Assembly: GCA_004764695.1 (NCBI GenBank)
Contig: SMSO01000036.1
Coordinates: forward strand, 2,392,001-2,456,000
DNA from: Schizochytrium sp. TIO01
Taxonomy: Eukaryota; Sar; Bigyra; Thraustochytrida; Thraustochytriidae
Length of the DNA: 64,000 nucleotides
Reading direction: 5' to 3'
Part shown: in pieces, positions 1-64,000 of the stretch
How the letters are laid out: the number at the start of each line of letters is the position of its first letter
How positions within the stretch are numbered: position 1 is the stretch's first letter
The notes under the pieces: model-generated
The model's input: the letters and a program-made list of their open reading frames with translations, nothing else
The model's database searches: none
Told to the model about the DNA's origin: nothing
Made by a program: the position numbers and the translations under genes

Positions 1-446
1 CCGGCGGTGAGGCAGGCCTTGAGGTTCTTGGCCTTGGCGATGCGCTCAGCGGTCATGTAGGCGGGCCAGAACGGCTGGGAGATGACGATGTCAGCGTCCT
101 CGAGGTGCTTCTCGAACTCGGAGTCGGGGCCGTCCTTGTCGGAGGTCACGACGAGCTCGTGGCCGCGGTCCTCAAGGAACTTGCGGAGGCCGAGCTCACC
201 GGAGACACAGCCGAGGAGCTGACCGGGCTTGAAGGGGAGCTCGGTCTGGGGGGTGGGGGTGGTCTGGCCGTCAGGGTACACCTTGATCTCAGGGATATCA
301 TCACGGGCGTACTTGGGAGGGTAGCCGGTCACGGGGTCGTCGTAGAGGGCAACGAGAACCTTCATGTCCTGGCGGGCAGAGGCGTGGAGGCCGCGGGCAG
401 AGCCCATGCGGCGGGCGACAGAGCGCATGTTGCGAGCAGCCAACAT
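1..446 (-). CDS. FDH: NAD-dependent formate dehydrogenase, mitochondrial (5' part, runs off the left edge)
   Basis: Formate dehydrogenase oxidises formate to CO2 with NAD+ in the mitochondrial matrix. Translated from the ATG at 446, the first 148 codons are open to the window edge. The first 25 or so residues ([20 protein letters not shown] and on) are Arg/Ala/Ser-rich with no acidic residue, as in a mitochondrial presequence. The mature part matches the N-terminal catalytic domain of plant and fungal [23 protein letters not shown], then [20 protein letters not shown], then [20 protein letters not shown]. FDHs usually have PFHPAY where this has PFWPAY. The NAD-binding fold and catalytic His lie outside the window. 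Codons end almost only in C or G, which suggests high expression. Family assignment is firm; a related D-2-hydroxyacid dehydrogenase is much less likely. Confidence 0.9.
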
Positions 447-931
447 CTTGATGAAAAGGTGGTTTCGAGTACTAAAGCTGGAGGGGCGCCACAACGAAAG
501 CAATTACCGGAATTACACAAGTGCTAAGTTAGTTTCATGTTGTGCACAATTCTGCCTTACAGTGATGCACGGAAGCCCAACTTCCAAACCGCATTCACTT
601 CTCACAACCAACTACAACTGCTACTTCAAAATCCAGCAGAGCAAGGCGAGATCTGGTGCTAGCGAAGGTCTCAAGGCAAGCAAAGCCCACCGAAAGGCCT
701 TGGTCTTGCATGAAAGTCTGGAATGGCGGTCAGACCCACTAACGCTTGGACCAAAGATCCGCTGCCTAAGCCTTACTACGCCAGTCGATAGACATCCAAC
801 TACATGCTGCAGCGCAACGCAATCTCAGCGAGGACAACAATTCATCTTTGTTGATATCCCTCACTGCAATCAGCGTCAACGCCGTGGCTCATGCTGCACC
901 AGCTGCTGCTGGCATTATCAGCATCGCTGTC

Positions 932-937
932 GTTGTC

Positions 938-968
<31 letters not shown>
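932..968. repeat. (GTT)n microsatellite
   Basis: About a dozen GTT units, partly GTC at the start, in the upstream spacer of the FDH gene. Confidence 0.9.
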
Positions 969-2080
969 GAGTTGGTGACTTACCTTCGAGGTTGCGGGTT
1001 TGCTGACCAGAGCTCGGCGGCGGCGGCGGCGAGGCCTCGATGCCGGTGCCTGCCAGTGTACACAGAGGCAGTGGGCAGAGAGGGAGGCCTCGATACCAAA
1101 GGGTTCTGGCGCAGAGAGGGATCTGAGTCGAAGGGGTTTTGCGGCGCCAGGAAAGAACCAATCCGAAAAGAAATTGAAAGCTTCTTTGCGTCTGATTCCT
1201 ATTGTTAGAGAGAGGAGAACTGCTGAATAAGAATCAGCGGAATGGCACAGAGAGAGAGCTATCTATCTAACTATCTATCTGTGGCTGGTTATCTTGCTGG
1301 GGCTGTGCACCTGCTCGCTCTGAGGCATGCCAAAGGGGCTCCTCAGCGAGGATGAATGAATGAACCAATGTATAAATAGATGCGCAGTGGCGAAGATTGA
1401 GATCGATCGCTATCTTTGAGAAGTTCATATTCATTTTTTCATTTACCATAAATTTATTAAAAAGCCTTCCGAGTTCTTCTTTCTTTTCTTTAGATTTCTT
1501 TAGATTTCTTTTCTCTTCTCTTCTCTTCTTTCTCAATCAAATAACGTTTGATGTTAATTTTTTTTTAAAAGAATAATTGAAAAGTAGGAAATGAGAAAAG
1601 GCATCAAAAGGGAATGAATTCAATCTGCAACCTTCTCTTCTTCTTTCCTTCTTTCCTTCTTCTCTTGAGCAGGCAGATTATGTCTGTAAATTTTAGTCAA
1701 CCTTGTTTCGCGATTTCTTCTATCTCGAATGAAAGAAAGCCAAAAGGACGAAGACGAGTAACAAAAGTGCCTTTTCGCTGTGGTCGTTTCAAAGTTCGCT
1801 CGAAGAGGCTTAGGGAATCGGCTAGGGGGCCCTAAGAACGGCGCAGAATAGCAGGTTTTCCACAGGGCGGAATTCGGTTCGCTCAAACTTCAACTATAAC
1901 AAGGCGTACGAGGTCTCCTTTTCTTTTCTTTCAATCTTTGAATTTATTCCTTTCTTTCTGGCTTTTCGCGATAGAATTCGACTTCTTCGCTTTCGTTGTA
2001 AGTACGACTCGCGTGAAGAACTGTAAGTAAGTGATAATAGCCACCGCATGATCGCGTTTGTTTCCTGACTCATGACCTGT

Positions 2081-2102
2081 TAATTAATTAATTAATTAAT
2101 TA
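2081..2102. repeat. (TTAA)n microsatellite
   Basis: Five or more perfect TTAA units. Confidence 0.9.
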
Positions 2103-2327
2103 TTCTCTTTTCGGCGCGATTATTTTCCATCTCAAGTAAAAAAAAGATAAACTTCATTTTCAGCCGCAAACTCTTTTATTCGAACAAAACACTTTTATTC
2201 TTTATTCTAATTTTTTATGTTGTTTTTACAGCAGAAAGAAAGATAGAAAACGCAATCGAATGTCATGAATGTATGTATCTTTTCTGAAGCGCTAGAATCT
2301 CTCTCGCGTCAGCAAAGAGTACTTCAT

Positions 2328-2328
<1 letters not shown>

Positions 2329-2378
<50 letters not shown>
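2329..2378. repeat. (GATT)n microsatellite
   Basis: About twelve perfect GATT units. A shorter degenerate GATT/AATT cluster follows at about 2541-2574. Confidence 0.95.
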
Positions 2379-2379
<1 letters not shown>

Positions 2380-2797
2380 TGGTGGATTCTTTCGTTTACC
2401 TCTCGTCCTGAAACAGGCCAACATGGCAAATTGGCACCCTCTTTGTTTGTGTGCAGCCTTTCAAGAGAAGGGCGTATAGGAAACGTGCAATTTTCTCGTC
2501 CCAATGCCCCGCTTTCACTTCTTCGAAACCTTCGCCCCAAAGATTGATTAATTAATTGATTAATTGATTGATTGAATTACCAAAGTTCGGCCTTGCCACT
2601 CTTTCTGATGATCTAATTAAGGAAAGCCAACTTACAAGTAAGATTGAGAAGGATATTATTGCTTCCTTTTACTTTTACAATTTATTATGTATTTTTTGTT
2701 TTTAATATAACACCCCATTCGATTTTCTTTTAACCCGCTGGGAGGTCCCGCCGTACACGCGTCCGGTAATAGACGTACCCGGTTCGACGAATCTGTG

Positions 2798-2799
2798 TT

Positions 2800-2835
<36 letters not shown>

Positions 2836-2836
2836 T
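2798..2836. repeat. (TTTC)n microsatellite
   Basis: About nine perfect CTTT units, followed by a degenerate pyrimidine-rich stretch to about 2910. Confidence 0.95.
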
Positions 2837-2922
2837 GTTTTTCTCAATCTATTTCTTTGTCTCTTTCTCTTTATATCTCTTTGTCTCTTTGTGTTTGTTT
2901 TCTGCAATGCATTTCTTGTCAG

Positions 2923-3141
2923 TTCTTCGACCTCAGCTCTGCAAAGACAGTACCTACCTTCCTCTGCATCATTGTCTGCACGGAAGACGGCGCCCGCTGC
3001 AGCCTGGCTGGCCGCCAGCTTGGAGGGGGCGCGAAGATGCACAGACAGCAGGATAGACATACATTCTTCGCAGAGGCAGCCACTTGCCGGATTGGTTGTT
3101 CGTTCTCTCTTCGAGTTGGAGGAGGAGGCGAACCTCTGTAA
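2923..3141 (+). CDS. Possible exon, unknown protein
   Basis: The frame FFDLSSAKTVPTFLCIIVCT and on is open for 73 codons after a good 3' splice site (pyrimidine tract, TTGTCAG at 2916-2922) and ends at TAA 3139-3141. Codon use is C/G-ending, as in the firm genes of this window, and the block is clearly GC-richer than its flanks. I recognise no domain. The other strand and a second plus frame are also open here, so strand and structure are uncertain. No upstream exon could be joined. Confidence 0.2.
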   Translation, partial: FFDLSSAKTVPTFLCIIVCTEDGARCSLAGRQLGGGAKMHRQQDRHTFFAEAATCRIGCSFSLRVGGGGEPL

Positions 3142-3301
3142 TCTCTCCAAATTGCTCGCGATTTCCTGCTTTCAATGCTGCACATCGCGGCTTCGTGAGA
3201 GCGAATGCGATGCTCTGCGAGATGTGGCAACGGATGGGATTTGATTTCCTCACACGGTTCTGACAAAATCTTCAAGCGGCTAGCTAGCAAGCAAGCAATA
3301 G

Positions 3302-3435
3302 CAAGAAGTTCTTGAGCCAGATCCCGCGTCGTCGAAGAACTCGACGCCGAAGCCGCCGGGGAATGGAATTGCGGCAGCAGGAGCGACCTTGGAGGCTGAT
3401 TTGATGCGTGCAGGAGGGAAGGAAGCCCAGGCTGC
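3302..3435 (+). CDS. Possible internal exon, unknown protein
   Basis: An open frame (QEVLEPDPASSKNSTPKPPG, then an Ala/Gly-rich stretch) is bounded by AATAG on the left and by a perfect GTAAGT donor at 3436-3441. Low-complexity Pro/Ala composition makes function unreadable. It may belong with the open block at 2923-3141. The splice donor is the best evidence; no partner exon was confirmed. Confidence 0.22.
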
Positions 3436-4895
3436 GTAAGTTATTGGCTGATCCTTCGCCAGAGCGACCAGGAAGAGGTAACCTGCGGCTGCTGGGAGCT
3501 GAATTGGTTGGCTTCGCTCGCGAGCTTGACGTTGTGCTTGCTAGCTTCGCGATCCCCATCATCATCTTCATGATGCTGTCTGTGCATGGAAAGTACCTAA
3601 ACGGTGAAGTTGGCGATTGATGGATTAGTTGATTCATCGATCACAGCGGTCGATTTGGCCAGCAAGTGGGGTTGGGTTTTCAAGAAGGAGGCGATGATTT
3701 TCTGGTGATGATTGTGATTTCGCGATGATCTGTACGGATGTGATGTTATTTTGTGATTTGGGTTCGTGTGCTGTAATCTAACTCGGGTTAATTTGGTATG
3801 GTCTCTTCTGATGCGTAATTCAATGATTCAGATTCGTGGATCTTATGGGTTCACGGATTCAGGATGCAGGATTCAGAATTCCAAAGCCTGTGAAGCAAAA
3901 AATTGGTGAAACTGCACACGGAGGACTTACGAAGAACGCACTCCACGCCTTCATGAGCACGATGTCAAGGCAAGTGTCCTTTTGCGAGCTACCGTGAGGT
4001 TGATCATCTTGCTTTTCGAAAACTTGCTCGCAACTGTATCTATCTATATCTTCTGCTGCTAGGTAGCTCAATTCGGTGTACCTCTTTCCTTTAAAACTTG
4101 TGCATGTCTTTCGTAGTGTTTGAAGATATTGATGTGAGCAAGTTCAACAGCAATTGATTTGTCCTTGCACTGTTTCGTTTCGAGCGTAGACCCGGACATA
4201 ATCTCAACCTTTCCTGCTTAGCAGTCAGGCAGCAGCATGAAACGCTGATGATCTCGCTCACTGCGGCCAAAACCATGTACTACCTAGCGACTTCGCTTCT
4301 TGAAAGCCCAAATCCATCGCTCCGCTCTTTTTTATTTTCTGTGGTTTCCTGAAAAAGAAAAATTGTGGTATTTTTCAATCTTTATTCTTTTTTTATATTC
4401 CTAATTTTATCCCTTTTTCCTTTCAATTTTAAACAATGCTGCTACGATCTTAGATTGTCCTTATGACATAACCCTAATGAAAAACTTAGGTATCGACGTA
4501 CTCATTCGCTGATCGCCGAAATCACTCGTTATAATTAATTTCGAATACACATTCACTCGTTTCGAGCTCAGGCTATACATCAGCATCAGTTGGAAGGCTT
4601 CTGCTTTGAGGCAATGTCCAAGCTCAAGTTCAACTTCTTCAAGTTCCTGTCCGGGTTTCCACTCCTGTCAAGCCCTCGCTGTGAAAGAATCAGCACTTGG
4701 TACTGTGCTTTCCACCCATCAGCTATGCCCCGCGTGACATGATCGTCTTCTTCAATTGCAAAGTGAAGACATTTACAAAATGAAGAAGAGATGCCGCCAT
4801 GAATCAATCAATACGTACGCAGGTACGTGCCAAAGCGTGCAAATGTACGTGTTTGTGTGAATTGGCAAAGATGATGATGATGGGTGATGGATGAT

Positions 4896-5111
4896 TCATG
4901 CAATCTCCAAAGAATCCTGCAAGGTTGCCTCGCACTGAAGCTCGCCCAAGCCCTCGCTCAGAGTCTGCACGGCAGTTGAGAGGGTTGGTGAAACACGAGC
5001 AAATTGCAAGGTCCCGGAAGCGGTGATCGGGATGATTCTGCAGTAGGCCCCGTCCAATTCATTATAATTACAAGCTTCCGAGGCGGCCTTCGTGGAGCGC
5101 CCCGTCATCAA
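4896..5111 (-). CDS. Possible exon or small ORF, unknown protein
   Basis: A 71-codon frame from ATG ATG (5111) to TGA (4896) begins MMTGRSTKAASEACNYNELD. Its codon choice is largely C/G-ending, unlike the AT-rich flanks. A candidate acceptor (CAAGCTCAG) lies just upstream of the ATG on this strand, so it could be a last exon. No recognised domain. A plus-strand frame overlaps part of it, so the call is weak. Confidence 0.22.
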   Translation of the reverse strand: MMTGRSTKAASEACNYNELDGAYCRIIPITASGTLQFARVSPTLSTAVQTLSEGLGELQCEATLQDSLEIA

Positions 5112-5347
5112 TTTTGGCAGCCTGAGCTTGCTTAAGATTTGGACAAATGTAGAAAACCGTCAAAGCTAGGTACCTACAAAATAAATGCAGCATTGCAGAA
5201 GAACGGGCGTCTTACTGGAGAAGAACCCACTCGCTCATCCGCCTGATATAGAATACAATCACAGCGCATGGTGATTCGATCAGAAGTGATTTGTCAAAAG
5301 GAATCAGTGAGCCATGTGTTATTTATTTATTCATTTCGCCCAAACAG

Positions 5348-5943
5348 GTTGGGTCTCGATAGAATTGCAAAGGAAAGATATGGAAGGCGGCACTCAAATC
5401 CCCGACTGATGACCATTGTAATGGAGACGATGCCCAAAACGCACACTCTTGTTTCTTTCTCAAGCAGTTCTCCAACTTGCTCAAAGTGACGGTGATTCCT
5501 CTCATGATGGTGGCATTTGTCCGTCAGACTTTGGAACTTGAGCCAGCCTCCAAGTTTCCTTCCATCCATCCCGAAGAAGACGCTTTCGATGATGCAGAGT
5601 TGATTGAAGAACGGTAATTTGGAAATTCTAAGCAGCCCTTTGAACACAACTTAGGCATGCAGGAAGAAGACGAGGGTTTTCATTCGCCCGCTGGCACAAT
5701 GAATGCGACAGATATTGATTACCTGCCTACCGTCCGCCATCCGAGCTTCATCTAACAAACCAATTTCCTCCTTTTAATTCACAAAGCTAACTGACGAACT
5801 ATTTTAGCCTACTCGACAAATACACAGCCATCAAAGAGAAGGAGTACCTCGAAAAGCCTTTGAAGAATGAGTTCAATCGGCAACGCTATTCGGACAAAGC
5901 ATTGCACGGCTTATCGTTCGATCCTGTGTTACTATGGCAATGA
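5348..5943 (+). CDS. Spliced gene 3' part: three candidate exons, unknown protein
   Basis: Three exons join in frame: 5348-5417, 5468-5613 and 5808-5943. The second has an excellent acceptor (TTTCTTTCTCAAGCAG ending at 5467) and a GTAATT donor at 5614. The third follows ATTTTAG (ends 5807), with a branch-point-like CTAAC upstream. Phases match at both junctions (phase 0, then 2). The joined protein ends EFNRQRYSDKALHGLSFDPV and three more residues to a TGA at 5941. It is rich in charged residues with one hydrophobic patch (VIPLMMVAFV). The first intron would be only 50 nt. I do not recognise the family and could not find the first exon, so the gene is 5'-incomplete. Confidence 0.35.
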
Positions 5944-6230
5944 TAGAAATTCTATAAAATGATTCATTTACAAAGAAAACAACTAAAAAGTCTTTGATTG
6001 TTGTTATGACTCTTTTCACTTACCCATTTAGTTGACTTATTTATTCATTTCTTTCAATAATGTCGAGGCACATACGCGTTATAGTCGTCGATCATGGTCG
6101 AGAAACGTCCACCGATCTTACTCAGCACTCCTGCAAAGATGCCGGTATAAGTGTCTTCTTGGATAATGCTGGTTTCGAGCTTTCACGTTCCTCTCCATCG
6201 CTGCTATTGAGCACCTTCTCACTTTTTCAT

Positions 6231-6280
6231 TTCTTTCTTTCTTTCTTTCTTCTTTCTTTCTTTCTTTCTTTCTTTCTTTC
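6231..6280. repeat. (TTTC)n microsatellite
   Basis: About twelve TTTC units with one dropped base near 6250. Confidence 0.95.
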
Positions 6281-6406
6281 CAACTTGCGAAGACCACGCC
6301 TAAGAAACTTTACCCGCACTTCGAGTCAGCATCCTTTTTCCTTTCTTTTATGCTGTTATAACAACAATCTAATCAACTCTTTTTGGCTTTCGTTTACATA
6401 GTCTAC

Positions 6407-6435
6407 AGAAGAAGAAGAAGAAGAAGAAGAAGAAG
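6407..6435. repeat. (GAA)n microsatellite
   Basis: About nine perfect GAA units. Confidence 0.95.
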
Positions 6436-7160
6436 CAATTCCATAAAGGAGAGTGAAGAGAGTAAAAACAAATCGATGAAGAGTTTATTAAGGAAAACAA
6501 ACCGAAGCTGAGTAAGCGCCCTCTTAGACAGAACGATAATAGTCGCCCCAGGATCCCTACAGTTCCTAGCACGCACGGGTACTGAGGGGTGTGCGGACTT
6601 AAAGGACTGTGACGCATGACTTCAGGAGGAGGCCACGGCGAGTGGAGGTTGCTTTACTTATTGGTTGCTTTTCTGAGAAGGTACCTACCTACTTAGCTAG
6701 CTACCCATGAAGATCGATGTTTGAGATTCATAAAAGCGCCCCAATAGCTGAGGAAGGACGGCTCTCAGCGCCTAAGTTTCCTCAAGGCTCAGTTAAAACC
6801 TCTTTGGAGGAGACGGACGGAGGATTTTGGAGGCGATTTCCTTTCCTCCATCGCAGCACATTTAGAGTGATTGATTACTTTTCGATGATGATCTTTTCTA
6901 AGAAAACTTTCTTTTGGGGCTTTGTGTTTTATTTTTATTTTATTCGATTTTTAATGAAAATAAATAGTAATTTGATCATAATTATTCTACTCATCATAAA
7001 CGAGGTTTGAAAGGAGGAAAAGATAGGGGAAGATTGTGCAAACATACACCTGCTGGGTAAGAAGGCGCATTCGGAGGTTATTAGGAGGAGGAAAGGGACG
7101 AGCGCTTTCTTAAGGGACCGGTGGCACGACGGGGCCGCGCCTAAGTACCTGATTTTGCAG

Positions 7161-7403
7161 CTACGGCGCAGATTGTGGCGCATGTTGTGGAAGAGGGTTG
7201 TTTCATTGAAAACGAACGACACCATGGGACGCTGGTATACTCGGTACCAGCCGTGTGCTGACTTAAAGCTTGCAGCGCTTATTCATGAATTGAACAAACC
7301 CACTGCTCGCTTGGTTGAAGATGATTTTCATGATTTACCTCTTTTCCAGTATATTAAATATTGCGCTGCGCTTGAGGTTCCTGAAAATTGGAAAGCCAAA
7401 TGA
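7161..7403 (+). CDS. Possible last exon or gene remnant, unknown protein
   Basis: After a good acceptor (CCTGATTTTGCAG ending 7160) there are 80 open codons to TGA 7401-7403, including MGRWYTRYQPCADLKLAALI and EDDFHDLPLFQYIKY. It reads like real protein but I recognise no family. A second open frame in the next register starts immediately (ATG at 7400, overlapping this stop). The two could be one coding sequence broken by a frameshift, or split by an intron I did not resolve. Confidence 0.28.
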   Translation, partial: LRRRLWRMLWKRVVSLKTNDTMGRWYTRYQPCADLKLAALIHELNKPTARLVEDDFHDLPLFQYIKYCAALEVPENWKAK

Positions 7404-7537
7404 TCTCAGCGGATGATTCGCCGCCAGCCCCGGAAAGGAGGCTGGCTGAGGCATTCGTGCGAGCTGAAAACATCCGTGGCAAGACCTCGAGGGCTTTGAA
7501 TGTCATTCATCTGCCATGGTTCACGGAAATCTGGTAA
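7400..7537 (+). CDS. Possible continuation in shifted frame, 45 codons
   Basis: ATG at 7400 overlaps the TGA of the preceding frame. The 45-codon frame MISADDSPPAPERRLAEAFV and on has C/G-ending codons and ends at TAA 7535-7537. The last TGG TAA also reads as a splice donor (TG|GTAATT at 7534), so it may be an exon. It is probably the same coding unit as 7161-7403, separated by a frameshift or missed intron. Function unknown. Confidence 0.25.
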   Translation: MISADDSPPAPERRLAEAFVRAENIRGKTSRALNVIHLPWFTEIW

Positions 7538-8674
7538 TTCAATTTGCTGTTTATGGATAGCATCAACTTGAAATGATCATCGCACTCGGCACCAGGGAGT
7601 GATCTTGAATTTAGTTAGATAAAAGACATTAAGTGGCATACGCAGGGAGGTACTTTACTTTTTGTTTGACAGCCATCTTTAAGCAGAAGTGCCAAGCAGC
7701 AGAAGGTAGTAGAAAGGTTAAAGAAGGGCCTTCGCACTTTTGTCCAGGTTCCTTTTGTTTTCGTTGGTTCCTTCTGTGAGCTTGACCCCCTTCTACGAGG
7801 CGCAGCTACCCGAAACTGATAGCACCCGCATTACATTTTGCGATGCAAGTTAAATACAAGTTCTGCAGGTGCGTCGAACAGAACGAACTAAAGATTGACT
7901 TAAGGACTGAAGATTCACATCATCGACATCTCGAACAATGGAGCTGAGGTTGAGAGACGATGAATGATAATACATTACATGCAGATAGGTGGGCAGGTAC
8001 TTGCATAGGTACCTGGCAACTACCGAAAGAACGAGAAGCAGCTCAGGACCAGGAACTACAGATGCATACCACTTCATTTTGCTCTGCCTGCAGGCTTAGA
8101 CTGTGCATCGGCATCCACGCCGCTGAGGGACGGTGCTGACTGCCTGCCTACTGACTACCTAGCTCTTCAAGTTATCTTGGAACTGATGCTGATTGCGCAT
8201 AACTCCACAACGATGATTCTGGTGTTAGTCATAAGTTTTAATCTAATTCATTGAGTGGAGGGACTATTACATTGAGGATTCAAAGCTAGACGGAGGACTC
8301 GATAATCAATCAGTAATCTTGGAGTGCTTCTGCAATTGCTGGCAAGTGTCTCAGTGTCTTGTCGGCAGAAACGTCCTGCTTGCACCTGTGCGAGCAGATT
8401 TCTGACGGCTGGGAGGAGGCTGCGCGCGCGAATCGTGCTCGCAGACCCTCTCCGGTAAGCTTGTAAAAAAAAAACATTTAATTAAATAAAAAATCCTTGT
8501 TTTCTTCTTCGTCTCGCGCAAAAAGTACAACGTTCCTGACAAAAAAAAGAAAAGAAAAAGAAATAGGATCAAAACGGTTACAACGCCATCAGCTTATCAC
8601 AAGGCCCTTAAAGCTGTCGAGCAAAGGCTGCCTCGAAAGCCTAAGTGAGGCTTCTACATCCTTGAGCGCAGAAA

Positions 8675-8887
8675 ATGCCCATCTTGGACTTCATAGTTGA
8701 AGCGCCAACTTCATGGTCAGCACCTCCACCTACTTCAGCTCGTTTCTCGTCAGGTTCAAGTTTCGCGCGGGAAGATTTTGATCCAGACACACCGAATGTT
8801 CAAACTTTATTGATGGCGAACGAGGAATACGACTTGCTATCTAATATTAGACACCCAAAGTACCTATCAGAATTGCTAGCTAGCTAG
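8675..8887 (+). CDS. Possible small ORF or first exon, unknown protein
   Basis: ATG at 8675 opens 70 codons: MPILDFIVEAPTSWSAPPPT, a Ser/Pro stretch, then FDPDTPNVQTLLMANEEYDL. The acidic, well-mixed second half looks like protein. The frame ends in a CTAGCTAGCTAG string that gives the stop. It may be a first exon with a donor inside, such as the GTTCAAG near 8753. No domain recognised. Confidence 0.25.
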   Translation: MPILDFIVEAPTSWSAPPPTSARFSSGSSFAREDFDPDTPNVQTLLMANEEYDLLSNIRHPKYLSELLAS

Positions 8888-9791
8888 CTAGGCAATAGGT
8901 AGTGAGACATAGTTGTTAGCAGAAAAGAACTAGAGGGCCCAATGTGTTTTAGGAATCAAGCGAGTCATGAAAGGGAAACGAAGTATTGTTTTGAATAATT
9001 AGTGTCTTTCTTTATAAAGTAAGTTTTCTTATTGAAAGCAAAAGTGGACTCTGAGTCAGATGATAGAATTTGTAGGCCAGTAAAAAAACGAACGTGCAAG
9101 GAAAAGCACAGTTTTGAGAGTGCTGGATACAACTGAGCACCCGCAGGCAATATAAATTACTACGTGGAATATGATTCGTGGAGTTGCAACTGCAGTGGCG
9201 ATCGAATTAAAATCGCAGAAAACTCGTTTCCAAATCATTTCCGAGCGGGCCAAATTTCGCCATCCTTCCAGCATTATTATACTTTGAACTGATAGTAGCA
9301 GTCATGAAATTCGTTTTTTCGTAAACAGAATCAGCTGTATTGTTGGCCAACCAGGATAGATTCGGTTGACAGGCACGGTTGCAGAAACCTTCAGATGAAT
9401 TTGTTTTTACGATAATATTCGCCCTTGTTACCATTTATTTTGTAAATTAAATCAAATATGCGTTGTTAGTGCAACAGTCAATCTATTCTTCTACTCATTT
9501 CTTTTTATGAAATGATAAAATTTCTATGACCCAATTATGACTCCCACGAGCTTGAGAATTCCTGCATTTGCATTTCCTTTTCTTTCAGATTAAACTTGGC
9601 CGAATTCGGCATCAAAGCTCGCAGTTGTAAAATACCCAAATCTGACTCAACTCCGATCTCCAATGCATGCTGGCTTCCCCGCCAGCACGATAGGTAGAGG
9701 AAGCTAGCTAGGCACTTACTTATGTGTTTGTGTTTGTGTTTGCCTGCCTTTGCTCCACTATAGCTACGATCTCAACCCTTGTCATCTCCCC

Positions 9792-10025
9792 TCAAAGAAC
9801 TAACTCCCAAGCCCGGATCCACCCAGACGAAAACACTCCTCCACAAGCAGAGGGACTTCCGCAAAGTTTCTTCGGCGCCCGAGTGCGCCAAACTCTCTGC
9901 TCTTGTAGGAAATAGATACACCGATCGCCATCATGGCGATCCGCTTTCACTGCTGCGCTTTGGCTGATGTAAGCAGTGAAGTCATCATCGCTCGAAAGAT
10001 TCGTTGGTCTCGAGGTGTCTGACAT
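9792..10025 (-). CDS. Possible small ORF, unknown protein
   Basis: ATG at 10025 opens MSDTSRPTNLSSDDDFTAYI and on, 77 codons to TGA at 9792. The first half looks like a genuine acidic N-terminus. On the opposite strand an exon-like frame (9764 to about 9905, after acceptor CACTATAG and before a GTAGGA donor) also has C/G-ending codons. Only one can be real and the sequence does not decide between them. Confidence 0.2.
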   Translation of the reverse strand: MSDTSRPTNLSSDDDFTAYISQSAAVKADRHDGDRCIYFLQEQRVWRTRAPKKLCGSPSACGGVFSSGWIRAWELVL

Positions 10026-11558
10026 CGAATCGGTCCGCCAGTGTCGGTCCGTCGAGCTGATGTCGAGCGAGCGAGCTCAGTTTATCAGGATGGAACTTGA
10101 AGAGCAGGATATAACGCAGGTTTAGAAGAAGTATGAATGAACAGGCTGGAAAGGCGAACTCGTTCCAGTAGAAATTCGCACTCGCTGCGTTTCCAACTAG
10201 CTTTTTTCTTTTCTTTTTCTTTTTCTTTTCTTTCTTTTTCTTTTTAAATTAAATTAGATTAAATTGAATTAATCAAATTGGCTGCAAAGTTAATGAAGAA
10301 TGAGTGTTTCTTTATTACGCTCTTTTTCCAGCCTCCCCTCGGTCGGTGAGACTCTAAAAAACTAATTACAAAATCGAAGCTCGCTGGCCTTTAAGATATT
10401 CATTCTCTTTAAGTAATTGTATTGTACATTAAAAACAACGTTCATCAACAATTCAACAACAAGAGGATGACAATCTACAGTTTCAAGTTCTTTGGGATTT
10501 GGAAAATCGATAGCAGTTCTCAGAGGGATGTGTCACGTAAATGGAGAAGAGGATAGACGTTCCCAGCGGTAAACGAGGCTTTCTATGGCAGTCAGTGTTC
10601 TTCTGAGAGGTCTTTGTTTCCAGCTTTTCAATTATATGTACTTTTTATTAATTTTTTTAATATTGTTTTTTAATCAAATAGCTTATAGAAAGAGAAGAAC
10701 ACGGAAAGTTTCCATTTCCCTTGAAGAACCGTTGCAAAAGCCTCACACAGGTAGTACGAAGCAGCATATTCGTGAGCACAACAATCTACGATGAGTAAGC
10801 CAATCAACAAATCTGCGGCCTCGAGCTATTTTATGCATGCGTATCTATTTGGCAGGCACACGTAGGCCCTCGAAGCGGATTGCTTTCAAGAGGGATCATA
10901 AATAAATAACTAAAGCAAGCAAGCAGGTCCAGAGCAACGCAACTTCTGAATAGCCTCATATCTTTAAACAAACTTGGAGCGACTTCAACTGTGCCCTCGT
11001 GTGATGCGAATCGAATCAACGGAATTCAGTGCAGCGTCTGCGTGAAGCTTGTTTTAAAAGACGACGCTTGAATCGATTGATCAAAGATCACGAAGAAAGA
11101 CGAAAGGAGCCCACGCCAAGAGCGGAACGGTTTGCGGCTCTATATATATATGTATATATATGCATGCATGTATGCATTCCAAACTCGGTGCTTTGCAGTT
11201 TCTGCTTGAATCGCTTTGACTGCAGTTGAACTAACTATCCATGAGAAGACTCACATTTGTTTGGCTCTTTAGCTACTTCGCCGTCTGTCTATGAAAGGGT
11301 GCACTGCCTCTGGTAGGAACGCCACCGATGAGGGTGAGTGATAAATTAGAATTAGTAGTCTATTGGCCATGCCTTTTTATTCTCATCCGGTTCTTCAAGT
11401 TGCTCATATATGTATACATATTATCATTATTATTATCATTGTAATATAATATATGCATTTCTGTGTGGAAGGCATGGCGATGCTTCAAGATCAGGTTGAG
11501 AAACGCAGAGAAGAGCGCTGCCACGTTCGAAGAAAGCGGCACGAAGGAAAGAAAAGCT

Positions 11559-11594
11559 GTGCGTGCGTGCGTGCGTGCGTGTGTATGTGTGTGT
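11559..11594. repeat. (GCGT)n/(GTGT)n microsatellite
   Basis: About six GCGT units passing into GT-rich sequence. Confidence 0.9.
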
Positions 11595-11675
11595 CTGAGC
11601 AGACATAAACTCGGACGGATCTTTTGCTGCGATCACATAAGCAAATTGGCAGATGGATCTCAGCCTTCTCTTCTC

Positions 11676-11702
11676 TGAGTGAGTGAGTGAGTGAGTGAGT
11701 GG
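11676..11702. repeat. (GAGT)n microsatellite
   Basis: Six perfect GAGT units. Confidence 0.9.
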
Positions 11703-11914
11703 GTCTGAAAACTTGATCGTGAACACTCTGAATCAACTAATCATTAACTAATCAATTAATTGATTAATTAGTTTGTTAATTAATTCTCAAGTCTTGTATT
11801 TAAGGTTTCATGCCTACGTGGAAAGTATATATCTTTTCGAGCGATTACACACTTCTTTCTTTCCACTTTTGGTTTCGGAAAGGTCACTGAAAGATGTTGC
11901 CTTCCAAAGAGCTC

Positions 11915-11949
11915 TTTTGTTTATTTGTTTGTTTGTTTGTTTGTTTGTT
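11915..11949. repeat. (TTTG)n microsatellite
   Basis: About eight TTTG units with one TTTA, followed by GTAGGTACCTATC. Confidence 0.9.
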
Positions 11950-12795
11950 GTAGGTACCTATCACTCCATCTTTATGGGTTAATTGTTTTGTTAGAAAAGT
12001 AATATCTTCTTTTCTTCTGGCGAATCTAACTAATTCTGTTTCTTTTTAGTTTTCTTTTAAAAGTCTTTTTTAATTCAAAACTTAAGAACAAATAGATATA
12101 TTTTTTAACCAATTAGAGGATCAATTTATTTTATTAACAGGAATTAAATTCATGAGGCCGTTGTTGTTCCTTGAAAAGTTCAACACGACGATGCTCAAAC
12201 AATCTTCCACCGGCCCTACAACAAACTAACTAGCTTTGCACGAAAATTCACTGCGTTCGCGCCAGAGACTCTGCGGACTCTTCATTCTACATCAGGGCGA
12301 CGCCTTCGGCCGGCCCTTTTTAGGTTCTAAACTTGGAGTTATGCAGAAGCACACAGGCCTCCATTCCTCCATCTTAAACTGTGTAAGTGTCCCTCATTAA
12401 AAATTATTTGTTTATTGATTTGGTTTGAAAATTGTTGTTTTATCTTTTTATGTGATAGTGGTTTCCTGTTCTGTTTGTTTCTTCTTTAGTGTTAGGACTG
12501 AGGAAATAGAACGGAACAGCTCTTTAGTTGATTGAAGTGTCTCAGATTGATCTCTGAAGAGCGATCGAAGTCTGTGATGGCGTGGTGAAGAACTCTGCGA
12601 AGAATGGCATTAACTTTGAGAGTGTCGCAATGGCCGGCTTAGGTACATGCATGCCTGCCTGGGCGCCTACCTACCCACCATAGGCAGCGGCGCTAAACGC
12701 TGATTCATGCTGCACGGAGAGGAGTCCGGCACGAGCGAGGGAGGGCAATTGTTGCGGAGAGCTCGGTCTGCGCACACGTAAGAACCGCCGCAGGG

Positions 12796-13098
12796 ATGGT
12801 CGCGTTCGGCAACCCCAGGAGCCACGGCGTTGCGTCAAAAAACACTCGCCGTCTCCGCCTTCAAGCCGGCTTGGCAGGTGGGTAGGTTGCTTGTGCTGCG
12901 AGTTCTTCAGCTCTACTGGCAGCTCGCCGTCAGGTCATCGAGGTCGGCAAGATCGTCGAGCACCTCGAAAACCTTGCCCTGAAAACCTTCCTTCCTGAGA
13001 TATCAACCAAACTGAGGCGTGGCAGTGTGTCTGCCTGCCTGTCTGAGTGTCATGCTCGAGAGTGTGATTGTGGAGAGAGCTCCGAGCAGAGAGACTGA
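12796..13098 (+). CDS. Possible two-exon gene, 85 aa, unknown protein
   Basis: ATG at 12796 (purine at -3) opens MVAFGNPRSHGVASKNTRRL and reaches GCAG|GTGGGT at 12878. Skipping 12878-12922 (45 nt, ends CTACTGGCAG) restores an open frame in the right phase: ARRQVIEVGKIVEHLENLAL and on, to TGA 13096-13098. Both parts are GC-rich with C/G-ending codons. The first part is basic and could be a targeting sequence. A 45-nt intron is unusually short for this window, where the confident introns run 120-460 nt, so the splice may be wrong. No homology recognised. Confidence 0.3.
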
Positions 13099-13261
13099 CT
13101 GCTCAGGCGAACAAGGTCCACGAGCATCTCAGCGGACTCAGCCACACGAAAGGTACCCGAGCTGAGGCAGCAATGGGTGTGTGTGCTACATTTTAACACA
13201 GATGCAACTAACTACAAAGAAGGCGGGCGCAGCCCATATTATGGGGAGGCGTATAGGGAGA

Positions 13262-13320
13262 TTGGTAGTGAATGAGTGAATGAGTGAATGTGTTGATGAG
13301 TTGATGAGTTAATGAGTGAG
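13262..13320. repeat. (GAATGAGT)n-like degenerate repeat
   Basis: Alternating GAAT and GAGT units, then GTTGATGA and GTTAATGA variants. Confidence 0.85.
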
Positions 13321-16300
13321 CGGTGTAAGCACTGATCGTAAGCATTGGATTTGTAAGCAAGCGATAGACAGTCCTCTTCTACCTCAGCCTGCATCTTGTT
13401 TTGAGGATAGTAGTGTCACTCCACCCCCATTACGGGGCATGCTTGCTGACATTTGCAGAGGTTGGACGTGTAAAATTGCCTTGAGTCAAAAGAAGGCCGC
13501 AAGAGATTGTAGATGCAGAGAGGAAAAAAATTAAAAATTAATAAAAATTAAAATAAGCAGGTCCAGTCGGGATGTGAGCGTGCCCGCGTGTGCGTGTGGG
13601 AAAATAAAAGATTAAGTTTGGTTTATTATTATAGTCATGAATCCTCTCGTGCAATATTCAGCTTAGTTCTTTTTCAAAAGGTAGATATAACAGTTGTCGA
13701 AATCTTAAGCTGATTAAATTAGGAGTCAGTTGTTGCGGTTGTTGTTTTCCTAAGTCACCCAGAAACCTTTCAAGTGTAGTGAGCACTGTTAGCAATAGGG
13801 AATGCCACTGAGACTTCGTAATGCCTTATTTTCTTTTCCTGCAGTGATACTAAGGTTAATTAAAACAAAACCGTGAAAAACCAAAACATTACTTTATAAC
13901 GACTTTCTCTACTTTCTTCTTCTGTTTTATTTTGTGTAAGAAGAGAAACAATATAATTTAATTTGGCTAATATATACCGTGACCCTTACGTCTAATAAGT
14001 TTGCCCGCCTACTCGCTCTCTTTTCGACGGCTTGATCCCAATCATGCTAACAAGACAAACTTATTCACCTCTTCAGATTCCATGTTGAATCTTTTTGCTA
14101 AATAAATTTTCCCACACACAAATCTCACAGGTTTTACGAGTTAGCATGATAAAGATCTGAATTAAATATGGAACCCTACGATAGACATGGTTATGTAAAT
14201 CCTAGAGGCAATGGAATGGTTGGCGAGTCCCTCAGTTTCCAACCAAAAAAGGGTTCTAGGACGATGTAGCGAAGTAGTTATCTGATCCAAAAATTCAAGT
14301 TGTTTGCAATAATAGGGGCACTTTCAAATGTGCGGCATGCTGTTCTAAGCCTTCAGATTAAAAGGAAGTTAAAGATACGTTTCTGTTTCTTTTAAAACTA
14401 ATTTTCATTTCTCAGTCCGAGCAGATTTTATTAAAAGTTGTCTAGAAGTATTTACGTTGAGAAGTTCTTTTGAAAATGATATTTTTTGTGTTTTATCTCA
14501 TCATCATAACACATTTCAGAAACCTTAGTCTTTCTTTTAATGGGTTCTTTTCTCTCAAATTTGATTCACAATAGGTGAACGGTTTTGAACATGATTTCGC
14601 GCGCAAGAAGTCAAGCAGAAATGTTGTCAAAGTGTCAGTACTCGCGGCGGAAGTAAGAGTGATGGCTCAAATTTCAAATGCTGCACAATTATCTTCATAG
14701 CACGAGCAAAATTGGACTAAGACTCTTCATTTTGAACAAGAAGATCCATCATAATTCTTTTGTTTTAATTTTGTGTTACGCTACACTAGCTAAAATTTGA
14801 CTCTCCCTAGCTTTAGTATATATAAAGTATGCTTCTGTGGGGCTCTCTCATCGAATTGTAGAATCTATAAAAATACTCTCACCTAGAGTTCAACTGATGT
14901 CCGACGATACAGGCGGGTACTATGTGTTTTATTCTGGTCAGTTTGATTTTTTGCCATACAAATCATGAACAGATAGATCTCCATATAGAATATAATATTT
15001 TCTTCACAGTTTTATATGAATGCAAATCCGAAGGCACAGGTTTTTAATTGAACTACTACGAAAACTCGCGTCCCAGATCCAGCAAATAAGTTTGGCTTTT
15101 TATTTTTAAAACACAAAAGGAAATGTGGAGTGGAATGTGCGATGACGCAATCTGAAGAGACAAATATGACGATGACGAGCAAGTGACGACTCTGATAGAT
15201 TAGTATATGGTGTTAGTGCGTACGTGGAAAACCAATGGGAAATTCTATCATGGTACTCGAGAGTGTTCAGGTTGGATTGTGACCTCTGATCCGTGTTTAG
15301 ATCCAAGGCAAATGATATACATTTTCTTGGTGAACATATGAACGATACAGAGGTCAATTTTGAAAGGAAAAGTTACGTCGAATTTCGCTTTTGCAGATTG
15401 AATCTGAGGTGACTGATTTCGAAATTAAAATGCACAGATGATTCTTGTATTGTTAAATTGCAAACTCGTATAAGTATATTAGATTTGTCAAAAATGACAG
15501 CGAATAATATATTGGGTTCATTGACTTTGAGACTTGTTTTGCAGAAGTCGGGACTAAATTTCTAGAGATGACACCCATTGTACACAAGGCTAGTCACAGA
15601 AATTTGGCTCTATACTATCAATATACACCACAAAGATTCAAGCAGCGTTATTAGAATACGGAATTCGAGTCACTGGATTATGATGTATGTAGCTATTTAC
15701 AACTCATTCCCTCAAGCCCTCTTGCTCAAAAAGAAATAGATTGCAAAGATTGCTTTTAACTGCATCGTGAGGCGCCAATCCAATCTGGCCGTTCAGGCCT
15801 TATGGCGTAGCTAAAATCGTCCAGGTTCCTTTCTTTCAAACAGCTCACGCCACCACCAGGTGGAAGGTACCTACCATGTCGACACTTTTCTTTTTTGTTT
15901 TATTGTTTGTTTGTTATTTTAATTAAATAATCATAACAAAAACCAAGCCTTGATTATATAGCAGGTTTCTAAGAACACCTCCCTATGTTGGTAAATGAGT
16001 TTTTGACGAGCAGCTCTTTCTACCATCAATGTTTTGGTAGGATGGCCTCCGTTCTCAATAGTGCGATGATGCTGATGATGATCATCATAAAGATCGCCAA
16101 TAGATCAAGCTTAGATTTCCCTCTCACTTTTGCAGCTTGCTCGCTTGCTTGTTGCACTTGGCAACTAACAAAGTGGTGGTGGAAGGAGGTAATCTTCGAA
16201 GCCTTCCTAGTAACCTGCTGAGCAAAGCACAGCGGTGCAAAATGTGTTTCCATCCATTGTTCCCGCGCATACAAAGCCCATGTGAGAGAACCATTATGGT

Positions 16301-16649
16301 AAATACACGTAATTGCTCCGCAAAGAGGGAGCACAGTCACAGTCCTGTGTTTGCACCTCGCACGACACCACTCGAGCGGGGCTAAAGCGGGCGAGAAGAG
16401 TTTCCGAGCGGCGAGGCCACCGCCGCCGACATTCTTTACAATTCCAACTTCTTTCGGTGGTCATCCTTGGAAGCAAATCGCCACCGCGGCTCCTCGGCGC
16501 TCACTGCCTCCACACGAAACAGTCTCGAGGCCCGGCATGAGTCTGCCCGCTCGTTCTGAGTGCTGTCATAATCGCAGCCTTCGCAGCTTGGACTTAAATC
16601 AGTCCAAGCAAGCTTGAAATCGCAACAGCAGTTCATGAGTGCGTGAGCG

Positions 16650-16702
16650 TATGAATGAATGAATAAATGAATGAATGAATGAACGAATGAATGAACGAAT
16701 GA
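16650..16702. repeat. (GAAT)n microsatellite
   Basis: About thirteen GAAT units with a few GAAC or AAAT variants. Confidence 0.95.
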
Positions 16703-18665
16703 GAGCGAGTGCCTTTGTCTGCGATGTGCACTCCATTCATGCGGTCGAGCGATCGATTGAGCGAAATGAGAGGACCCATAAACATGGGTAACCAAGCTCA
16801 CTCCCCTTAAGGATTTCATCGAGGAGGTTGACACGCGACATGACGACTCGGACGACGGGTGGCGAATTCGTCCGCCTCGCACGCTCAATCGCACGCCGAT
16901 CAAGACTGGCTGGCCCCTCTTCCTGTTCCCCAGCACCGCAGTCTCGAGCGATCGATCAATCATCTATTCGTTCGTTCATGATGATTATGCGGAGCCGCTC
17001 GCCTTGCTCCGGAGCCATGCAAAGCAGCCCTCTCAGGCTAGAGCACAGATGACCACCAGCTAGCCCTCTCGCTAGAGAATACAGTAGGGACTCCCACTGT
17101 GTGTCTGTCATCGCCACAGAAGTGGCAGAACACTCAACGCCGTTTTCTCGCCAAAGTATCGATCATCAAGGGGTAGAACCTGAAGTAGCAAAACCCTAGG
17201 ACTGGTTCTCGCCGGTGCTCTTTTTCAGAGCAAATATCAAGCGGCGAGTGCTAAGGTTTGTGGTAAGGGCGCCCCCTACCTCCGCCGTTCTCTCTCTCCC
17301 CGCCTCTTCAGTTCTCTTCGAGAGGTGCTGTTTCCATTTAATACGTACCTTTTAATCACTTGCGTACCTTCTGTTTGAAGAAGGGGTGAAGGGGTAGGCA
17401 AAAGCTGATGATTCCAGCTCGATCGAGTTCGTTGACTCAAGTTCATCGAGTGGGGCTCCTGATCAGCATGCATGGGTGTAGCAGATAGAAACACATCTAC
17501 ATTTATAGACTTTGGCATGCATCATTTATATATATATTTATGTATATGTGGATTGGTTTGGCTTTGGGAAGTGGACTTGGACTGCTGAGTGACCTTAGAT
17601 GATGAGCGAGGATGATTTGCAATTCAAGTTGTGGGAGCAAGTGGGTCACTCTCAAACCGCTAGTGCCTGGAGTAAAGAACGGTACTACAGGAGTCCCACC
17701 CACTTTTAAAGTTGGAAAGGCCCTCAGCTGACTCGAAGTGATTAAGATGATGAATCAAGGAAACAAGAGCAAGATTTGCATTTCGAGTTCGCCTCAATCA
17801 AGAGACACTTAAGCCGCGTGGCACTTATATAACGCTGGCTGAGAGTGATGGATGCCAGGAGATTCGAGACGTAAGATCGAAGAGTGGAAGCTTGCCAGCT
17901 GGAGCTTTGAGCATTACCTGCTAGCAACTGAACGGCGTGGGTTTAGATAAAACCTTCTCCGAGACCAAGCTTCAAAGGTTTCCCACGTTATTCACTCCAT
18001 TCATTCAGTTACATACACTGTCAGAAAACTTGATATGTTGAAATTTAGTTTCAAGTTGTAAAATATGTTTTGTTTTATTCTTAACTAAAACTATTTTAAC
18101 ATAAAGAATATTTAAACGGGGCTGACACCGTGTCCGGTATTCCCTGGAAAAGATTGAATGAAAAGATAGTCAGAATTCAAGATCACTCACTCATTCACTG
18201 TATGTATGTATGATCGCCACGTTGAATACGGACGAAGCAGAGTCCTTTGCAATCAGTGTTCTCTCTGATTCGGCCCGATCCCGCTCAGCTTGAAGTGGCC
18301 GCAACCCTCCCGAAGCTCTGAAGCTCTTGGGTACGTATATATGTGTATATTTATCTAAATCATATCTACATGTATTCAGGAGCGGTTTTTGAGCTGGCAG
18401 TTCGCTCGCACCTTTGCGAGAAATGAGAGAACCATCCATACACACCACCATCTTTGGGGCCGAGATTCAAGTTCCTTGCGAAGACACCGCCTTCATAGGA
18501 AGAATGAAGAAGACTGAAGAGTGCACGAACAAGCGAATCAACGCCAGGTGAGTCATAAGTCGATAGATAATTTGCTCGCGAGGCAGCATTCAACAGAGTG
18601 TGATGCGTAGTCGTTGTAATTGTTTGTAGATAGCGCAGGACTTTCTCTCTTTGCATATCTGTGCA

Positions 18666-18729
18666 CATACATACATATATACATACAATATATACAAATA
18701 TACATACATACATATATACATATATACAT
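18666..18729. repeat. (TACA/TATA)n microsatellite
   Basis: About 64 bp of TACA, TATA and CATA units. Confidence 0.95.
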
Positions 18730-18908
18730 GGATAGATTCATGTATGGGTTGGAGCAAGTCACTGCATCTGCAGAAACCGCAAACCTCACGCGGCACGCTC
18801 GAGCTGAATGGAATTGAAACCAAACAGAACTGGGCCAAAGCGGACCTGGAGAAACCTGAAGAGCATGCATGCCAGCAGCACCGAAGTTACAACTTGGTTG
18901 GAATCCAT

Positions 18909-18962
18909 ACTTACATCCATCCATACATACATACATACATTCCTACATTCCTACATTCATTC
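18909..18962. repeat. (CATA/CATT)n microsatellite
   Basis: Runs of CATA followed by CCTACATT and CATT units. Confidence 0.9.
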
Positions 18963-19736
18963 ACTCTCTTGAAATCATACGTTCGCGCAAATCTTTCGAA
19001 ATACCACAGAAGAGCGAATTCAAGATCCTCAGCCACGGCCTCAACTCCAAGCTCTGGCCGCTCTTCGCAGTGGGTTGATTGCTCTGCCGAGACCGATGCA
19101 TCCTCGCTGTCCAAATCAGGCCTTCAACAGCAGGTTCGCAAAATTGCAAAATTGCAAACTTGCAATTGATTCATTGATTTGTTGAGCTTCTTTGTTTTGC
19201 ACCGGAAGCTGCGGTGGAAGCCAACTTGAGAACGCGTGTACGGCGTTTCTGTTGTCCCTGTTTCTGCTGGCTGACGTCAGCGAGCGCTCGGTAGGAGTGC
19301 TAGGCGAAAGCGGTAGCCACAGAGTAGCTTGAGGGCCCCGTGGTTCGGCTGATTGATCGAAAGGATTTTTATTTAGTTTACTGTTTCATTTCAAGTTCTT
19401 GTTTTTTTGATCATGTATGTATTTTTTACAGTTTTGTTTTTAGTATTAAAATTTAATGTAAAGTAAATAATTGAGATTTTTGGAATTTAATGGTAATGAA
19501 AATAAAAAAGGGGACGAAAGGAGCCGAGATCTTTCTTTGGCGCAGACTCACAACAGAAGACGTGGAAAAGGGAGCGCTAGAAAGGATTCAACGAGGCGAC
19601 CAAAGAGTGTGCTCGGCCATCCTGCTCTCCCTCTCTCTTAGTGGCTGAGTGGCCATCACTCAGTTTATCTTCATTCTCTCCCAAATGCAATTTACATTCC
19701 ATCTTTTAATTTTAATTTTAACTGTAAAGATTAATT

Positions 19737-19773
19737 CTATTTATTTATTTATTTATTTGCTTATTTGTTTGTT
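19737..19773. repeat. (TTTA)n/(TTTG)n microsatellite
   Basis: Five TTTA units followed by TTTG units. Confidence 0.9.
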
Positions 19774-20094
19774 TAGTTTGTTATGTAAGATTAAAATGAT
19801 ATAACATCATATCATACTTTTTAATGATTTTTATAACCAAACATGACAAACCTAAATCTGAAAGGATGATGAAAAGGTGTTCTCTCTCGTGGGTTCCTTT
19901 CTAAGTTTGACCAATCGAACCTGCGCATAGCAAGATAACAAACAGATATTAAATAAATAATCAACTAATTGAATACGTAAATAAATCGTGATAAACAAAC
20001 AAACAAATAAATAAATGTCCGTCGCTCTTACCTCTTTGTTTTAAAGTTTTCTTTTAAAATTAAAACAATAAAAACAATAAAAAACAATAAAAAC

Positions 20095-20640
20095 TAACAA
20101 AGTCGCAGGACGAGGCTGCGAGAAAAGGTCGCTTTCCTCGTCTCGCACGGCGTCAAGATCGGCGCCGGCGAGGCCCCGGGCTGAGCCCTGGTCCACCGGC
20201 GGCTCTTCGAGGAGCCCGGCAGGCCCGCCGCTCGCAGCCGCAGCCAGCGCAGGCACAGACCACCCACCGCTCGCTACGCTCTCGCGCGCAGGCACAGCCG
20301 GGCGCTCGATACGTTCTGACGACGAACTCACTTACTTACTTACTTATCTGTACTCACTCACTCAGAAAGAAAAGGCGCGAACTCGCTCAGCAGAAGAACA
20401 GAACGAGAAAAGAACGGGAGGGCGGCGCAACCCTTTTCTGGGACGAATGGGTTCTGGTGAAGTCCCAAGATGAGGTGCCGTGCATGCCATCCCATACGTA
20501 GGACCTAACGGGGAAGCGAGATAGCGAGATAGCGAGCAAGGGAATGGAGACGCGTGTATTGAGGCGCGAGTATGGCGGCTGGCGAGAAGGCGAGGGAACG
20601 AACGAAAAGACAATGCGAAGCTAGAAACAGGGGCAGAGAT
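20095..20640. other. GC-rich, CpG-rich island; coding status unclear
   Basis: A sharp GC-rich block in AT-rich surroundings, with CTTA and CACT runs at about 20330-20365. Two plus frames and one minus frame are open through most of it, which is what high GC alone would produce. The minus frame (20041-20331) is Ala/Gly/Glu-rich (VPALAAAASGGPAGLLEEPP). It could be a promoter or 5' leader island, or an exon of a gene I could not assemble. Confidence 0.35.
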
Positions 20641-21545
20641 TGAGGAGATAACTAAGGTTGCATGGGGAAAGGTAAATGTATGTGAGTTGTGGATGCGGTC
20701 GTTGTTCTTGTTGCTGAGTTTTGGATGATATCTGGCCAAAGTAGACTCATTTCGAGAAAAAGTTTGAGGTTGGTTTTTTCCGAGAAAGGTTGTACTTTGG
20801 AACGGACTATTTCAATGAGTACCTTGGCCAACCCTGTGCTCGTATCGAGCACGTCTTTTGTGTATATCGACAAACTATTGTTTTAAAAGTATTGTAATCA
20901 TTATCAATTTAGTTTCAGCTCTTGAAACGTTGAACCCTCTCTCTCTCTCTCTCTTTGTTGTTCGGACTTTCTTATTCGCGTGCTCTATCTAATTCCTCGC
21001 CGCAACCTATTGTCAAAGTAAATACGTCTAAGAAAGCCTTGTTTATTTTGTTGATATTGTTTGAAATAATATAGAGTTCACGCAAGCAAGATGCCAATGA
21101 ACGCACATAAAGATGCCAAGTATACATATCTTGGCTAGAAAGGGTGATATTGTTATGCACGTATTGATCCGCTGATGCTCCGAGATACTGGCATAGAGTC
21201 TGCGCATCCACGATTGCAGCCCGTTTTTACAAATGACAATGATCTTGCCTTTGCTACAAACAATCAATACATGATCTTTACAATACAGAGGTCTTGATTG
21301 AAGTAAGATATCTTTGGACCCATTTTTATTTATTTTTTAAGAGTGATTCTAGAACTTTACAATTATATACGCACATTGGCATGTATCGTTTGAGAGTGGC
21401 TGGAAATCTCTGACGACAAGGACTATGCGAGCAAGCCATTGTTAGAGTTCACAAATTCATTCGATTGTTGACTTACAATCTGCGTTAGTGCCACACATGA
21501 GAACTCCTGAAATACCTGATCTTTCTTCTTTGGTTGTGATGTCTT

Positions 21546-21583
<38 letters not shown>

Positions 21584-24500
21584 GTTTTTCGCTGCTGGAG
21601 CTTGCGATTAATATATTATAATTTCAACCTGGATTCACATCACCAGTTCAATATTCAACTCTGCATAAGTAAACGATGTAAATCACAACAAAAGGCTTAA
21701 AGTCATCTCACTTTCTTTCTAAGTATTTGCAGTCATAATCTTGCCGATGAACTTTTCAAAATACGAATATGCTGATCTTTTACATGTAAAACCTGATTCA
21801 TTGGGCCACCATGTCACAGTCTCCGTTTAAGAGGCTCTTGGCAGCAATAAATTATGCTCCCTTATAAGAAGTTTGAATGTTCATGCTTCGTTTTACGCTG
21901 GCATATGCCGGTAGTAGACTTTTTTGGTGTTGGAAACCTTGCAAAATTCAAGTAGAAAGAAATTTTGTGTAGAATTCATTAACAAGAACCTGATCTTCAG
22001 CAGGTTTGATTCATTAGCTTACCTTTTTGTCCATTACATCATGGTGCTTGTTTAACTTTGTGCACGTTTAAACCAGGATGTTAAAGCCTAATATGAGTCA
22101 GATTTCAATTTTCTCTTTTATAATCAACCAAAAGATTGTCCCTGGGCCCTTTTCAGCAGTGGTGAACATCCTTTGTCCATTCCTTACGACAACTAGCACC
22201 ATGTTTCAAGTATCGTCTCTTGAAGATGGTGCTTTCTGTCCTTTACCTTATGTCCTGTGGCTCAAAGCCCCGGTAGAACTCAGCTGCTCAATGCATGAAG
22301 CTTATTTATAACCCAAGAATACAAATTTGACTTTGCTTCGAATCATCAGGGTAACTGAACAGTATGATATGTGTTTCGATGTTGGATAGTCCAGGAGAAA
22401 ATGGAATGCTGCATTGTGAAGCAAGATCCAACTTTGGTGATAACTCACTGTATAGATGTTCAGAGAGATGCGCATTTCGATGAATAGTTTCCCAACATAC
22501 CTGGCCTCACCCTAACGTATGACACCATAATATACTGTACCATGATTGCTCAAACCATGCTAAAGCGTGATTTAGTTCGTATTGACATGAACCTTCAGAC
22601 ATCATTTTTCATTTGAAACGAGCTTCATATATTTGAAAAACACAAGATTGTCAGTCATTAGCCTCAGAACGAGCTAGCAATAGCCCTAGTATTTAGTTTG
22701 TTGCGGATACAGGTTTGCTTAAACGAGAAATCTGAAAGAATCCATTCATGCTATCTGAGCATTCAGCGCTTCTTACGTCAAACGAACCCCGTAACGAAGC
22801 AAGTTTGCAGTATATGTCCATCAATACATTATAATGAACTTATGGATGCAGTCCTTCGCACCTATCTTCAAGCGTAGAGCGCAGTATTAAAGCTTCTTTT
22901 ATTCACCTAGAAGAAGCAAGTATGCAAATATTTAACGTCATGTAGATGTGTTGTTCCAACCAAGAAACGAGGCAAGTAGATGCATCTGACATATTCAATG
23001 AAAGATTGTCTCCATCTGGTGCTTGGTTCTTTTCACTTTTGCTACAGGTCAAAAGATTTTCTCAAGTGCATGCCTCCACCGGATATCACTCTGTTATGAG
23101 TCAATAAGAGTATTGTCTAGCTTGGCTTGAGAAAGTTTTTGTTCTCTTCTTAATACCAATGCATTAAGCTTTTGTCAGTTTGTCCTCCCTCGATTTTTGT
23201 TTTTGTTTTTGTATAATAAAATAATAAGAGAAGTGCATCACCGGTCATTCCCACGACAGCAGTCATAAAGGTTGTATTTCTTTAAGAAAGTCGAACAACA
23301 AAATATCACCAATCCGATCAAAGTCCACCTATATTCGCAAAAACACCTTTTTTTCCAAATCTTGGTAGATACCCTTGATAACGTACTCTTCCCTCCCTTT
23401 AAAGATCCTTGCCAAATCACAACACGTGAAAAGAGATGCTCAGAGACCAATTAGCTTAAGCAAACTATAAACAGGATGATGCTAATGAAGCATCAAAATC
23501 CAACATTAACAAGTCGTCACGATGAAGTATCCTGCATGCGTTGCCAATCCTTCTTTGTCTCATCTCTGGATAGCGTCTTTCCTTTATGAAAGTGAGATCG
23601 CCAAAGATAGATCCATTTACCACCCGCTAAACCGGTACTCTGGAGGAGAATGAATCCCAAGGACCAGCGAGAGTCCACTGTCAGACCCCTTGCCCCACCC
23701 AAGCTTTTAATGACACCACCACCAACACTATCGACCTTGAGTGACAATTCCCATCCACCGCTCTCGACTTGAGCAAGTAGTAGCACCCTTTGCACACTAC
23801 TCTAGCTCGTGTGTATGTACTCCACTGCTTGTAGGTAAGTGCCACCCGTGCACCGTAGCACATTCGAATCCGGCCAACGTGATCTCGGGGCCCCGAAGTC
23901 ACCAAAACGAAACTGGGTTCCGCAATCAAAGGACGGTTATAGCGAAAACAACAACAACAACAATAAACAAACACCCCAACAAAAAGAAAGAACAGCGGAA
24001 TAGAACGCTCAGAGAACAGAGCTCCGGCTCGATGAGAATGCACCGCAGAAAGTAAGCAAATCAAAGGGATTGTCATTGGTCGGTTTGCAGAGAGCGGTGC
24101 TCGCAACCTGCGCAGCCGCTGGCCTCGAGATGATCTGCGTGGACTCTGGGCAGCGCTGAGGAGCGCAGCGAAGAAGAAGCAGCAGCAGATCAGAGTCTTC
24201 TTCTAAGGAAAGGCGCTTCGAAGAGATGAAGAAGTGGAAAGAACACCTGGCATGGCGCCTAAGAGTGTCCTATCCGTCGCTAGGACCCCGTATTATAAAC
24301 AAGAACACATTGCAGTCAGTACCTCGGCAGCTGAAGAAAGGAGGAATCAATCGACCATTCGACGCGCAGGACAGGCGAGGACACGTCGAGGCCAGGCAAA
24401 GGGGGGCTGAGGCTCTGCCGCGGTTTTGGGGAGTGATCAGGACAGACGGCATTGCCTGGCTCGAAATGAAGATGAAGCATCGATTGATGGAATGGAGACT

Positions 24501-24703
24501 GATGAGGGTCCTATTGACTGTTAGGGGGCTTAGCGGAAACTCCGAAGTTGGGGAAATGAGATCAAAGCAGATGAATTGAAGAGAAGAGACTGAGACAGAC
24601 CTAGAACCAAAGTCCTCTTGCGGGAAGAGGCTGGCGAGCTCGGAGCGTGCAGGCACGGAGCGAGGCACGGAGCGAGACAGGGTTGTTGCTGCAATAAGCC
24701 ATC
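20641..24703. other. Spacer upstream of the prolyl hydroxylase gene
   Basis: AT-rich, with a CT run at 20937-20953 and a longer one at 21549-21581. No frame over 90 codons has coding-like codon use until about 23.5 kb. GC content rises from 24.1 kb towards the hydroxylase start, consistent with a promoter and leader. The open frame at 24226-24579 (plus) is Arg/Lys-rich and I do not call it. Confidence 0.5.
21549..21581. repeat. (CT)n microsatellite
   Basis: About sixteen CT units. Confidence 0.95.
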
Positions 24704-26380
24704 ATGGGCGAAGATTCTGGCGCCCCGAAGGGCGCAGACAGTGGTAAACCCGCGTCCCCGACATCGCCAACTCCGGCTTCGTCAGCGTCTCAGGGTAGCG
24801 CCTCAAGCACGTTCCTGGGCATCGCGATGTCACTTGCGGGTCTCGTGGCACTCGTTGCGGCCCTTGCAGGCGTCGTGGGCGTGGTTGCGGAGAATAACCC
24901 AAAGCTGAAAGCAGCTGTGGTGGATTTTTTTCCGGAGGAGCTCGTGATTGTCGTCGAAGACGCCACGGGACTCTCGCTGCTCACGCGTGGAGGCTTCAAA
25001 CGCAGCCGCGAGGAGCTCTTGCTCGCCCAAGAGAACACACCTGCTGCCCCTGTGACCTTCTCCGTCCACTTTAACGGAGACGGCCTCAGTGAAGGCGTGC
25101 TTAAGAATTCCGCAGAGTACCCCGGTCTTGACGCCCTTATTTACGAAGCGTGTCTCGAAATTCCCGAGGTCCTTGAGATCGTTGCAGAAGGAGATATCGA
25201 GAAGCATCATGAGATCTGTAAGCCAGAAGAAGGAGCGAAGCTTTTCACAGCAAGAGGCCGGAGAGTACTTTCTTTTCATGATATTGAAGAGGGCCAGCGC
25301 ACGTACGTGGTACCACAGGGACTCCATTTTGTGTGGCCTCTAGGAGAGGTTGGGAGCATATGGACTCCAGATAGCGTGGAGTCGCCGATCCCGAGCAAAC
25401 CGATTCGGCTGAGGCAATTGAGCAAGTCACCGCGGGTATTCACTGTAGAAAATTTTATGTCACCAGAGGAGATGCAGGCGATTTTGGACCATAATAAAGA
25501 CCTCCTGAAACCCAGTGAAGTTGGATTTGCAGGCTGGAGGGATAGCACACGCACAAGCAGTACAGCGTGGGACTTTCACTCATGGGCAGCACGCAAGGTT
25601 CAAAAACGAAGCTTTGACCTCCTCGGCATGGACTTTGATGGGTCTATGGCTGACGCCGTACAGGTGCTACGATACAATATCGCGGAGTGGTACAAGCCGC
25701 ACACCGACTGGTTTGACAAGAAAGCCTATGATGGACATGATCCCAAAATCAACAATGGTACCAACCGCTTCGCTACCGTCTTTCTTTATCTCACTGATGT
25801 CGAAGAAGGTGGACACACTGTCTTCCCACTCTCCACTACGCACGAGGGATACAATGGAGAGCAGCTCGTCCATCCTGGCACTGAGAAAACTGCCGGATAC
25901 ATTGCTCAGCGAGATGCCGAGTGGGTCTGCAACACATCCTCCACTGCACTGCGCTCGCAGCCGAAGGCAGGCAACGCTGTGCTATTCTACAGCCAAGAGG
26001 CCGATGGCTCCCTCGACAAATACAGCCTGCACGGCGGCTGCCCTGTTATTGCAGGCACCAAGTACAGCGCTAATGTTTGGATCTGGAACCGCCCCAAGCC
26101 TGGTAAGGATCAGGCCAAGGATGGCAAGGCAAAGAATGATGACACTAAAATCGAGATGCAGTTTCACAATGCGCGTAATGAGCCTATTGAGCTCTTCTGG
26201 GACAACGGGTCCACAGAGGGCGTCTTTCAAGTTCTCATCGACCCCGGCATGTACTCACCAATGACCACTTATCATGGTCACTCCTTTTTTGCTCGTCCTG
26301 TTGGGAGTGCCGAACGCATCTTCTTTTTCACTGCTAGTGACGCCATGAAGAGTAAGGAGTATGTTGCGCAGATCGTGTAA
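24704..26380 (+). CDS. Membrane-anchored prolyl 4-hydroxylase with a C-terminal VHL-beta-like domain
   Basis: A 2-oxoglutarate/Fe(II) dioxygenase of the prolyl 4-hydroxylase family, 558 aa in one exon with a good start context (CATCATGG). Residues 1-35 are Ser/Pro-rich and 36-62 form one hydrophobic segment, so it is probably a type II membrane protein facing the ER/Golgi lumen. The P4H domain (about 240-462) holds the whole active site: iron ligands H333 and D335 (KPHTDW), distal H443 (LHGGCP), 2-oxoglutarate lysine K453 (GTKYSANVWIW), and the family signature FLYLTDVEEGGHTVFP at 360-375. After a Lys/Asp linker, residues 482-545 resemble the VHL beta domain: FHNARNEPIELFW, IDPG, then TTYHGHSFFAR, matching the order of human VHL up to its SYRGH motif. 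The oxygenase call is firm; the VHL-like call is by eye. A poly(A) signal AATAAA lies at 26600. Confidence 0.92.
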   Translation: MGEDSGAPKGADSGKPASPTSPTPASSASQGSASSTFLGIAMSLAGLVALVAALAGVVGVVAENNPKLKAAVVDFFPEELVIVVEDATGLSLLTRGGFKRSREELLLAQENTPAAPVTFSVHFNGDGLSEGVLKNSAEYPGLDALIYEACLEIPEVLEIVAEGDIEKHHEICKPEEGAKLFTARGRRVLSFHDIEEGQRTYVVPQGLHFVWPLGEVGSIWTPDSVESPIPSKPIRLRQLSKSPRVFTVENFMSPEEMQAILDHNKDLLKPSEVGFAGWRDSTRTSSTAWDFHSWAARKVQKRSFDLLGMDFDGSMADAVQVLRYNIAEWYKPHTDWFDKKAYDGHDPKINNGTNRFATVFLYLTDVEEGGHTVFPLSTTHEGYNGEQLVHPGTEKTAGYIAQRDAEWVCNTSSTALRSQPKAGNAVLFYSQEADGSLDKYSLHGGCPVIAGTKYSANVWIWNRPKPGKDQAKDGKAKNDDTKIEMQFHNARNEPIELFWDNGSTEGVFQVLIDPGMYSPMTTYHGHSFFARPVGSAERIFFFTASDAMKSKEYVAQIV

Positions 26381-27971
26381 ATCAAAGGTTGCCTTGTTCC
26401 TGTCTCCATTCTTACACATGCCTCCATGGCGTGCATACACAAACATATGCATGCATGCATACATACAAACGACGATATATACTTACCTACTCGCATGCAA
26501 ACATCTACTAGGACCTTTGGTTTTCTTTGTCTTCATCATCATTGTTTCCGCTGGTTTGACATGATGTTTTCAACTGTCCACAGTATTCGGCTGTCTGACA
26601 ATAAACTTCAAAATAGCTGTTGTGCTCCCTTGGCTAGCCATTTTGAGCCACCATGACAGTTCTTCCTAAAATCGACCATTACTAATATTCTTATTTTGTA
26701 TTATACCTAGCTAAGGAAGGCGGCGAGGAAATATGTCAATTCCAACCCACATTACGTTTAGTGGACGGAGCCAGCTTCGATCTATTTGATAGAATTCTGT
26801 GGAGGTAAGGCTGCTTCGTTGCCCCTATCATCAGTCCAGATTTTAGATATCAACATTCTCCTAAAAGCGCACTTGCTCGAATAACTTTGTATATCTTGCC
26901 TCCTAATTCTATCTTGTGCTCGACTCCTCCTGTTTAACCCTCTATTTCTTTCGAGTATAGAGGCTGAAAAATGAATACGGTCAGCGAGAGGTTCATTATG
27001 GGAAGAGGGCTGAAGAATGCATCATAAATTTTGGCTTTTGGAATGAACATCCGTTATCCACAGAACTGGGTACTAAGGTGGACTCATTTATATAACAATT
27101 TTGGGACTGAGTCATATCTTTTCTGTATCTTATGGTGACGCAAATCTGAAGAGGCTAGGTTATCTAATTCAGTCATCTTTAGATTTCGCCATATTAAGTC
27201 TATTGAAATTGTATGTATGCTGAAAGGTGGTTCTGATTAGCTTGAGGTTGACTGTAAAGATGAAGGCAAGAGGCTTGATGAAGGCTTTAAGAAGGTTGGT
27301 TTACGAGTCAGCAAACTGCTGTCCTGGGAAATGAACTCCAGGACAGATGCATTCATGTAGTAGTTAGGGAGATTAAGACATTCTTGAAAGTAGTTAAAGA
27401 TAATCGATGGGGTTAGGTTAATCCAACTTCTCCGACCATGGATTCAAGCTAAACCATGCCTGGGTGTAGGTAATGTGTATCCACACTTATAGTTCTTGGC
27501 TTCAGCAGTCACGTGAGTCTGGTTGCCTTATTCTTGCTCTATTGTAAACCTTATGTCTACTGGGGTTTTACAAAGGGACACCAAGAACTTTAGCAATGTC
27601 TTGTCCACTAGTTCCTTCGATTGGAGATCTCAGCAATGCATACGTTCAGTTGTTGGAGTTATTGGCTCCACAGTTTCGTATCAGATTGTCTAGTTCTAAT
27701 CCAATTTGTAAACTAATTATCTAGGACTTACATCTAGTAATACCGTGTCCTTATTGGGGCTTTAAGCAGGTATATTCTTTCGTACCTCTCTCTCTCTTAT
27801 ACCAATCTGTCAGTTGTGAAAATATATACTATTAAGAGATCAGATTTAGAGCGTTGAATGGCACTGATGTGTTCAATCTCTTTCTATTTCTCTTTTTCCG
27901 GATCTTGGATGCCACACTGATTTCTCTCAAACACTGTATGTATAATGCGAGGTTATTGTTAAGGTAAAAAA
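26381..27971. other. 3' region of the hydroxylase gene and spacer
   Basis: Contains the AATAAA at 26600-26605 and a TGCA/CATA repeat at about 26446-26468. No open frame above 80 codons with coding character; nothing else identified. Confidence 0.5.
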
Positions 27972-28556
27972 TTAATGGAACCTGTGTGTAACTAGGTCAT
28001 TCTCTACATCATCGATTGTGCTTTTGCCTGAATTGCACTCTACTTGAGCGAAGTCAAAATCACGATTGCGTTCACGAGGATATCCAGCTTGAATATAACA
28101 TAGCAGCTCTTGGAGATCCACAGAACTGATAGAGGAAATCACCAAATCGTTCATATTTTGGTCCTGTGAAGTTGAGGTAATACGGGGAACTGAATCATTT
28201 TCCGTAGTAGAGGAATTACGTGTAGAGTGCATGGGAGGCGTTGGCTGAGAGTTAAAGGTAATCTGGTTGGGCAGCCCATGTCCACCCCAGGTAGCATCAA
28301 CTTCATTCTCATGAAGATCAACCCTCCGAACCTTGGCAGAATCCGATTCACTATCTCTGCGAGGTCTCTTATGTCCCATTCCTTCAGAGTTATCACACTG
28401 CTGAAGGATGAAAGTGGGGTGCTTAATTGCAGAAGCTGAGCTGCTATTGCCAATGGAAGGATCCCCGTTACTAATTTCACTAATTTCAGTGACTTTGGAG
28501 TTTTCCTGGTGCATCGTATTTGTATTGAGGATTGAAGAGTGGCTTTTGTTGGACAT
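27972..28556 (-). CDS. Ser/Asn-rich protein with a basic nuclear-localisation-like motif, unknown
   Basis: A 194-codon frame from ATG at 28556 to a stop at 27972. The protein is rich in Ser, Asn, Thr and Asp and looks intrinsically disordered. It has a basic cluster (GHKRPRRDSESDSAKVRRVD, about residues 61-80) that would suit a bipartite nuclear localisation signal, and a better-ordered stretch near residues 140-158 (SSISSVDLQELLCYIQAGYP). Codon use is AT-richer than in the firm genes. I recognise no family. It could be a transcription cofactor-type protein, or one exon of a longer gene. The frame is long for this AT-rich sequence, which is the main support. Confidence 0.45.
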   Translation of the reverse strand: MSNKSHSSILNTNTMHQENSKVTEISEISNGDPSIGNSSSASAIKHPTFILQQCDNSEGMGHKRPRRDSESDSAKVRRVDLHENEVDATWGGHGLPNQITFNSQPTPPMHSTRNSSTTENDSVPRITSTSQDQNMNDLVISSISSVDLQELLCYIQAGYPRERNRDFDFAQVECNSGKSTIDDVENDLVTHRFH

Positions 28557-31416
28557 AAAAAAATAAATTTAATTTTCAAATATAAAGGCGAGAGACCAGA
28601 CGTTCGATTCTGAGGTTGAAATTGTTGGGTTGTTAGCAGAGCACGTGCAAAGGATGTTCTGGATTTGCTTGCCTCTCGACGCCGCCAAATAAATAAATAA
28701 AAAATCGAATGCCTGAGCTATAATATTTTCTTGTTCTCCGGCATTCTATTGCGTTTAGTAACTACTCATATTGAATTCAAACAGGACATAATTTCAAGGT
28801 ATTGATTGATAAAGAGCAGCAAACTATTTACTATTTCTTCAGTTCATGTTTTAAACCAAAACAAAAGAAGAGAAAAACAGGGAAAAAGGAAAGAAAAAGA
28901 ACATCATATTTATTTTTTAAACAAATATATGACTAAACACTTAAACTAATAATTTACAGAATACTTTTCCAGTCGAAAAATTGTCGTAAGGTCTACACGG
29001 ACTCAACCTGAGTCCTTCAAGACCCTCCATGGCTGCCATGCTGGCCAAGCCAATTTCAATCTGGAAATCCCATAGCTCCTCAAGATAAGACATCTGATCA
29101 TGCCGTCAGCATCGAGTTTCAGGTTTGCTTGCCAATTATCCAAACACGGGGGTGCTGCTAGTGCGGGGCTAGAAAACTATCAGGCTCCAAGCCAGGACCT
29201 CGCCTTGCTCTACTCGTCGCAACTTCTTTTGCAATGGAAAGATTCTCCATGAGATTTCCAGAATTCATCAACCCAGCCGACGGATTCTCCCAACTATTCA
29301 CCTTTTTCTTTGTGTAGTTGTAAAGAAAGAAGAAAGAAAGAAAGAAATTCATTCCAAATGTTTGGTACTAGTAAGTAAGTAATACTGTTGCTATCTACTA
29401 TTATTATTCTCCCACTTTAAATTCTCCCACTTAAAATTATCCCATTGGCGGATTGATTCTCCCATACTAATCCACAATTTTTCTTTGTTCTTAGTTGTAA
29501 AGAAAGAAGAAAGAAAGAAAGAAAAAATCCTTTTTTTAGTTAGTAATACTGTTACTATCTTCTATTATAATTATTATTGTTATTATAATTATTATAATTA
29601 TTACAGATTATATTATTTCTATTTCAAGAGCTAGCTCTACCATAAAATATATAATATATTACAGAAGGAGCTTTCCTAATCAGGTTGACGGTCAGTTTCC
29701 AGGGGAAAATGCGATGAGTATGAGACAAAGTCGGGTTAATTAATTTTGGTCCACGAGGTGCGAGCTGAAAAAAATGAAGAAGAGAAAACCTGTGTTGAAG
29801 AAAGATTGTAATTCTTTCAAACATCTTCTGCGTCGCTAAACTACTCTTGGAATGTGGGAAACCATTACTCAGAGCAATAAAAGTTAGACATTGCAAAAAA
29901 TACTTTATGAATTAAATAATTTCAAAATTCACAACAAACCATAAAATTTTCGGCCTGCCTTTAGAGATAGATGCATTGCACTTCTTACATTCCTCTTTGA
30001 AGCTTCAAAATGCGCTCTTTATCAATTTAGGCTTTTGAAATACACCAATGTAGGGTTTCCAGGTTACGACGAAGCAGTGCAATTTATACAGACCAAGTAG
30101 GGTCTTTTTACATGTTGATCTATTATTCGTCGTTTATATCATAATGTTTGCAGGTTGTTAATAAAATTGCGATTATTCTTAAAGTGACGACATAATGTGG
30201 TCCTGGAGTCCATGAGCAGTAGTGCTGCCTTCTTTGTTCATAGAAGGAAATATACGGCTGCCAAGCCAAGGCTGTGCTTACAGGGTCATTTTTCTGAGTT
30301 TATATTAATACAAAAGCCCTCGACAACAGGCTATGAGGTACTGAAATTTCAATCGCTTTTGGAGTATCTATAACACTATGTGACGATAGCAGTTAAAGGC
30401 ATGTGAAAATTACTGGAATAGCTCAAAGTTAAAGATTCCACAATTTGAGTCAACATGTGTAGCTTATATAAATACGCAACATGTTTGCATATGTTCAAAA
30501 CTGGTAAAATGATTACGGTCATATAAAGACATTGTCCTGTAGTGTTCAAGGTAACGATTGAGCGAAACTTTATAAGGCTTTGGTGGTGCCTTACAAACGT
30601 TGAAAGGAGAACTGGCACTACTGTAAATGCAATAAACAATTATGTATATAACACAGTACTCTATATGTATAATGCTACTTTTGAATATGTATTTATATCT
30701 TACAACTCGAATCGTATTCTGTCACTAGTACTTATGACTATGACAGAGTCTTTTAGGCACTTTAGATATCCATAATTTCAAATTAAAGATTCAATAATAC
30801 TAACAGCCTGGGGCTAGTACACATAGTACACAAGATGGGCTGTTCTTCGTAACTTTGGTTATCAGTATTAGAGTGAATAAATAGTTCAACAGGGTGTATC
30901 AGGAATTATCACAACACAAAGTGCTGTATCGAGGCTGGAGTAATGATCAAGAGCAGTATACATATGGGTGGGTAAGCAACTTCGTAATGTGAACTGGGTA
31001 TTCTAGGGTTTTTGCTCTTGGTTTATTAACTAACTTGTAATCCGTGAATGAAATTCCTTGCACGTCAAAGTTAAACGCTGAAAGTCTTTAATATCACAAA
31101 TGCTTGCAAGATATTCCTAATCTTATGTTTCTTATTGTGTTTTTTTGGTACTCGTATATGTGTTGGGGAATCTGCGGGGTGCAGAGCATTATAATATCTA
31201 TTGAGAAAGAGTTTTTGAGAAGAATGTCTGGAAGGACATGTAAACTCCGACAATACAGTCAGCGTGTCCTTGAAGTACTTCTTGGAAATCTCTCTCTGTC
31301 TTGAGTTTCAAAATAGTAGTAAGCACAAACCCTTCTGTGTCAAACTCTTGTAGATACTCGTAACTAAATCCGCATCATGGACCTTCTATTGTTGAGCTAA
31401 TGGACCTGCGAATTGA
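28557..31416. other. AT-rich spacer
   Basis: No supportable gene. It contains a partial direct duplication (listed separately) and ATT-rich tracts near 29.55 kb. Frames at 29624-29896 (minus) and 30542-30775 (plus) are AT-rich and random-looking. Confidence 0.5.
29301..29580. repeat. Direct duplication with AAGAAAG-rich core
   Basis: Two copies of a segment about 100 bp long, at about 29301-29402 and 29477-29580. They share TAGTTGTAAAGAAAGAAGAA, the following GAAA run and a downstream TAGTAATACTGTT. They are separated by several TTCTCCCACTT-like units. This looks like a local slippage or duplication event. Confidence 0.75.
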
Positions 31417-31758
31417 TTAGTTGTCCCTCCTTCCCATTCGGATGAGACGCAGACTATGCGAGACTTTTTTGTTCGATCCAGACCCACATAGAGCAGGGTC
31501 AGGCTTTGCACCGTGCTGATTTTTACCCATTTCAAACAGTTTGACGAGAGAATCGTAAAAAAATCGATCTTCATCCAATTCAAAACCAATCATCGAATCG
31601 TTGGATGAAATTTTGACTTCTAGGAAGTCCTTGTCAAAAACCGGCTTTTCAACTGATACATGAGAAGGGTGGATGCAAGAACTCTGCTGGCTGAGCCCAA
31701 AGCGCATGGTGCACTTACCAACATCGGACTTGCCGCATATCCACAGATGTGCATGCAC
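31417..31758 (-). CDS. Candidate spliced coding block, unknown protein
   Basis: The minus frame is open for about 114 codons and includes a coding-like stretch, EKPVFDKDFLEVKISSNDSM and onward to VKLFEM. Two strong GTAAGT donors occur on this strand just upstream (at about 31754 and 31709) and a GTAAAA donor follows the VKLFEM stretch. The open frame probably crosses introns. The Walker-A-like string GKSDVGK falls across the second GTAAGT donor, so I do not read it as a nucleotide-binding site. Exon structure unresolved; it overlaps the plus-strand candidate next to it. Confidence 0.25.
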   Translation of the reverse strand: MHAHLWICGKSDVGKCTMRFGLSQQSSCIHPSHVSVEKPVFDKDFLEVKISSNDSMIGFELDEDRFFYDSLVKLFEMGKNQHGAKPDPALCGSGSNKKVSHSLRLIRMGRRDN

Positions 31759-31786
31759 TTACTTGTCGATGAGTTTTTTGGCGTCT

Positions 31787-32089
31787 ATGGAACGCAAGGC
31801 TACAATTCTGCAGAAGGGCAAGCGGGACCCTGCAAAAGATATTTTTCAAGCTACGCAGCTTGAACTCAATGTAGAAAACTGGCTCGCATGGCGTCAGGGA
31901 TTACATACTCGTGTGCCATTTTCCCGCGACGTTGAAGTCTGCACAGGTGTGTCTGGGCTAAGTGAGGCCTCCATGACTCGTCGCATTGCTGCCCGGCTCG
32001 GTTTTGGCAAGTACCTGCTAGATGAGGTACAAAAAATGCCAGCAGATACTTTGATGAACTATTACTCTGCGGAATTTTGCAAAGCTTGA
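31787..32089 (+). CDS. Candidate last exon or small ORF, 100 codons, unknown protein
   Basis: From ATG at 31787 the frame MERKATILQKGKRDPAKDIF and on is open to TGA at 32087-32089. It is a well-mixed sequence with coding-like codons, including SMTRRIAARLGFGKYLLDEV near the C-terminus. A second plus frame just upstream (31660 onward, TNIGLAAYPQMCMHLLVDEF) also reads like protein and would need a frameshift or an intron to join. Both features suggest a decaying gene or an intron I missed. No family recognised. Confidence 0.35.
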   Translation: MERKATILQKGKRDPAKDIFQATQLELNVENWLAWRQGLHTRVPFSRDVEVCTGVSGLSEASMTRRIAARLGFGKYLLDEVQKMPADTLMNYYSAEFCKA

Positions 32090-33909
32090 GAGCCTGCTTC
32101 TACCTCAACCTATGTATTATCGTTTGACACAAAGGTCTTGGCAGCGCTCGAATATTATAAAAATATAGAGCTTAAGTGAACTCGTCCGGGTTTATAAACC
32201 TCAGATGCCAAGCTATTAGTCTATACTTTTGTACATCATGCATTATTATCTTTTTGTAGCCATGGTATTGCTGGAACTTCCATAGACCAATACTTCCCTC
32301 GGCGATTATAACCGTTAGACCAAATACCTAAACCATCTTTGTTGTATCTACTTTCTTAATTCACGTACTTTGAATGTTAATCTACTGCAATGGCATCGAT
32401 ATACCTTTTTACTTTTTCGATGAATTACAGAACCTAGTACGTAGGTATCACTCTTAAGAGGTAGCCTCCTTGTTTAATAGTTTGTTATCAATCTATTTGT
32501 TTCTTGTTGTCTTCCGTTTTGAAGTGTTCGTGTTATTTCGTGAAGTCCCATGTTCACAAAGAAGTGAAATTCGAGACAATGACAGGCACGACAAACTGAA
32601 TTGATATTTCCTCGCTCGACACGTTTTTTTTGTTGAACAAATCAGGAAACTAAGTTGGCCTCAAATCGAAATGGGGTTTTAAATCAAAATGAAATGTGTT
32701 AATACAAAAGAGCGACGGAAAAGGACACAATCAAAGTATGTAGGCTCAGTTTCAAAATAACTAAGAACACCATCGTATGAAATTACATTCTACTTTTCAA
32801 ACATATTATATTATATCTGCAACCAGTGCAAATTCTGTATGCTTTTAGATCCTAAAAGTACAATCGAAGAGGTCATAGGAAGCATCACTACCGCAAAGTA
32901 CATCTGACAATCTGCGAGTCAACACGTGCGCTTTAATTTTGCCTCCGTTCCCTTTCTAACCCCTGAATGTCTTGTTTGCTTTCAAAAGTCCCCAAACGTC
33001 ACATGCAAAAGCTATTTTCTTTCTCGTTCCTTTCCTCTATTTTCTGATAATTTCAAAAGATCGTGCTCTGACCATTGCAATGAGGCGCACTTATTTTAGT
33101 CACAAGGATTCATGTTTCGAATCAGTGTGCAATAAACGAGCAAGCGCAAACAACGAAAAGAAAAGTAGGTATATCTCGAACGCCCCTAAATAGTAGGGGT
33201 TCTGTACTTTTCGTCATATTATTATGCTTTTTGCAGAACCGTGCTATAAACACTCTCGGTTCTCTTCTACGAGGTAATTGAAGGCCAACCATCATGACAT
33301 CCAGTCTCAGGCATGTGTGTGGCTAAGCAGAAGTACTATATTATCCCTGGTCAGCTGGAAAAATCAAGTTGGAAAGAAACCTCTGCGTCTCCAGTGCTAA
33401 CGTTTATCAAAGCTGTTGAGTTTTTAGTGATCTCTTTAAATTAAAAGAAATCTGACTCGGTCGCCTTTCTTTTTACCTGAGTCAAACGTGACTCTACTGC
33501 CCGTGAAAGCAGACATTTTCTTTAAACTGAGATTTTATTCATATGGAAGCATTGCGCATACAATCTTGAGACTAGTGCTTCCTCCTCATGCAATATCCTT
33601 TGATTTAAGGTGCTGCCTATAAATTCTTAATGGTTTTCAACCCACGAGTCCATGCCTTGTCTTTTGCAGATTTTAACCTCTTGATTCTCTTTTAGCTAGC
33701 TATCGATGAGAGGCGGAACTGTTAGCAAACTCTATGCCACAGGTGAAAAAAAAGTGATGCCAATCATGATGGCAGAAAATTAGATATTTCGGTACCATGT
33801 TCAATAAAGGGGTAAGGATGATGGACGCAGCTTAGGCCGTAATAGCAGGAGCAGCAGAAAATGCCTGCTATCTTATAATAGCGGACGGTAGTTTGGCAGC
33901 CTCATAAAA
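32090..33909. other. AT-rich spacer, no gene seen
   Basis: No open frame above 75 codons with coding character and no RNA gene recognised. Confidence 0.5.
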
Positions 33910-34257
33910 TTAGCGCTCAATTTGCATTTTAGTACTCGAGTCTACGTGCTCTAGCATATCATGCTGATGAACTCGTTCCATTAAAGCAGTAACGCCAAAA
34001 TTATAATGATTGTGCTGATGTTTGAAGATATCAGACAATGATTTCTTCCAATGACCAGGTCCAAATAAATTTTCAAGACATTTACAAACACATCCACGTT
34101 TGCCGAACGGGCGACAGAGTTTATTACTAAATTTGAGAGTTGCATTGCATAAATGACAGCTCGATCCAATCCAGATGGGCCTGCAGCTCGACCTATGTAA
34201 AGCGATCGCTAGTTTAGTGGTTTGGCCTGGAACCCGTATTGTAGCTCCACAGAGCAA
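33910..34257 (-). CDS. Candidate Cys-rich coding fragment, unknown
   Basis: A minus frame of about 115 codons without an ATG near its 5' end. It contains CHLCNATLKFSNKLCRPFG followed by CVCKCLENLF, an arrangement that could be a zinc-binding finger. The rest (HNHYNFGVTALMERVHQHDM) is His-rich. It abuts the mitochondrial-derived insert on its right. It may be an exon or pseudogene fragment; no firm family. Confidence 0.2.
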   Translation of the reverse strand: MLCGATIRVPGQTTKLAIALHRSSCRPIWIGSSCHLCNATLKFSNKLCRPFGKRGCVCKCLENLFGPGHWKKSLSDIFKHQHNHYNFGVTALMERVHQHDMLEHVDSSTKMQIER

Positions 34258-34284
34258 ACAGATATCCGTAATTCATACCCGGGA

Positions 34285-34577
34285 TTAAACTTTTTCACTT
34301 CACCAACAGTTACTTCTCATTTGATTGTTACCTTTACTTTGTCTGCTTTGGTGTGGGTAGGTAAACTATATGTAGGTATTAAACATCACGGTATTCGTAT
34401 TTTGGGTGTTCTTTTGCCTGGAGTTATTCCTTTTGCAATGGTGCCTTTTTCCGTAGTTGTTGAACTTTTGAGTTTTTTTATTCCTCTAGCCGCATTGGGT
34501 ATTCGACTTTTTGCAAACATGATGGCTGGTCACATTCTTATGAAAGTTATTATAGGTTTTTGTTGGTCTATGCTACT
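34285..34577 (+). pseudogene. atp6: Mitochondrial atp6 (ATP synthase subunit a) fragment, probable NUMT
   Basis: The plus frame encodes the C-terminal half of F1Fo ATP synthase subunit a. It reads FFTSPTVTSHLIVTFTLSAL, later KHHGIRILGVLLPGVIPFAM, then LGIRLFANMMAGHILMKVII and GFCWSML. The IRLFANMMAGH helix carries the essential arginine of the proton channel and is diagnostic. There is no N-terminal half, no start codon at the homology boundary, and the frame passes into unrelated residues to a stop at about 34603. Codons are T-ending, unlike the nuclear genes around it. The fragment is uninterrupted, so the transfer looks recent. An assembly chimera with mitochondrial reads is the alternative. 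Confidence 0.75.
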
Positions 34578-34833
34578 ATCAATCAAACACAGATTTCACT
34601 GTTGAAGGTTCTACAAAGCCTTACTCCAACTATGTAGAACAAACATTATGTTCAAACTTGCATCCAAACGAAAAGAACAAAATTGAACTCATCCTCTGGA
34701 CAAACTGTTCTTACAAGACTTATTCTCAAAAACAAAATTAAGGCGGTTATGAAGGAAGAATATCTCCAAGATCTATTAAAATGCAATCGAAGAATAATCA
34801 AAGCTTGGGCTTATAGGGTGAAGTTTTAGGAAG
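34578..34833. other. Spacer between the atp6 fragment and the LRR-kinase-RBR gene
   Basis: About 255 bp, AT-rich. It should hold the 3' end of the minus-strand LRR-kinase-RBR gene; no canonical AATAAA was seen on that strand. Confidence 0.45.
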
Positions 34834-37516
34834 CTACTCTAGCTCAAATTCAGCCCCAACAATATCTGGAGTTAGCAACGGCTCGAGTTTAGCTCTCAGA
34901 ACGCTTGGAAGACTTCTGCCTTGTATATTTTCGCTCCAGTACATACGCAGACGCTCCGCACGAACCACTCGCCACGCCTCATGCACTTGCTCTGGAGAGT
35001 CAGGATAATATAAGTCGACACTACGTCTTCTGCTGCATTTTCTTATATGAGTGTAGCAAGCTTGCTTGTTCTTGGAGCTGTATTCAAGACACCAAGCACA
35101 AAACCGATGCCCGCAGCCACCATTGCCACAGATCACAGCAGAGCATCCCTCAAATTCGTCAAAGCGAGCCTTACAATTTGGACAGCTCGTAATCAAGAGT
35201 TTTTCTTTCATGTGCTGCAAATGCATCTTTGCTTCTAAGCTCAGCCCGCCTTCTTCAAGAATCACTGCCATGCGCTTTTCAATCTCCTCTTCGACCCGAA
35301 CTAAAGCATCGCTTTCCGCTTTCATCTGCGCGATCCGCAAAAGGTGTCTCAGAGCCCTTGGCGCAAGGCGCGCAATATCTTGGCCCATGATTCTTCCATC
35401 GCATTTAACCTCCACGCATTTCATCGTTCCATCGGCACCCACAGTCACAGAGGCTTCTGGGTCCGTAGCAGCTTCTACTGAGCTTGCGATACAGTCTCGG
35501 CAAAGGAAATGTTCTCTCTCGCAGCACGTGCCCTCGGAAAGCGGGATGTCATCCAAGCATACAGGACACCTTACTAAAGGGTCTGCGGCAACCCCGAATG
35601 CCTCAAGCGCTTCAACGGCACTTGGACGATGCTCAGGATTTATCGCTTTGAGAGAGTTTATGAGCGACTGTATTGCAGATGTTCGCTCACGGGGATATAG
35701 CTTCTCTAGGACTACACCCACAGAGTACATATCCATTGCAGTTTCGAACCTGTCTACGGGCCCAGTCTGCAATTCAGGAGCAAGGTACTGTGCCGTCGCC
35801 TGAAGAGATGTGTATGTTGCTGTGGAATCCGCTACTTTCATACCATCGAAATCCCCAAGCAGTGGGGTCTCGATACTCGTGAGGAAGATGTTCTCTGGCT
35901 TGATGTCGCAGTGTACGATGTTCAGAGCATGCATGTCAGCCACCCCAATGAGTAAGCCTGAGGCAAGTCGGTTCCGCGTAGCTTTGTCTGCGTTGGGGTG
36001 TTTTTCAATCCACTCCGCCAAGTTGCCTTGCTCGTAGAAAGGCATCACGATGCATCCGCGTGGTACTTCGTGTACGATACTAACGAAGGCACCGATAATG
36101 CGGATTACATGATGCGAAGCTACCTTGCCTAGATTCGCAACCTGCGTGTAGAATGCCCTAATTTGACTTGGATGCCCGAGTTGAAACTGCTTCAGAACGA
36201 GGCTTCTGCCGGTGCTGTCTAACACCTTTTGTACTGTCTTACCACCCCTTGAAGCCAGAAGCTCTCCAACAGGCTGGAAATCCGAAATTTCTACGTTTGC
36301 TAGCCAGAGATCAGAACAAGCCACCTCAAGGACACCGTCTGCACTTACATGTACCTTTTTGAGCCATGCTTGGTTTTTTAGTAGTTCTGGGTAATGCTCC
36401 TGCGCGTGTTGCAGAGTTTCGGCAAGTTTATGCCGAAATGTTTTGCTCAGCTCGACAGGGCTACCTTCGGAGAGAATAAGCTCTTGTTTTTTGATTCGAC
36501 GCTCGAAGTACGCTTTATCTTCTTCCTCCAGGCCCTTCCCCTCGAGGTCTCTTTTGGCTCTCTTGATAATTTCCGTCGCATCTCGCGACCTGCCAAGTTT
36601 CTCGTATAGCTCTTCAACACAAGAGACATTGGTTTCCTTCGAACTCAAAAGTACATAGTCGTATAACTCCGCAATGTCCTCCGGTGAAAGAGTGATAGGT
36701 TCATCTACCTTGAAGTCTTGCGTTGATTTCTCCAAAGCATCAAATACTGAGCTAATAGCGCACAGTACTTCTGTCACTGTGCCACGAAACGTATCTCCTT
36801 TCAGGTCTTCAAGCTCTTCCTGCAGAGCATTTTGAAGTTCAGAAAGCTCAGGCTTCAGTCTCGTGGCCTTTTCAGGCTCCCTCATAGCAACCCTGAATGC
36901 GTCACCAAGTCCCAACTCACTCACTCGCAAGATGACTTTTTCCACCGCTGCTTCGCTTCGTTGATTAACGTTACTCTGATAACTGCTTTGGCTCGCCTTG
37001 TACTCTTTGACGCACTTGTCAGCCCGACCAAGCAACTCCTGGCAGCCTTTGAAGTCAGCCGCACATGCACGTTCAACCGATGATGTGCCACTTATGCTCA
37101 GACCCTGCAACAAACTGGCAAGCCTTTCCTTAAAGTCACGAACTTGAATCTCATTGCTTTCGTAGAACCCAGTCCGAACCCAAGGGTGCACATTTTGCAC
37201 GAGTGAACGCAGGCGCATTCTTTCATCGTTTCGCTCCGCAATGAGCTGAGATAAACCAGCCGGAGAGCTTTCACGAATCCGGGCTTGGCAAGATTCTAAT
37301 CGTTCTTTGGAGTTCGTGATGTCACTGGAAGTCTGTTTCAACTTCAATTGAACAAAGTGGCCTTGAATGACTGGTCCTGCGAACTCCTCAAACAATGCAA
37401 TCGCGGTCTGCAGGGAGTCCTCTCTAGCCACACCAAGGCCTGCCCGCGTGTGCGAGACTTCCTTGGCGAGTTGGACCACGTCAGCAAAGCTCACCCCACC
37501 CATGTCCGGTGGTTCT
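34834..37516 (-). CDS. Last exon of the LRR gene: coiled coil, protein kinase and RBR-like zinc modules
   Basis: Read alone from ATG 37503 this is an 889-aa protein; numbering here follows that ATG. Residues 1-400 are charged and helical (coiled coil likely). Residues 410-640 are a protein kinase: Gly-rich turn SRGGKT (418-423), VAIK-type lysine K438 (LVLKQF), catalytic loop HCDIKPEN (531-538), metal site D551 in DFDG (551-554, normally DFG), APE at 576-578. A RING-like finger follows (C646, C649, C660, H665, C668, C671), then a helical spacer. The Cys cluster C774 to C823 (CPNC, EGC, CGHRFCAWC, then C816, H819, C823) resembles RING2 of RBR ligases, where the Cys of the (G)GC motif forms the ubiquitin thioester; here that would be C787. 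A canonical IBR between the two fingers is not obvious. GC-rich coding codons throughout. Confidence 0.9.
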
Positions 37517-40500
37517 CTGAGGTATGGTTGGCGAAACGCAGTAATAGCAGATGCTCAAGTCAGGATTCCATTCGATAGATGCTTCAGCACAGCTCGTGCA
37601 CCAGACATTTATTTCAATCACGACGGAGAGACTCAATACCCCTACACCAAAGAATCAAACTTACATAGCATCTTCTGAGCTCTTGGGCTCTGGACAAGGT
37701 TCGTTCCCCTCATGAATGGAGACACAGGAATCAGGGTCCGGGGCTGTAATATCCTCTCCAGGAGTACACACCTTTGCAAACAATTCTTTGGGGGTTATGT
37801 AGCCTCCAAACTCACACCTGTGTCAAGTCAATCAAATATTCAATACGAGGTCTCGTGAGAACAACAATTCGTGAATTTCAAGACAGCCTTGCAGCTCCAG
37901 GACCGACATTGATGACACAGCCTAGGCAAACCTGACAGCTAGCTGCGAGCGACGACGGAACTTACCAGATTCTAACAGAAGGGCATGTTTTGTGCAGAGA
38001 TTTAGCAATTGCCTTGGCGCCGTCGATGCCGATGTTATTGTGTTGGAGACTGTGTGGTCACCAATAAGCGATTGCAATGTCGCGACATGTCAGTTCAGTG
38101 CGTTCGATTCTCGACGGTATTGAGCCGCACCCATATACTGCACCACTCTCCTTTCCTTGTGTTCGATCTTGGGATTTGGCAAAAGGCCGCTTCGGTTGTT
38201 GCTCTTTACCAACGGTTCACCCATTTATTCCCTGCATTCCTCATGTCCGTAAATATTTAGTGCTCTTTCATTGACTGTTTCTTTCTCGCTCTGTATTTCC
38301 TTTTTTTTTCTCTCTCTCTCTCCAGTTTCGAATCTCAGCGCGCAGCTCTCTTTCTGCCCTCTTTCTGCTCTACAAACGTACTCCAATTGAGTGAGGTTTT
38401 TGCATCCCTTCAGTGCTTTGGCGACTGCCTTTGCGCCCTCAGAGCCAATGTTGTTCTGCTTAAGACTGTGTACGAGTATTTTCCATTCGTTGTGCAATAC
38501 AATTATTACGCGTCAGTCACTTGAGTGTTTTCCAATACTCCAAACAAGCGCTTCCCCGCCACCACAGGAACCCAAACAGCGTTCTCAACGTCATGTTCTG
38601 TATGTGCTGTATCTCTATAATTCTTCTCTCCTCAATCAATGAAACGTTGTGCATTCTGTTTCCATGATAACTCATCACCGTTGCTATCTCTTGCTCTGTT
38701 CCTGAAAGCGCTTCTTCAAGATCTACCGCCCAATCTTGAACTTTATGTCCTCAATTCTCTGTCTTTGCAAGGTGACTTTCCCGTTTTATCAACTTCGCAA
38801 CTCAGCGCAGCGCAAGTTTTCGATTTTACGAACGTACTTCACTATCGTCAGCTTCTCGCAACCCTCAAGAGCGTTGGCGACTGCCTTTGCGCCCTCTGTG
38901 CCAATGTTGTTCTCGCCAAGACTGTGGAGTAAATATCAAATATCATTCGTTGTGCAATCCAATGATTACAAGTCAGTCAGTCAGTCAATCAGTCAGTGAG
39001 ATCGTGAACTGCTTTCATGTCTGCGTCTCAAGTTCTTCTGCGAAGCAATACTTCTTCAACTTCACAACACTGATTCTCTACATTCGCATTCTCTGCTCTG
39101 CTCTGTCTGTCTTTGCATCATTCGTCCTCAGCATTCGAAATCCTACTCATCGCTTTTGACAGTTCTTTTTGAGTTTGTTTTCACATCATTTCTTCGGTTC
39201 TTTCTTTCCAAACAAAGGAACTCTTCTGCAACACATATTTTTTTCTCTCTTTGGTCTCTCTTCTTTCTTTCGTTCCGAGTCGACCATTTCTCTTCTTTTT
39301 CTTTTTCTTTTTCGTTTTCGCATCTCAAAGACTGAAATGAAATACGAAACAGCAGACTTTTCCAAACGTACTACAATTCAGTGAGGTCTTTGCATCCCTT
39401 CAGTGCTTTGGCGACTGCCTTTGCGCCCTCAGAGCCAATGTTGTTCTGCTCAAGACTGTGTACGAGTATTTTTCATTCGTTGTGCAATACAATTATTACG
39501 CGTCAGTCACTTGAGTGTTTTCCAATTCTCCAAACAAGAAGGAACTCTTCTGCAACACATATTTTCTCTCTTTGGTCTCTCTTCTTTCTTTCGTTCCGAG
39601 TCGACCATTTCTCTTCTTTTTCTTTTTCGTTTTCGCATCCCAAAGACTGAAATGAAATACGAAACAGCAGACTTTTCCAAACGTACTCCAATGTAGTGAG
39701 GTCTTTGCATCCCTTCAGTACTTCGGCGACTGCCTTTGCGCCCTCAGAGCCAATGTTGTTCTGCTCAAGACTGTGTACGAGTATTTTCCATTCGTTGTGC
39801 AATACAATTATTACGCGTCAGTCACTTGAGTGTTGCTTTCCAATACTCCAAACAAGCGCTCCCCCGCCACCACAGGAACCCAAACGGCGTTCTCAACGTC
39901 ATGTTCTGTATGTGCTGTATCTCTATAATTCTTCTCTCCTCCATCAACGAAACGTTGTGCATTCTGTTTCCATGATAACTCATCACCGTTGCTATCTCTT
40001 GCTCTGTTCCTGAAAGCGCTTCTTCAAGTTCTGTCGCCCAATCTTGAACTTTATGTCCTCAATTCTCTGTCTTTGCAAGGTGACTTTCCCGTTTTATCAA
40101 CTTCGCAACTCAGCGCAGCGCAAGTTTTCAATTCTACGAACGTACTTCACTATTGTCAGCTTCTCGCAACCCTCAAGAGCGTTGGCGACTGCCTTTGCGC
40201 CCTCTGTGCCAATGTTGTTCTCGCCAAGACTGTGGAGTAAATATCAAATATCATTCGTTGTGCAATCCAATGATTACAAGTCAGTCAGTCAGTCAATCAG
40301 TCAGTGAGATCGTGAACTGCTTTTATGTCTGCGTCTCAAGTTCTTCTGCGAAGCAATACTTCTACAACTTCACAACACTGATTCTCTACATTCGCATTCT
40401 CTGCTCTGCTCTGTCTGTCTTTGCATCATTCGTCCTCAGCATTCAAAATCCTACTCATCGCTTTTGACAGTTCTTTTAGAGTTTGTTTTCACATCATTTC

Positions 40501-43500
40501 TTCGGTTCTTTCTTTCCAAACAAAGGAACTCTTCTGCAACACATATTTTCTCTCTTTGGTCTCTCTTCTTTCTTTCGTTCCGATTCGACCATTTCTTTTT
40601 TTTTTTCTTTTTCGTTTTCGCATCTCAAAGACTGAAATGAAATACGAAACAGCAGACTTTTCCAAACGTACTACAATTCAGTGAGGTTTTTGCATCCCTT
40701 CAGTACTTCGGCGACTGCCTTTGCGCCCTCAGAGCCAATGTTGTTGTCCCCAATACTGTGTTTGGTTGGGTATCCCATTCGTTGTGCAATACAATCAATA
40801 CTACTCAGTCAATCGCTGTCCATCTGAATGCCTTCTTTCTTCTCGTGTCTTCAGAGAACTAAGAATGTCTCTCTCAGCGCCATTCTTCGTTGTCTCTGCA
40901 ATATTCATCCGCACTTTCAAATTCACCACTTTCGTGGGAGTGCGATTTCTCTATTTTTTTATTTTTTCCCCCCCAAATAATCGAATTTTGCTTATTCTTC
41001 CTTGCAACTTTAATCTTTGAAAGAGTGTTCTTGAAAGATCATATATGTGTTCGCTCTTTCTTTTGTGCGTCTGTTTTATTACTTTCTCTCATTCTCTCTT
41101 TCCGAACCATAACGCATCGATAGTATGATGGTACCATAACTACTGCGCAGTGGAGATTCAACACGATCATAAAACATACCTCAATATGGTGAGATTATCA
41201 CGATCTTTCAGTGCGTTTGCGATGGCTTTTATGCCCTCTTCGCCAACGTTGTTCTGGTCAAGACTGTGTTCATGTCATTGGTTGTTAGAAGAGAATATTT
41301 TCAAAGTTAGTAAAAAGCTGCATTACTTGAGAAGTGTTCTTTTAACATCACTACTCGAATGGCAGAACTTTCTCTCTTTTCGCTGTGAGGAATCGTTGTT
41401 CTGAAGAGTCTTCCTTCTCTCGATAAGTACCAACATTTAAGCAACACGTATATTGCTTCTGTACACTTCATTGTTGTTCTGCAAACTTTTACTCCGATTA
41501 CACCTTCCTTTTTTATATTATATTATTTTTTCATGTTTTTCAATTAAAAATTAAAATGAACAATTGGTACTGTTCTTTTCCTCTTTGAAAGAAGGCCCCC
41601 ATCACTAACTACCAATGTGGGTACTCTTTCAAACAGCTGTTGTATAGACTTATATATCAATCAAACGTACCTCAAGTCAGTGAGACTCTTGCATCCCTCC
41701 AGAGCGATTGCGATGGCCTTTGCGCCCTCTGTGCCGATTTTGTTGTAATCGAGGCTGTTTTGTGCAACACAACAAATACGAGTCAGTCAGTCAACCGCTT
41801 TCATGTCTGCGTCTCAAGTTCTTCTGCGAAACAATACTTCTACAACTTCACAACACTGATTCTCTACATTCGCATTCTCTGCTCTGCTCTGTCTGTCTTT
41901 GCATCATTCGTCCTCAGCATTCAAAATCCTACTCATCGCTTTTGACAGTTCTTTTTGAGTTTGTTTTCACATCATTTCTTCGGTTCTTTCTTTCCAAACA
42001 AAGGAACTCTTCTGCAACACATATTTTCTCTCTTTGGTCTCTCTTCTTTCTTTCGTTCCGAGTCGACCATTTCTCTTCTTTTTCTTTTTCGTTTTCGCAT
42101 CCCAAAGACTGAAATGAAATACGAAACAGCAGACTTTTCCAAACGTACTCCAATGTAGTGAGGTCTTTGCATCCCTTCAGTGCTTTGGCGACTGCCTTTG
42201 CGCCCTCAGAGCCAATGTTGTTCTGGTAAAGACTGTGTACGAGTATTTTCCATTCGTTGTGCAATACAATTATTACGCGTCAGTCACTTGAGTGTTGTTT
42301 TCCAATACTCCAAACAAGCGCTCCCCCGCCACCACAGGAACCCAAACAGCGTTCTCAACGTCATGTTCTGTATGTGCTGTATCTCTATAATTCTTCTCTC
42401 CTCAATCAATGAAACGTTGTGCATTCTGTTTCCATGATAACTCATCACCGTTGCTATCTCTTGCTCTGTTCCTGAAAGCGCTTCTTCAAGTTCTGTCGCC
42501 CAATCTTGAACTTTATGTCTGTCTTTGCAAGGTGACTTTCCCGTTTTATCAACTTCGCAACTCAGCGCAGCGCAAGTTTTCGATTCTACGAACGTACTTC
42601 ACTATTGTCAGCTTCTCGCAACCCTCAAGAGCGTTGGCGACGGCCTTTGCGCCCTCTGTGCCAATGTTGTTCTGTGAAAGACTGTGTAGTAAATAGCAAA
42701 TATCATTCGTTGTTCAATCCAATGAATACAAGTCAGTCAGTCAGTCAGTCAATCAGTCAGTGAGATCGTGAACTGCTTTTATGTCTGCGTCTCAAGTTCT
42801 TCTGCGAAGCAATACTTCTACAACTTCACAACACTGATTCTCTACATTCGCATTCTCTGCTCTGCTCTGTCTGTCTTTGCATCATTCGTCCTCAGCATTC
42901 AAAATCCTACTCATCGCTTTTGACAGTTCTTTTTGAGTTTGTTTTCACATCATTTCTTCGGTTCTTTCTTTCCAAACAAAGGAACTCTTCTGCAACACAT
43001 ATTTTCTCTCTTTGGTCTCTCTTCTTTCTTTCGTTCCGAGTCGACCATTTCTTTTTTTTTTTTTTCTTTTTCTTTTTCCTTTTCCTTTTCGCATCTCAAA
43101 GACTGAGATGAAATACGAAACAACAGACTTTTCCAAACGTACTACAATGTAGTGAGGTTTTTGCATCCCTTCAGTACTTCGGCGACTGCCTTTGCGCCCT
43201 CAGAGCCAATGTTGTTGTCCCCAATACTGTGTTTGGTTGGGTATCCCATTCGTTGTGCAGCACAATCAATACTACTCAGTCAATCGCTGTCCATCTGAAT
43301 GCCTTCTTTCTTCTCGTGTCTTTAGAGAACTAAGAATGTCTCTCTCAGCGCCATTCTTCGTTGTCTCTGCAATATTCATCCGCACTTTCAAATTCACCAC
43401 TTTCGTGGGATTGGGATTTCTCATTTTTTTCATTTTCCCCCCCCAAATAATCGAATTTTGCTTATTCTTCCTTGCAACTTTAATCTTTGAAAGAGAGTTC

Positions 43501-46500
43501 TGGAAAGATCATACGTGTGTTTGCTCTTTCTTTTGTGCGTCTGTTTTCTCACTTTTTCCCATTCTCTCTTTCCGAACCAAAACGCATCGATAGTATGATG
43601 GTACCATAACTACTGCGCAGTGGAGATTCAACACGCTCATAAAACATACCCCAATGCCGTGAGATTATCACGATCTTTCAGTGCGTTTGCGATGGCTTTT
43701 ATGCCCTCTTCGCCAACGTTGTTCTGGTAAAGCCTGTGTTCATGTCATTGGTTGTTAGAAGAGAATATTTTCAAAGTTAGTAAAAAGCTGCATTACTTGA
43801 GAAGTGTTCTTTTAACATCACTACTCGAATGGCAGAACTTTTTCTCTCTCTCTTTTCGCTGTGAGGAATCGTTGTTCTGAAGAGTCTTCCTTCTCTCGAT
43901 AAGTACCAACATTTAAGCAACACGTATATTGCTTCTGTACACTTCATTGTTGTTCTGCAAACTTTTACTCCGATTACACCTTCCTTTTATATATTATTAT
44001 TATTTTTTCATGCTTTTCAATTGAAAAATAAAATAAACAATTGGTACTGTTCTTTTCCTCTTTGAAACAAGGCCCCATCACTAACTACCAATGTGGGTAC
44101 TCTTTCAAACAGCTATTGTATAGACTTATATATCAATCAAACGTACTGCAAGTCAGTGAGACTCTTGCATCCCTCCAGAGCGATTGCGATGGCCTTTGCG
44201 CCCTCTGTGCCGATTTTGTTATTAGAGAGGCTGGTTTGTGCAACACAACAAATACGAGTCAGTCAGTCAACTGCTTTCATGTCTGCGTCTCAAGTTCTTC
44301 TGCGAAACAATACTTCTACAACTTCACAACACTGATTCTCTACATTCGCATTCTCTGCTCTGCTCTGTCTGTTTTTGCATCATTCGTCCTCAGCATTCAA
44401 AATCCTACTCATCGCTTTTGACAGTTCTTTTTGAGTTTGTTTTCACATCATTTCTTCGGTTCTTTCTTTCCAAACAAAGGAACTCTTCTGCAACACAAAT
44501 TTTTTTCTCTCTTTGGTCTCTCTTCTTTCGTTCCGAGTCGACCATTTCTTTTTCTTTTTCTTTTTCCTTTTCGCATCCCAAAGGCTGAAATGAAATACGA
44601 AACAGCAGACTTTTCCTAACGTACTACAATTTAGTGAGGTCTTTGCATCCCTTCAGTGCTTTGGCGACTGCCTGTGCGCCCTCAGTGCCAATGTTGTTCT
44701 GCTTAAGACTGTGTACGAGTATTTTCCATTCGTTGTGCAATACAATTATTACGCGTCAGTCACTTGAGTGTTTTCAATACTCCAAACAAGCGCTCCCCCG
44801 CCACCACAGGAACCCAAACAGCGTTCTCAACGTCATGTTCTGTATGTGCTGTATCTCTATAATTCTTCTCTCCTCAATCAATGAAACGTTGTGCATTCTG
44901 TTTCCATGATAACTCATCACCGTTGCTATCTCTTGCTCTGTTCCTGAAAGCGCTTCTTCAAGTTCTGTCGCCCAATCTTGAACTTTATGTCTGTCTTTGC
45001 AAGGTGACTTTCCCATTTTACCAACTTCACAACTCAGCGCAGCGCAAGTTTTCAATTCTACGAACGTACTTCAATACTGTCAGGTTCTCGCACCCCTCAA
45101 GAGCGTTGGCGACGGCCTTTGCGCCCTCTGTGCCAATGTTGTTCTCGCCAAGACTGTGTAGTAAATATCAAATATCATTCGTTGTGCAATCCAATGATTA
45201 CAAGTCAGTCAGTCAGTCAGTCAGTCAGTCAATCAGTCAGTGAGATCGTAAACTGCTTTCATGTCTGCGTCTCAAGTTCTTCTGCGAAGCAATACTTCAA
45301 CAACTTCACAACACTGATTCTCTACATTCGCATTCTCTGCTCTGCTCTGTTTTGGCATCATTCGTCCTCAGCATTCAAAATCCTACTCATCGCTTTTGAC
45401 AGTTCTTTTTGAGTTTGTTTTCACATCATTTCTTCGGTTCTTTCTTTCCAAACAAAGGAACTCTTCTGCAACACATATTTTCTCTCTTTGGTCTCTCTTC
45501 TTTCTTTCGTTCTGGGTCGACCATTTCTTTTTCTTTTTCTTTTTCGTTTTCGCATCTCAAAGACTGAAATGAAATACGAAACAGAAGACTTTTCCAAACG
45601 TACTACAATTCAGTGAGGTTTTTGCATCCCTTCAGTACTTCGGCGACTGCCTTTGCGCCCTCAGAGCCAATGTTGTTGTCCCCAATACTGTGTTTGGTTG
45701 GGTATCCCATTCGTTGTGCAGCACAATCAATACTACTCAGTCAATCGCTGTCCATCTGAATGCCTTCTTTCTTCTCGTGTCTTCAGAGAACTAAGAATGT
45801 CTCTCTCTCAGCGCCATTCTTCGTTGTCTCTGCAATATTCATCCGCACTTTCAAATTCACCACTTTCGTGGGAGTGCGATTTCTCATTTTTTATTTTTTT
45901 CTCCCCAAATAATCGAATTTTGCTTATTCTTCCTTGCAACTTTAATCTTTGAAAGAGTGTTCTTGAAAGATCATATATGTGTTCGCTCTTTCTTTTGTGC
46001 GTCTGTTTTCTCACTTTTTCCCATTCTCTCTTTCCGAACCAAAACGCATCGATAGTATGATGGTACCATAACTACTGCGCAGTGGAGATTCAACACGCTC
46101 ATAAAACATACCCCAATGCCGTGAGATTATCACGATCTTTCAGTGCGTTTGCGATGGCTTTTATGCCCTCTTCGCCAACGTTGTTCTGGTAAAGCCTGTG
46201 TTCATGTCATTGGTTGTTAGAAGAGAATATTTTCAAAGTTAGTAAAAAGCTGCATTACTTGAGAAGTGTTCTTTTAACATCACTACTCGAATGGCAGAAC
46301 TTTTTCTCTCTCTCTTTTCGCTGTGAGGAATCGTTGTTCTGAAGAGTCTTCCTTCTCTCGATAAGTACCAACATTTAAGCAACACGTATATTGCTTCTGT
46401 ACACTTCATTGTTGTTCTGCAAACTTTTACTCCGATTACACCTTCCTTTTATATATTATTATTATTTTTTCATGCTTTTCAATTGAAAAATAAAATAAAC

Positions 46501-49500
46501 AATTGGTACTGTTCTTTTCCTCTTTGAAACAAGGCCCCATCACTAACTACCAATGTGGGTACTCTTTCAAACAGCTATTGTATAGACTTATATATCAATC
46601 AAACGTACTGCAAGTCAGTGAGACTCTTGCATCCCTCCAGAGCGATTGCGATGGCCTTTGCGCCCTCTGTGCCGATTTTGTTATTAGAGAGGCTGGTTTG
46701 TGCAACACAACAAATACGAGTCAGTCAGTCAACTGCTTTCATGTCTGCGTCTCAAGTTCTTCTGCGAAACAATACTTCTACAACTTCACAACACTGATTC
46801 TCTACATTCGCATTCTCTGCTCTGCTCTGTCTGCCTTTGCATCATTCGTCCTCAGCATTCAAAATCCTACTCATCGCTTTTGACAGTTCTTTTTGAGTTT
46901 GTTTTCCCATCATTTCTTCGGTTCTTTCTTTCCAAACAAAGGAACTCTTCTGCAACACATATTTTCTCTCTTTGGTCTCTCTTCTTTCTTTCGTTCCGAG
47001 TCGACCATTTCTTTTCTTTTTTCTTTTCCCTTTTCGCATCCCAAAGGCTGAAATGAAATACGAAACAGCAGACTTTTCCTAACGTACTACAATGTAGTGA
47101 GGTCTTTGCATCCCTTCAGTACTTTGGCGACTGCCTTTGCGCCCTCAGTGCCAATGTTGTTCTGCTTAAGACTGTGTACGAGTATTTTCCATTCGTTGTG
47201 CAATACAATTATTACGCGTCAGTCACTTGAGTGTTTTCCAATACTCCAAACAAGCGCTCCCCCGCCACCACAGGAACCCAAACGGCGTTCTCAACGTCAT
47301 GTTCTGTATGTGCTGTATCTCTATAATTCTTCTCTCCTCAATCAATGAAACGTTGTGCATTCTGTTTCCATGATAACTCATCACCGTTGCTATCTCTTGC
47401 TCTGTTCCTGAAAGCGCTTCTTCAAGATCTACCGCCCAATCTTGAACTTTATGTCCTCAATTCTCTGTCTTTGCAAGGTGACTTTCCCGTTTTATCAACT
47501 TCGCAACTCAGCGCAGCGCAAGTTTTCGATTCTACGAACGTACTTCACTATCGTCAGCTTCTCGCAACCCTCAAGAGCGTTGGCGACGGCCTTTGCGCCC
47601 TCATCGCCAATGTTGTTCTGTGAAAGACTGTGTACGAGTATTTTCCATTCGTTGTGCAATACAATTATTACGCGTCAGTCACTTGAGTGTTTTCCAATAC
47701 TCCAAACAAGCGCTCCCCCGCCACCACAGGAACCCAAACGGCGTTCTCAACGTCATGTTCTGTATGTGCTGTATCTCTATAATTCTTCTCTCCTCAATCA
47801 ATGAAACGTTGTGCATTCTGTTTCCATGATAACTCATCACCGTTGCTATCTCTTGCTCTGTTCCTGAAAGCGCTTCTTCAAGATCTACCGCCCAATCTTG
47901 AACTTTATGTCCTCAATTCTCTGTCTTTGCAAGGTGACTTTCCCGTTTTATCAACTTCGCAACTCAGCGCAGCGCAAGTTTTCGATTCTACGAACGTACT
48001 TCAATACTGTCAGCTTCTCGCAACCCTCAAGAGCGTTGGCGACGGCCTTTGCGCCCTCTGTGCCAATGTTGTTCTCGCCAAGACTGTGTAGTAAATATCA
48101 AATATCATTCGTTGTGCAATCCAATTATTACAAATCAGTCAGTCAGTCAGTCAATCAGTCAGTGAGATCGTGAACTGCTTTCATGTCTGCGTCTCAAGTT
48201 CTTCTGCGAAGCAATACTTCAACAACTTCACAACACTGATTCCCTACATCCGCATTCTCTGCTCTGCTCTGTCTTTGCATCATTCGTCCTCAGCATTCAA
48301 AATCCTACTCATCGCTTTTGACAGTTCTTTTTGAGTTTGTTTTCACATCATTTCTTCGGTTCTTTCTTTCCAAACAAAGGAACTCTTCTGCAACACATAT
48401 TTTTTTCTCTCTTTGGTCTCTCTTCTTTCTTTCGTTCCGAGTCGACCATTTCTTTTTTTTTTCTTTTTCTTTTTCTTTTTCGTTTTCGCATCCCAAAGGC
48501 TGAAATGAAATACGAAACAGCAGACTTTTCCTAACGTACTACAATTGAGTGAGGTCTTTGCATCCCTTCAGTACTTCGGCGACTGCCTTTGCGCCCTCAG
48601 AGCCAATGTTGTTGTCCCCAATACTGTGTTTGGTTGGGTATCCCATTCGTTGTGCAGTGCAATCAATACTACTCAGTCAATCGCTGTCCATCTGAATGCC
48701 TTCTTTCTTCTCGTGTCTTCAGAGAACGAAGAATGTCTCTCTCAGCGCCATTCTTCGTTGTCTCTGCAATATTCATCCGCACTTTCAAATTCACCACTTT
48801 CGTGGGAGTGCGATTTCTCATTTTTTAATTTTTTTCCCCCCAAATAATCGTATTTTGCTTATTCTTCCTTGCAACTTTAATCTTTGAAAGAGAGTTCTGG
48901 AAAGATCATACGTGTGTTTGCTCTTTCTTTTGTGCGTCTGTTTTCTCACTTTTTCCCATTCTCTCTTTCCGAACCAAAACGCATCGATAGTATGATGGTA
49001 CCATAACTACTGCGCAGTGGAGATTCAACACGCTCATAAAACATACCCCAATGCCGTGAGATTATCACGATCTTTCAGTGCGTTTGCGATGGCTTTTATG
49101 CCCTCTTCGCCAACGTTGTTCTGGTAAAGACTGTGTTCATGTCATTGGTTGTTAGAAGAGAATATTTTCAAAGTTAGTAAAAAGCTGCATTACTTGAGAA
49201 GTGTTATTTTAACATCACTACTCGAATTGCAGAACTCTCTCTCTTTTTTCGCTGTGAGGAATCGTTGTTCTGAAGAGTCTTCCTTCTCTCGATAAGTACC
49301 AACATTTAAGCAACACGTATATTGCTTCTGTACACTTCATTGTTGTTCTGCAAACTTTTACTCCGATTACACCTTCCTTTTATATATTATTATTATTTTT
49401 TCATGCTTTTCAATTTAAAAATAAAATGAACAATTGGTACTGTTCTTTTCCTCTTTGAAACAAGGCCCCATCACTAACTACCAATGTGGGTACTCTTTCA

Positions 49501-50257
49501 AACAGCTGTTGTATAGACTTATATATCAATCAAACGTACCTCAAGTCAGTGAGACTCTTGCATCCCTCCAGAGCGATTGCGATGGCCTTTGCGCCCTCTG
49601 TGCCGATTTTGTTATTAGAGAGGCTGGTTTGTGCAACACAACAAATACGAGTCAGTCAGTCAACTGCTTTCATGTCTGCGTCTCAAGTTCTTCTGCGAAG
49701 CAATACTTCTACAACTTCACAACACTGATTCTCTACATTTGCGTTCTCTGCTCTGTCTGTTTTCCTTCAGCATTCAAGTTCTATTCAATGTTTTTTACTT
49801 CTTCTTGAGTTTGATTCGTATCATTTGTTCGGTTCATTCTTTCATTCTTTCCAAAGAAAGAAACTCCTCTGCAACAAATACTTTCTCTCTTTGGTCACTC
49901 TTCTTTCTTTCCGAGTCCGAGTCGATCATTTTTCATTCTTTTTTAACATTCCAAAGGCTGAAATGAAGCACCGAATAGTAGACTTTTCAAAACTTACTCC
50001 AATTTAGTGAGGTTCTTGCATCTCTTGAGTGCATCTGCGAGGGCCTGAGCCTGCACAGCGCATATGTTCATGTTACGCAGCCTATGTTTGTTGGAGATCA
50101 AGGTATGCGATTCTCAGTTCATTAGTTCTAAATCTTAGCTTTAAAATAAATTGCTCAAAGGCCATGCCTCGATCTGTCTACCCCTCTCTCCAGCATGCAC
50201 TTACAGCACCTGCGTCGTATCATTGGTGATTGCCCCGATACTCCATGCAGTCGTCAT
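34834..50257 (-). CDS. LRR array - coiled coil - protein kinase - RBR-type ubiquitin ligase, 1690 aa, 29 exons
   Basis: Reconstructed by hand as one gene: exon 1 (50205-50257, MTTAWSIGAITNDTTQV and a split codon), 26 exons of exactly 84 nt each coding one 28-residue LRR, a linker exon (37665-37817), and a last exon (34834-37516). All introns are GT-AG and all junctions keep phase; the coding total is 5073 nt, divisible by three. The LRRs are of the NOD3/ribonuclease-inhibitor class (LxxNNIGxEGAKAVAxALxxCxxLT). The last exon supplies a helical region, a kinase and zinc-binding RING modules. There is no signal peptide, so it is probably cytosolic. By analogy with LRR receptors, the LRRs may sense a ligand that switches kinase and ubiquitin-ligase output; that is inference. 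The join between the LRR part and the kinase part rests on one splice (37517-37664). If it is wrong there are two genes. Confidence 0.8.
37517..37664 (-). other. Deciding intron between the LRR part and the kinase part
   Basis: On the minus strand the LRR part reaches GCT ATG TAA. The AT is followed by a perfect GTAAGT donor (37664-37659) that contains the apparent stop. The acceptor ACCTCAG ends at 37517. Joining AT to A gives ATA and continues GAA CCA CCG GAC ATG GGT in the frame of the kinase-RBR exon. The 148-nt length suits this gene. No other stop-free join was found. Confidence 0.7.
37665..37817 (-). CDS. Linker exon after the LRR array
   Basis: Follows acceptor GACACAG and reads (W)CEFGGYITPKELFAKVCTPG, then an acidic Pro/Ser/Glu tail to SSEDA and a split codon. 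It closes the LRR solenoid (the last LRR ends SVRIW) and leads into the coiled-coil region. If the next intron is not removed, translation ends here at TAA 37661-37663, giving an LRR-only protein of about 797 aa. Confidence 0.75.
39687..41754 (-). repeat. Higher-order LRR unit 4 (A-B-C-D-E), slightly diverged
   Basis: Five exons. The A exon has LDYNKIG instead of LSNNKIG and the B exon LDQNNVG instead of LYQNNVG. It is followed downstream by four more exons in the order E-D-E-terminal (39455 to 37966). Confidence 0.85.
42149..44230 (-). repeat. Higher-order LRR unit 3 (A-B-C-D-E)
   Basis: Five exons, near-identical to unit 2 in both exons and introns. Offsets between equivalent exons to unit 4 are about 2470-2476 bp. 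Confidence 0.88.
44625..46692 (-). repeat. Higher-order LRR unit 2 (A-B-C-D-E)
   Basis: Five exons in the same order as unit 1 without D'. The A and B exons and the intron between them are almost identical to unit 3, about 2462 bp away. Confidence 0.88.
47088..49623 (-). repeat. Higher-order LRR unit 1 (A-B-C-D-D'-E)
   Basis: Six exons. Type A begins LSNNKIGTEG, B LYQNNVGEEG, C IGDNNIGSEG, D LGENNIGTEG, D' LSQNNIGDEG, E LKQNNIGTEG. This copy has one extra D-type exon and its intron (about 456 bp) compared with units 2-4, so its spacing to the next copy is about 2.93 kb. Confidence 0.85.
50205..50257 (-). CDS. First coding exon of the LRR-kinase-RBR gene
   Basis: ATG at 50257 (context GACAATGA), 17 codons plus two bases, then a GTAAGT donor at 50204-50199. 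The split codon CT|G joins exactly to the first LRR exon (G CTG CGT). The peptide is short and polar with no signal sequence. An upstream non-coding exon cannot be excluded. Confidence 0.65.
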
Positions 50258-51712
50258 TGTCTTTCAGTCTTAACCTTGAGCAGACGTATCACGCTTTCCG
50301 TCTTTTGCGTTCCTTTCTTTTGCACGATCAAGATCAGATGGCCTGCTCTCGCTAGACAACAGCAACTCGAACTTCAAAGCCTCAAGGAAGAACGGACTCC
50401 ACGCGAATAAGCGCGAGTGTCTTTGCAGAGCAGAGCGAACCCCTTCCCCCAATCAACGCGACGTGTGGCTCAGGAAAAATCGCGGGTGTATCGAGCGCGC
50501 TCGCTGCCTTCTGTTCAAGCTTTGCCGGCTTCGGCGCGAATATATCTCCTCCTTTTCCCTGCCTTATTCTTGGAGGTCCGTTGGATCAACTTTTTCCTGA
50601 GAGCGCAAATGCTAAAAATGGATTCTAGGAGTCGACCCCAGGCGGCCCTTACGCGTGTACAAGGTTGTAGTAATTGGTTGCATAGAAGGCCTTGAATGGG
50701 GCAGCTGCAACAACTAGTGAATGCGTAGATGAGGATAAGTCGCTTGTAATAGCCTTTTTGCTTCGAGCATGGGCAAGTAGTATTGAAAGCCTGAAATATG
50801 TCCCATTGTGTAAACGTCACGTCAGTAAGCAAGGTACTTGCGTTTGCTCTATACATACACACTATTGAGTTGAGGCCGTCTTTACGAGTTCAGTGAACGA
50901 TATATTCGTACAAGTATATACATGTTGCCTTTCATGGAGTGCGAAGTGGCATAGGAAGACTTGCAATTTCATCATGATTAATATGACTGGAGAGGCAACC
51001 ACAAGGACACTGAAGGCCATACTTTGGGAGGGGAAGGGTGGCTCATCTATGAGTAAACGCTTTTATGAAACAGTGTACACAATACATGCATGCTCAAGAG
51101 ACGCCGCAACAGTTCGGCGGACTAGACCTGGATACCATTTGACCATGATATGCAATCCTAAAACCTCAGCGAAAACAGCAAGGCCACAATGCTGGCAATG
51201 AGCCCTTCTTGAGATACTTCAATTCTTGGATAGTTGCTGGTCTTCTTCGCGACCTTTGAATCCCCCTTTTGAACGTGCAACCTTTCTAAGCTCCCAGCGT
51301 ACAGGAACACCGTGGCATCACTTCTGACTCGTCCTGTAAAACCAGTAGTTTCAAGGGTTTTTTCAGTCATTGCTATTTGAAAAGAAGATGCACAAGCAGT
51401 GGAATATTTGATGAGCCAAAGAGCTTCTCCTTGGTCAAAGTATTCTTGGTCATAGTGCTGGCAGATACTTTAAGACTCAGCGAAGCATATATGTTGAAAG
51501 TCTAGCACCTGAATACGGAAGTTTTCCTTGGCTATAAATATGAAGGGTTGGTGTAGAGTAGAACTCCGGCAGAGACGATCATTCAAAGGCTGAAACGTAC
51601 GGTACTTTGGCATTCCTTATATTTCTACCCAGTGCGATCTAGTGAATTTTAAAAAGCACATTCGACCATAATACTAGCCTCAGGACAATCCATGCTTCTG
51701 ATTATAAAGCAT
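50258..51712. other. 5' region of the LRR gene plus spacer with weak open frames
   Basis: The first 450 bp are GC-richer and may be the promoter of the LRR gene; I see no clear core element. Weak frames at 50417-50695 (plus), 50893-51201 (plus) and 51158-51370 (minus, MTEKTLETTGFTGRVRSDAT, with a hydrophobic C-terminus) look partly protein-like but I could not build a gene. Confidence 0.4.
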
Positions 51713-52075
51713 CTAGAACAAGCCTGTGTAGAGCCCCATTTGAATTTGTATGGAGGTCCCCAAAGAGTCCTTTCGAACCAAAACGTATATTTGGGACTGA
51801 GTGGATCGCTGGTACATCCATGAGTCCTGTAATCGAAGAGTCCGCTCAGAACCTGAAGAAAATGCGGTATCAGAGCCATCACTTGCTACCACGAGAAAAA
51901 GACTTGACGGTTTCAAGTTTGGCTCGCGTGTTGCCATCCTGGTTTGCTCCCAACCAAAGAACCTGACGCCTATTCTTTCCTGAGGGTCCTGCATTAATTT
52001 TGTCCAGAGGCTGCTTAGCATTGATTCGGGTCCATCCTGGCAAAAGACTTTAAAGAGTTGAATTCTTTGCGACAT
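51713..52075 (-). CDS. Candidate coding block (3' part of a gene), unknown protein
   Basis: The frame from ATG 52075 (MSQRIQLFKVFCQDGPESML) through TKLMQDPQERIGVRFFGWEQ to TAG at 51713 is 120 codons with a convincing protein composition. It stays open upstream of the ATG for at least 25 codons (VVDLTEDVGSRADGEL), so the true start is probably in an upstream exon. Another protein-like stretch lies nearby in a different frame at 52152-52220 (YHVWDAPADTGDNKLQCK). I could not join the two in phase, which suggests an unseen exon or a broken gene. No family recognised. Confidence 0.35.
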   Translation of the reverse strand: MSQRIQLFKVFCQDGPESMLSSLWTKLMQDPQERIGVRFFGWEQTRMATREPNLKPSSLFLVVASDGSDTAFSSGSERTLRLQDSWMYQRSTQSQIYVLVRKDSLGTSIQIQMGLYTGLF

Positions 52076-52795
52076 TAATTCTCCATCGGCTCGGGACCCG
52101 ACATCTTCAGTCAGATCAACTACAGTCCCGTGGGGGAATTCAAAAGTGTCATTAACGAGGGTACACCTTGCACTGTAGCTTATTGTCTCCTGTATCAGCG
52201 GGCGCGTCCCATACGTGATACTGCATTATGAAGGAGATTTCTGACATCGAGAAAACCATCATAGCCGTTTGAATCGTGAAAGTGCTCCAAATTTTATACC
52301 TAGGTAGATGAATCGATTGGATGATCACAAGCTGCTTCCGGGAAAACCCTTTCGCTCTGTGTCTCAAAGGCTTGATGTTTCGTTTGTGCAATAACAACCT
52401 GTCATTTTCTTAATTTCGACGAGACTAAGTAGCACATTTTATACCCTACCTTTTCGTACAATAAATACGTGTCATAACTGTTCCGGTTGATGCAAAATGT
52501 GAATATAGTTTGAGAACCAACACCATGCTGGTGTCAGAATATATTTCTTGGACTGTTGAAGTCCTTGTAGAAGAAATTAAGCACTTGACAAACCTAGGGC
52601 TATTTATATCATCATCATCTCACTTAGGTCTAAGTGTATTACTTAATTTAAATGAAGTAAACAGGTTTTCTAAAATTTAAAGACCAGAGAACATTCATCG
52701 AACATGCACGGTGGAGGCCTTCGCTGACGGAACTGCCATTTAGTTTCTTTAAGTTTTTGTGAAGCAAATTTTGTAACGAAGTTAATCCAGGTTGA

Positions 52796-52809
52796 GGGGG
52801 GGGGGGGGG
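52796..52809. repeat. G homopolymer run (14 G)
   Basis: Fourteen consecutive G on the plus strand, in AT-rich spacer. Such a run is a likely sequencing or assembly weak point. Confidence 0.9.
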
Positions 52810-53202
52810 TGCGGACGAGAGCAGTCTGCCTTAAACAAAAAATAAAGCAATTTATACCTCGCATGAAGAGATTGAATCTGTGAATCTATATTGCAATGGC
52901 TTTCTCTGACTAAGTAAGTAGACGGAACATTGTCTCACTCTCCGGTCACCGAAACAAAAAAGAAGTTATTGACTCATTTCAAACCTAATAAAATCCTGCA
53001 AACAACTTGAGGCATTGGACGTTTCCACCCGCAACTGAATTGAATTAGTGAGGAACTTCCTCCAACCGGAATACGATGTCACGGCTCATCTTGCAATCAC
53101 TCTCCAGATGAGCGTGATTCTGACGTACGAAGAGTTTTGGTTGCATAAAGAAAGTGCCAGCGCTCTCGAATTATGGATGCTGCTGTTATGCAAACAAACT
53201 GT

Positions 53203-53451
53203 TCACGCAGATTGCTCTGTCTCTTTGCCTTTTGCGTCCTGTATTGAAGAAAGACAATGTACTAAGATAAACTTTGCGCTCTCCGCAACAGAGCCAAGCA
53301 AGAAGTACACGTCTTCAGAAAATTCCGCCCTGCTAAGTTTTAATGCTTTGTCTATGATGTTGTGTTGAGGATCTTTTTCGAGAATTTCATCTGTGCTATC
53401 TCCTGAGCTGCTGGGCTGTACTTTTTGTTGTACTTGACAGATTTGACGTTT
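53203..53451 (-). CDS. Candidate last exon, unknown protein
   Basis: After acceptor CCAGGATTAG (ends 53452 on this strand) 82 codons are open to TGA at 53203: KRQICQVQQKVQPSSSGDST, then DEILEKDPQHNIIDKALKLS, then RAEFSEDVYFLLGSVAESAK and on. Composition and codon use look coding. An internal GTACATTG could be a donor and CAATACAG an acceptor, but the unspliced frame is open. A plus-strand frame (53048-53368) overlaps it and is less convincing. No family recognised. Confidence 0.33.
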   Translation of the reverse strand, partial: KRQICQVQQKVQPSSSGDSTDEILEKDPQHNIIDKALKLSRAEFSEDVYFLLGSVAESAKFILVHCLSSIQDAKGKETEQSA

Positions 53452-53584
53452 CTAATCCTGGAGAGATGTGCAATGTTCTCCCCTGGAACTCGAAATTTCT
53501 GCACACTTTTATGCTCGTTCCTTATTTCTAACTTGAAATATACCCGGGCTAGAGCTTATACTAAGACATTTTGAATTTTCTTAG

Positions 53585-53662
53585 GCAAACAAAAGCAAGT
53601 CAGTACCTCCTGGCACTACTACCATCAAGTTTCTTTCCACCGCTTTTGAACGCAGGGGCGAG
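53585..53662 (+). CDS. Candidate internal exon, unknown protein
   Basis: A 26-codon frame (ANKSKSVPPGTTTIKFLSTA and on) sits exactly between acceptor ATTTTCTTAG (ends 53584) and a perfect GTAAGT donor at 53663. Both splice sites are strong, but no neighbouring exon could be joined, and minus-strand frames in the same area compete with it. Confidence 0.22.
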
Positions 53663-53918
53663 GTAAGTTAAGACAATTCTTGCAAAAAACACGATAAACA
53701 ATGGCTGGTTGAAAGGACAATCCCTGTTGGTAATCTGTCTCTCGCTACTGCAAATGATGTCTCAATTTAAAAAAGGTTCACTATCTATTAAACGTGTAAT
53801 CTTGGACCCAACCCACGTCCTTGGGGCCATATTAGTAAATATATGAAATTCTGGCTGGCAGTAGCACTTGTTTTCACGTGCTCCGATTTCTTTTATAGAG
53901 TTGAGTTCTCAACTTAAG

Positions 53919-54104
53919 TTAAAGAAGGGTATGCTTGGCCAGTGGGCATGAGTTTCTACAAGTTGAGCTATGACACTCAGAAAAATCCATAATGAGCGAT
54001 ATACTATACTTAAACATGCCGAGAGTCACCCGGGAATCGAGGTAGAAGTACAAACCATCAATTGGCCATTCTGATGAGCTTTCAGAGCCGCTTTTTGTTC
54101 CCAA
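53919..54104 (-). CDS. Candidate exon, unknown protein
   Basis: A 61-codon frame without ATG at its start: GTKSGSESSSEWPIDGLYFY, then LDSRVTLGMFKYSISLIMDF, to a stop at 53919. It reads like protein and may belong with the minus-strand exons at 53203-53451. Phase and junctions were not resolved. Confidence 0.22.
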   Translation of the reverse strand: MGTKSGSESSSEWPIDGLYFYLDSRVTLGMFKYSISLIMDFSECHSSTCRNSCPLAKHTLL

Positions 54105-54546
54105 TGCTACTTAGACGAGAGTTCTCCACAATCTGCACAGGTAGGTAGGTATTCATTACTATCGATATTTCCACCCAAGAGCGACTAGGAGTACGAAGCG
54201 CTCTCATTACACTCTTAAAGTACTTCTCAAACTTTGAATTCGCCACTCTAAAAAGTAAAGCCCGTTGCTATAAGATGTTACTTAACGATAGTAGTTTTTG
54301 GAGTTTGGGACTCCTGCGCAGCAGTGTGGCGCAAGCCGCACTCGTTTTGGAGCAAGGTTTGTTCCACATTAAAAGACAGACAGATCGGGGGTTCCGGTAG
54401 TTTTTAAATAGGGTTTACTATAACCTTCGTTCCCTTGTCTATGGTTTCTCTTGAGAACGAGGTGAGAACGAAAAGAACAAGAGAACCTCAGTAGGACTTC
54501 ATACGAACACTAAGAATCAATTTTGAAAATTTAAACTATAGGTATA

Positions 54547-54747
54547 ATGGTAAAAAACATTGAAAAAGCACTTCAGGTTGTTTCTAAACTTGTGCCTCGA
54601 GAGAAAGCAAACCCCAAACGGCCCCAGCTTCAGATCAAACTTGCACGAGGCTTTGAGGATCAGACCCCGAACGCCGACGCGGAGCTCAAGGTTTTCGGGG
54701 ACCATTCACCCGACCAACTAGCCCAAGCACTTCAACCAAGTGCTTAA
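54547..54747 (+). CDS. Small ORF or first exon of the next gene
   Basis: ATG at 54547 opens 66 codons (MVKNIEKALQVVSKLVPREK and on) with increasingly C/G-ending codons to TAA. The next gene's frame is open upstream of its ATG back to an acceptor (CTCTAACCTTAATAG, ends 54788) with a branch-point-like CTAAC. This ORF could therefore be its 5' exon if a donor exists before the TAA. A phase-0 join from CTCAAG|GTTTTC (54689) would work, but that donor is weak. Confidence 0.35.
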   Translation: MVKNIEKALQVVSKLVPREKANPKRPQLQIKLARGFEDQTPNADAELKVFGDHSPDQLAQALQPSA

Positions 54748-54847
54748 TTGTACTGTCCAAACAAGAATTGCTTAAGCTTGTTCTCTCTAACCTTAATAGG
54801 TCCCTTCTAACCAGAAGGAACCGAGGCTGATTAAGGATTTGAGAGCG

Positions 54848-56851
54848 ATGGACTCTGTCTACGATGACCTTTCTCTGGACGATGGAGCTCATCTGTACGA
54901 GAGCTTGTTCGCCGCGAATGGCTTAGCAGAACCCGTAGCCGACGCATTCTGGGATCCAATTTATGAAGCTCCGTTGGGTTTGCAAACAAAGGACTTTAAT
55001 TCAAAGAGCACAGCGCCGATGGTGAGCGTTAGCATGCCGGTACCGACTCCAACGACTACAAAGTCCACGACCACCAGCAGAACACCGGGAACCCATCGTG
55101 CCATTGATCTCTTGGAGACCTGGCTCAAAGTCTACAAGATGACCTCGTGCGAACAAAGCCGCACGCTGTATGTTCAAGCTTTGTTCAAGGATCTTAATGC
55201 ATCCCACGTTTTTCGCACTGCGCGCAACGGTGGCCTTGTCTCGTTCAATCTTTCCGAGGCCGCCTCATTTGCACAAATCGGGCAGGACAAGCTGATTTCT
55301 ATGGATCAGACGCAAGGTTTCATCTTTGATCTACAGTGCAATGTCCTTAGTCGCTACGTAGATTCTGATCCTGCATCTACAAACGTGAGCAGCAGTGTTT
55401 CCTTGTGTCGTTCGAGCACCTGGGATTTCAACACCTGGGAGGCTGATCCTGGGCTCTGTACTACAGCCTCTGAATCAACTTTCCGCAATGAGGATGGATC
55501 GGATATGAAGTCCATCAACACTTCATGGACCTCTTCGTGTGCGCTGAATCGGCCCCTCACGAGATTACGTTGTGAGCGAATCGCAACAAGTAACATGCAA
55601 AGAGCACTGTCTGCCAAGCATCGAGCCTTGCTACAAGCTCCACGTCTAGCGTGTAGTGATGAGGGCGAGCCTACTCTGCAAGAGAGAAGACTCGAGGAAC
55701 TATGCTACGAAGTTTTCTGGGAGGTGCTTCTCAATAACGAGCGTCGTACTCTTATGTCTTTCATGACCAATGAGCGAAATAACTTCCATCGCCAGCTTGA
55801 CAGATATATTTTGGGCTCTTCAACCAAGCGTGGTGGATCGAAGTCACGTTCAAGTCAAGATGGACCATTTTGGTCAATCTTGAGGAATGCCCTAGGGTAT
55901 AACGAAGGTGATAAACTCCCTACTATGCGTGAGTTGTTGGCAATTCTCCCGACAGACCCTGCGCCATGGAAAAGAGCTCATCAGACAATGCCTCTTGATG
56001 AAAAACATATCCCAAACAACTTTGCAGCAACCAATTGCTTGTTTAACTTTGGCTGCGACTTCTCTTGGAAAAAAACCTTTTACCCTCCTACTCCCGGTAA
56101 GTTGAACATCTATCGAATGCGTCATCACCTGCTCAGAACGTTTCAGGCCTCATATTATCCATTTACCGAAGAACCTTGCAAACTAACATGCCTGAACACA
56201 GTTGGAGTCCATGAACGCAAATGCAAGATTGCAGTTTTGTTGCTTTCTTTATGTCGTCTTTTGTTTCCTGCTGACCACGACCACGGCAAAGGCACACAAG
56301 CTTCGGATGCTGTACTCACTTCTTGTCTTGAACAACTGTCGCTCTCTGAGCTGGGCAATCCTCGTATTCAACAGCAGCTTGAGATTCTTTGGATGACCAT
56401 GCTCCATCGCTATTGCGGCTGGATTGACCGCGGTGATCCCCGCGATGAGGACGCTCGCGATGATGAAAGTGAGTATTCTTTCGACACACAGAGCCCCCCA
56501 AGTGTTTCTAATGAGCCATCGCGAGTAGTAAAAAACTCACATCAACGTACAGGCAAAAACCATCGCCGGCTTACATTGCATAAAGTTCTGCACTGGTTTA
56601 ACCTTTTCAGGAACTCAGACTCTGCGCAAGCGTTCTTTTCCTCTGTGATCAATGTAACTCTACCACTTCACACATCCATTCTGCAAGGAGCAAACGTTCA
56701 GAGCAAGGTGGGCGCCGTCACGCCGGCGAGACGAACCAGTAGCGCAAGTAAACGGAAGCGAGTTTCTGCTACTTATGCTGGAATGTCCCCTGCCAAGAAA
56801 CCTGCGAAGGTGATTGAACCGTATTCTTCCTGGAAGTCCAGCGGTTTCTAA
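54848..56851 (+). CDS. Unknown protein, 667 aa, nuclear-type C-terminus
   Basis: A long open frame from ATG 54848 (MDSVYDDLSLDDGAHLYESL) to TAA 56849-56851, with coding-like codons throughout. Visible features: an acidic N-terminus, a Thr/Ser/Pro linker near residues 55-78, an ordered-looking helical middle, an acidic stretch (DPRDEDARDDESE, about 545-557) and a basic C-terminus (ASKRKRVS, SPAKKPAKV) typical of nuclear localisation. The frame extends 15 or so codons upstream of the ATG to a likely 3' splice site at 54788, so the true start may be in the preceding small ORF. AATAAA signals lie near 57009. I recognise no domain. Confidence 0.75.
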   Translation: MDSVYDDLSLDDGAHLYESLFAANGLAEPVADAFWDPIYEAPLGLQTKDFNSKSTAPMVSVSMPVPTPTTTKSTTTSRTPGTHRAIDLLETWLKVYKMTSCEQSRTLYVQALFKDLNASHVFRTARNGGLVSFNLSEAASFAQIGQDKLISMDQTQGFIFDLQCNVLSRYVDSDPASTNVSSSVSLCRSSTWDFNTWEADPGLCTTASESTFRNEDGSDMKSINTSWTSSCALNRPLTRLRCERIATSNMQRALSAKHRALLQAPRLACSDEGEPTLQERRLEELCYEVFWEVLLNNERRTLMSFMTNERNNFHRQLDRYILGSSTKRGGSKSRSSQDGPFWSILRNALGYNEGDKLPTMRELLAILPTDPAPWKRAHQTMPLDEKHIPNNFAATNCLFNFGCDFSWKKTFYPPTPGKLNIYRMRHHLLRTFQASYYPFTEEPCKLTCLNTVGVHERKCKIAVLLLSLCRLLFPADHDHGKGTQASDAVLTSCLEQLSLSELGNPRIQQQLEILWMTMLHRYCGWIDRGDPRDEDARDDESEYSFDTQSPPSVSNEPSRVVKNSHQRTGKNHRRLTLHKVLHWFNLFRNSDSAQAFFSSVINVTLPLHTSILQGANVQSKVGAVTPARRTSSASKRKRVSATYAGMSPAKKPAKVIEPYSSWKSSGF

Positions 56852-57613
56852 TGACATATATATAGCCCAGCAGAGCACCATACTGAGACGCTCGCTGTTG
56901 AAAATTACCAGTCAAGCGCTATTATGGCTGTGAATGCATGATCCTTCACTCATATACATATTCGAAATCTACTACATTAATTTCTCAAGGTTATCTATCA
57001 CCTTGTTAATAAATAAATAAAATTAGAACACACGCTGTCCTCTTTGAATGCTCTTTAGGATAATCTTGAATAAGAAATACTTACTTTGAGCCAAACAAAT
57101 GCGCGATTGGTGTTATTGGAAATAGTAATTATACAAAAATAATGGGTAATTCTTAAAATTCTAAATTTGTTTTTTGTTTTTGCAAGGTTTCTATTTTTTG
57201 TTTGTGTGATATTGGCGTATTCGAATAGTTTCGCAGGTGGGTGGTGTGACATAAAAAGAAAGGATGTTGACAAGGAAACTTCCGTAGTCTAAAAACCCAG
57301 TAACGGAGGGTTCAATCTTGTTCTTTCGTGTAGTACAAAATTTATTCCTGTGCATGAATGCGATGCCGACCACCACATACCCCCTTAAAAAAAATTCTAT
57401 GAGAGTTCCATGTTACAGTTATCCGAAGCTCAGGGAAAACAGGGTTTTCGATCAGGAGAAAGTCTCTTGTGGATCGAAAATCCTGAACTTCATCATCAAT
57501 CGAAGTTATAAATCATGAGCACGGCCATCCAACATGAATTAGAAATAAAGACCCTCATCATGAGTCCATTAAAAAGAGTCGATACTTGCATCTTACTGTC
57601 TCTCTTTCTCCTC
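56852..57613. other. Convergent 3' spacer
   Basis: AT-rich DNA between the convergent 3' ends of the unknown gene and TIM50. It contains an AATAAATAAATAAA cluster near 57008-57022 that can serve the plus-strand gene. Confidence 0.6.
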
Positions 57614-58846
57614 TTACTGAGCACTGCCTCCGAGTCCAAGCATGGACCAGATAGTTCCCGAAGATCCGGCCGCTTGCTGTGCAGGTGCTTCCTCCTCCTG
57701 CGCCTTCTGTCCCGGGGGTGGGAGGTTGTTTGCCTGATCAATCGGCGTCATACCCATTGGCATTGGCGCCATCTCTGGTTGCGGTGCCGCCGCAGCTTCG
57801 GCGTGCTGAGGCTGGTGCTGAGCAGGTCCTCCAAACAGTGCTCCCTTGCGGATCGCGCCTCCGAGAGTTCCTCTCTGTTGCTGCTCGCGCTGGGCATTGC
57901 GTTCCATGAGTTCCTGCTTGAAAGCAGCTCCAATATCCTTGCCCTTGTACTTGGCAAGCTCGCGGCGCACGTCTTCAGGATCGCGCATTGCAAGGTCCTC
58001 AAGGAAGGGCACAAGGTCGTAGAGAACACGGTCCTCCTGGGTAGGGTCATTGAAGGGCTTGACGGGGATGAGGTTCTCAGACTGTTTGGGAACGGCCTCC
58101 GGCTTGTCATCAATCATAATGACTCTCTCAAGCGGACGGTTGAGGTGCGAGAGGTCCTTGATGTGCTCACCGTTCTCGTACACAGTGGCCTCGCGGAAGA
58201 GCTTGGACTGCATGACGCCAGAGGTGTCAAGGCTGTACACGAAAGGTTCAAGAAAGAAGCTGTTGCCGCTTGTGAAGAGCACAATCTCATAGAACATAGC
58301 GAGTCGGTTCAAGAAGTAGTCAGCACCAGGACGCTTCGCAGCACGCCAGCCATGGCGAGAGTCCCACTCCAAGTGGCAAAGTGTGTCCTCAAAGTCCAAG
58401 ACCAGGGTCATCGGCTGCGTCATACCAGCGGGAAGGGTGTCCGCAGGGAAGTCCGGAAGAAGCTTGTCGCTAATGGGGTCCGTGAAGGACTTCATAGATG
58501 TCTTAACTTGGTCACTGGCCCAATCCACAGCATCTCCAAGAGGGGTGCCCTTGTAGACATTCTGCATGAACCACTTGTTGGCATCCGGGTGAAATGTGAA
58601 GAAGGCACCGACTCCAGCCACACCACCAAGACCCAAAAGCCAGCCAAGGGTGCTTGTTCCACCTTCGGCGTCGCGAAGGAGAGCCTCGTCCTTCTCACGG
58701 CGCTTGGCTGCGAGCTTCTCAGCAATCTCGCGGTTCTTCGTGGCCTTGGAAGAGGACGAAGACGAAGTAGTGCACAGAGAACGCTTTGTGCAGGAAACCT
58801 CACGACGGGCGGTAGTCCGCGCGAGCGTAACGATGGAGCGCAGCAT
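57614..58846 (-). CDS. TIM50: TIM50, receptor subunit of the TIM23 inner-membrane translocase
   Basis: TIM50 sits in the mitochondrial inner membrane and passes presequence proteins from the TOM complex to the TIM23 channel. The 410-aa protein has an Arg/Ser/Thr-rich presequence (1-35), a charged helix, one hydrophobic segment (67-84, GWLLGLGGVAGVGAFFTF) and an FCP1/NLI-type HAD domain (about 144-300). The HAD nucleophile motif reads LVLDFEDTL (148-156), followed by RPGADYFLNRLAMFYEIVLF and the LFREAT and DLSHLNR blocks that mark TIM50. The usual second Asp of DxD is Glu (D151-F-E153-D154), so phosphatase activity is doubtful, as is general for TIM50. The AAFKQELMERNAQREQQQ stretch also matches TIM50. 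A Pro/Gln/Ala-rich tail (340-395) is extra. Single exon; start ATG at 58846. A long plus-strand frame over it is a shadow. Confidence 0.93.
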   Translation of the reverse strand: MLRSIVTLARTTARREVSCTKRSLCTTSSSSSSKATKNREIAEKLAAKRREKDEALLRDAEGGTSTLGWLLGLGGVAGVGAFFTFHPDANKWFMQNVYKGTPLGDAVDWASDQVKTSMKSFTDPISDKLLPDFPADTLPAGMTQPMTLVLDFEDTLCHLEWDSRHGWRAAKRPGADYFLNRLAMFYEIVLFTSGNSFFLEPFVYSLDTSGVMQSKLFREATVYENGEHIKDLSHLNRPLERVIMIDDKPEAVPKQSENLIPVKPFNDPTQEDRVLYDLVPFLEDLAMRDPEDVRRELAKYKGKDIGAAFKQELMERNAQREQQQRGTLGGAIRKGALFGGPAQHQPQHAEAAAAPQPEMAPMPMGMTPIDQANNLPPPGQKAQEEEAPAQQAAGSSGTIWSMLGLGGSAQ

Positions 58847-60145
58847 GGTGGAGATGATATATCTGCTTTGATAAGCGTTTATGTTTGACTTTGATGGTAA
58901 AGGTCCACAGCGTCCGACGAAATCGACGACGAATGGACGAGAAAACGAAGGCCTACAAAGCGTAGCTACAGAGCGAATAGATGGGAGACGAAGGCCCTAC
59001 GAGGGACGCTTCGATGAGGGTACGAAGAGGAACGTCGACTCGCGCGCAACAAAGGCGGCAGAGATCGAAATGAGTTTCTGCTGCTATGCGCCACGAGTCT
59101 CTCGATCCTTCTCGATGCACTTAATGGTGAAAAAAGCCACAATTTGCATGGATGAAATAGGCAAAACATTTTTCATAGAATGCATAGGATCCCCTGGTCG
59201 TTTACCTGCTATTAAGAATATTCAGTAAGAGGTATTTCCTAGTAGTAGTATTAGACTCCTAGTACCTTCTTACTACAAGAAAAAGTTGTTGGGAGACTAA
59301 TCTAGTCGTAACAAAAGAAATGTGTATATATATACATGCATGTAGACATTCATAGAACGTTAGCTCCTCGAGAGGCTGAAGAATGATTTGGGATATAGGA
59401 ACTGACACGTAGACGAGAGGGAGGGCACTCTGGCGGAAATGAGCTTGGTGCTTATGTTTTCGAATGGGGAAATAGAACAATTTTGACTGGCAGATTCCAG
59501 CACTGCGTATAAATGCTTAGAAGCCGGCACGTAAGGGGCCTGTTTCGCCTCATAAGAACATAACAAGAGCTCGTTTTATAGGACCATTGGCGTGCATAAT
59601 GTGTCGTCTTCTAACCGAATGGAAATCTAAGGGTACGTACAAACAAAATCATGGTTGCGAAAACCTTGATATATGAAGCATTGTTGAGGGAGAGCAAAAT
59701 TTGCAATATCGTCGTAACGCGGTTCCATGCTGCTGAGTGAAAACGAACGTTCGAACTAAAACCCCAGGCCAAATTTCTGACATTGTAGCGTCTTCCCCCA
59801 AATCATGACACAATTTATAAAAAAAGAAAGACAACAAAGAGAAACAAAACATGGTAAAATAAAATCATCTTTTCTGATGCTGAGAACGCAAGAAAAAAAC
59901 AAGCAATATTTGAGAGCTCGACCGGAAGGCTTCTTTTCCCACAATGTCCTTCTGCATCTTTACTGTCTGTGGCGCACTGCTATTTCCCTGAGAGCCCATT
60001 CTCACTTTTCATGTCCACATAGTTAGTAATCGTAACATGGGACTACTTTTCAACGGCTAGATTTGCAGGTCGGCACAACTGAACAGGTCATATAATTAAG
60101 GGCCTGAAGCAATCCACAAAAAGGGTCCACGAGGGTACGCTTGGA
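58847..60145. other. Divergent spacer between TIM50 and the CEP104-like gene
   Basis: Both genes are transcribed away from this 1.3-kb region, so it should carry both promoters. The part next to TIM50 (58850-59060) is CG- and GA-rich. No TATA box or RNA gene was recognised. A plus frame at 58881-59228 is basic and short and I do not call it. Confidence 0.45.
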
Positions 60146-62839
60146 ATGTTGGCGGCAAACTCTGCTGCCCGGCTTCCTTCTCGGACGTCGAGGTCCTGGG
60201 CGCAGTCCTCCTCGCAACACCTTCATCATGACCATTATGAGAATACTCATCAGGGCCAGCAACATCTCAACAGGGTCGATGCGCACAATAGTAACAACAA
60301 CAATAACAACAGCAGAAATAGGGATGATATTCCATGTCCAATGAACTTTTCTGCGTTCGCGATTCAAGGGCGGGGCGGAAGACGACTTCGATTACAGACC
60401 AAGGCTAGGACGGGCAAAGGCAGCTCGCTGACGTGGGAGTCCCCTCCGCGAGTAAGTTTCCCACAGGAAATTCTCTTAGACTTCCCGCTGGCGCAAGTTC
60501 ATGAAATGCGTATTTTGTGCCATCCTGCAAAAACTCCTTCGAGTGCACTTATCTTTATCGGCAAACCTGGCGAAGATCCCGAGCAGCTTGGACGAGTAGA
60601 ATTTGCTAACGGAGTAGCGAATGGCTACACCACATGTGAGGTTAAATGTATCTCGATCCAGCGCACCTGTAGTTTTGTACATATTGTAATCGAAGGTTGT
60701 TTTGGTAATGCATATAATGTGGACATGCAGGCTCAAATTTCAGGCCTCGTGGTAATTGGTCAAACACTTGCAACCAGCTTTGGTGACGATATCGAGGACT
60801 TTGAGCAGACACAGTATTCTCGATTCGCAGAAACACCACGAACTAGGACATCGCGAGTACAGGATGCTATGGATCGACTACAACGTATTCTTGAGGGACC
60901 CTCTCCACGATTTGATCGACAGCAAAGAGAACAGGCCGAGCACATGAAACAACGTTTGGAGAGCCTGGAGACTGCAAAGGATCGGGCCGTTGCTGCGGAA
61001 GACTTCGCCCGTGCTGCAGAACTGAAAGTTTCCTTGCAAACTTTAGCAGGGCGGGCACTCGTGCAGCTTGATGCAGCTTTGCGCAAACAATCTTCGGATT
61101 TACATCCTGGCAATTCAAGTGCGCGAAGTCTTGAAAGTGCGGCGAGCTTTCGCGCCGCACAGAAGGCAGCTAAGGCTGTGATTTTCGGCCCTCAAGGTGA
61201 TAACCCTTTTTCTCCCCAACCTGAAACAAATGAATTGAACGAGATTAGAAGATCCCCAAAGGTGACCGGGCCATTAGATAGATCATCACACTATGGGGAT
61301 GAAACTTCCCAGGCTCTTGTATCTAGAGGTTCATCAGCCAAGAGAATCCGCCCAAAGGTAAACATGCCTGCCAGTCTTATTCGTGGAGGCTTACGCTTAA
61401 GTGAGCGTCTCTCAGAGCGCAATGGTAACCCTGTACACCGTATTGTTGTAGGCCAAGAATCAAATCAACGCAATGCTTCGGAGGGAAAAGAAGCTGGACT
61501 TGATAGTTTAAGTCTTGTAAAGGTTGGCCCCAATGGAAATGAGGGTAGCATGCGAACACTTGACACAGACCCAGGCACTTTGGAGTCAGTCCTTGATCCT
61601 GATAACGCTAACGAGAAGAATGCCTTCCCAATCGAAAATTGGGATCTTGCGCTATCCTCAGTTACGCATGACAATCAGTCAGATCATGACCCGTCATCGT
61701 GGTCAAGACGCTCCATGTCTGATAGGTCCGAATCATCGGAGTACTCCACGGATGAGTTGCGCGAGGTAGAGTCTGCGCAGCCGATTGAAAATGTTCCTCA
61801 AAGTTCGAGAGACACTTCTCCACTCGACCAACTCGAGCATCAACTGAGGCGGGTAATTGAGGAGTCCATTCGTGTAGATGCTTGGGAAGAGGCTACACGT
61901 GAATATGCAGAGCTTGCAAGGCGCGGTTTGGCCTCGGGTCGGCCAAAGGCTGTGACATTGGGGCTTGACCTGCTTGAGGTCGTAGCTCTGCGCTTTGCCG
62001 AACTTTCTGAAGAGCACGTTCAGGAACACCACAAAGACCTATTTGCTTTATTGATGACTTGCACTGATCTTCTTCGTGATGAAGATACTGATGGATTATT
62101 GCATGCGCGAATCACAAAGTCAATGCAGACGCTTGTGGGCACCACACAGGAATCTGCTACCATTATCTCCACCGTCTTCAAGTCTCAGGTCGTCGATGTT
62201 GTTCTATCAGGAGAGGCTCAAGGGAAAAGTTTTGCGTCAACTTCATTAGCGGGGCAAACGCAAAGTTCAGCGCAAGATTTAGAGACTCTGCAAGGCCAAG
62301 CTTTTATTGCTCATCAGCTAGAGGTGCTTGATATCTTTATGGATGCTGTCAGTAAGGGAAATCCTTATTTAGTAGAGCAACTGATCGATCTTATCAAGAC
62401 AATACCTGTTCACATGGGACCTTCGCAGGCAACAGCACTTCAAAACAGATCGTTCTCTTCATCAATTGAAGAAAAGAACATTGGTCTAAAAGAATATGGT
62501 ATTGAAGCAGAGGAGAAGCACCAAACGGGCCATTTTGAATTATCCCAATCTCTTGACCCTGTGCAGTGTACATTGCGTCACCTCGAGGGTTTGCTTTTAA
62601 GCCGTGATTCTGAAACTCTATCACCTTCCTCCCCACCTTCCTCTTCTCCGCCTTCTCAAGAAAACGACGAGGCTAGCAGCAATCTGGCTGACAAATCTGC
62701 TAGCACTACGAAGTCATTATTTGGGGATAAGTTAGGTGATTCTCAGACAAGTAAATCTGAAGATCCTTCGAACACGTCCTCTGAGGTTCACGGATCTTCA
62801 TCGAGGGCTTCTTCAAGGGCTTCTTCAAGAGCTTCATGA
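60146..62839 (+). CDS. CEP104-like ciliary tip protein
   Basis: CEP104 is a microtubule plus-end protein of the centriole and ciliary tip. The open frame is 897 codons. Residues 66-207 match its N-terminal jelly-roll domain: MNFSAFAIQGRGGRRLRLQT, then TWESPPRVSFPQEILLDF (the SPxxxxFPQEI block is typical), then LVVIGQTL. Residues 265-315 resemble the UVR-like helical hairpin (ETAKDRAVAAEDFARAAELK), and 560-665 are helical repeats that could be the TOG domain. The C-terminal zinc fingers of animal CEP104 are missing; the tail is Ser/Pro-rich and ends in three SSRA repeats. Residues 1-65 are His/Asn/Gln-rich and not conserved, so the true start is probably M66 at 60341, which aligns with the start of CEP104. 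The gene implies a flagellated stage. Confidence 0.7.
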   Translation: MLAANSAARLPSRTSRSWAQSSSQHLHHDHYENTHQGQQHLNRVDAHNSNNNNNNSRNRDDIPCPMNFSAFAIQGRGGRRLRLQTKARTGKGSSLTWESPPRVSFPQEILLDFPLAQVHEMRILCHPAKTPSSALIFIGKPGEDPEQLGRVEFANGVANGYTTCEVKCISIQRTCSFVHIVIEGCFGNAYNVDMQAQISGLVVIGQTLATSFGDDIEDFEQTQYSRFAETPRTRTSRVQDAMDRLQRILEGPSPRFDRQQREQAEHMKQRLESLETAKDRAVAAEDFARAAELKVSLQTLAGRALVQLDAALRKQSSDLHPGNSSARSLESAASFRAAQKAAKAVIFGPQGDNPFSPQPETNELNEIRRSPKVTGPLDRSSHYGDETSQALVSRGSSAKRIRPKVNMPASLIRGGLRLSERLSERNGNPVHRIVVGQESNQRNASEGKEAGLDSLSLVKVGPNGNEGSMRTLDTDPGTLESVLDPDNANEKNAFPIENWDLALSSVTHDNQSDHDPSSWSRRSMSDRSESSEYSTDELREVESAQPIENVPQSSRDTSPLDQLEHQLRRVIEESIRVDAWEEATREYAELARRGLASGRPKAVTLGLDLLEVVALRFAELSEEHVQEHHKDLFALLMTCTDLLRDEDTDGLLHARITKSMQTLVGTTQESATIISTVFKSQVVDVVLSGEAQGKSFASTSLAGQTQSSAQDLETLQGQAFIAHQLEVLDIFMDAVSKGNPYLVEQLIDLIKTIPVHMGPSQATALQNRSFSSSIEEKNIGLKEYGIEAEEKHQTGHFELSQSLDPVQCTLRHLEGLLLSRDSETLSPSSPPSSSPPSQENDEASSNLADKSASTTKSLFGDKLGDSQTSKSEDPSNTSSEVHGSSSRASSRASSRAS

Positions 62840-63544
62840 CAGGTCTCTACAACAAAGTGAAATGTGTCTATTGTGCAACCAAACAATAACGCCCGGACGT
62901 TATATTCTTGAATCAGCCTCACTGTTAAACTTTGATAATTAAAATTTGTCTCCTTTCATTTTATTCTTAGCAACAAGCTTGAAATCAAAATACTTCGAAT
63001 CTACATCAAATTTTTGAAAGTAAAAGGTTGGTCATAAGATAAGAACGAAAACTATTTTATTGTTTGTGTGTAAAGATCACTGTTGCCTGATTGTTTCGTT
63101 GGCTGGTTGCATGGATGTTTAATTATATTATGGGGTAAATGCAGATGCGTGCTTCGTGAAATTGCAGATGCATCATGAAAATGAATAGTAGCCAGATCGC
63201 TTATCTGAACCAAGTCACTCCTGGCTCATGCCCAGTTTGCTCCTCACACACGCACAAATAAGAAGAAAGGGTTCTGTTACGCTTCATCTAGCTCATGTAG
63301 CATTCACCAGAAGATTTTCCAGGACAAGATTGTAGTAATAGCAGTGTAGGGAAATGTGTATGCCACAGGGTTTAATTTCGTTCGAAATTATTCAGGCGCA
63401 CAATCACTTTACACTCTAGCAATCAGCCTTGCAAATGGTACATTTCTTCTTAATCTGCATGTGAAAGGTCTGCTCTTGAGCAAATAAGGATGTTTTGTAA
63501 TTTTTGGTGTTGCACACGTCTCGTCGGTGAGAACGAGAGCAAGA
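62840..63544. other. Convergent 3' spacer between the CEP104-like gene and RPC11
   Basis: AT-rich, no open frame of note. The 3' ends of both flanking genes lie here. Confidence 0.55.
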
Positions 63545-63880
63545 TTACTCCTTCCACTGTTGCTTACACCGCGTACATTTGAGGAAAATAGTCATGGGCT
63601 CATCTGCCGAGCGAGTCTGGATCTGCATGTAGTATGCAGAGTTGTTGCCACACGCCTCGCAGCGGGCCTCTGTTTGCGGTGCGTTCGCCCAGGCGTCTTC
63701 GCCACCGAGGACGTCGCTCTGCTCCTTAACGCGAACCAGTTCTCGCACACGAACCGGGGCACCACGAGCGATCTCATTGACGTAGGGGCAGGCTACGCAG
63801 CGGAAGCGGTAGGTATTTTCGGCGCTGCGGTTGTCAACGATAAGGAGAAGACCATCCCATGGGCAGTAGCGCATACTCAT
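63545..63880 (-). CDS. RPC11: RNA polymerase III subunit RPC11 / POLR3K (TFIIS-like)
   Basis: This small subunit of RNA polymerase III is needed for RNA 3' cleavage, termination and reinitiation. The protein is complete at 111 aa, close to the usual 108-110. It has the expected layout: N-terminal zinc ribbon, linker VKEQSDVLGGEDAWANAP, and a C-terminal zinc ribbon (C74, C77, C102, C105) with the invariant QTRSADEPMT hairpin (88-97), whose D93-E94 pair acts in the polymerase active centre. In the N-terminal ribbon the usual CPxC is CPWD (C6, D9), with C28 and C31 present, so one ligand is Asp or the site is weakened. The start ATG at 63880 has a textbook context (GCCACCATG). Single exon. Confidence 0.95.
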   Translation of the reverse strand: MSMRYCPWDGLLLIVDNRSAENTYRFRCVACPYVNEIARGAPVRVRELVRVKEQSDVLGGEDAWANAPQTEARCEACGNNSAYYMQIQTRSADEPMTIFLKCTRCKQQWKE

Positions 63881-64000
63881 GGTGGCAAAAAATCAAGTAG
63901 AACAACCTCAGACCACGACAACGCTACTTCCAAAGCGAAACACCGAAGCTAGCCGCTTTGATTACCTCTGCCCTGGTACAAGCCACCCGAGGCCGAGGCC
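63879..64000 (+). CDS. Possible 5' end of a divergent gene, runs off the right edge
   Basis: ATG at 63879 opens 40 codons to the window edge (MVAKNQVEQPQTTTTLLPKR, then NTEASRFDYLCPGTSHPRPR) with C/G-ending codons. It overlaps the RPC11 start codon by two bases on the opposite strand, which would leave no room for separate leaders. The GC-rich block could instead be the RPC11 5' leader and promoter. Weak call. Confidence 0.2.
   Translation, partial: MVAKNQVEQPQTTTTLLPKRNTEASRFDYLCPGTSHPRPR

Follow-up and report, generated by a model that had tools for sequence, protein, structure and literature searches.

A candidate receptor gene family in Schizochytrium sp. TIO01 combining a hypervariable LRR array with a kinase and a two-finger module

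On the minus strand of the 64,000-nt stretch of DNA analysed here (the window), the first-pass annotation had spliced by hand one giant gene fusing an LRR array to a protein kinase and an RBR-type ubiquitin ligase. Is this one gene, and what might its product do? The reading we favour, and consider probable from the sequence comparisons below, is that it belongs to a fast-evolving family of cytosolic non-self receptors with putative kinase and ubiquitin signalling.

Gene model

Rebuilding the spliced model from the sequence gave 29 exons of 5073 nt in total, which close in a single frame of 1690 residues plus stop, without an internal stop, in the order start exon, 26 LRR exons, linker exon and one cassette exon. 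The proposed fusion of LRRs, kinase and two-finger module in a single gene is thereby upheld. All 26 LRR exons, running from 50081 down to 37966, are exactly 84 nt long and in phase 2, and together with an LRR_6 Pfam match of 1.1e-129 on the N-terminal 804 residues they bear out the earlier count of 26 LRRs. The cassette exon holds a 906-aa ORF that begins with a region read as helical and continues with a protein kinase and a pair of zinc fingers. Profile searches found LRR_6 and, on this ORF, Pkinase (2e-25), but the fingers stayed under the Pfam cut-offs. The features are as follows, with exon 1 and LRR exons 1 to 25 as placed by the spliced model and every LRR exon 84 nt long.

50205..50257, minus: exon 1 (53 nt, ending in phase 2), with the start codon and the N-terminal cap (MTTAWSIGAITNDTTQV)
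49998..50081, minus: LRR exon 1
49540..49623, minus: LRR exon 2
49047..49130, minus: LRR exon 3
48540..48623, minus: LRR exon 4
48000..48083, minus: LRR exon 5
47544..47627, minus: LRR exon 6
47088..47171, minus: LRR exon 7
46609..46692, minus: LRR exon 8
46112..46195, minus: LRR exon 9
45604..45687, minus: LRR exon 10
45070..45153, minus: LRR exon 11
44625..44708, minus: LRR exon 12
44147..44230, minus: LRR exon 13
43650..43733, minus: LRR exon 14
43143..43226, minus: LRR exon 15
42598..42681, minus: LRR exon 16
42149..42232, minus: LRR exon 17
41671..41754, minus: LRR exon 18
41180..41263, minus: LRR exon 19
40672..40755, minus: LRR exon 20
40146..40229, minus: LRR exon 21
39687..39770, minus: LRR exon 22
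39372..39455, minus: LRR exon 23
38838..38921, minus: LRR exon 24
38382..38465, minus: LRR exon 25
37966..38049, minus: LRR exon 26, capping repeat (SLHKTCPSVRI), similar cap in paralogs
37665..37817, minus: linker exon (CEFGGYITPKELFAKV...), 153 nt, phase 2, homologs in several loci
37664-37517, minus: intron, linker exon to cassette exon
34834..37516, minus: cassette exon, 2683 nt (helical region, kinase, RING1, linker, RING2/Rcat-like finger, C-tail, stop)
36295..37500 (ends approximate), minus: region between LRRs and kinase, helical as judged from the letters, median dN/dS 0.36
35590..36291 (ends approximate), minus: protein kinase domain, Pfam match 36240-35695 (Pkinase 2e-25)
36192-36190, 35907-35905 and 35853-35851, minus: kinase residues VLK Lys, HCD Asp and DFD Asp, conserved in 25-26 of 26
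35401..35568, minus: RING1-like finger, eight candidate ligands C-C-C-H-C-C-C-C
35185..35400, minus: 72-residue linker at the place of the IBR in an RBR, without an IBR-like Cys column set
35035..35184, minus: RING2/Rcat-like finger, with the codon of the catalytic-type Cys (present in 26 of 26 sequences) at 35145-35143

The presence of an ATG early in the cassette exon (Met18, near 37503) would allow the locus to be read as a pair of neighbouring genes, the first made of LRRs alone and closing with the linker exon, the second a separate kinase-ligase gene that begins at Met18. We find this very unlikely. Among 23 sequences with a residue at the Met18 position, only the window gene and its nearest paralog, L009, have Met there, evidence against an independent gene downstream, and in most full-length rows the paralog matches begin at residue 9-12, before Met18. 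The two-gene reading is also opposed by the spliced frame closing across all 29 exons, and by LRR exons lying upstream of the cassette in its close paralogs (all 20 that were fetched have at least two upstream 84-nt LRR exons).

A gene family with changing LRR arrays

The 906-aa ORF recurs, whole or partial, at no fewer than 43 places in the genome (a minimum, as scoring covered 50 of the 268 candidates from the first look), and the gene model is therefore not due to chance. At 23 of these places the ORF is full-length and open. Such dozens of copies of the cassette indicate a large family. The single frame of the "one giant gene" stands, but the gene is only one of many relatives, and in this family the LRR exons show hypervariability on the presumed binding face, which changes how the gene is to be interpreted.

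The upstream exons recur with the cassette. Four of five divergent members have 10 to 15 upstream 84-nt LRR exons; in the fifth, L031, whose kinase reads HCN instead of HCD, no LRR exon was found in about 3 kb upstream. A start exon of roughly the form MTxAxxIxxIxxDTTxI was located by script ahead of the arrays in 14 of the 20 fetched loci; it was seen by eye in two more (L014 and L027) and was not found in L016, L018, L019 and L022. No obvious signal peptide is present in this short conserved exon, judged only by eye, which is as far as the description of the product as a cytosolic receptor is borne out. Homologs of the linker exon occur in L009 and L010 and, in a second check of four loci, in three (L013, L017 and L022), with no candidate in the fourth (L024).

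Arrays differ in length between otherwise matching genes. The cassettes of L019 and L020 have zero counted differences, yet L020 carries one additional LRR unit, adjoining the cap repeat; in each of these loci two units retain the LRR scaffold without an AG acceptor at the expected exon start.

Within the repeat, positions 1, 2, 25 and 27 carry 3.0-3.3 bits of variability and all others less than 2 (105 inner repeats), and in recent arrays these four hypervariable codons are the concave-face positions in x-L-x-L-x-x-N. Solved structures matched by the LRRs include ribonuclease inhibitors, NLRP3 and 5irm, which we take to be NOD2. Nonsynonymous difference within arrays was 0.455 at the hypervariable codons, 0.054 in the scaffold and 0.035 in the adjacent introns (213 of 444 pairs from 9 loci, namely those whose introns diverge by no more than 25%; diversification at the concave sites was scored by counting methods, not a likelihood site model). 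Twenty-two exons from 7 loci are byte-identical over 20 codons outside eight variable codons, and nevertheless carry 11 distinct codons at position 1 and 10 at position 2. Between the window gene and L009, 4 to 7 of the 11 hypervariable nucleotides differ in all five units compared, at an intron divergence of 4-7%. As judged from these comparisons, the putative recognition surface changes far faster than its surroundings, as it does in immune receptors. The change is not constant, however, since L024 and L026, with 26 differences over 1790 aligned bases of the array region, have none within the four LRR exons compared.

Could the repeats of a housekeeping or developmental scaffold vary in this way by relaxed drift and reshuffling, with no recognition involved? 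Arrays that expand and contract would fit, as would the stops in 12 of 51 alignment rows, by which part of the family is decaying. We nonetheless hold this to be highly improbable, because change at the four codons is 13-fold that in adjoining introns and is confined to concave-face positions, and because the kinase is under purifying selection. Median dN/dS in the cassette is 0.36 for the helical region, 0.16 for the kinase and 0.29 for the ring region, with no pair above 1 in these regions, and 0.22 for the C-tail (1 of 163 pairs above 1).

A further proposal, that the four codons are altered by a locally targeted process (which could be germline or somatic) rather than by ordinary mutation and selection, seems to us quite unlikely. 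Among 27 unit pairs (from L012, L015, L017 and the window gene) whose introns, compared across 300 bp or more, show no more than 3 differences, the mean difference at the 11 hypervariable nucleotides is 26%, the extreme pair differing at 9 of 11 and four pairs at none. The Leu codon between two hypervariable codons varies at its first (0.33) and third (0.49) positions, mostly silently and with some Val, while the third positions of codons 16-22 score 0.00 and the intron, which starts two nucleotides further on, scores near 0.01. Codons 24-27, the tail patch, move as linked blocks, which fits shuffling of old variants and counts against a targeted process, as does the unchanged state of the LRRs in L024 and L026 despite 26 array differences.

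Kinase and zinc fingers

The protein kinase of the fusion is corroborated both by the Pkinase match and by its conserved catalytic residues: in 26 sequences, the catalytic Lys, the Asn and the DFG-position Asp are invariant, and the HCD Asp is found in 25. Two features are atypical. The alpha-C Glu position (assigned by eye) holds Gln in 25 sequences and Asn in one, and the DFG Gly is replaced by Asp (DFD) in all 26, so the kinase may be weak or regulatory.

The label "RBR-type" holds in part. A RING1 is followed by a RING2/Rcat-like finger with a catalytic-type Cys in 26 of 26 sequences, but there is no IBR and no His two residues after that Cys, and profile support is modest. In RING1 seven Cys ligands are invariant and the fourth ligand is His in 10 sequences and Asp in 16; its profile best matched an RNF4 two-copy chain (1.6e-4) and only weakly an RBR RING1 (RNF144A, E 3). 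The RING2 profile, built on eight segments, best matched the conventional RING of RNF4 (two-copy chain 8.3e-8; best-scoring single-copy chain 1.3e-4); it matched the HHARI RBR RING2 (1wd2) at 1.5e-4, collinearly and about as well as single-copy RNF4, and parkin (5caw) at 0.036. Pfam matches to IBR_1 and IBR_2 were sub-threshold and located on RING2. Between the fingers, three His columns and one Cys column (790, which abuts RING2) are filled in 12 or more of the 26 sequences; no IBR-type conserved Cys column was found in the 26 sequences, and the IBR/BRcat domain is therefore missing. A His two residues after the catalytic Cys is a general RBR feature, present in the HHARI row; all 14 family rows have Ala there. 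With the IBR and this His missing and RNF4 as the best RING2 match, ubiquitin transfer may not work RBR-style.

These same departures (alpha-C Glu absent in 26 of 26, DFD, no IBR, no +2 His, a conventional RING as best RING2 match) would suit an output that is a scaffold, with the kinase serving as an atypical switch and the zinc fingers as protein-binding modules that transfer no ubiquitin. We regard that as possible, if rather doubtful, given the invariant catalytic-type Cys, the zinc ligands other than the RING1 His/Asp position kept in 25-26 of 26 sequences, and the retention of the kinase Lys and HCD Asp.

Related systems and proposed action

Brown-algal ROCO genes (LRR-ROC-COR) are described in PMC11378527, which cites Zambounis et al. 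2012, as exon-shuffled candidate immune receptors with reported alternative splicing. Shared with the present family, on that account, are a single LRR per exon in phase 2, array turnover and four diversified concave-face sites of equal spacing (14, 16, 18 and 19 there; 25, 27, 29=1 and 30=2 here), and both hosts are stramenopiles; their repeats, however, are of 72 nt rather than 84-nt RI-type, and their output is ROC-COR rather than a kinase and two fingers without a GTPase. NLRs (NOD2, NLRP3) likewise have RI-type LRRs in an expanded family, whereas here the LRRs are N-terminal, the output is kinase-ligase-like and NACHT/NB-ARC is absent. Pfam scans of both protein parts returned no NACHT, NB-ARC or ROC-COR, as the earlier remark that the protein lacks NACHT or ROC had it. 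LRRK/ROCO kinases and oomycete LRR receptor kinases (the latter in the accessible portion of PMC3019232, an oomycete kinome paper in which that portion holds no whole-word match for IBR or RING) combine LRRs and a kinase in one protein; here ROC-COR is absent and the two-finger module present. The RBR ligases HHARI and parkin, as set out in PMC3940038, resemble the module in having RING1 and then a C-terminal finger with Cys at the catalytic position, and differ from it in their IBR/BRcat, their +2 His and the lack of fusion to LRRs and a kinase.

We propose that the repeats, one per exon, would form a ribonuclease-inhibitor-type arc whose concave strand positions bind ligand. Arrays grow and shrink as exon-plus-intron units are gained or lost, and the reading frame survives since all LRR exons measure 84 nt and are in phase 2; recent duplication or gene conversion would keep scaffold and introns nearly identical, and diversifying selection with reshuffling would alter four exposed codons in each repeat. 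On binding a ligand, the protein might then free its C-terminal cassette, the kinase phosphorylate a partner or itself, RING1 recruit a charged E2, and the RING2/Rcat-like Cys accept ubiquitin and hand it to a substrate. The likely role would be non-self recognition in a broad sense (viral, microbial or between strains). The comparisons themselves establish the gene structure, the family, the turnover of arrays, the hypervariability and the constraint on catalytic residues; ligand binding, activation, the enzyme activities and the role are inferred. Recognition processes in development, adhesion or mating would be expected to leave comparable traces.

With the same anatomy, the ligands could instead be self proteins that are polymorphic and are encountered when cells touch or fuse. 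A similar signature is carried by the Podospora NWD genes het-d and het-e, for which PMC1805685 describes a family whose near-identical repeats evolve in concert, with positive selection on four residues in each repeat and some members inactivated; those genes pair WD40 repeats with NACHT, whereas in the present family every LRR occupies an exon of its own, the introns are long and nearly identical, and the output is kinase-ligase-like. We judge at least 43 places to be many for such a system, and consider self ligands unlikely.

If the non-self receptor reading is right, exon-shuffled receptors with tuned LRR faces would exist in another stramenopile lineage with a different output, joining a kinase and ubiquitin transfer in one chain without a nucleotide-binding switch. 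The family offers a concrete case for testing how receptor diversity arises in unicellular eukaryotes and whether introns act as recombination tracks, and it may reveal protist weapons against viruses or rivals.

Ten ACP domains in tandem within a single open frame, an arrangement typical of thraustochytrid PUFA synthase, are consistent with the thraustochytrid origin of the DNA.

Structure of the gene and of its output cassette

We rebuilt the gene from sequence as a single frame of 5073 nt encoding 1690 residues, in exact agreement with the first-pass annotation, which had given 26 LRRs and 1690 codons (5073 nt). The gene, its exons and three neighbouring ORFs, which look ordinary, are as follows.

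The gene, its exons (rebuilt from sequence) and neighbouring ORFs in the window
50257-34834, minus strand, complete gene
Start exon (exon 1), minus strand, 53 nt
LRR exons, minus strand, 26, each exactly 84 nt
Linker exon, between LRR array and cassette exon, minus strand, 153 nt
Cassette exon (last exon), minus strand, 2683 nt
60083-62836, plus strand, neighbouring ORF, match to CEP104 N-terminal domain
57617-58996, minus strand, neighbouring ORF, match to NLI-interacting-factor-like phosphatase
24698-26377, plus strand, neighbouring ORF, match to 2OG-Fe(II) oxygenase

Since the LRR exons start and end in the same codon phase, the frame is kept whatever their number. Other 84-nt candidates of the first pattern scan were dropped, namely six IIEIQHIQ... 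(intronic), one GAVYGC... and one SVFDAL... inside the cassette. Per Pfam, the N-terminal part matches LRR_6 (1.1e-129) and the cassette Pkinase (2e-25). Membership of the NLR or LRRK families was rejected because no NACHT, NB-ARC or ROC-COR domain was found by Pfam, in keeping with the earlier remark that NACHT and ROC are absent. Just downstream of the gene, 34213-34602 on the plus strand holds a fragment of ATP synthase subunit a, mitochondrial in type (ATP-synt_A, 4.4e-24); in a nuclear contig, this probably represents mitochondrial DNA copied into the nucleus.

We aligned 26 cassette sequences. All of them have the kinase Lys, Asn, DFG Asp and APE Glu, and 25 have the HCD Asp; at the alpha-C Glu position 25 carry Gln and one carries Asn, and DFD replaces DFG in all. 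The first finger (RING1) has seven invariant Cys, its remaining ligand being His in 10 sequences and Asp in 16; in the second (RING2) the catalytic-type Cys, at cassette position 804, is invariant, as are the candidate ligands with one exception, a Cys that a single member has replaced. Between the two fingers this alignment shows no group of Cys columns resembling an IBR. A review of RBR ligases gives the domain order as RING1-BRcat-Rcat (PMC3940038). A profile of eight RING2 segments retrieved as its best match RNF4, a conventional RING (8.3e-8 against a two-copy chain and 1.3e-4 to 0.003 against single-copy ones), with HHARI RING2 at 1.5e-4 and parkin at 0.036. Alignment with HHARI runs collinearly through the catalytic Cys, and where HHARI then has a His, two residues on, the cassette family has Ala. 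The claim of an RBR-type ligase thus stands for the RING1 and RING2/Rcat-like cysteines but not for an IBR or for this His, and the RBR-like reading draws on Cys spacing and a modest match. A profile of the ring module, run against viral and prokaryotic contig collections, gave 107 and 41 pattern matches with none confirmed, a null result that, given these collections, is silent on other protists.

Median dN/dS between pairs of 19 sequences (159-169 of 171 pairs used, those with dS up to 0.05 excluded) was 0.36 for the helical region, 0.16 for the kinase and 0.29 for the ring module, with no pair above 1, and 0.22 for the C-tail, with 1 of 163 pairs above 1.

The cassette family in the genome

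The 906-aa cassette was searched against the window's own 64.06-Mb genome, and since 50 of 268 first-look candidates were scored, the counts are lower bounds: at least 51 rows, 12 of the 51 with stops, merge into at least 43 places, and 23 are full-length without stops. Counting the places less than 50 kb from a contig end gives nine of the 43, where at most 2.5 would be expected (P 7e-4); widening the limit to 100 kb gives 11, where at most 5.0 would be expected (P 0.008). At G000:C31:8490350-8511851, four cassette copies or fragments stand in tandem within about 22 kb.

All 20 close paralogs fetched carry 84-nt LRR exons upstream (2 to 12 visible per fetched stretch), and a script located the start exon in 14 of them, with L014 and L027 added by eye. 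The linker exon is present in L009, L010 and three of four further loci examined. As the same exons and splice phases recur among paralogs, a chance ORF or an artefact of hand splicing was rejected. A pair of separate genes, one LRR-only and one encoding the kinase-ligase, was also considered in place of the single gene and rejected as very improbable. For the alignments, only the open fragments of L010 and L027, which carry stops, were taken, and a run of N in L023 was left as is.

Five divergent members were also fetched. With the motif filter, LRR-like 84-nt exons were found in L029 (10), L030 (13), L032 (15) and L033 (11), with short introns and repeats unlike one another; upstream of L031 (G000:C31:6275300-6281300), the most divergent member fetched, with HCN for HCD in its kinase, no 84-nt LRR exon was found in the fetched stretch. 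With LRR exons upstream in four of these five divergent members, the architecture seems older than the recent expansion, and the near-identical arrays look like the younger state.

Variation within and between LRR arrays

Among 105 inner repeats, out of 147 exons passing the motif filter, entropy reached 3.0-3.3 bits at positions 1, 2, 25 and 27 and stayed below 2 at all others (28 residues per repeat, the first Leu of the exon being 0). General knowledge of the LRR fold would place these positions on the concave strand, as the exposed residues of x-L-x-L-x-x-N. Within arrays (213 of 444 pairs used, with intron divergence up to 25%; 9 loci), introns differed by 0.035, the scaffold codons had pN 0.054 and pS 0.088, and the four hypervariable codons had pN 0.455 and pS 0.237. 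In the window's array, 30 same-subtype pairs gave 0.023 for introns, 0.203 for hypervariable sites and 0.015 for the other exon sequence. A divergence profile of the exon and its ungapped flanks (7 loci) gave a 5' intron value of 0.079, which is inflated because of indels in those flanks. A 33-base scaffold pattern had 69 matches in the genome versus 0 for its reversed control.

The window, L009 and L010 were left out of the byte-identity and linkage sets because their repeat subtypes differ. In 22 exons from seven loci, the 60 nt (20 codons) left when eight variable codons are set aside are byte-identical, and these same exons carry 11 codons at position 1 and 10 at position 2. Between front codons 1 and 2 and back codons 25-27 there is no linkage (z -1.8 to 1.5), and among codons 24-27 it is strong; codon 7, which lies between the two patches, shows linkage with codon 1 (z 5.0) as well as with codons 25-27 (z 3.3-4.7), so that front and back depend on each other to some degree. 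From this pattern, variants appear to be reshuffled within the single 84-nt exon, though not freely. Retroelement-style, adenine-only diversification was rejected, as inspection by eye of the codons used at positions 1, 2, 25 and 27 shows no adenine-template pattern.

Compared with L009, its nearest paralog (cassette dS 0.08), the window has 26 LRR exons versus 7, and in five of five units (an LRR exon plus its intron) 4 to 7 of 11 hypervariable nucleotides are changed, with introns 4-7% apart. Two other loci, L024 and L026, show 26 differences over 1790 aligned array-region bases and none in the four LRR exons compared, which speaks against a simple clock for LRR change. Contigs C35 and C32 carry L019 and L020, respectively, at their ends. 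The cassettes of these two loci have zero counted differences, and the L020 array is longer by one unit (LHTNN...), placed after the shared units and before the cap, the last LRR; this pattern would reflect either subtelomeric exchange or an assembly effect. Two units in each keep the scaffold and lack the AG acceptor at the expected exon start, so they may be skipped, and the exon filter, which requires AG...GT, leaves them uncounted.

Proposed role and known systems

We propose that a cytosolic LRR arc would bind a ligand through its concave face, that turnover of the array and changes in four codons per repeat would shift its specificity, and that binding would free the kinase and two-finger module to mark partners with phosphate and ubiquitin. 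The recognition part of this most likely mechanism is based on the sequence statistics, the output part on conserved catalytic residues, and the putative biological role on analogy. Non-self recognition by this mechanism we regard as somewhat favoured, with much higher confidence in the structure of the gene and in a family that is hypervariable.

Brown-algal ROCO genes have 72-nt LRR exons in phase 2 and four positively selected concave sites (14, 16, 18 and 19), whose spacing is identical to that of the hypervariable codons described here (PMC11378527), and in Podospora NWD genes there is concerted evolution together with selection at four residues of each WD40 repeat (PMC1805685). No report of an LRR-kinase-RBR-like protein, or of a hypervariable LRR family in labyrinthulomycetes, was found in the open-access literature by title or abstract start among the matches listed. 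Given these parallels and this search, the diversification logic is already known and the output cassette appears new.

As a separate observation in the same genome, one that agrees with the first-pass guess at the organism, ten tandem ACP domains spaced by about 330 bp lie in one 2172-aa open frame at G000:C4:611495-614707, presumably fitting a thraustochytrid-type PUFA synthase.
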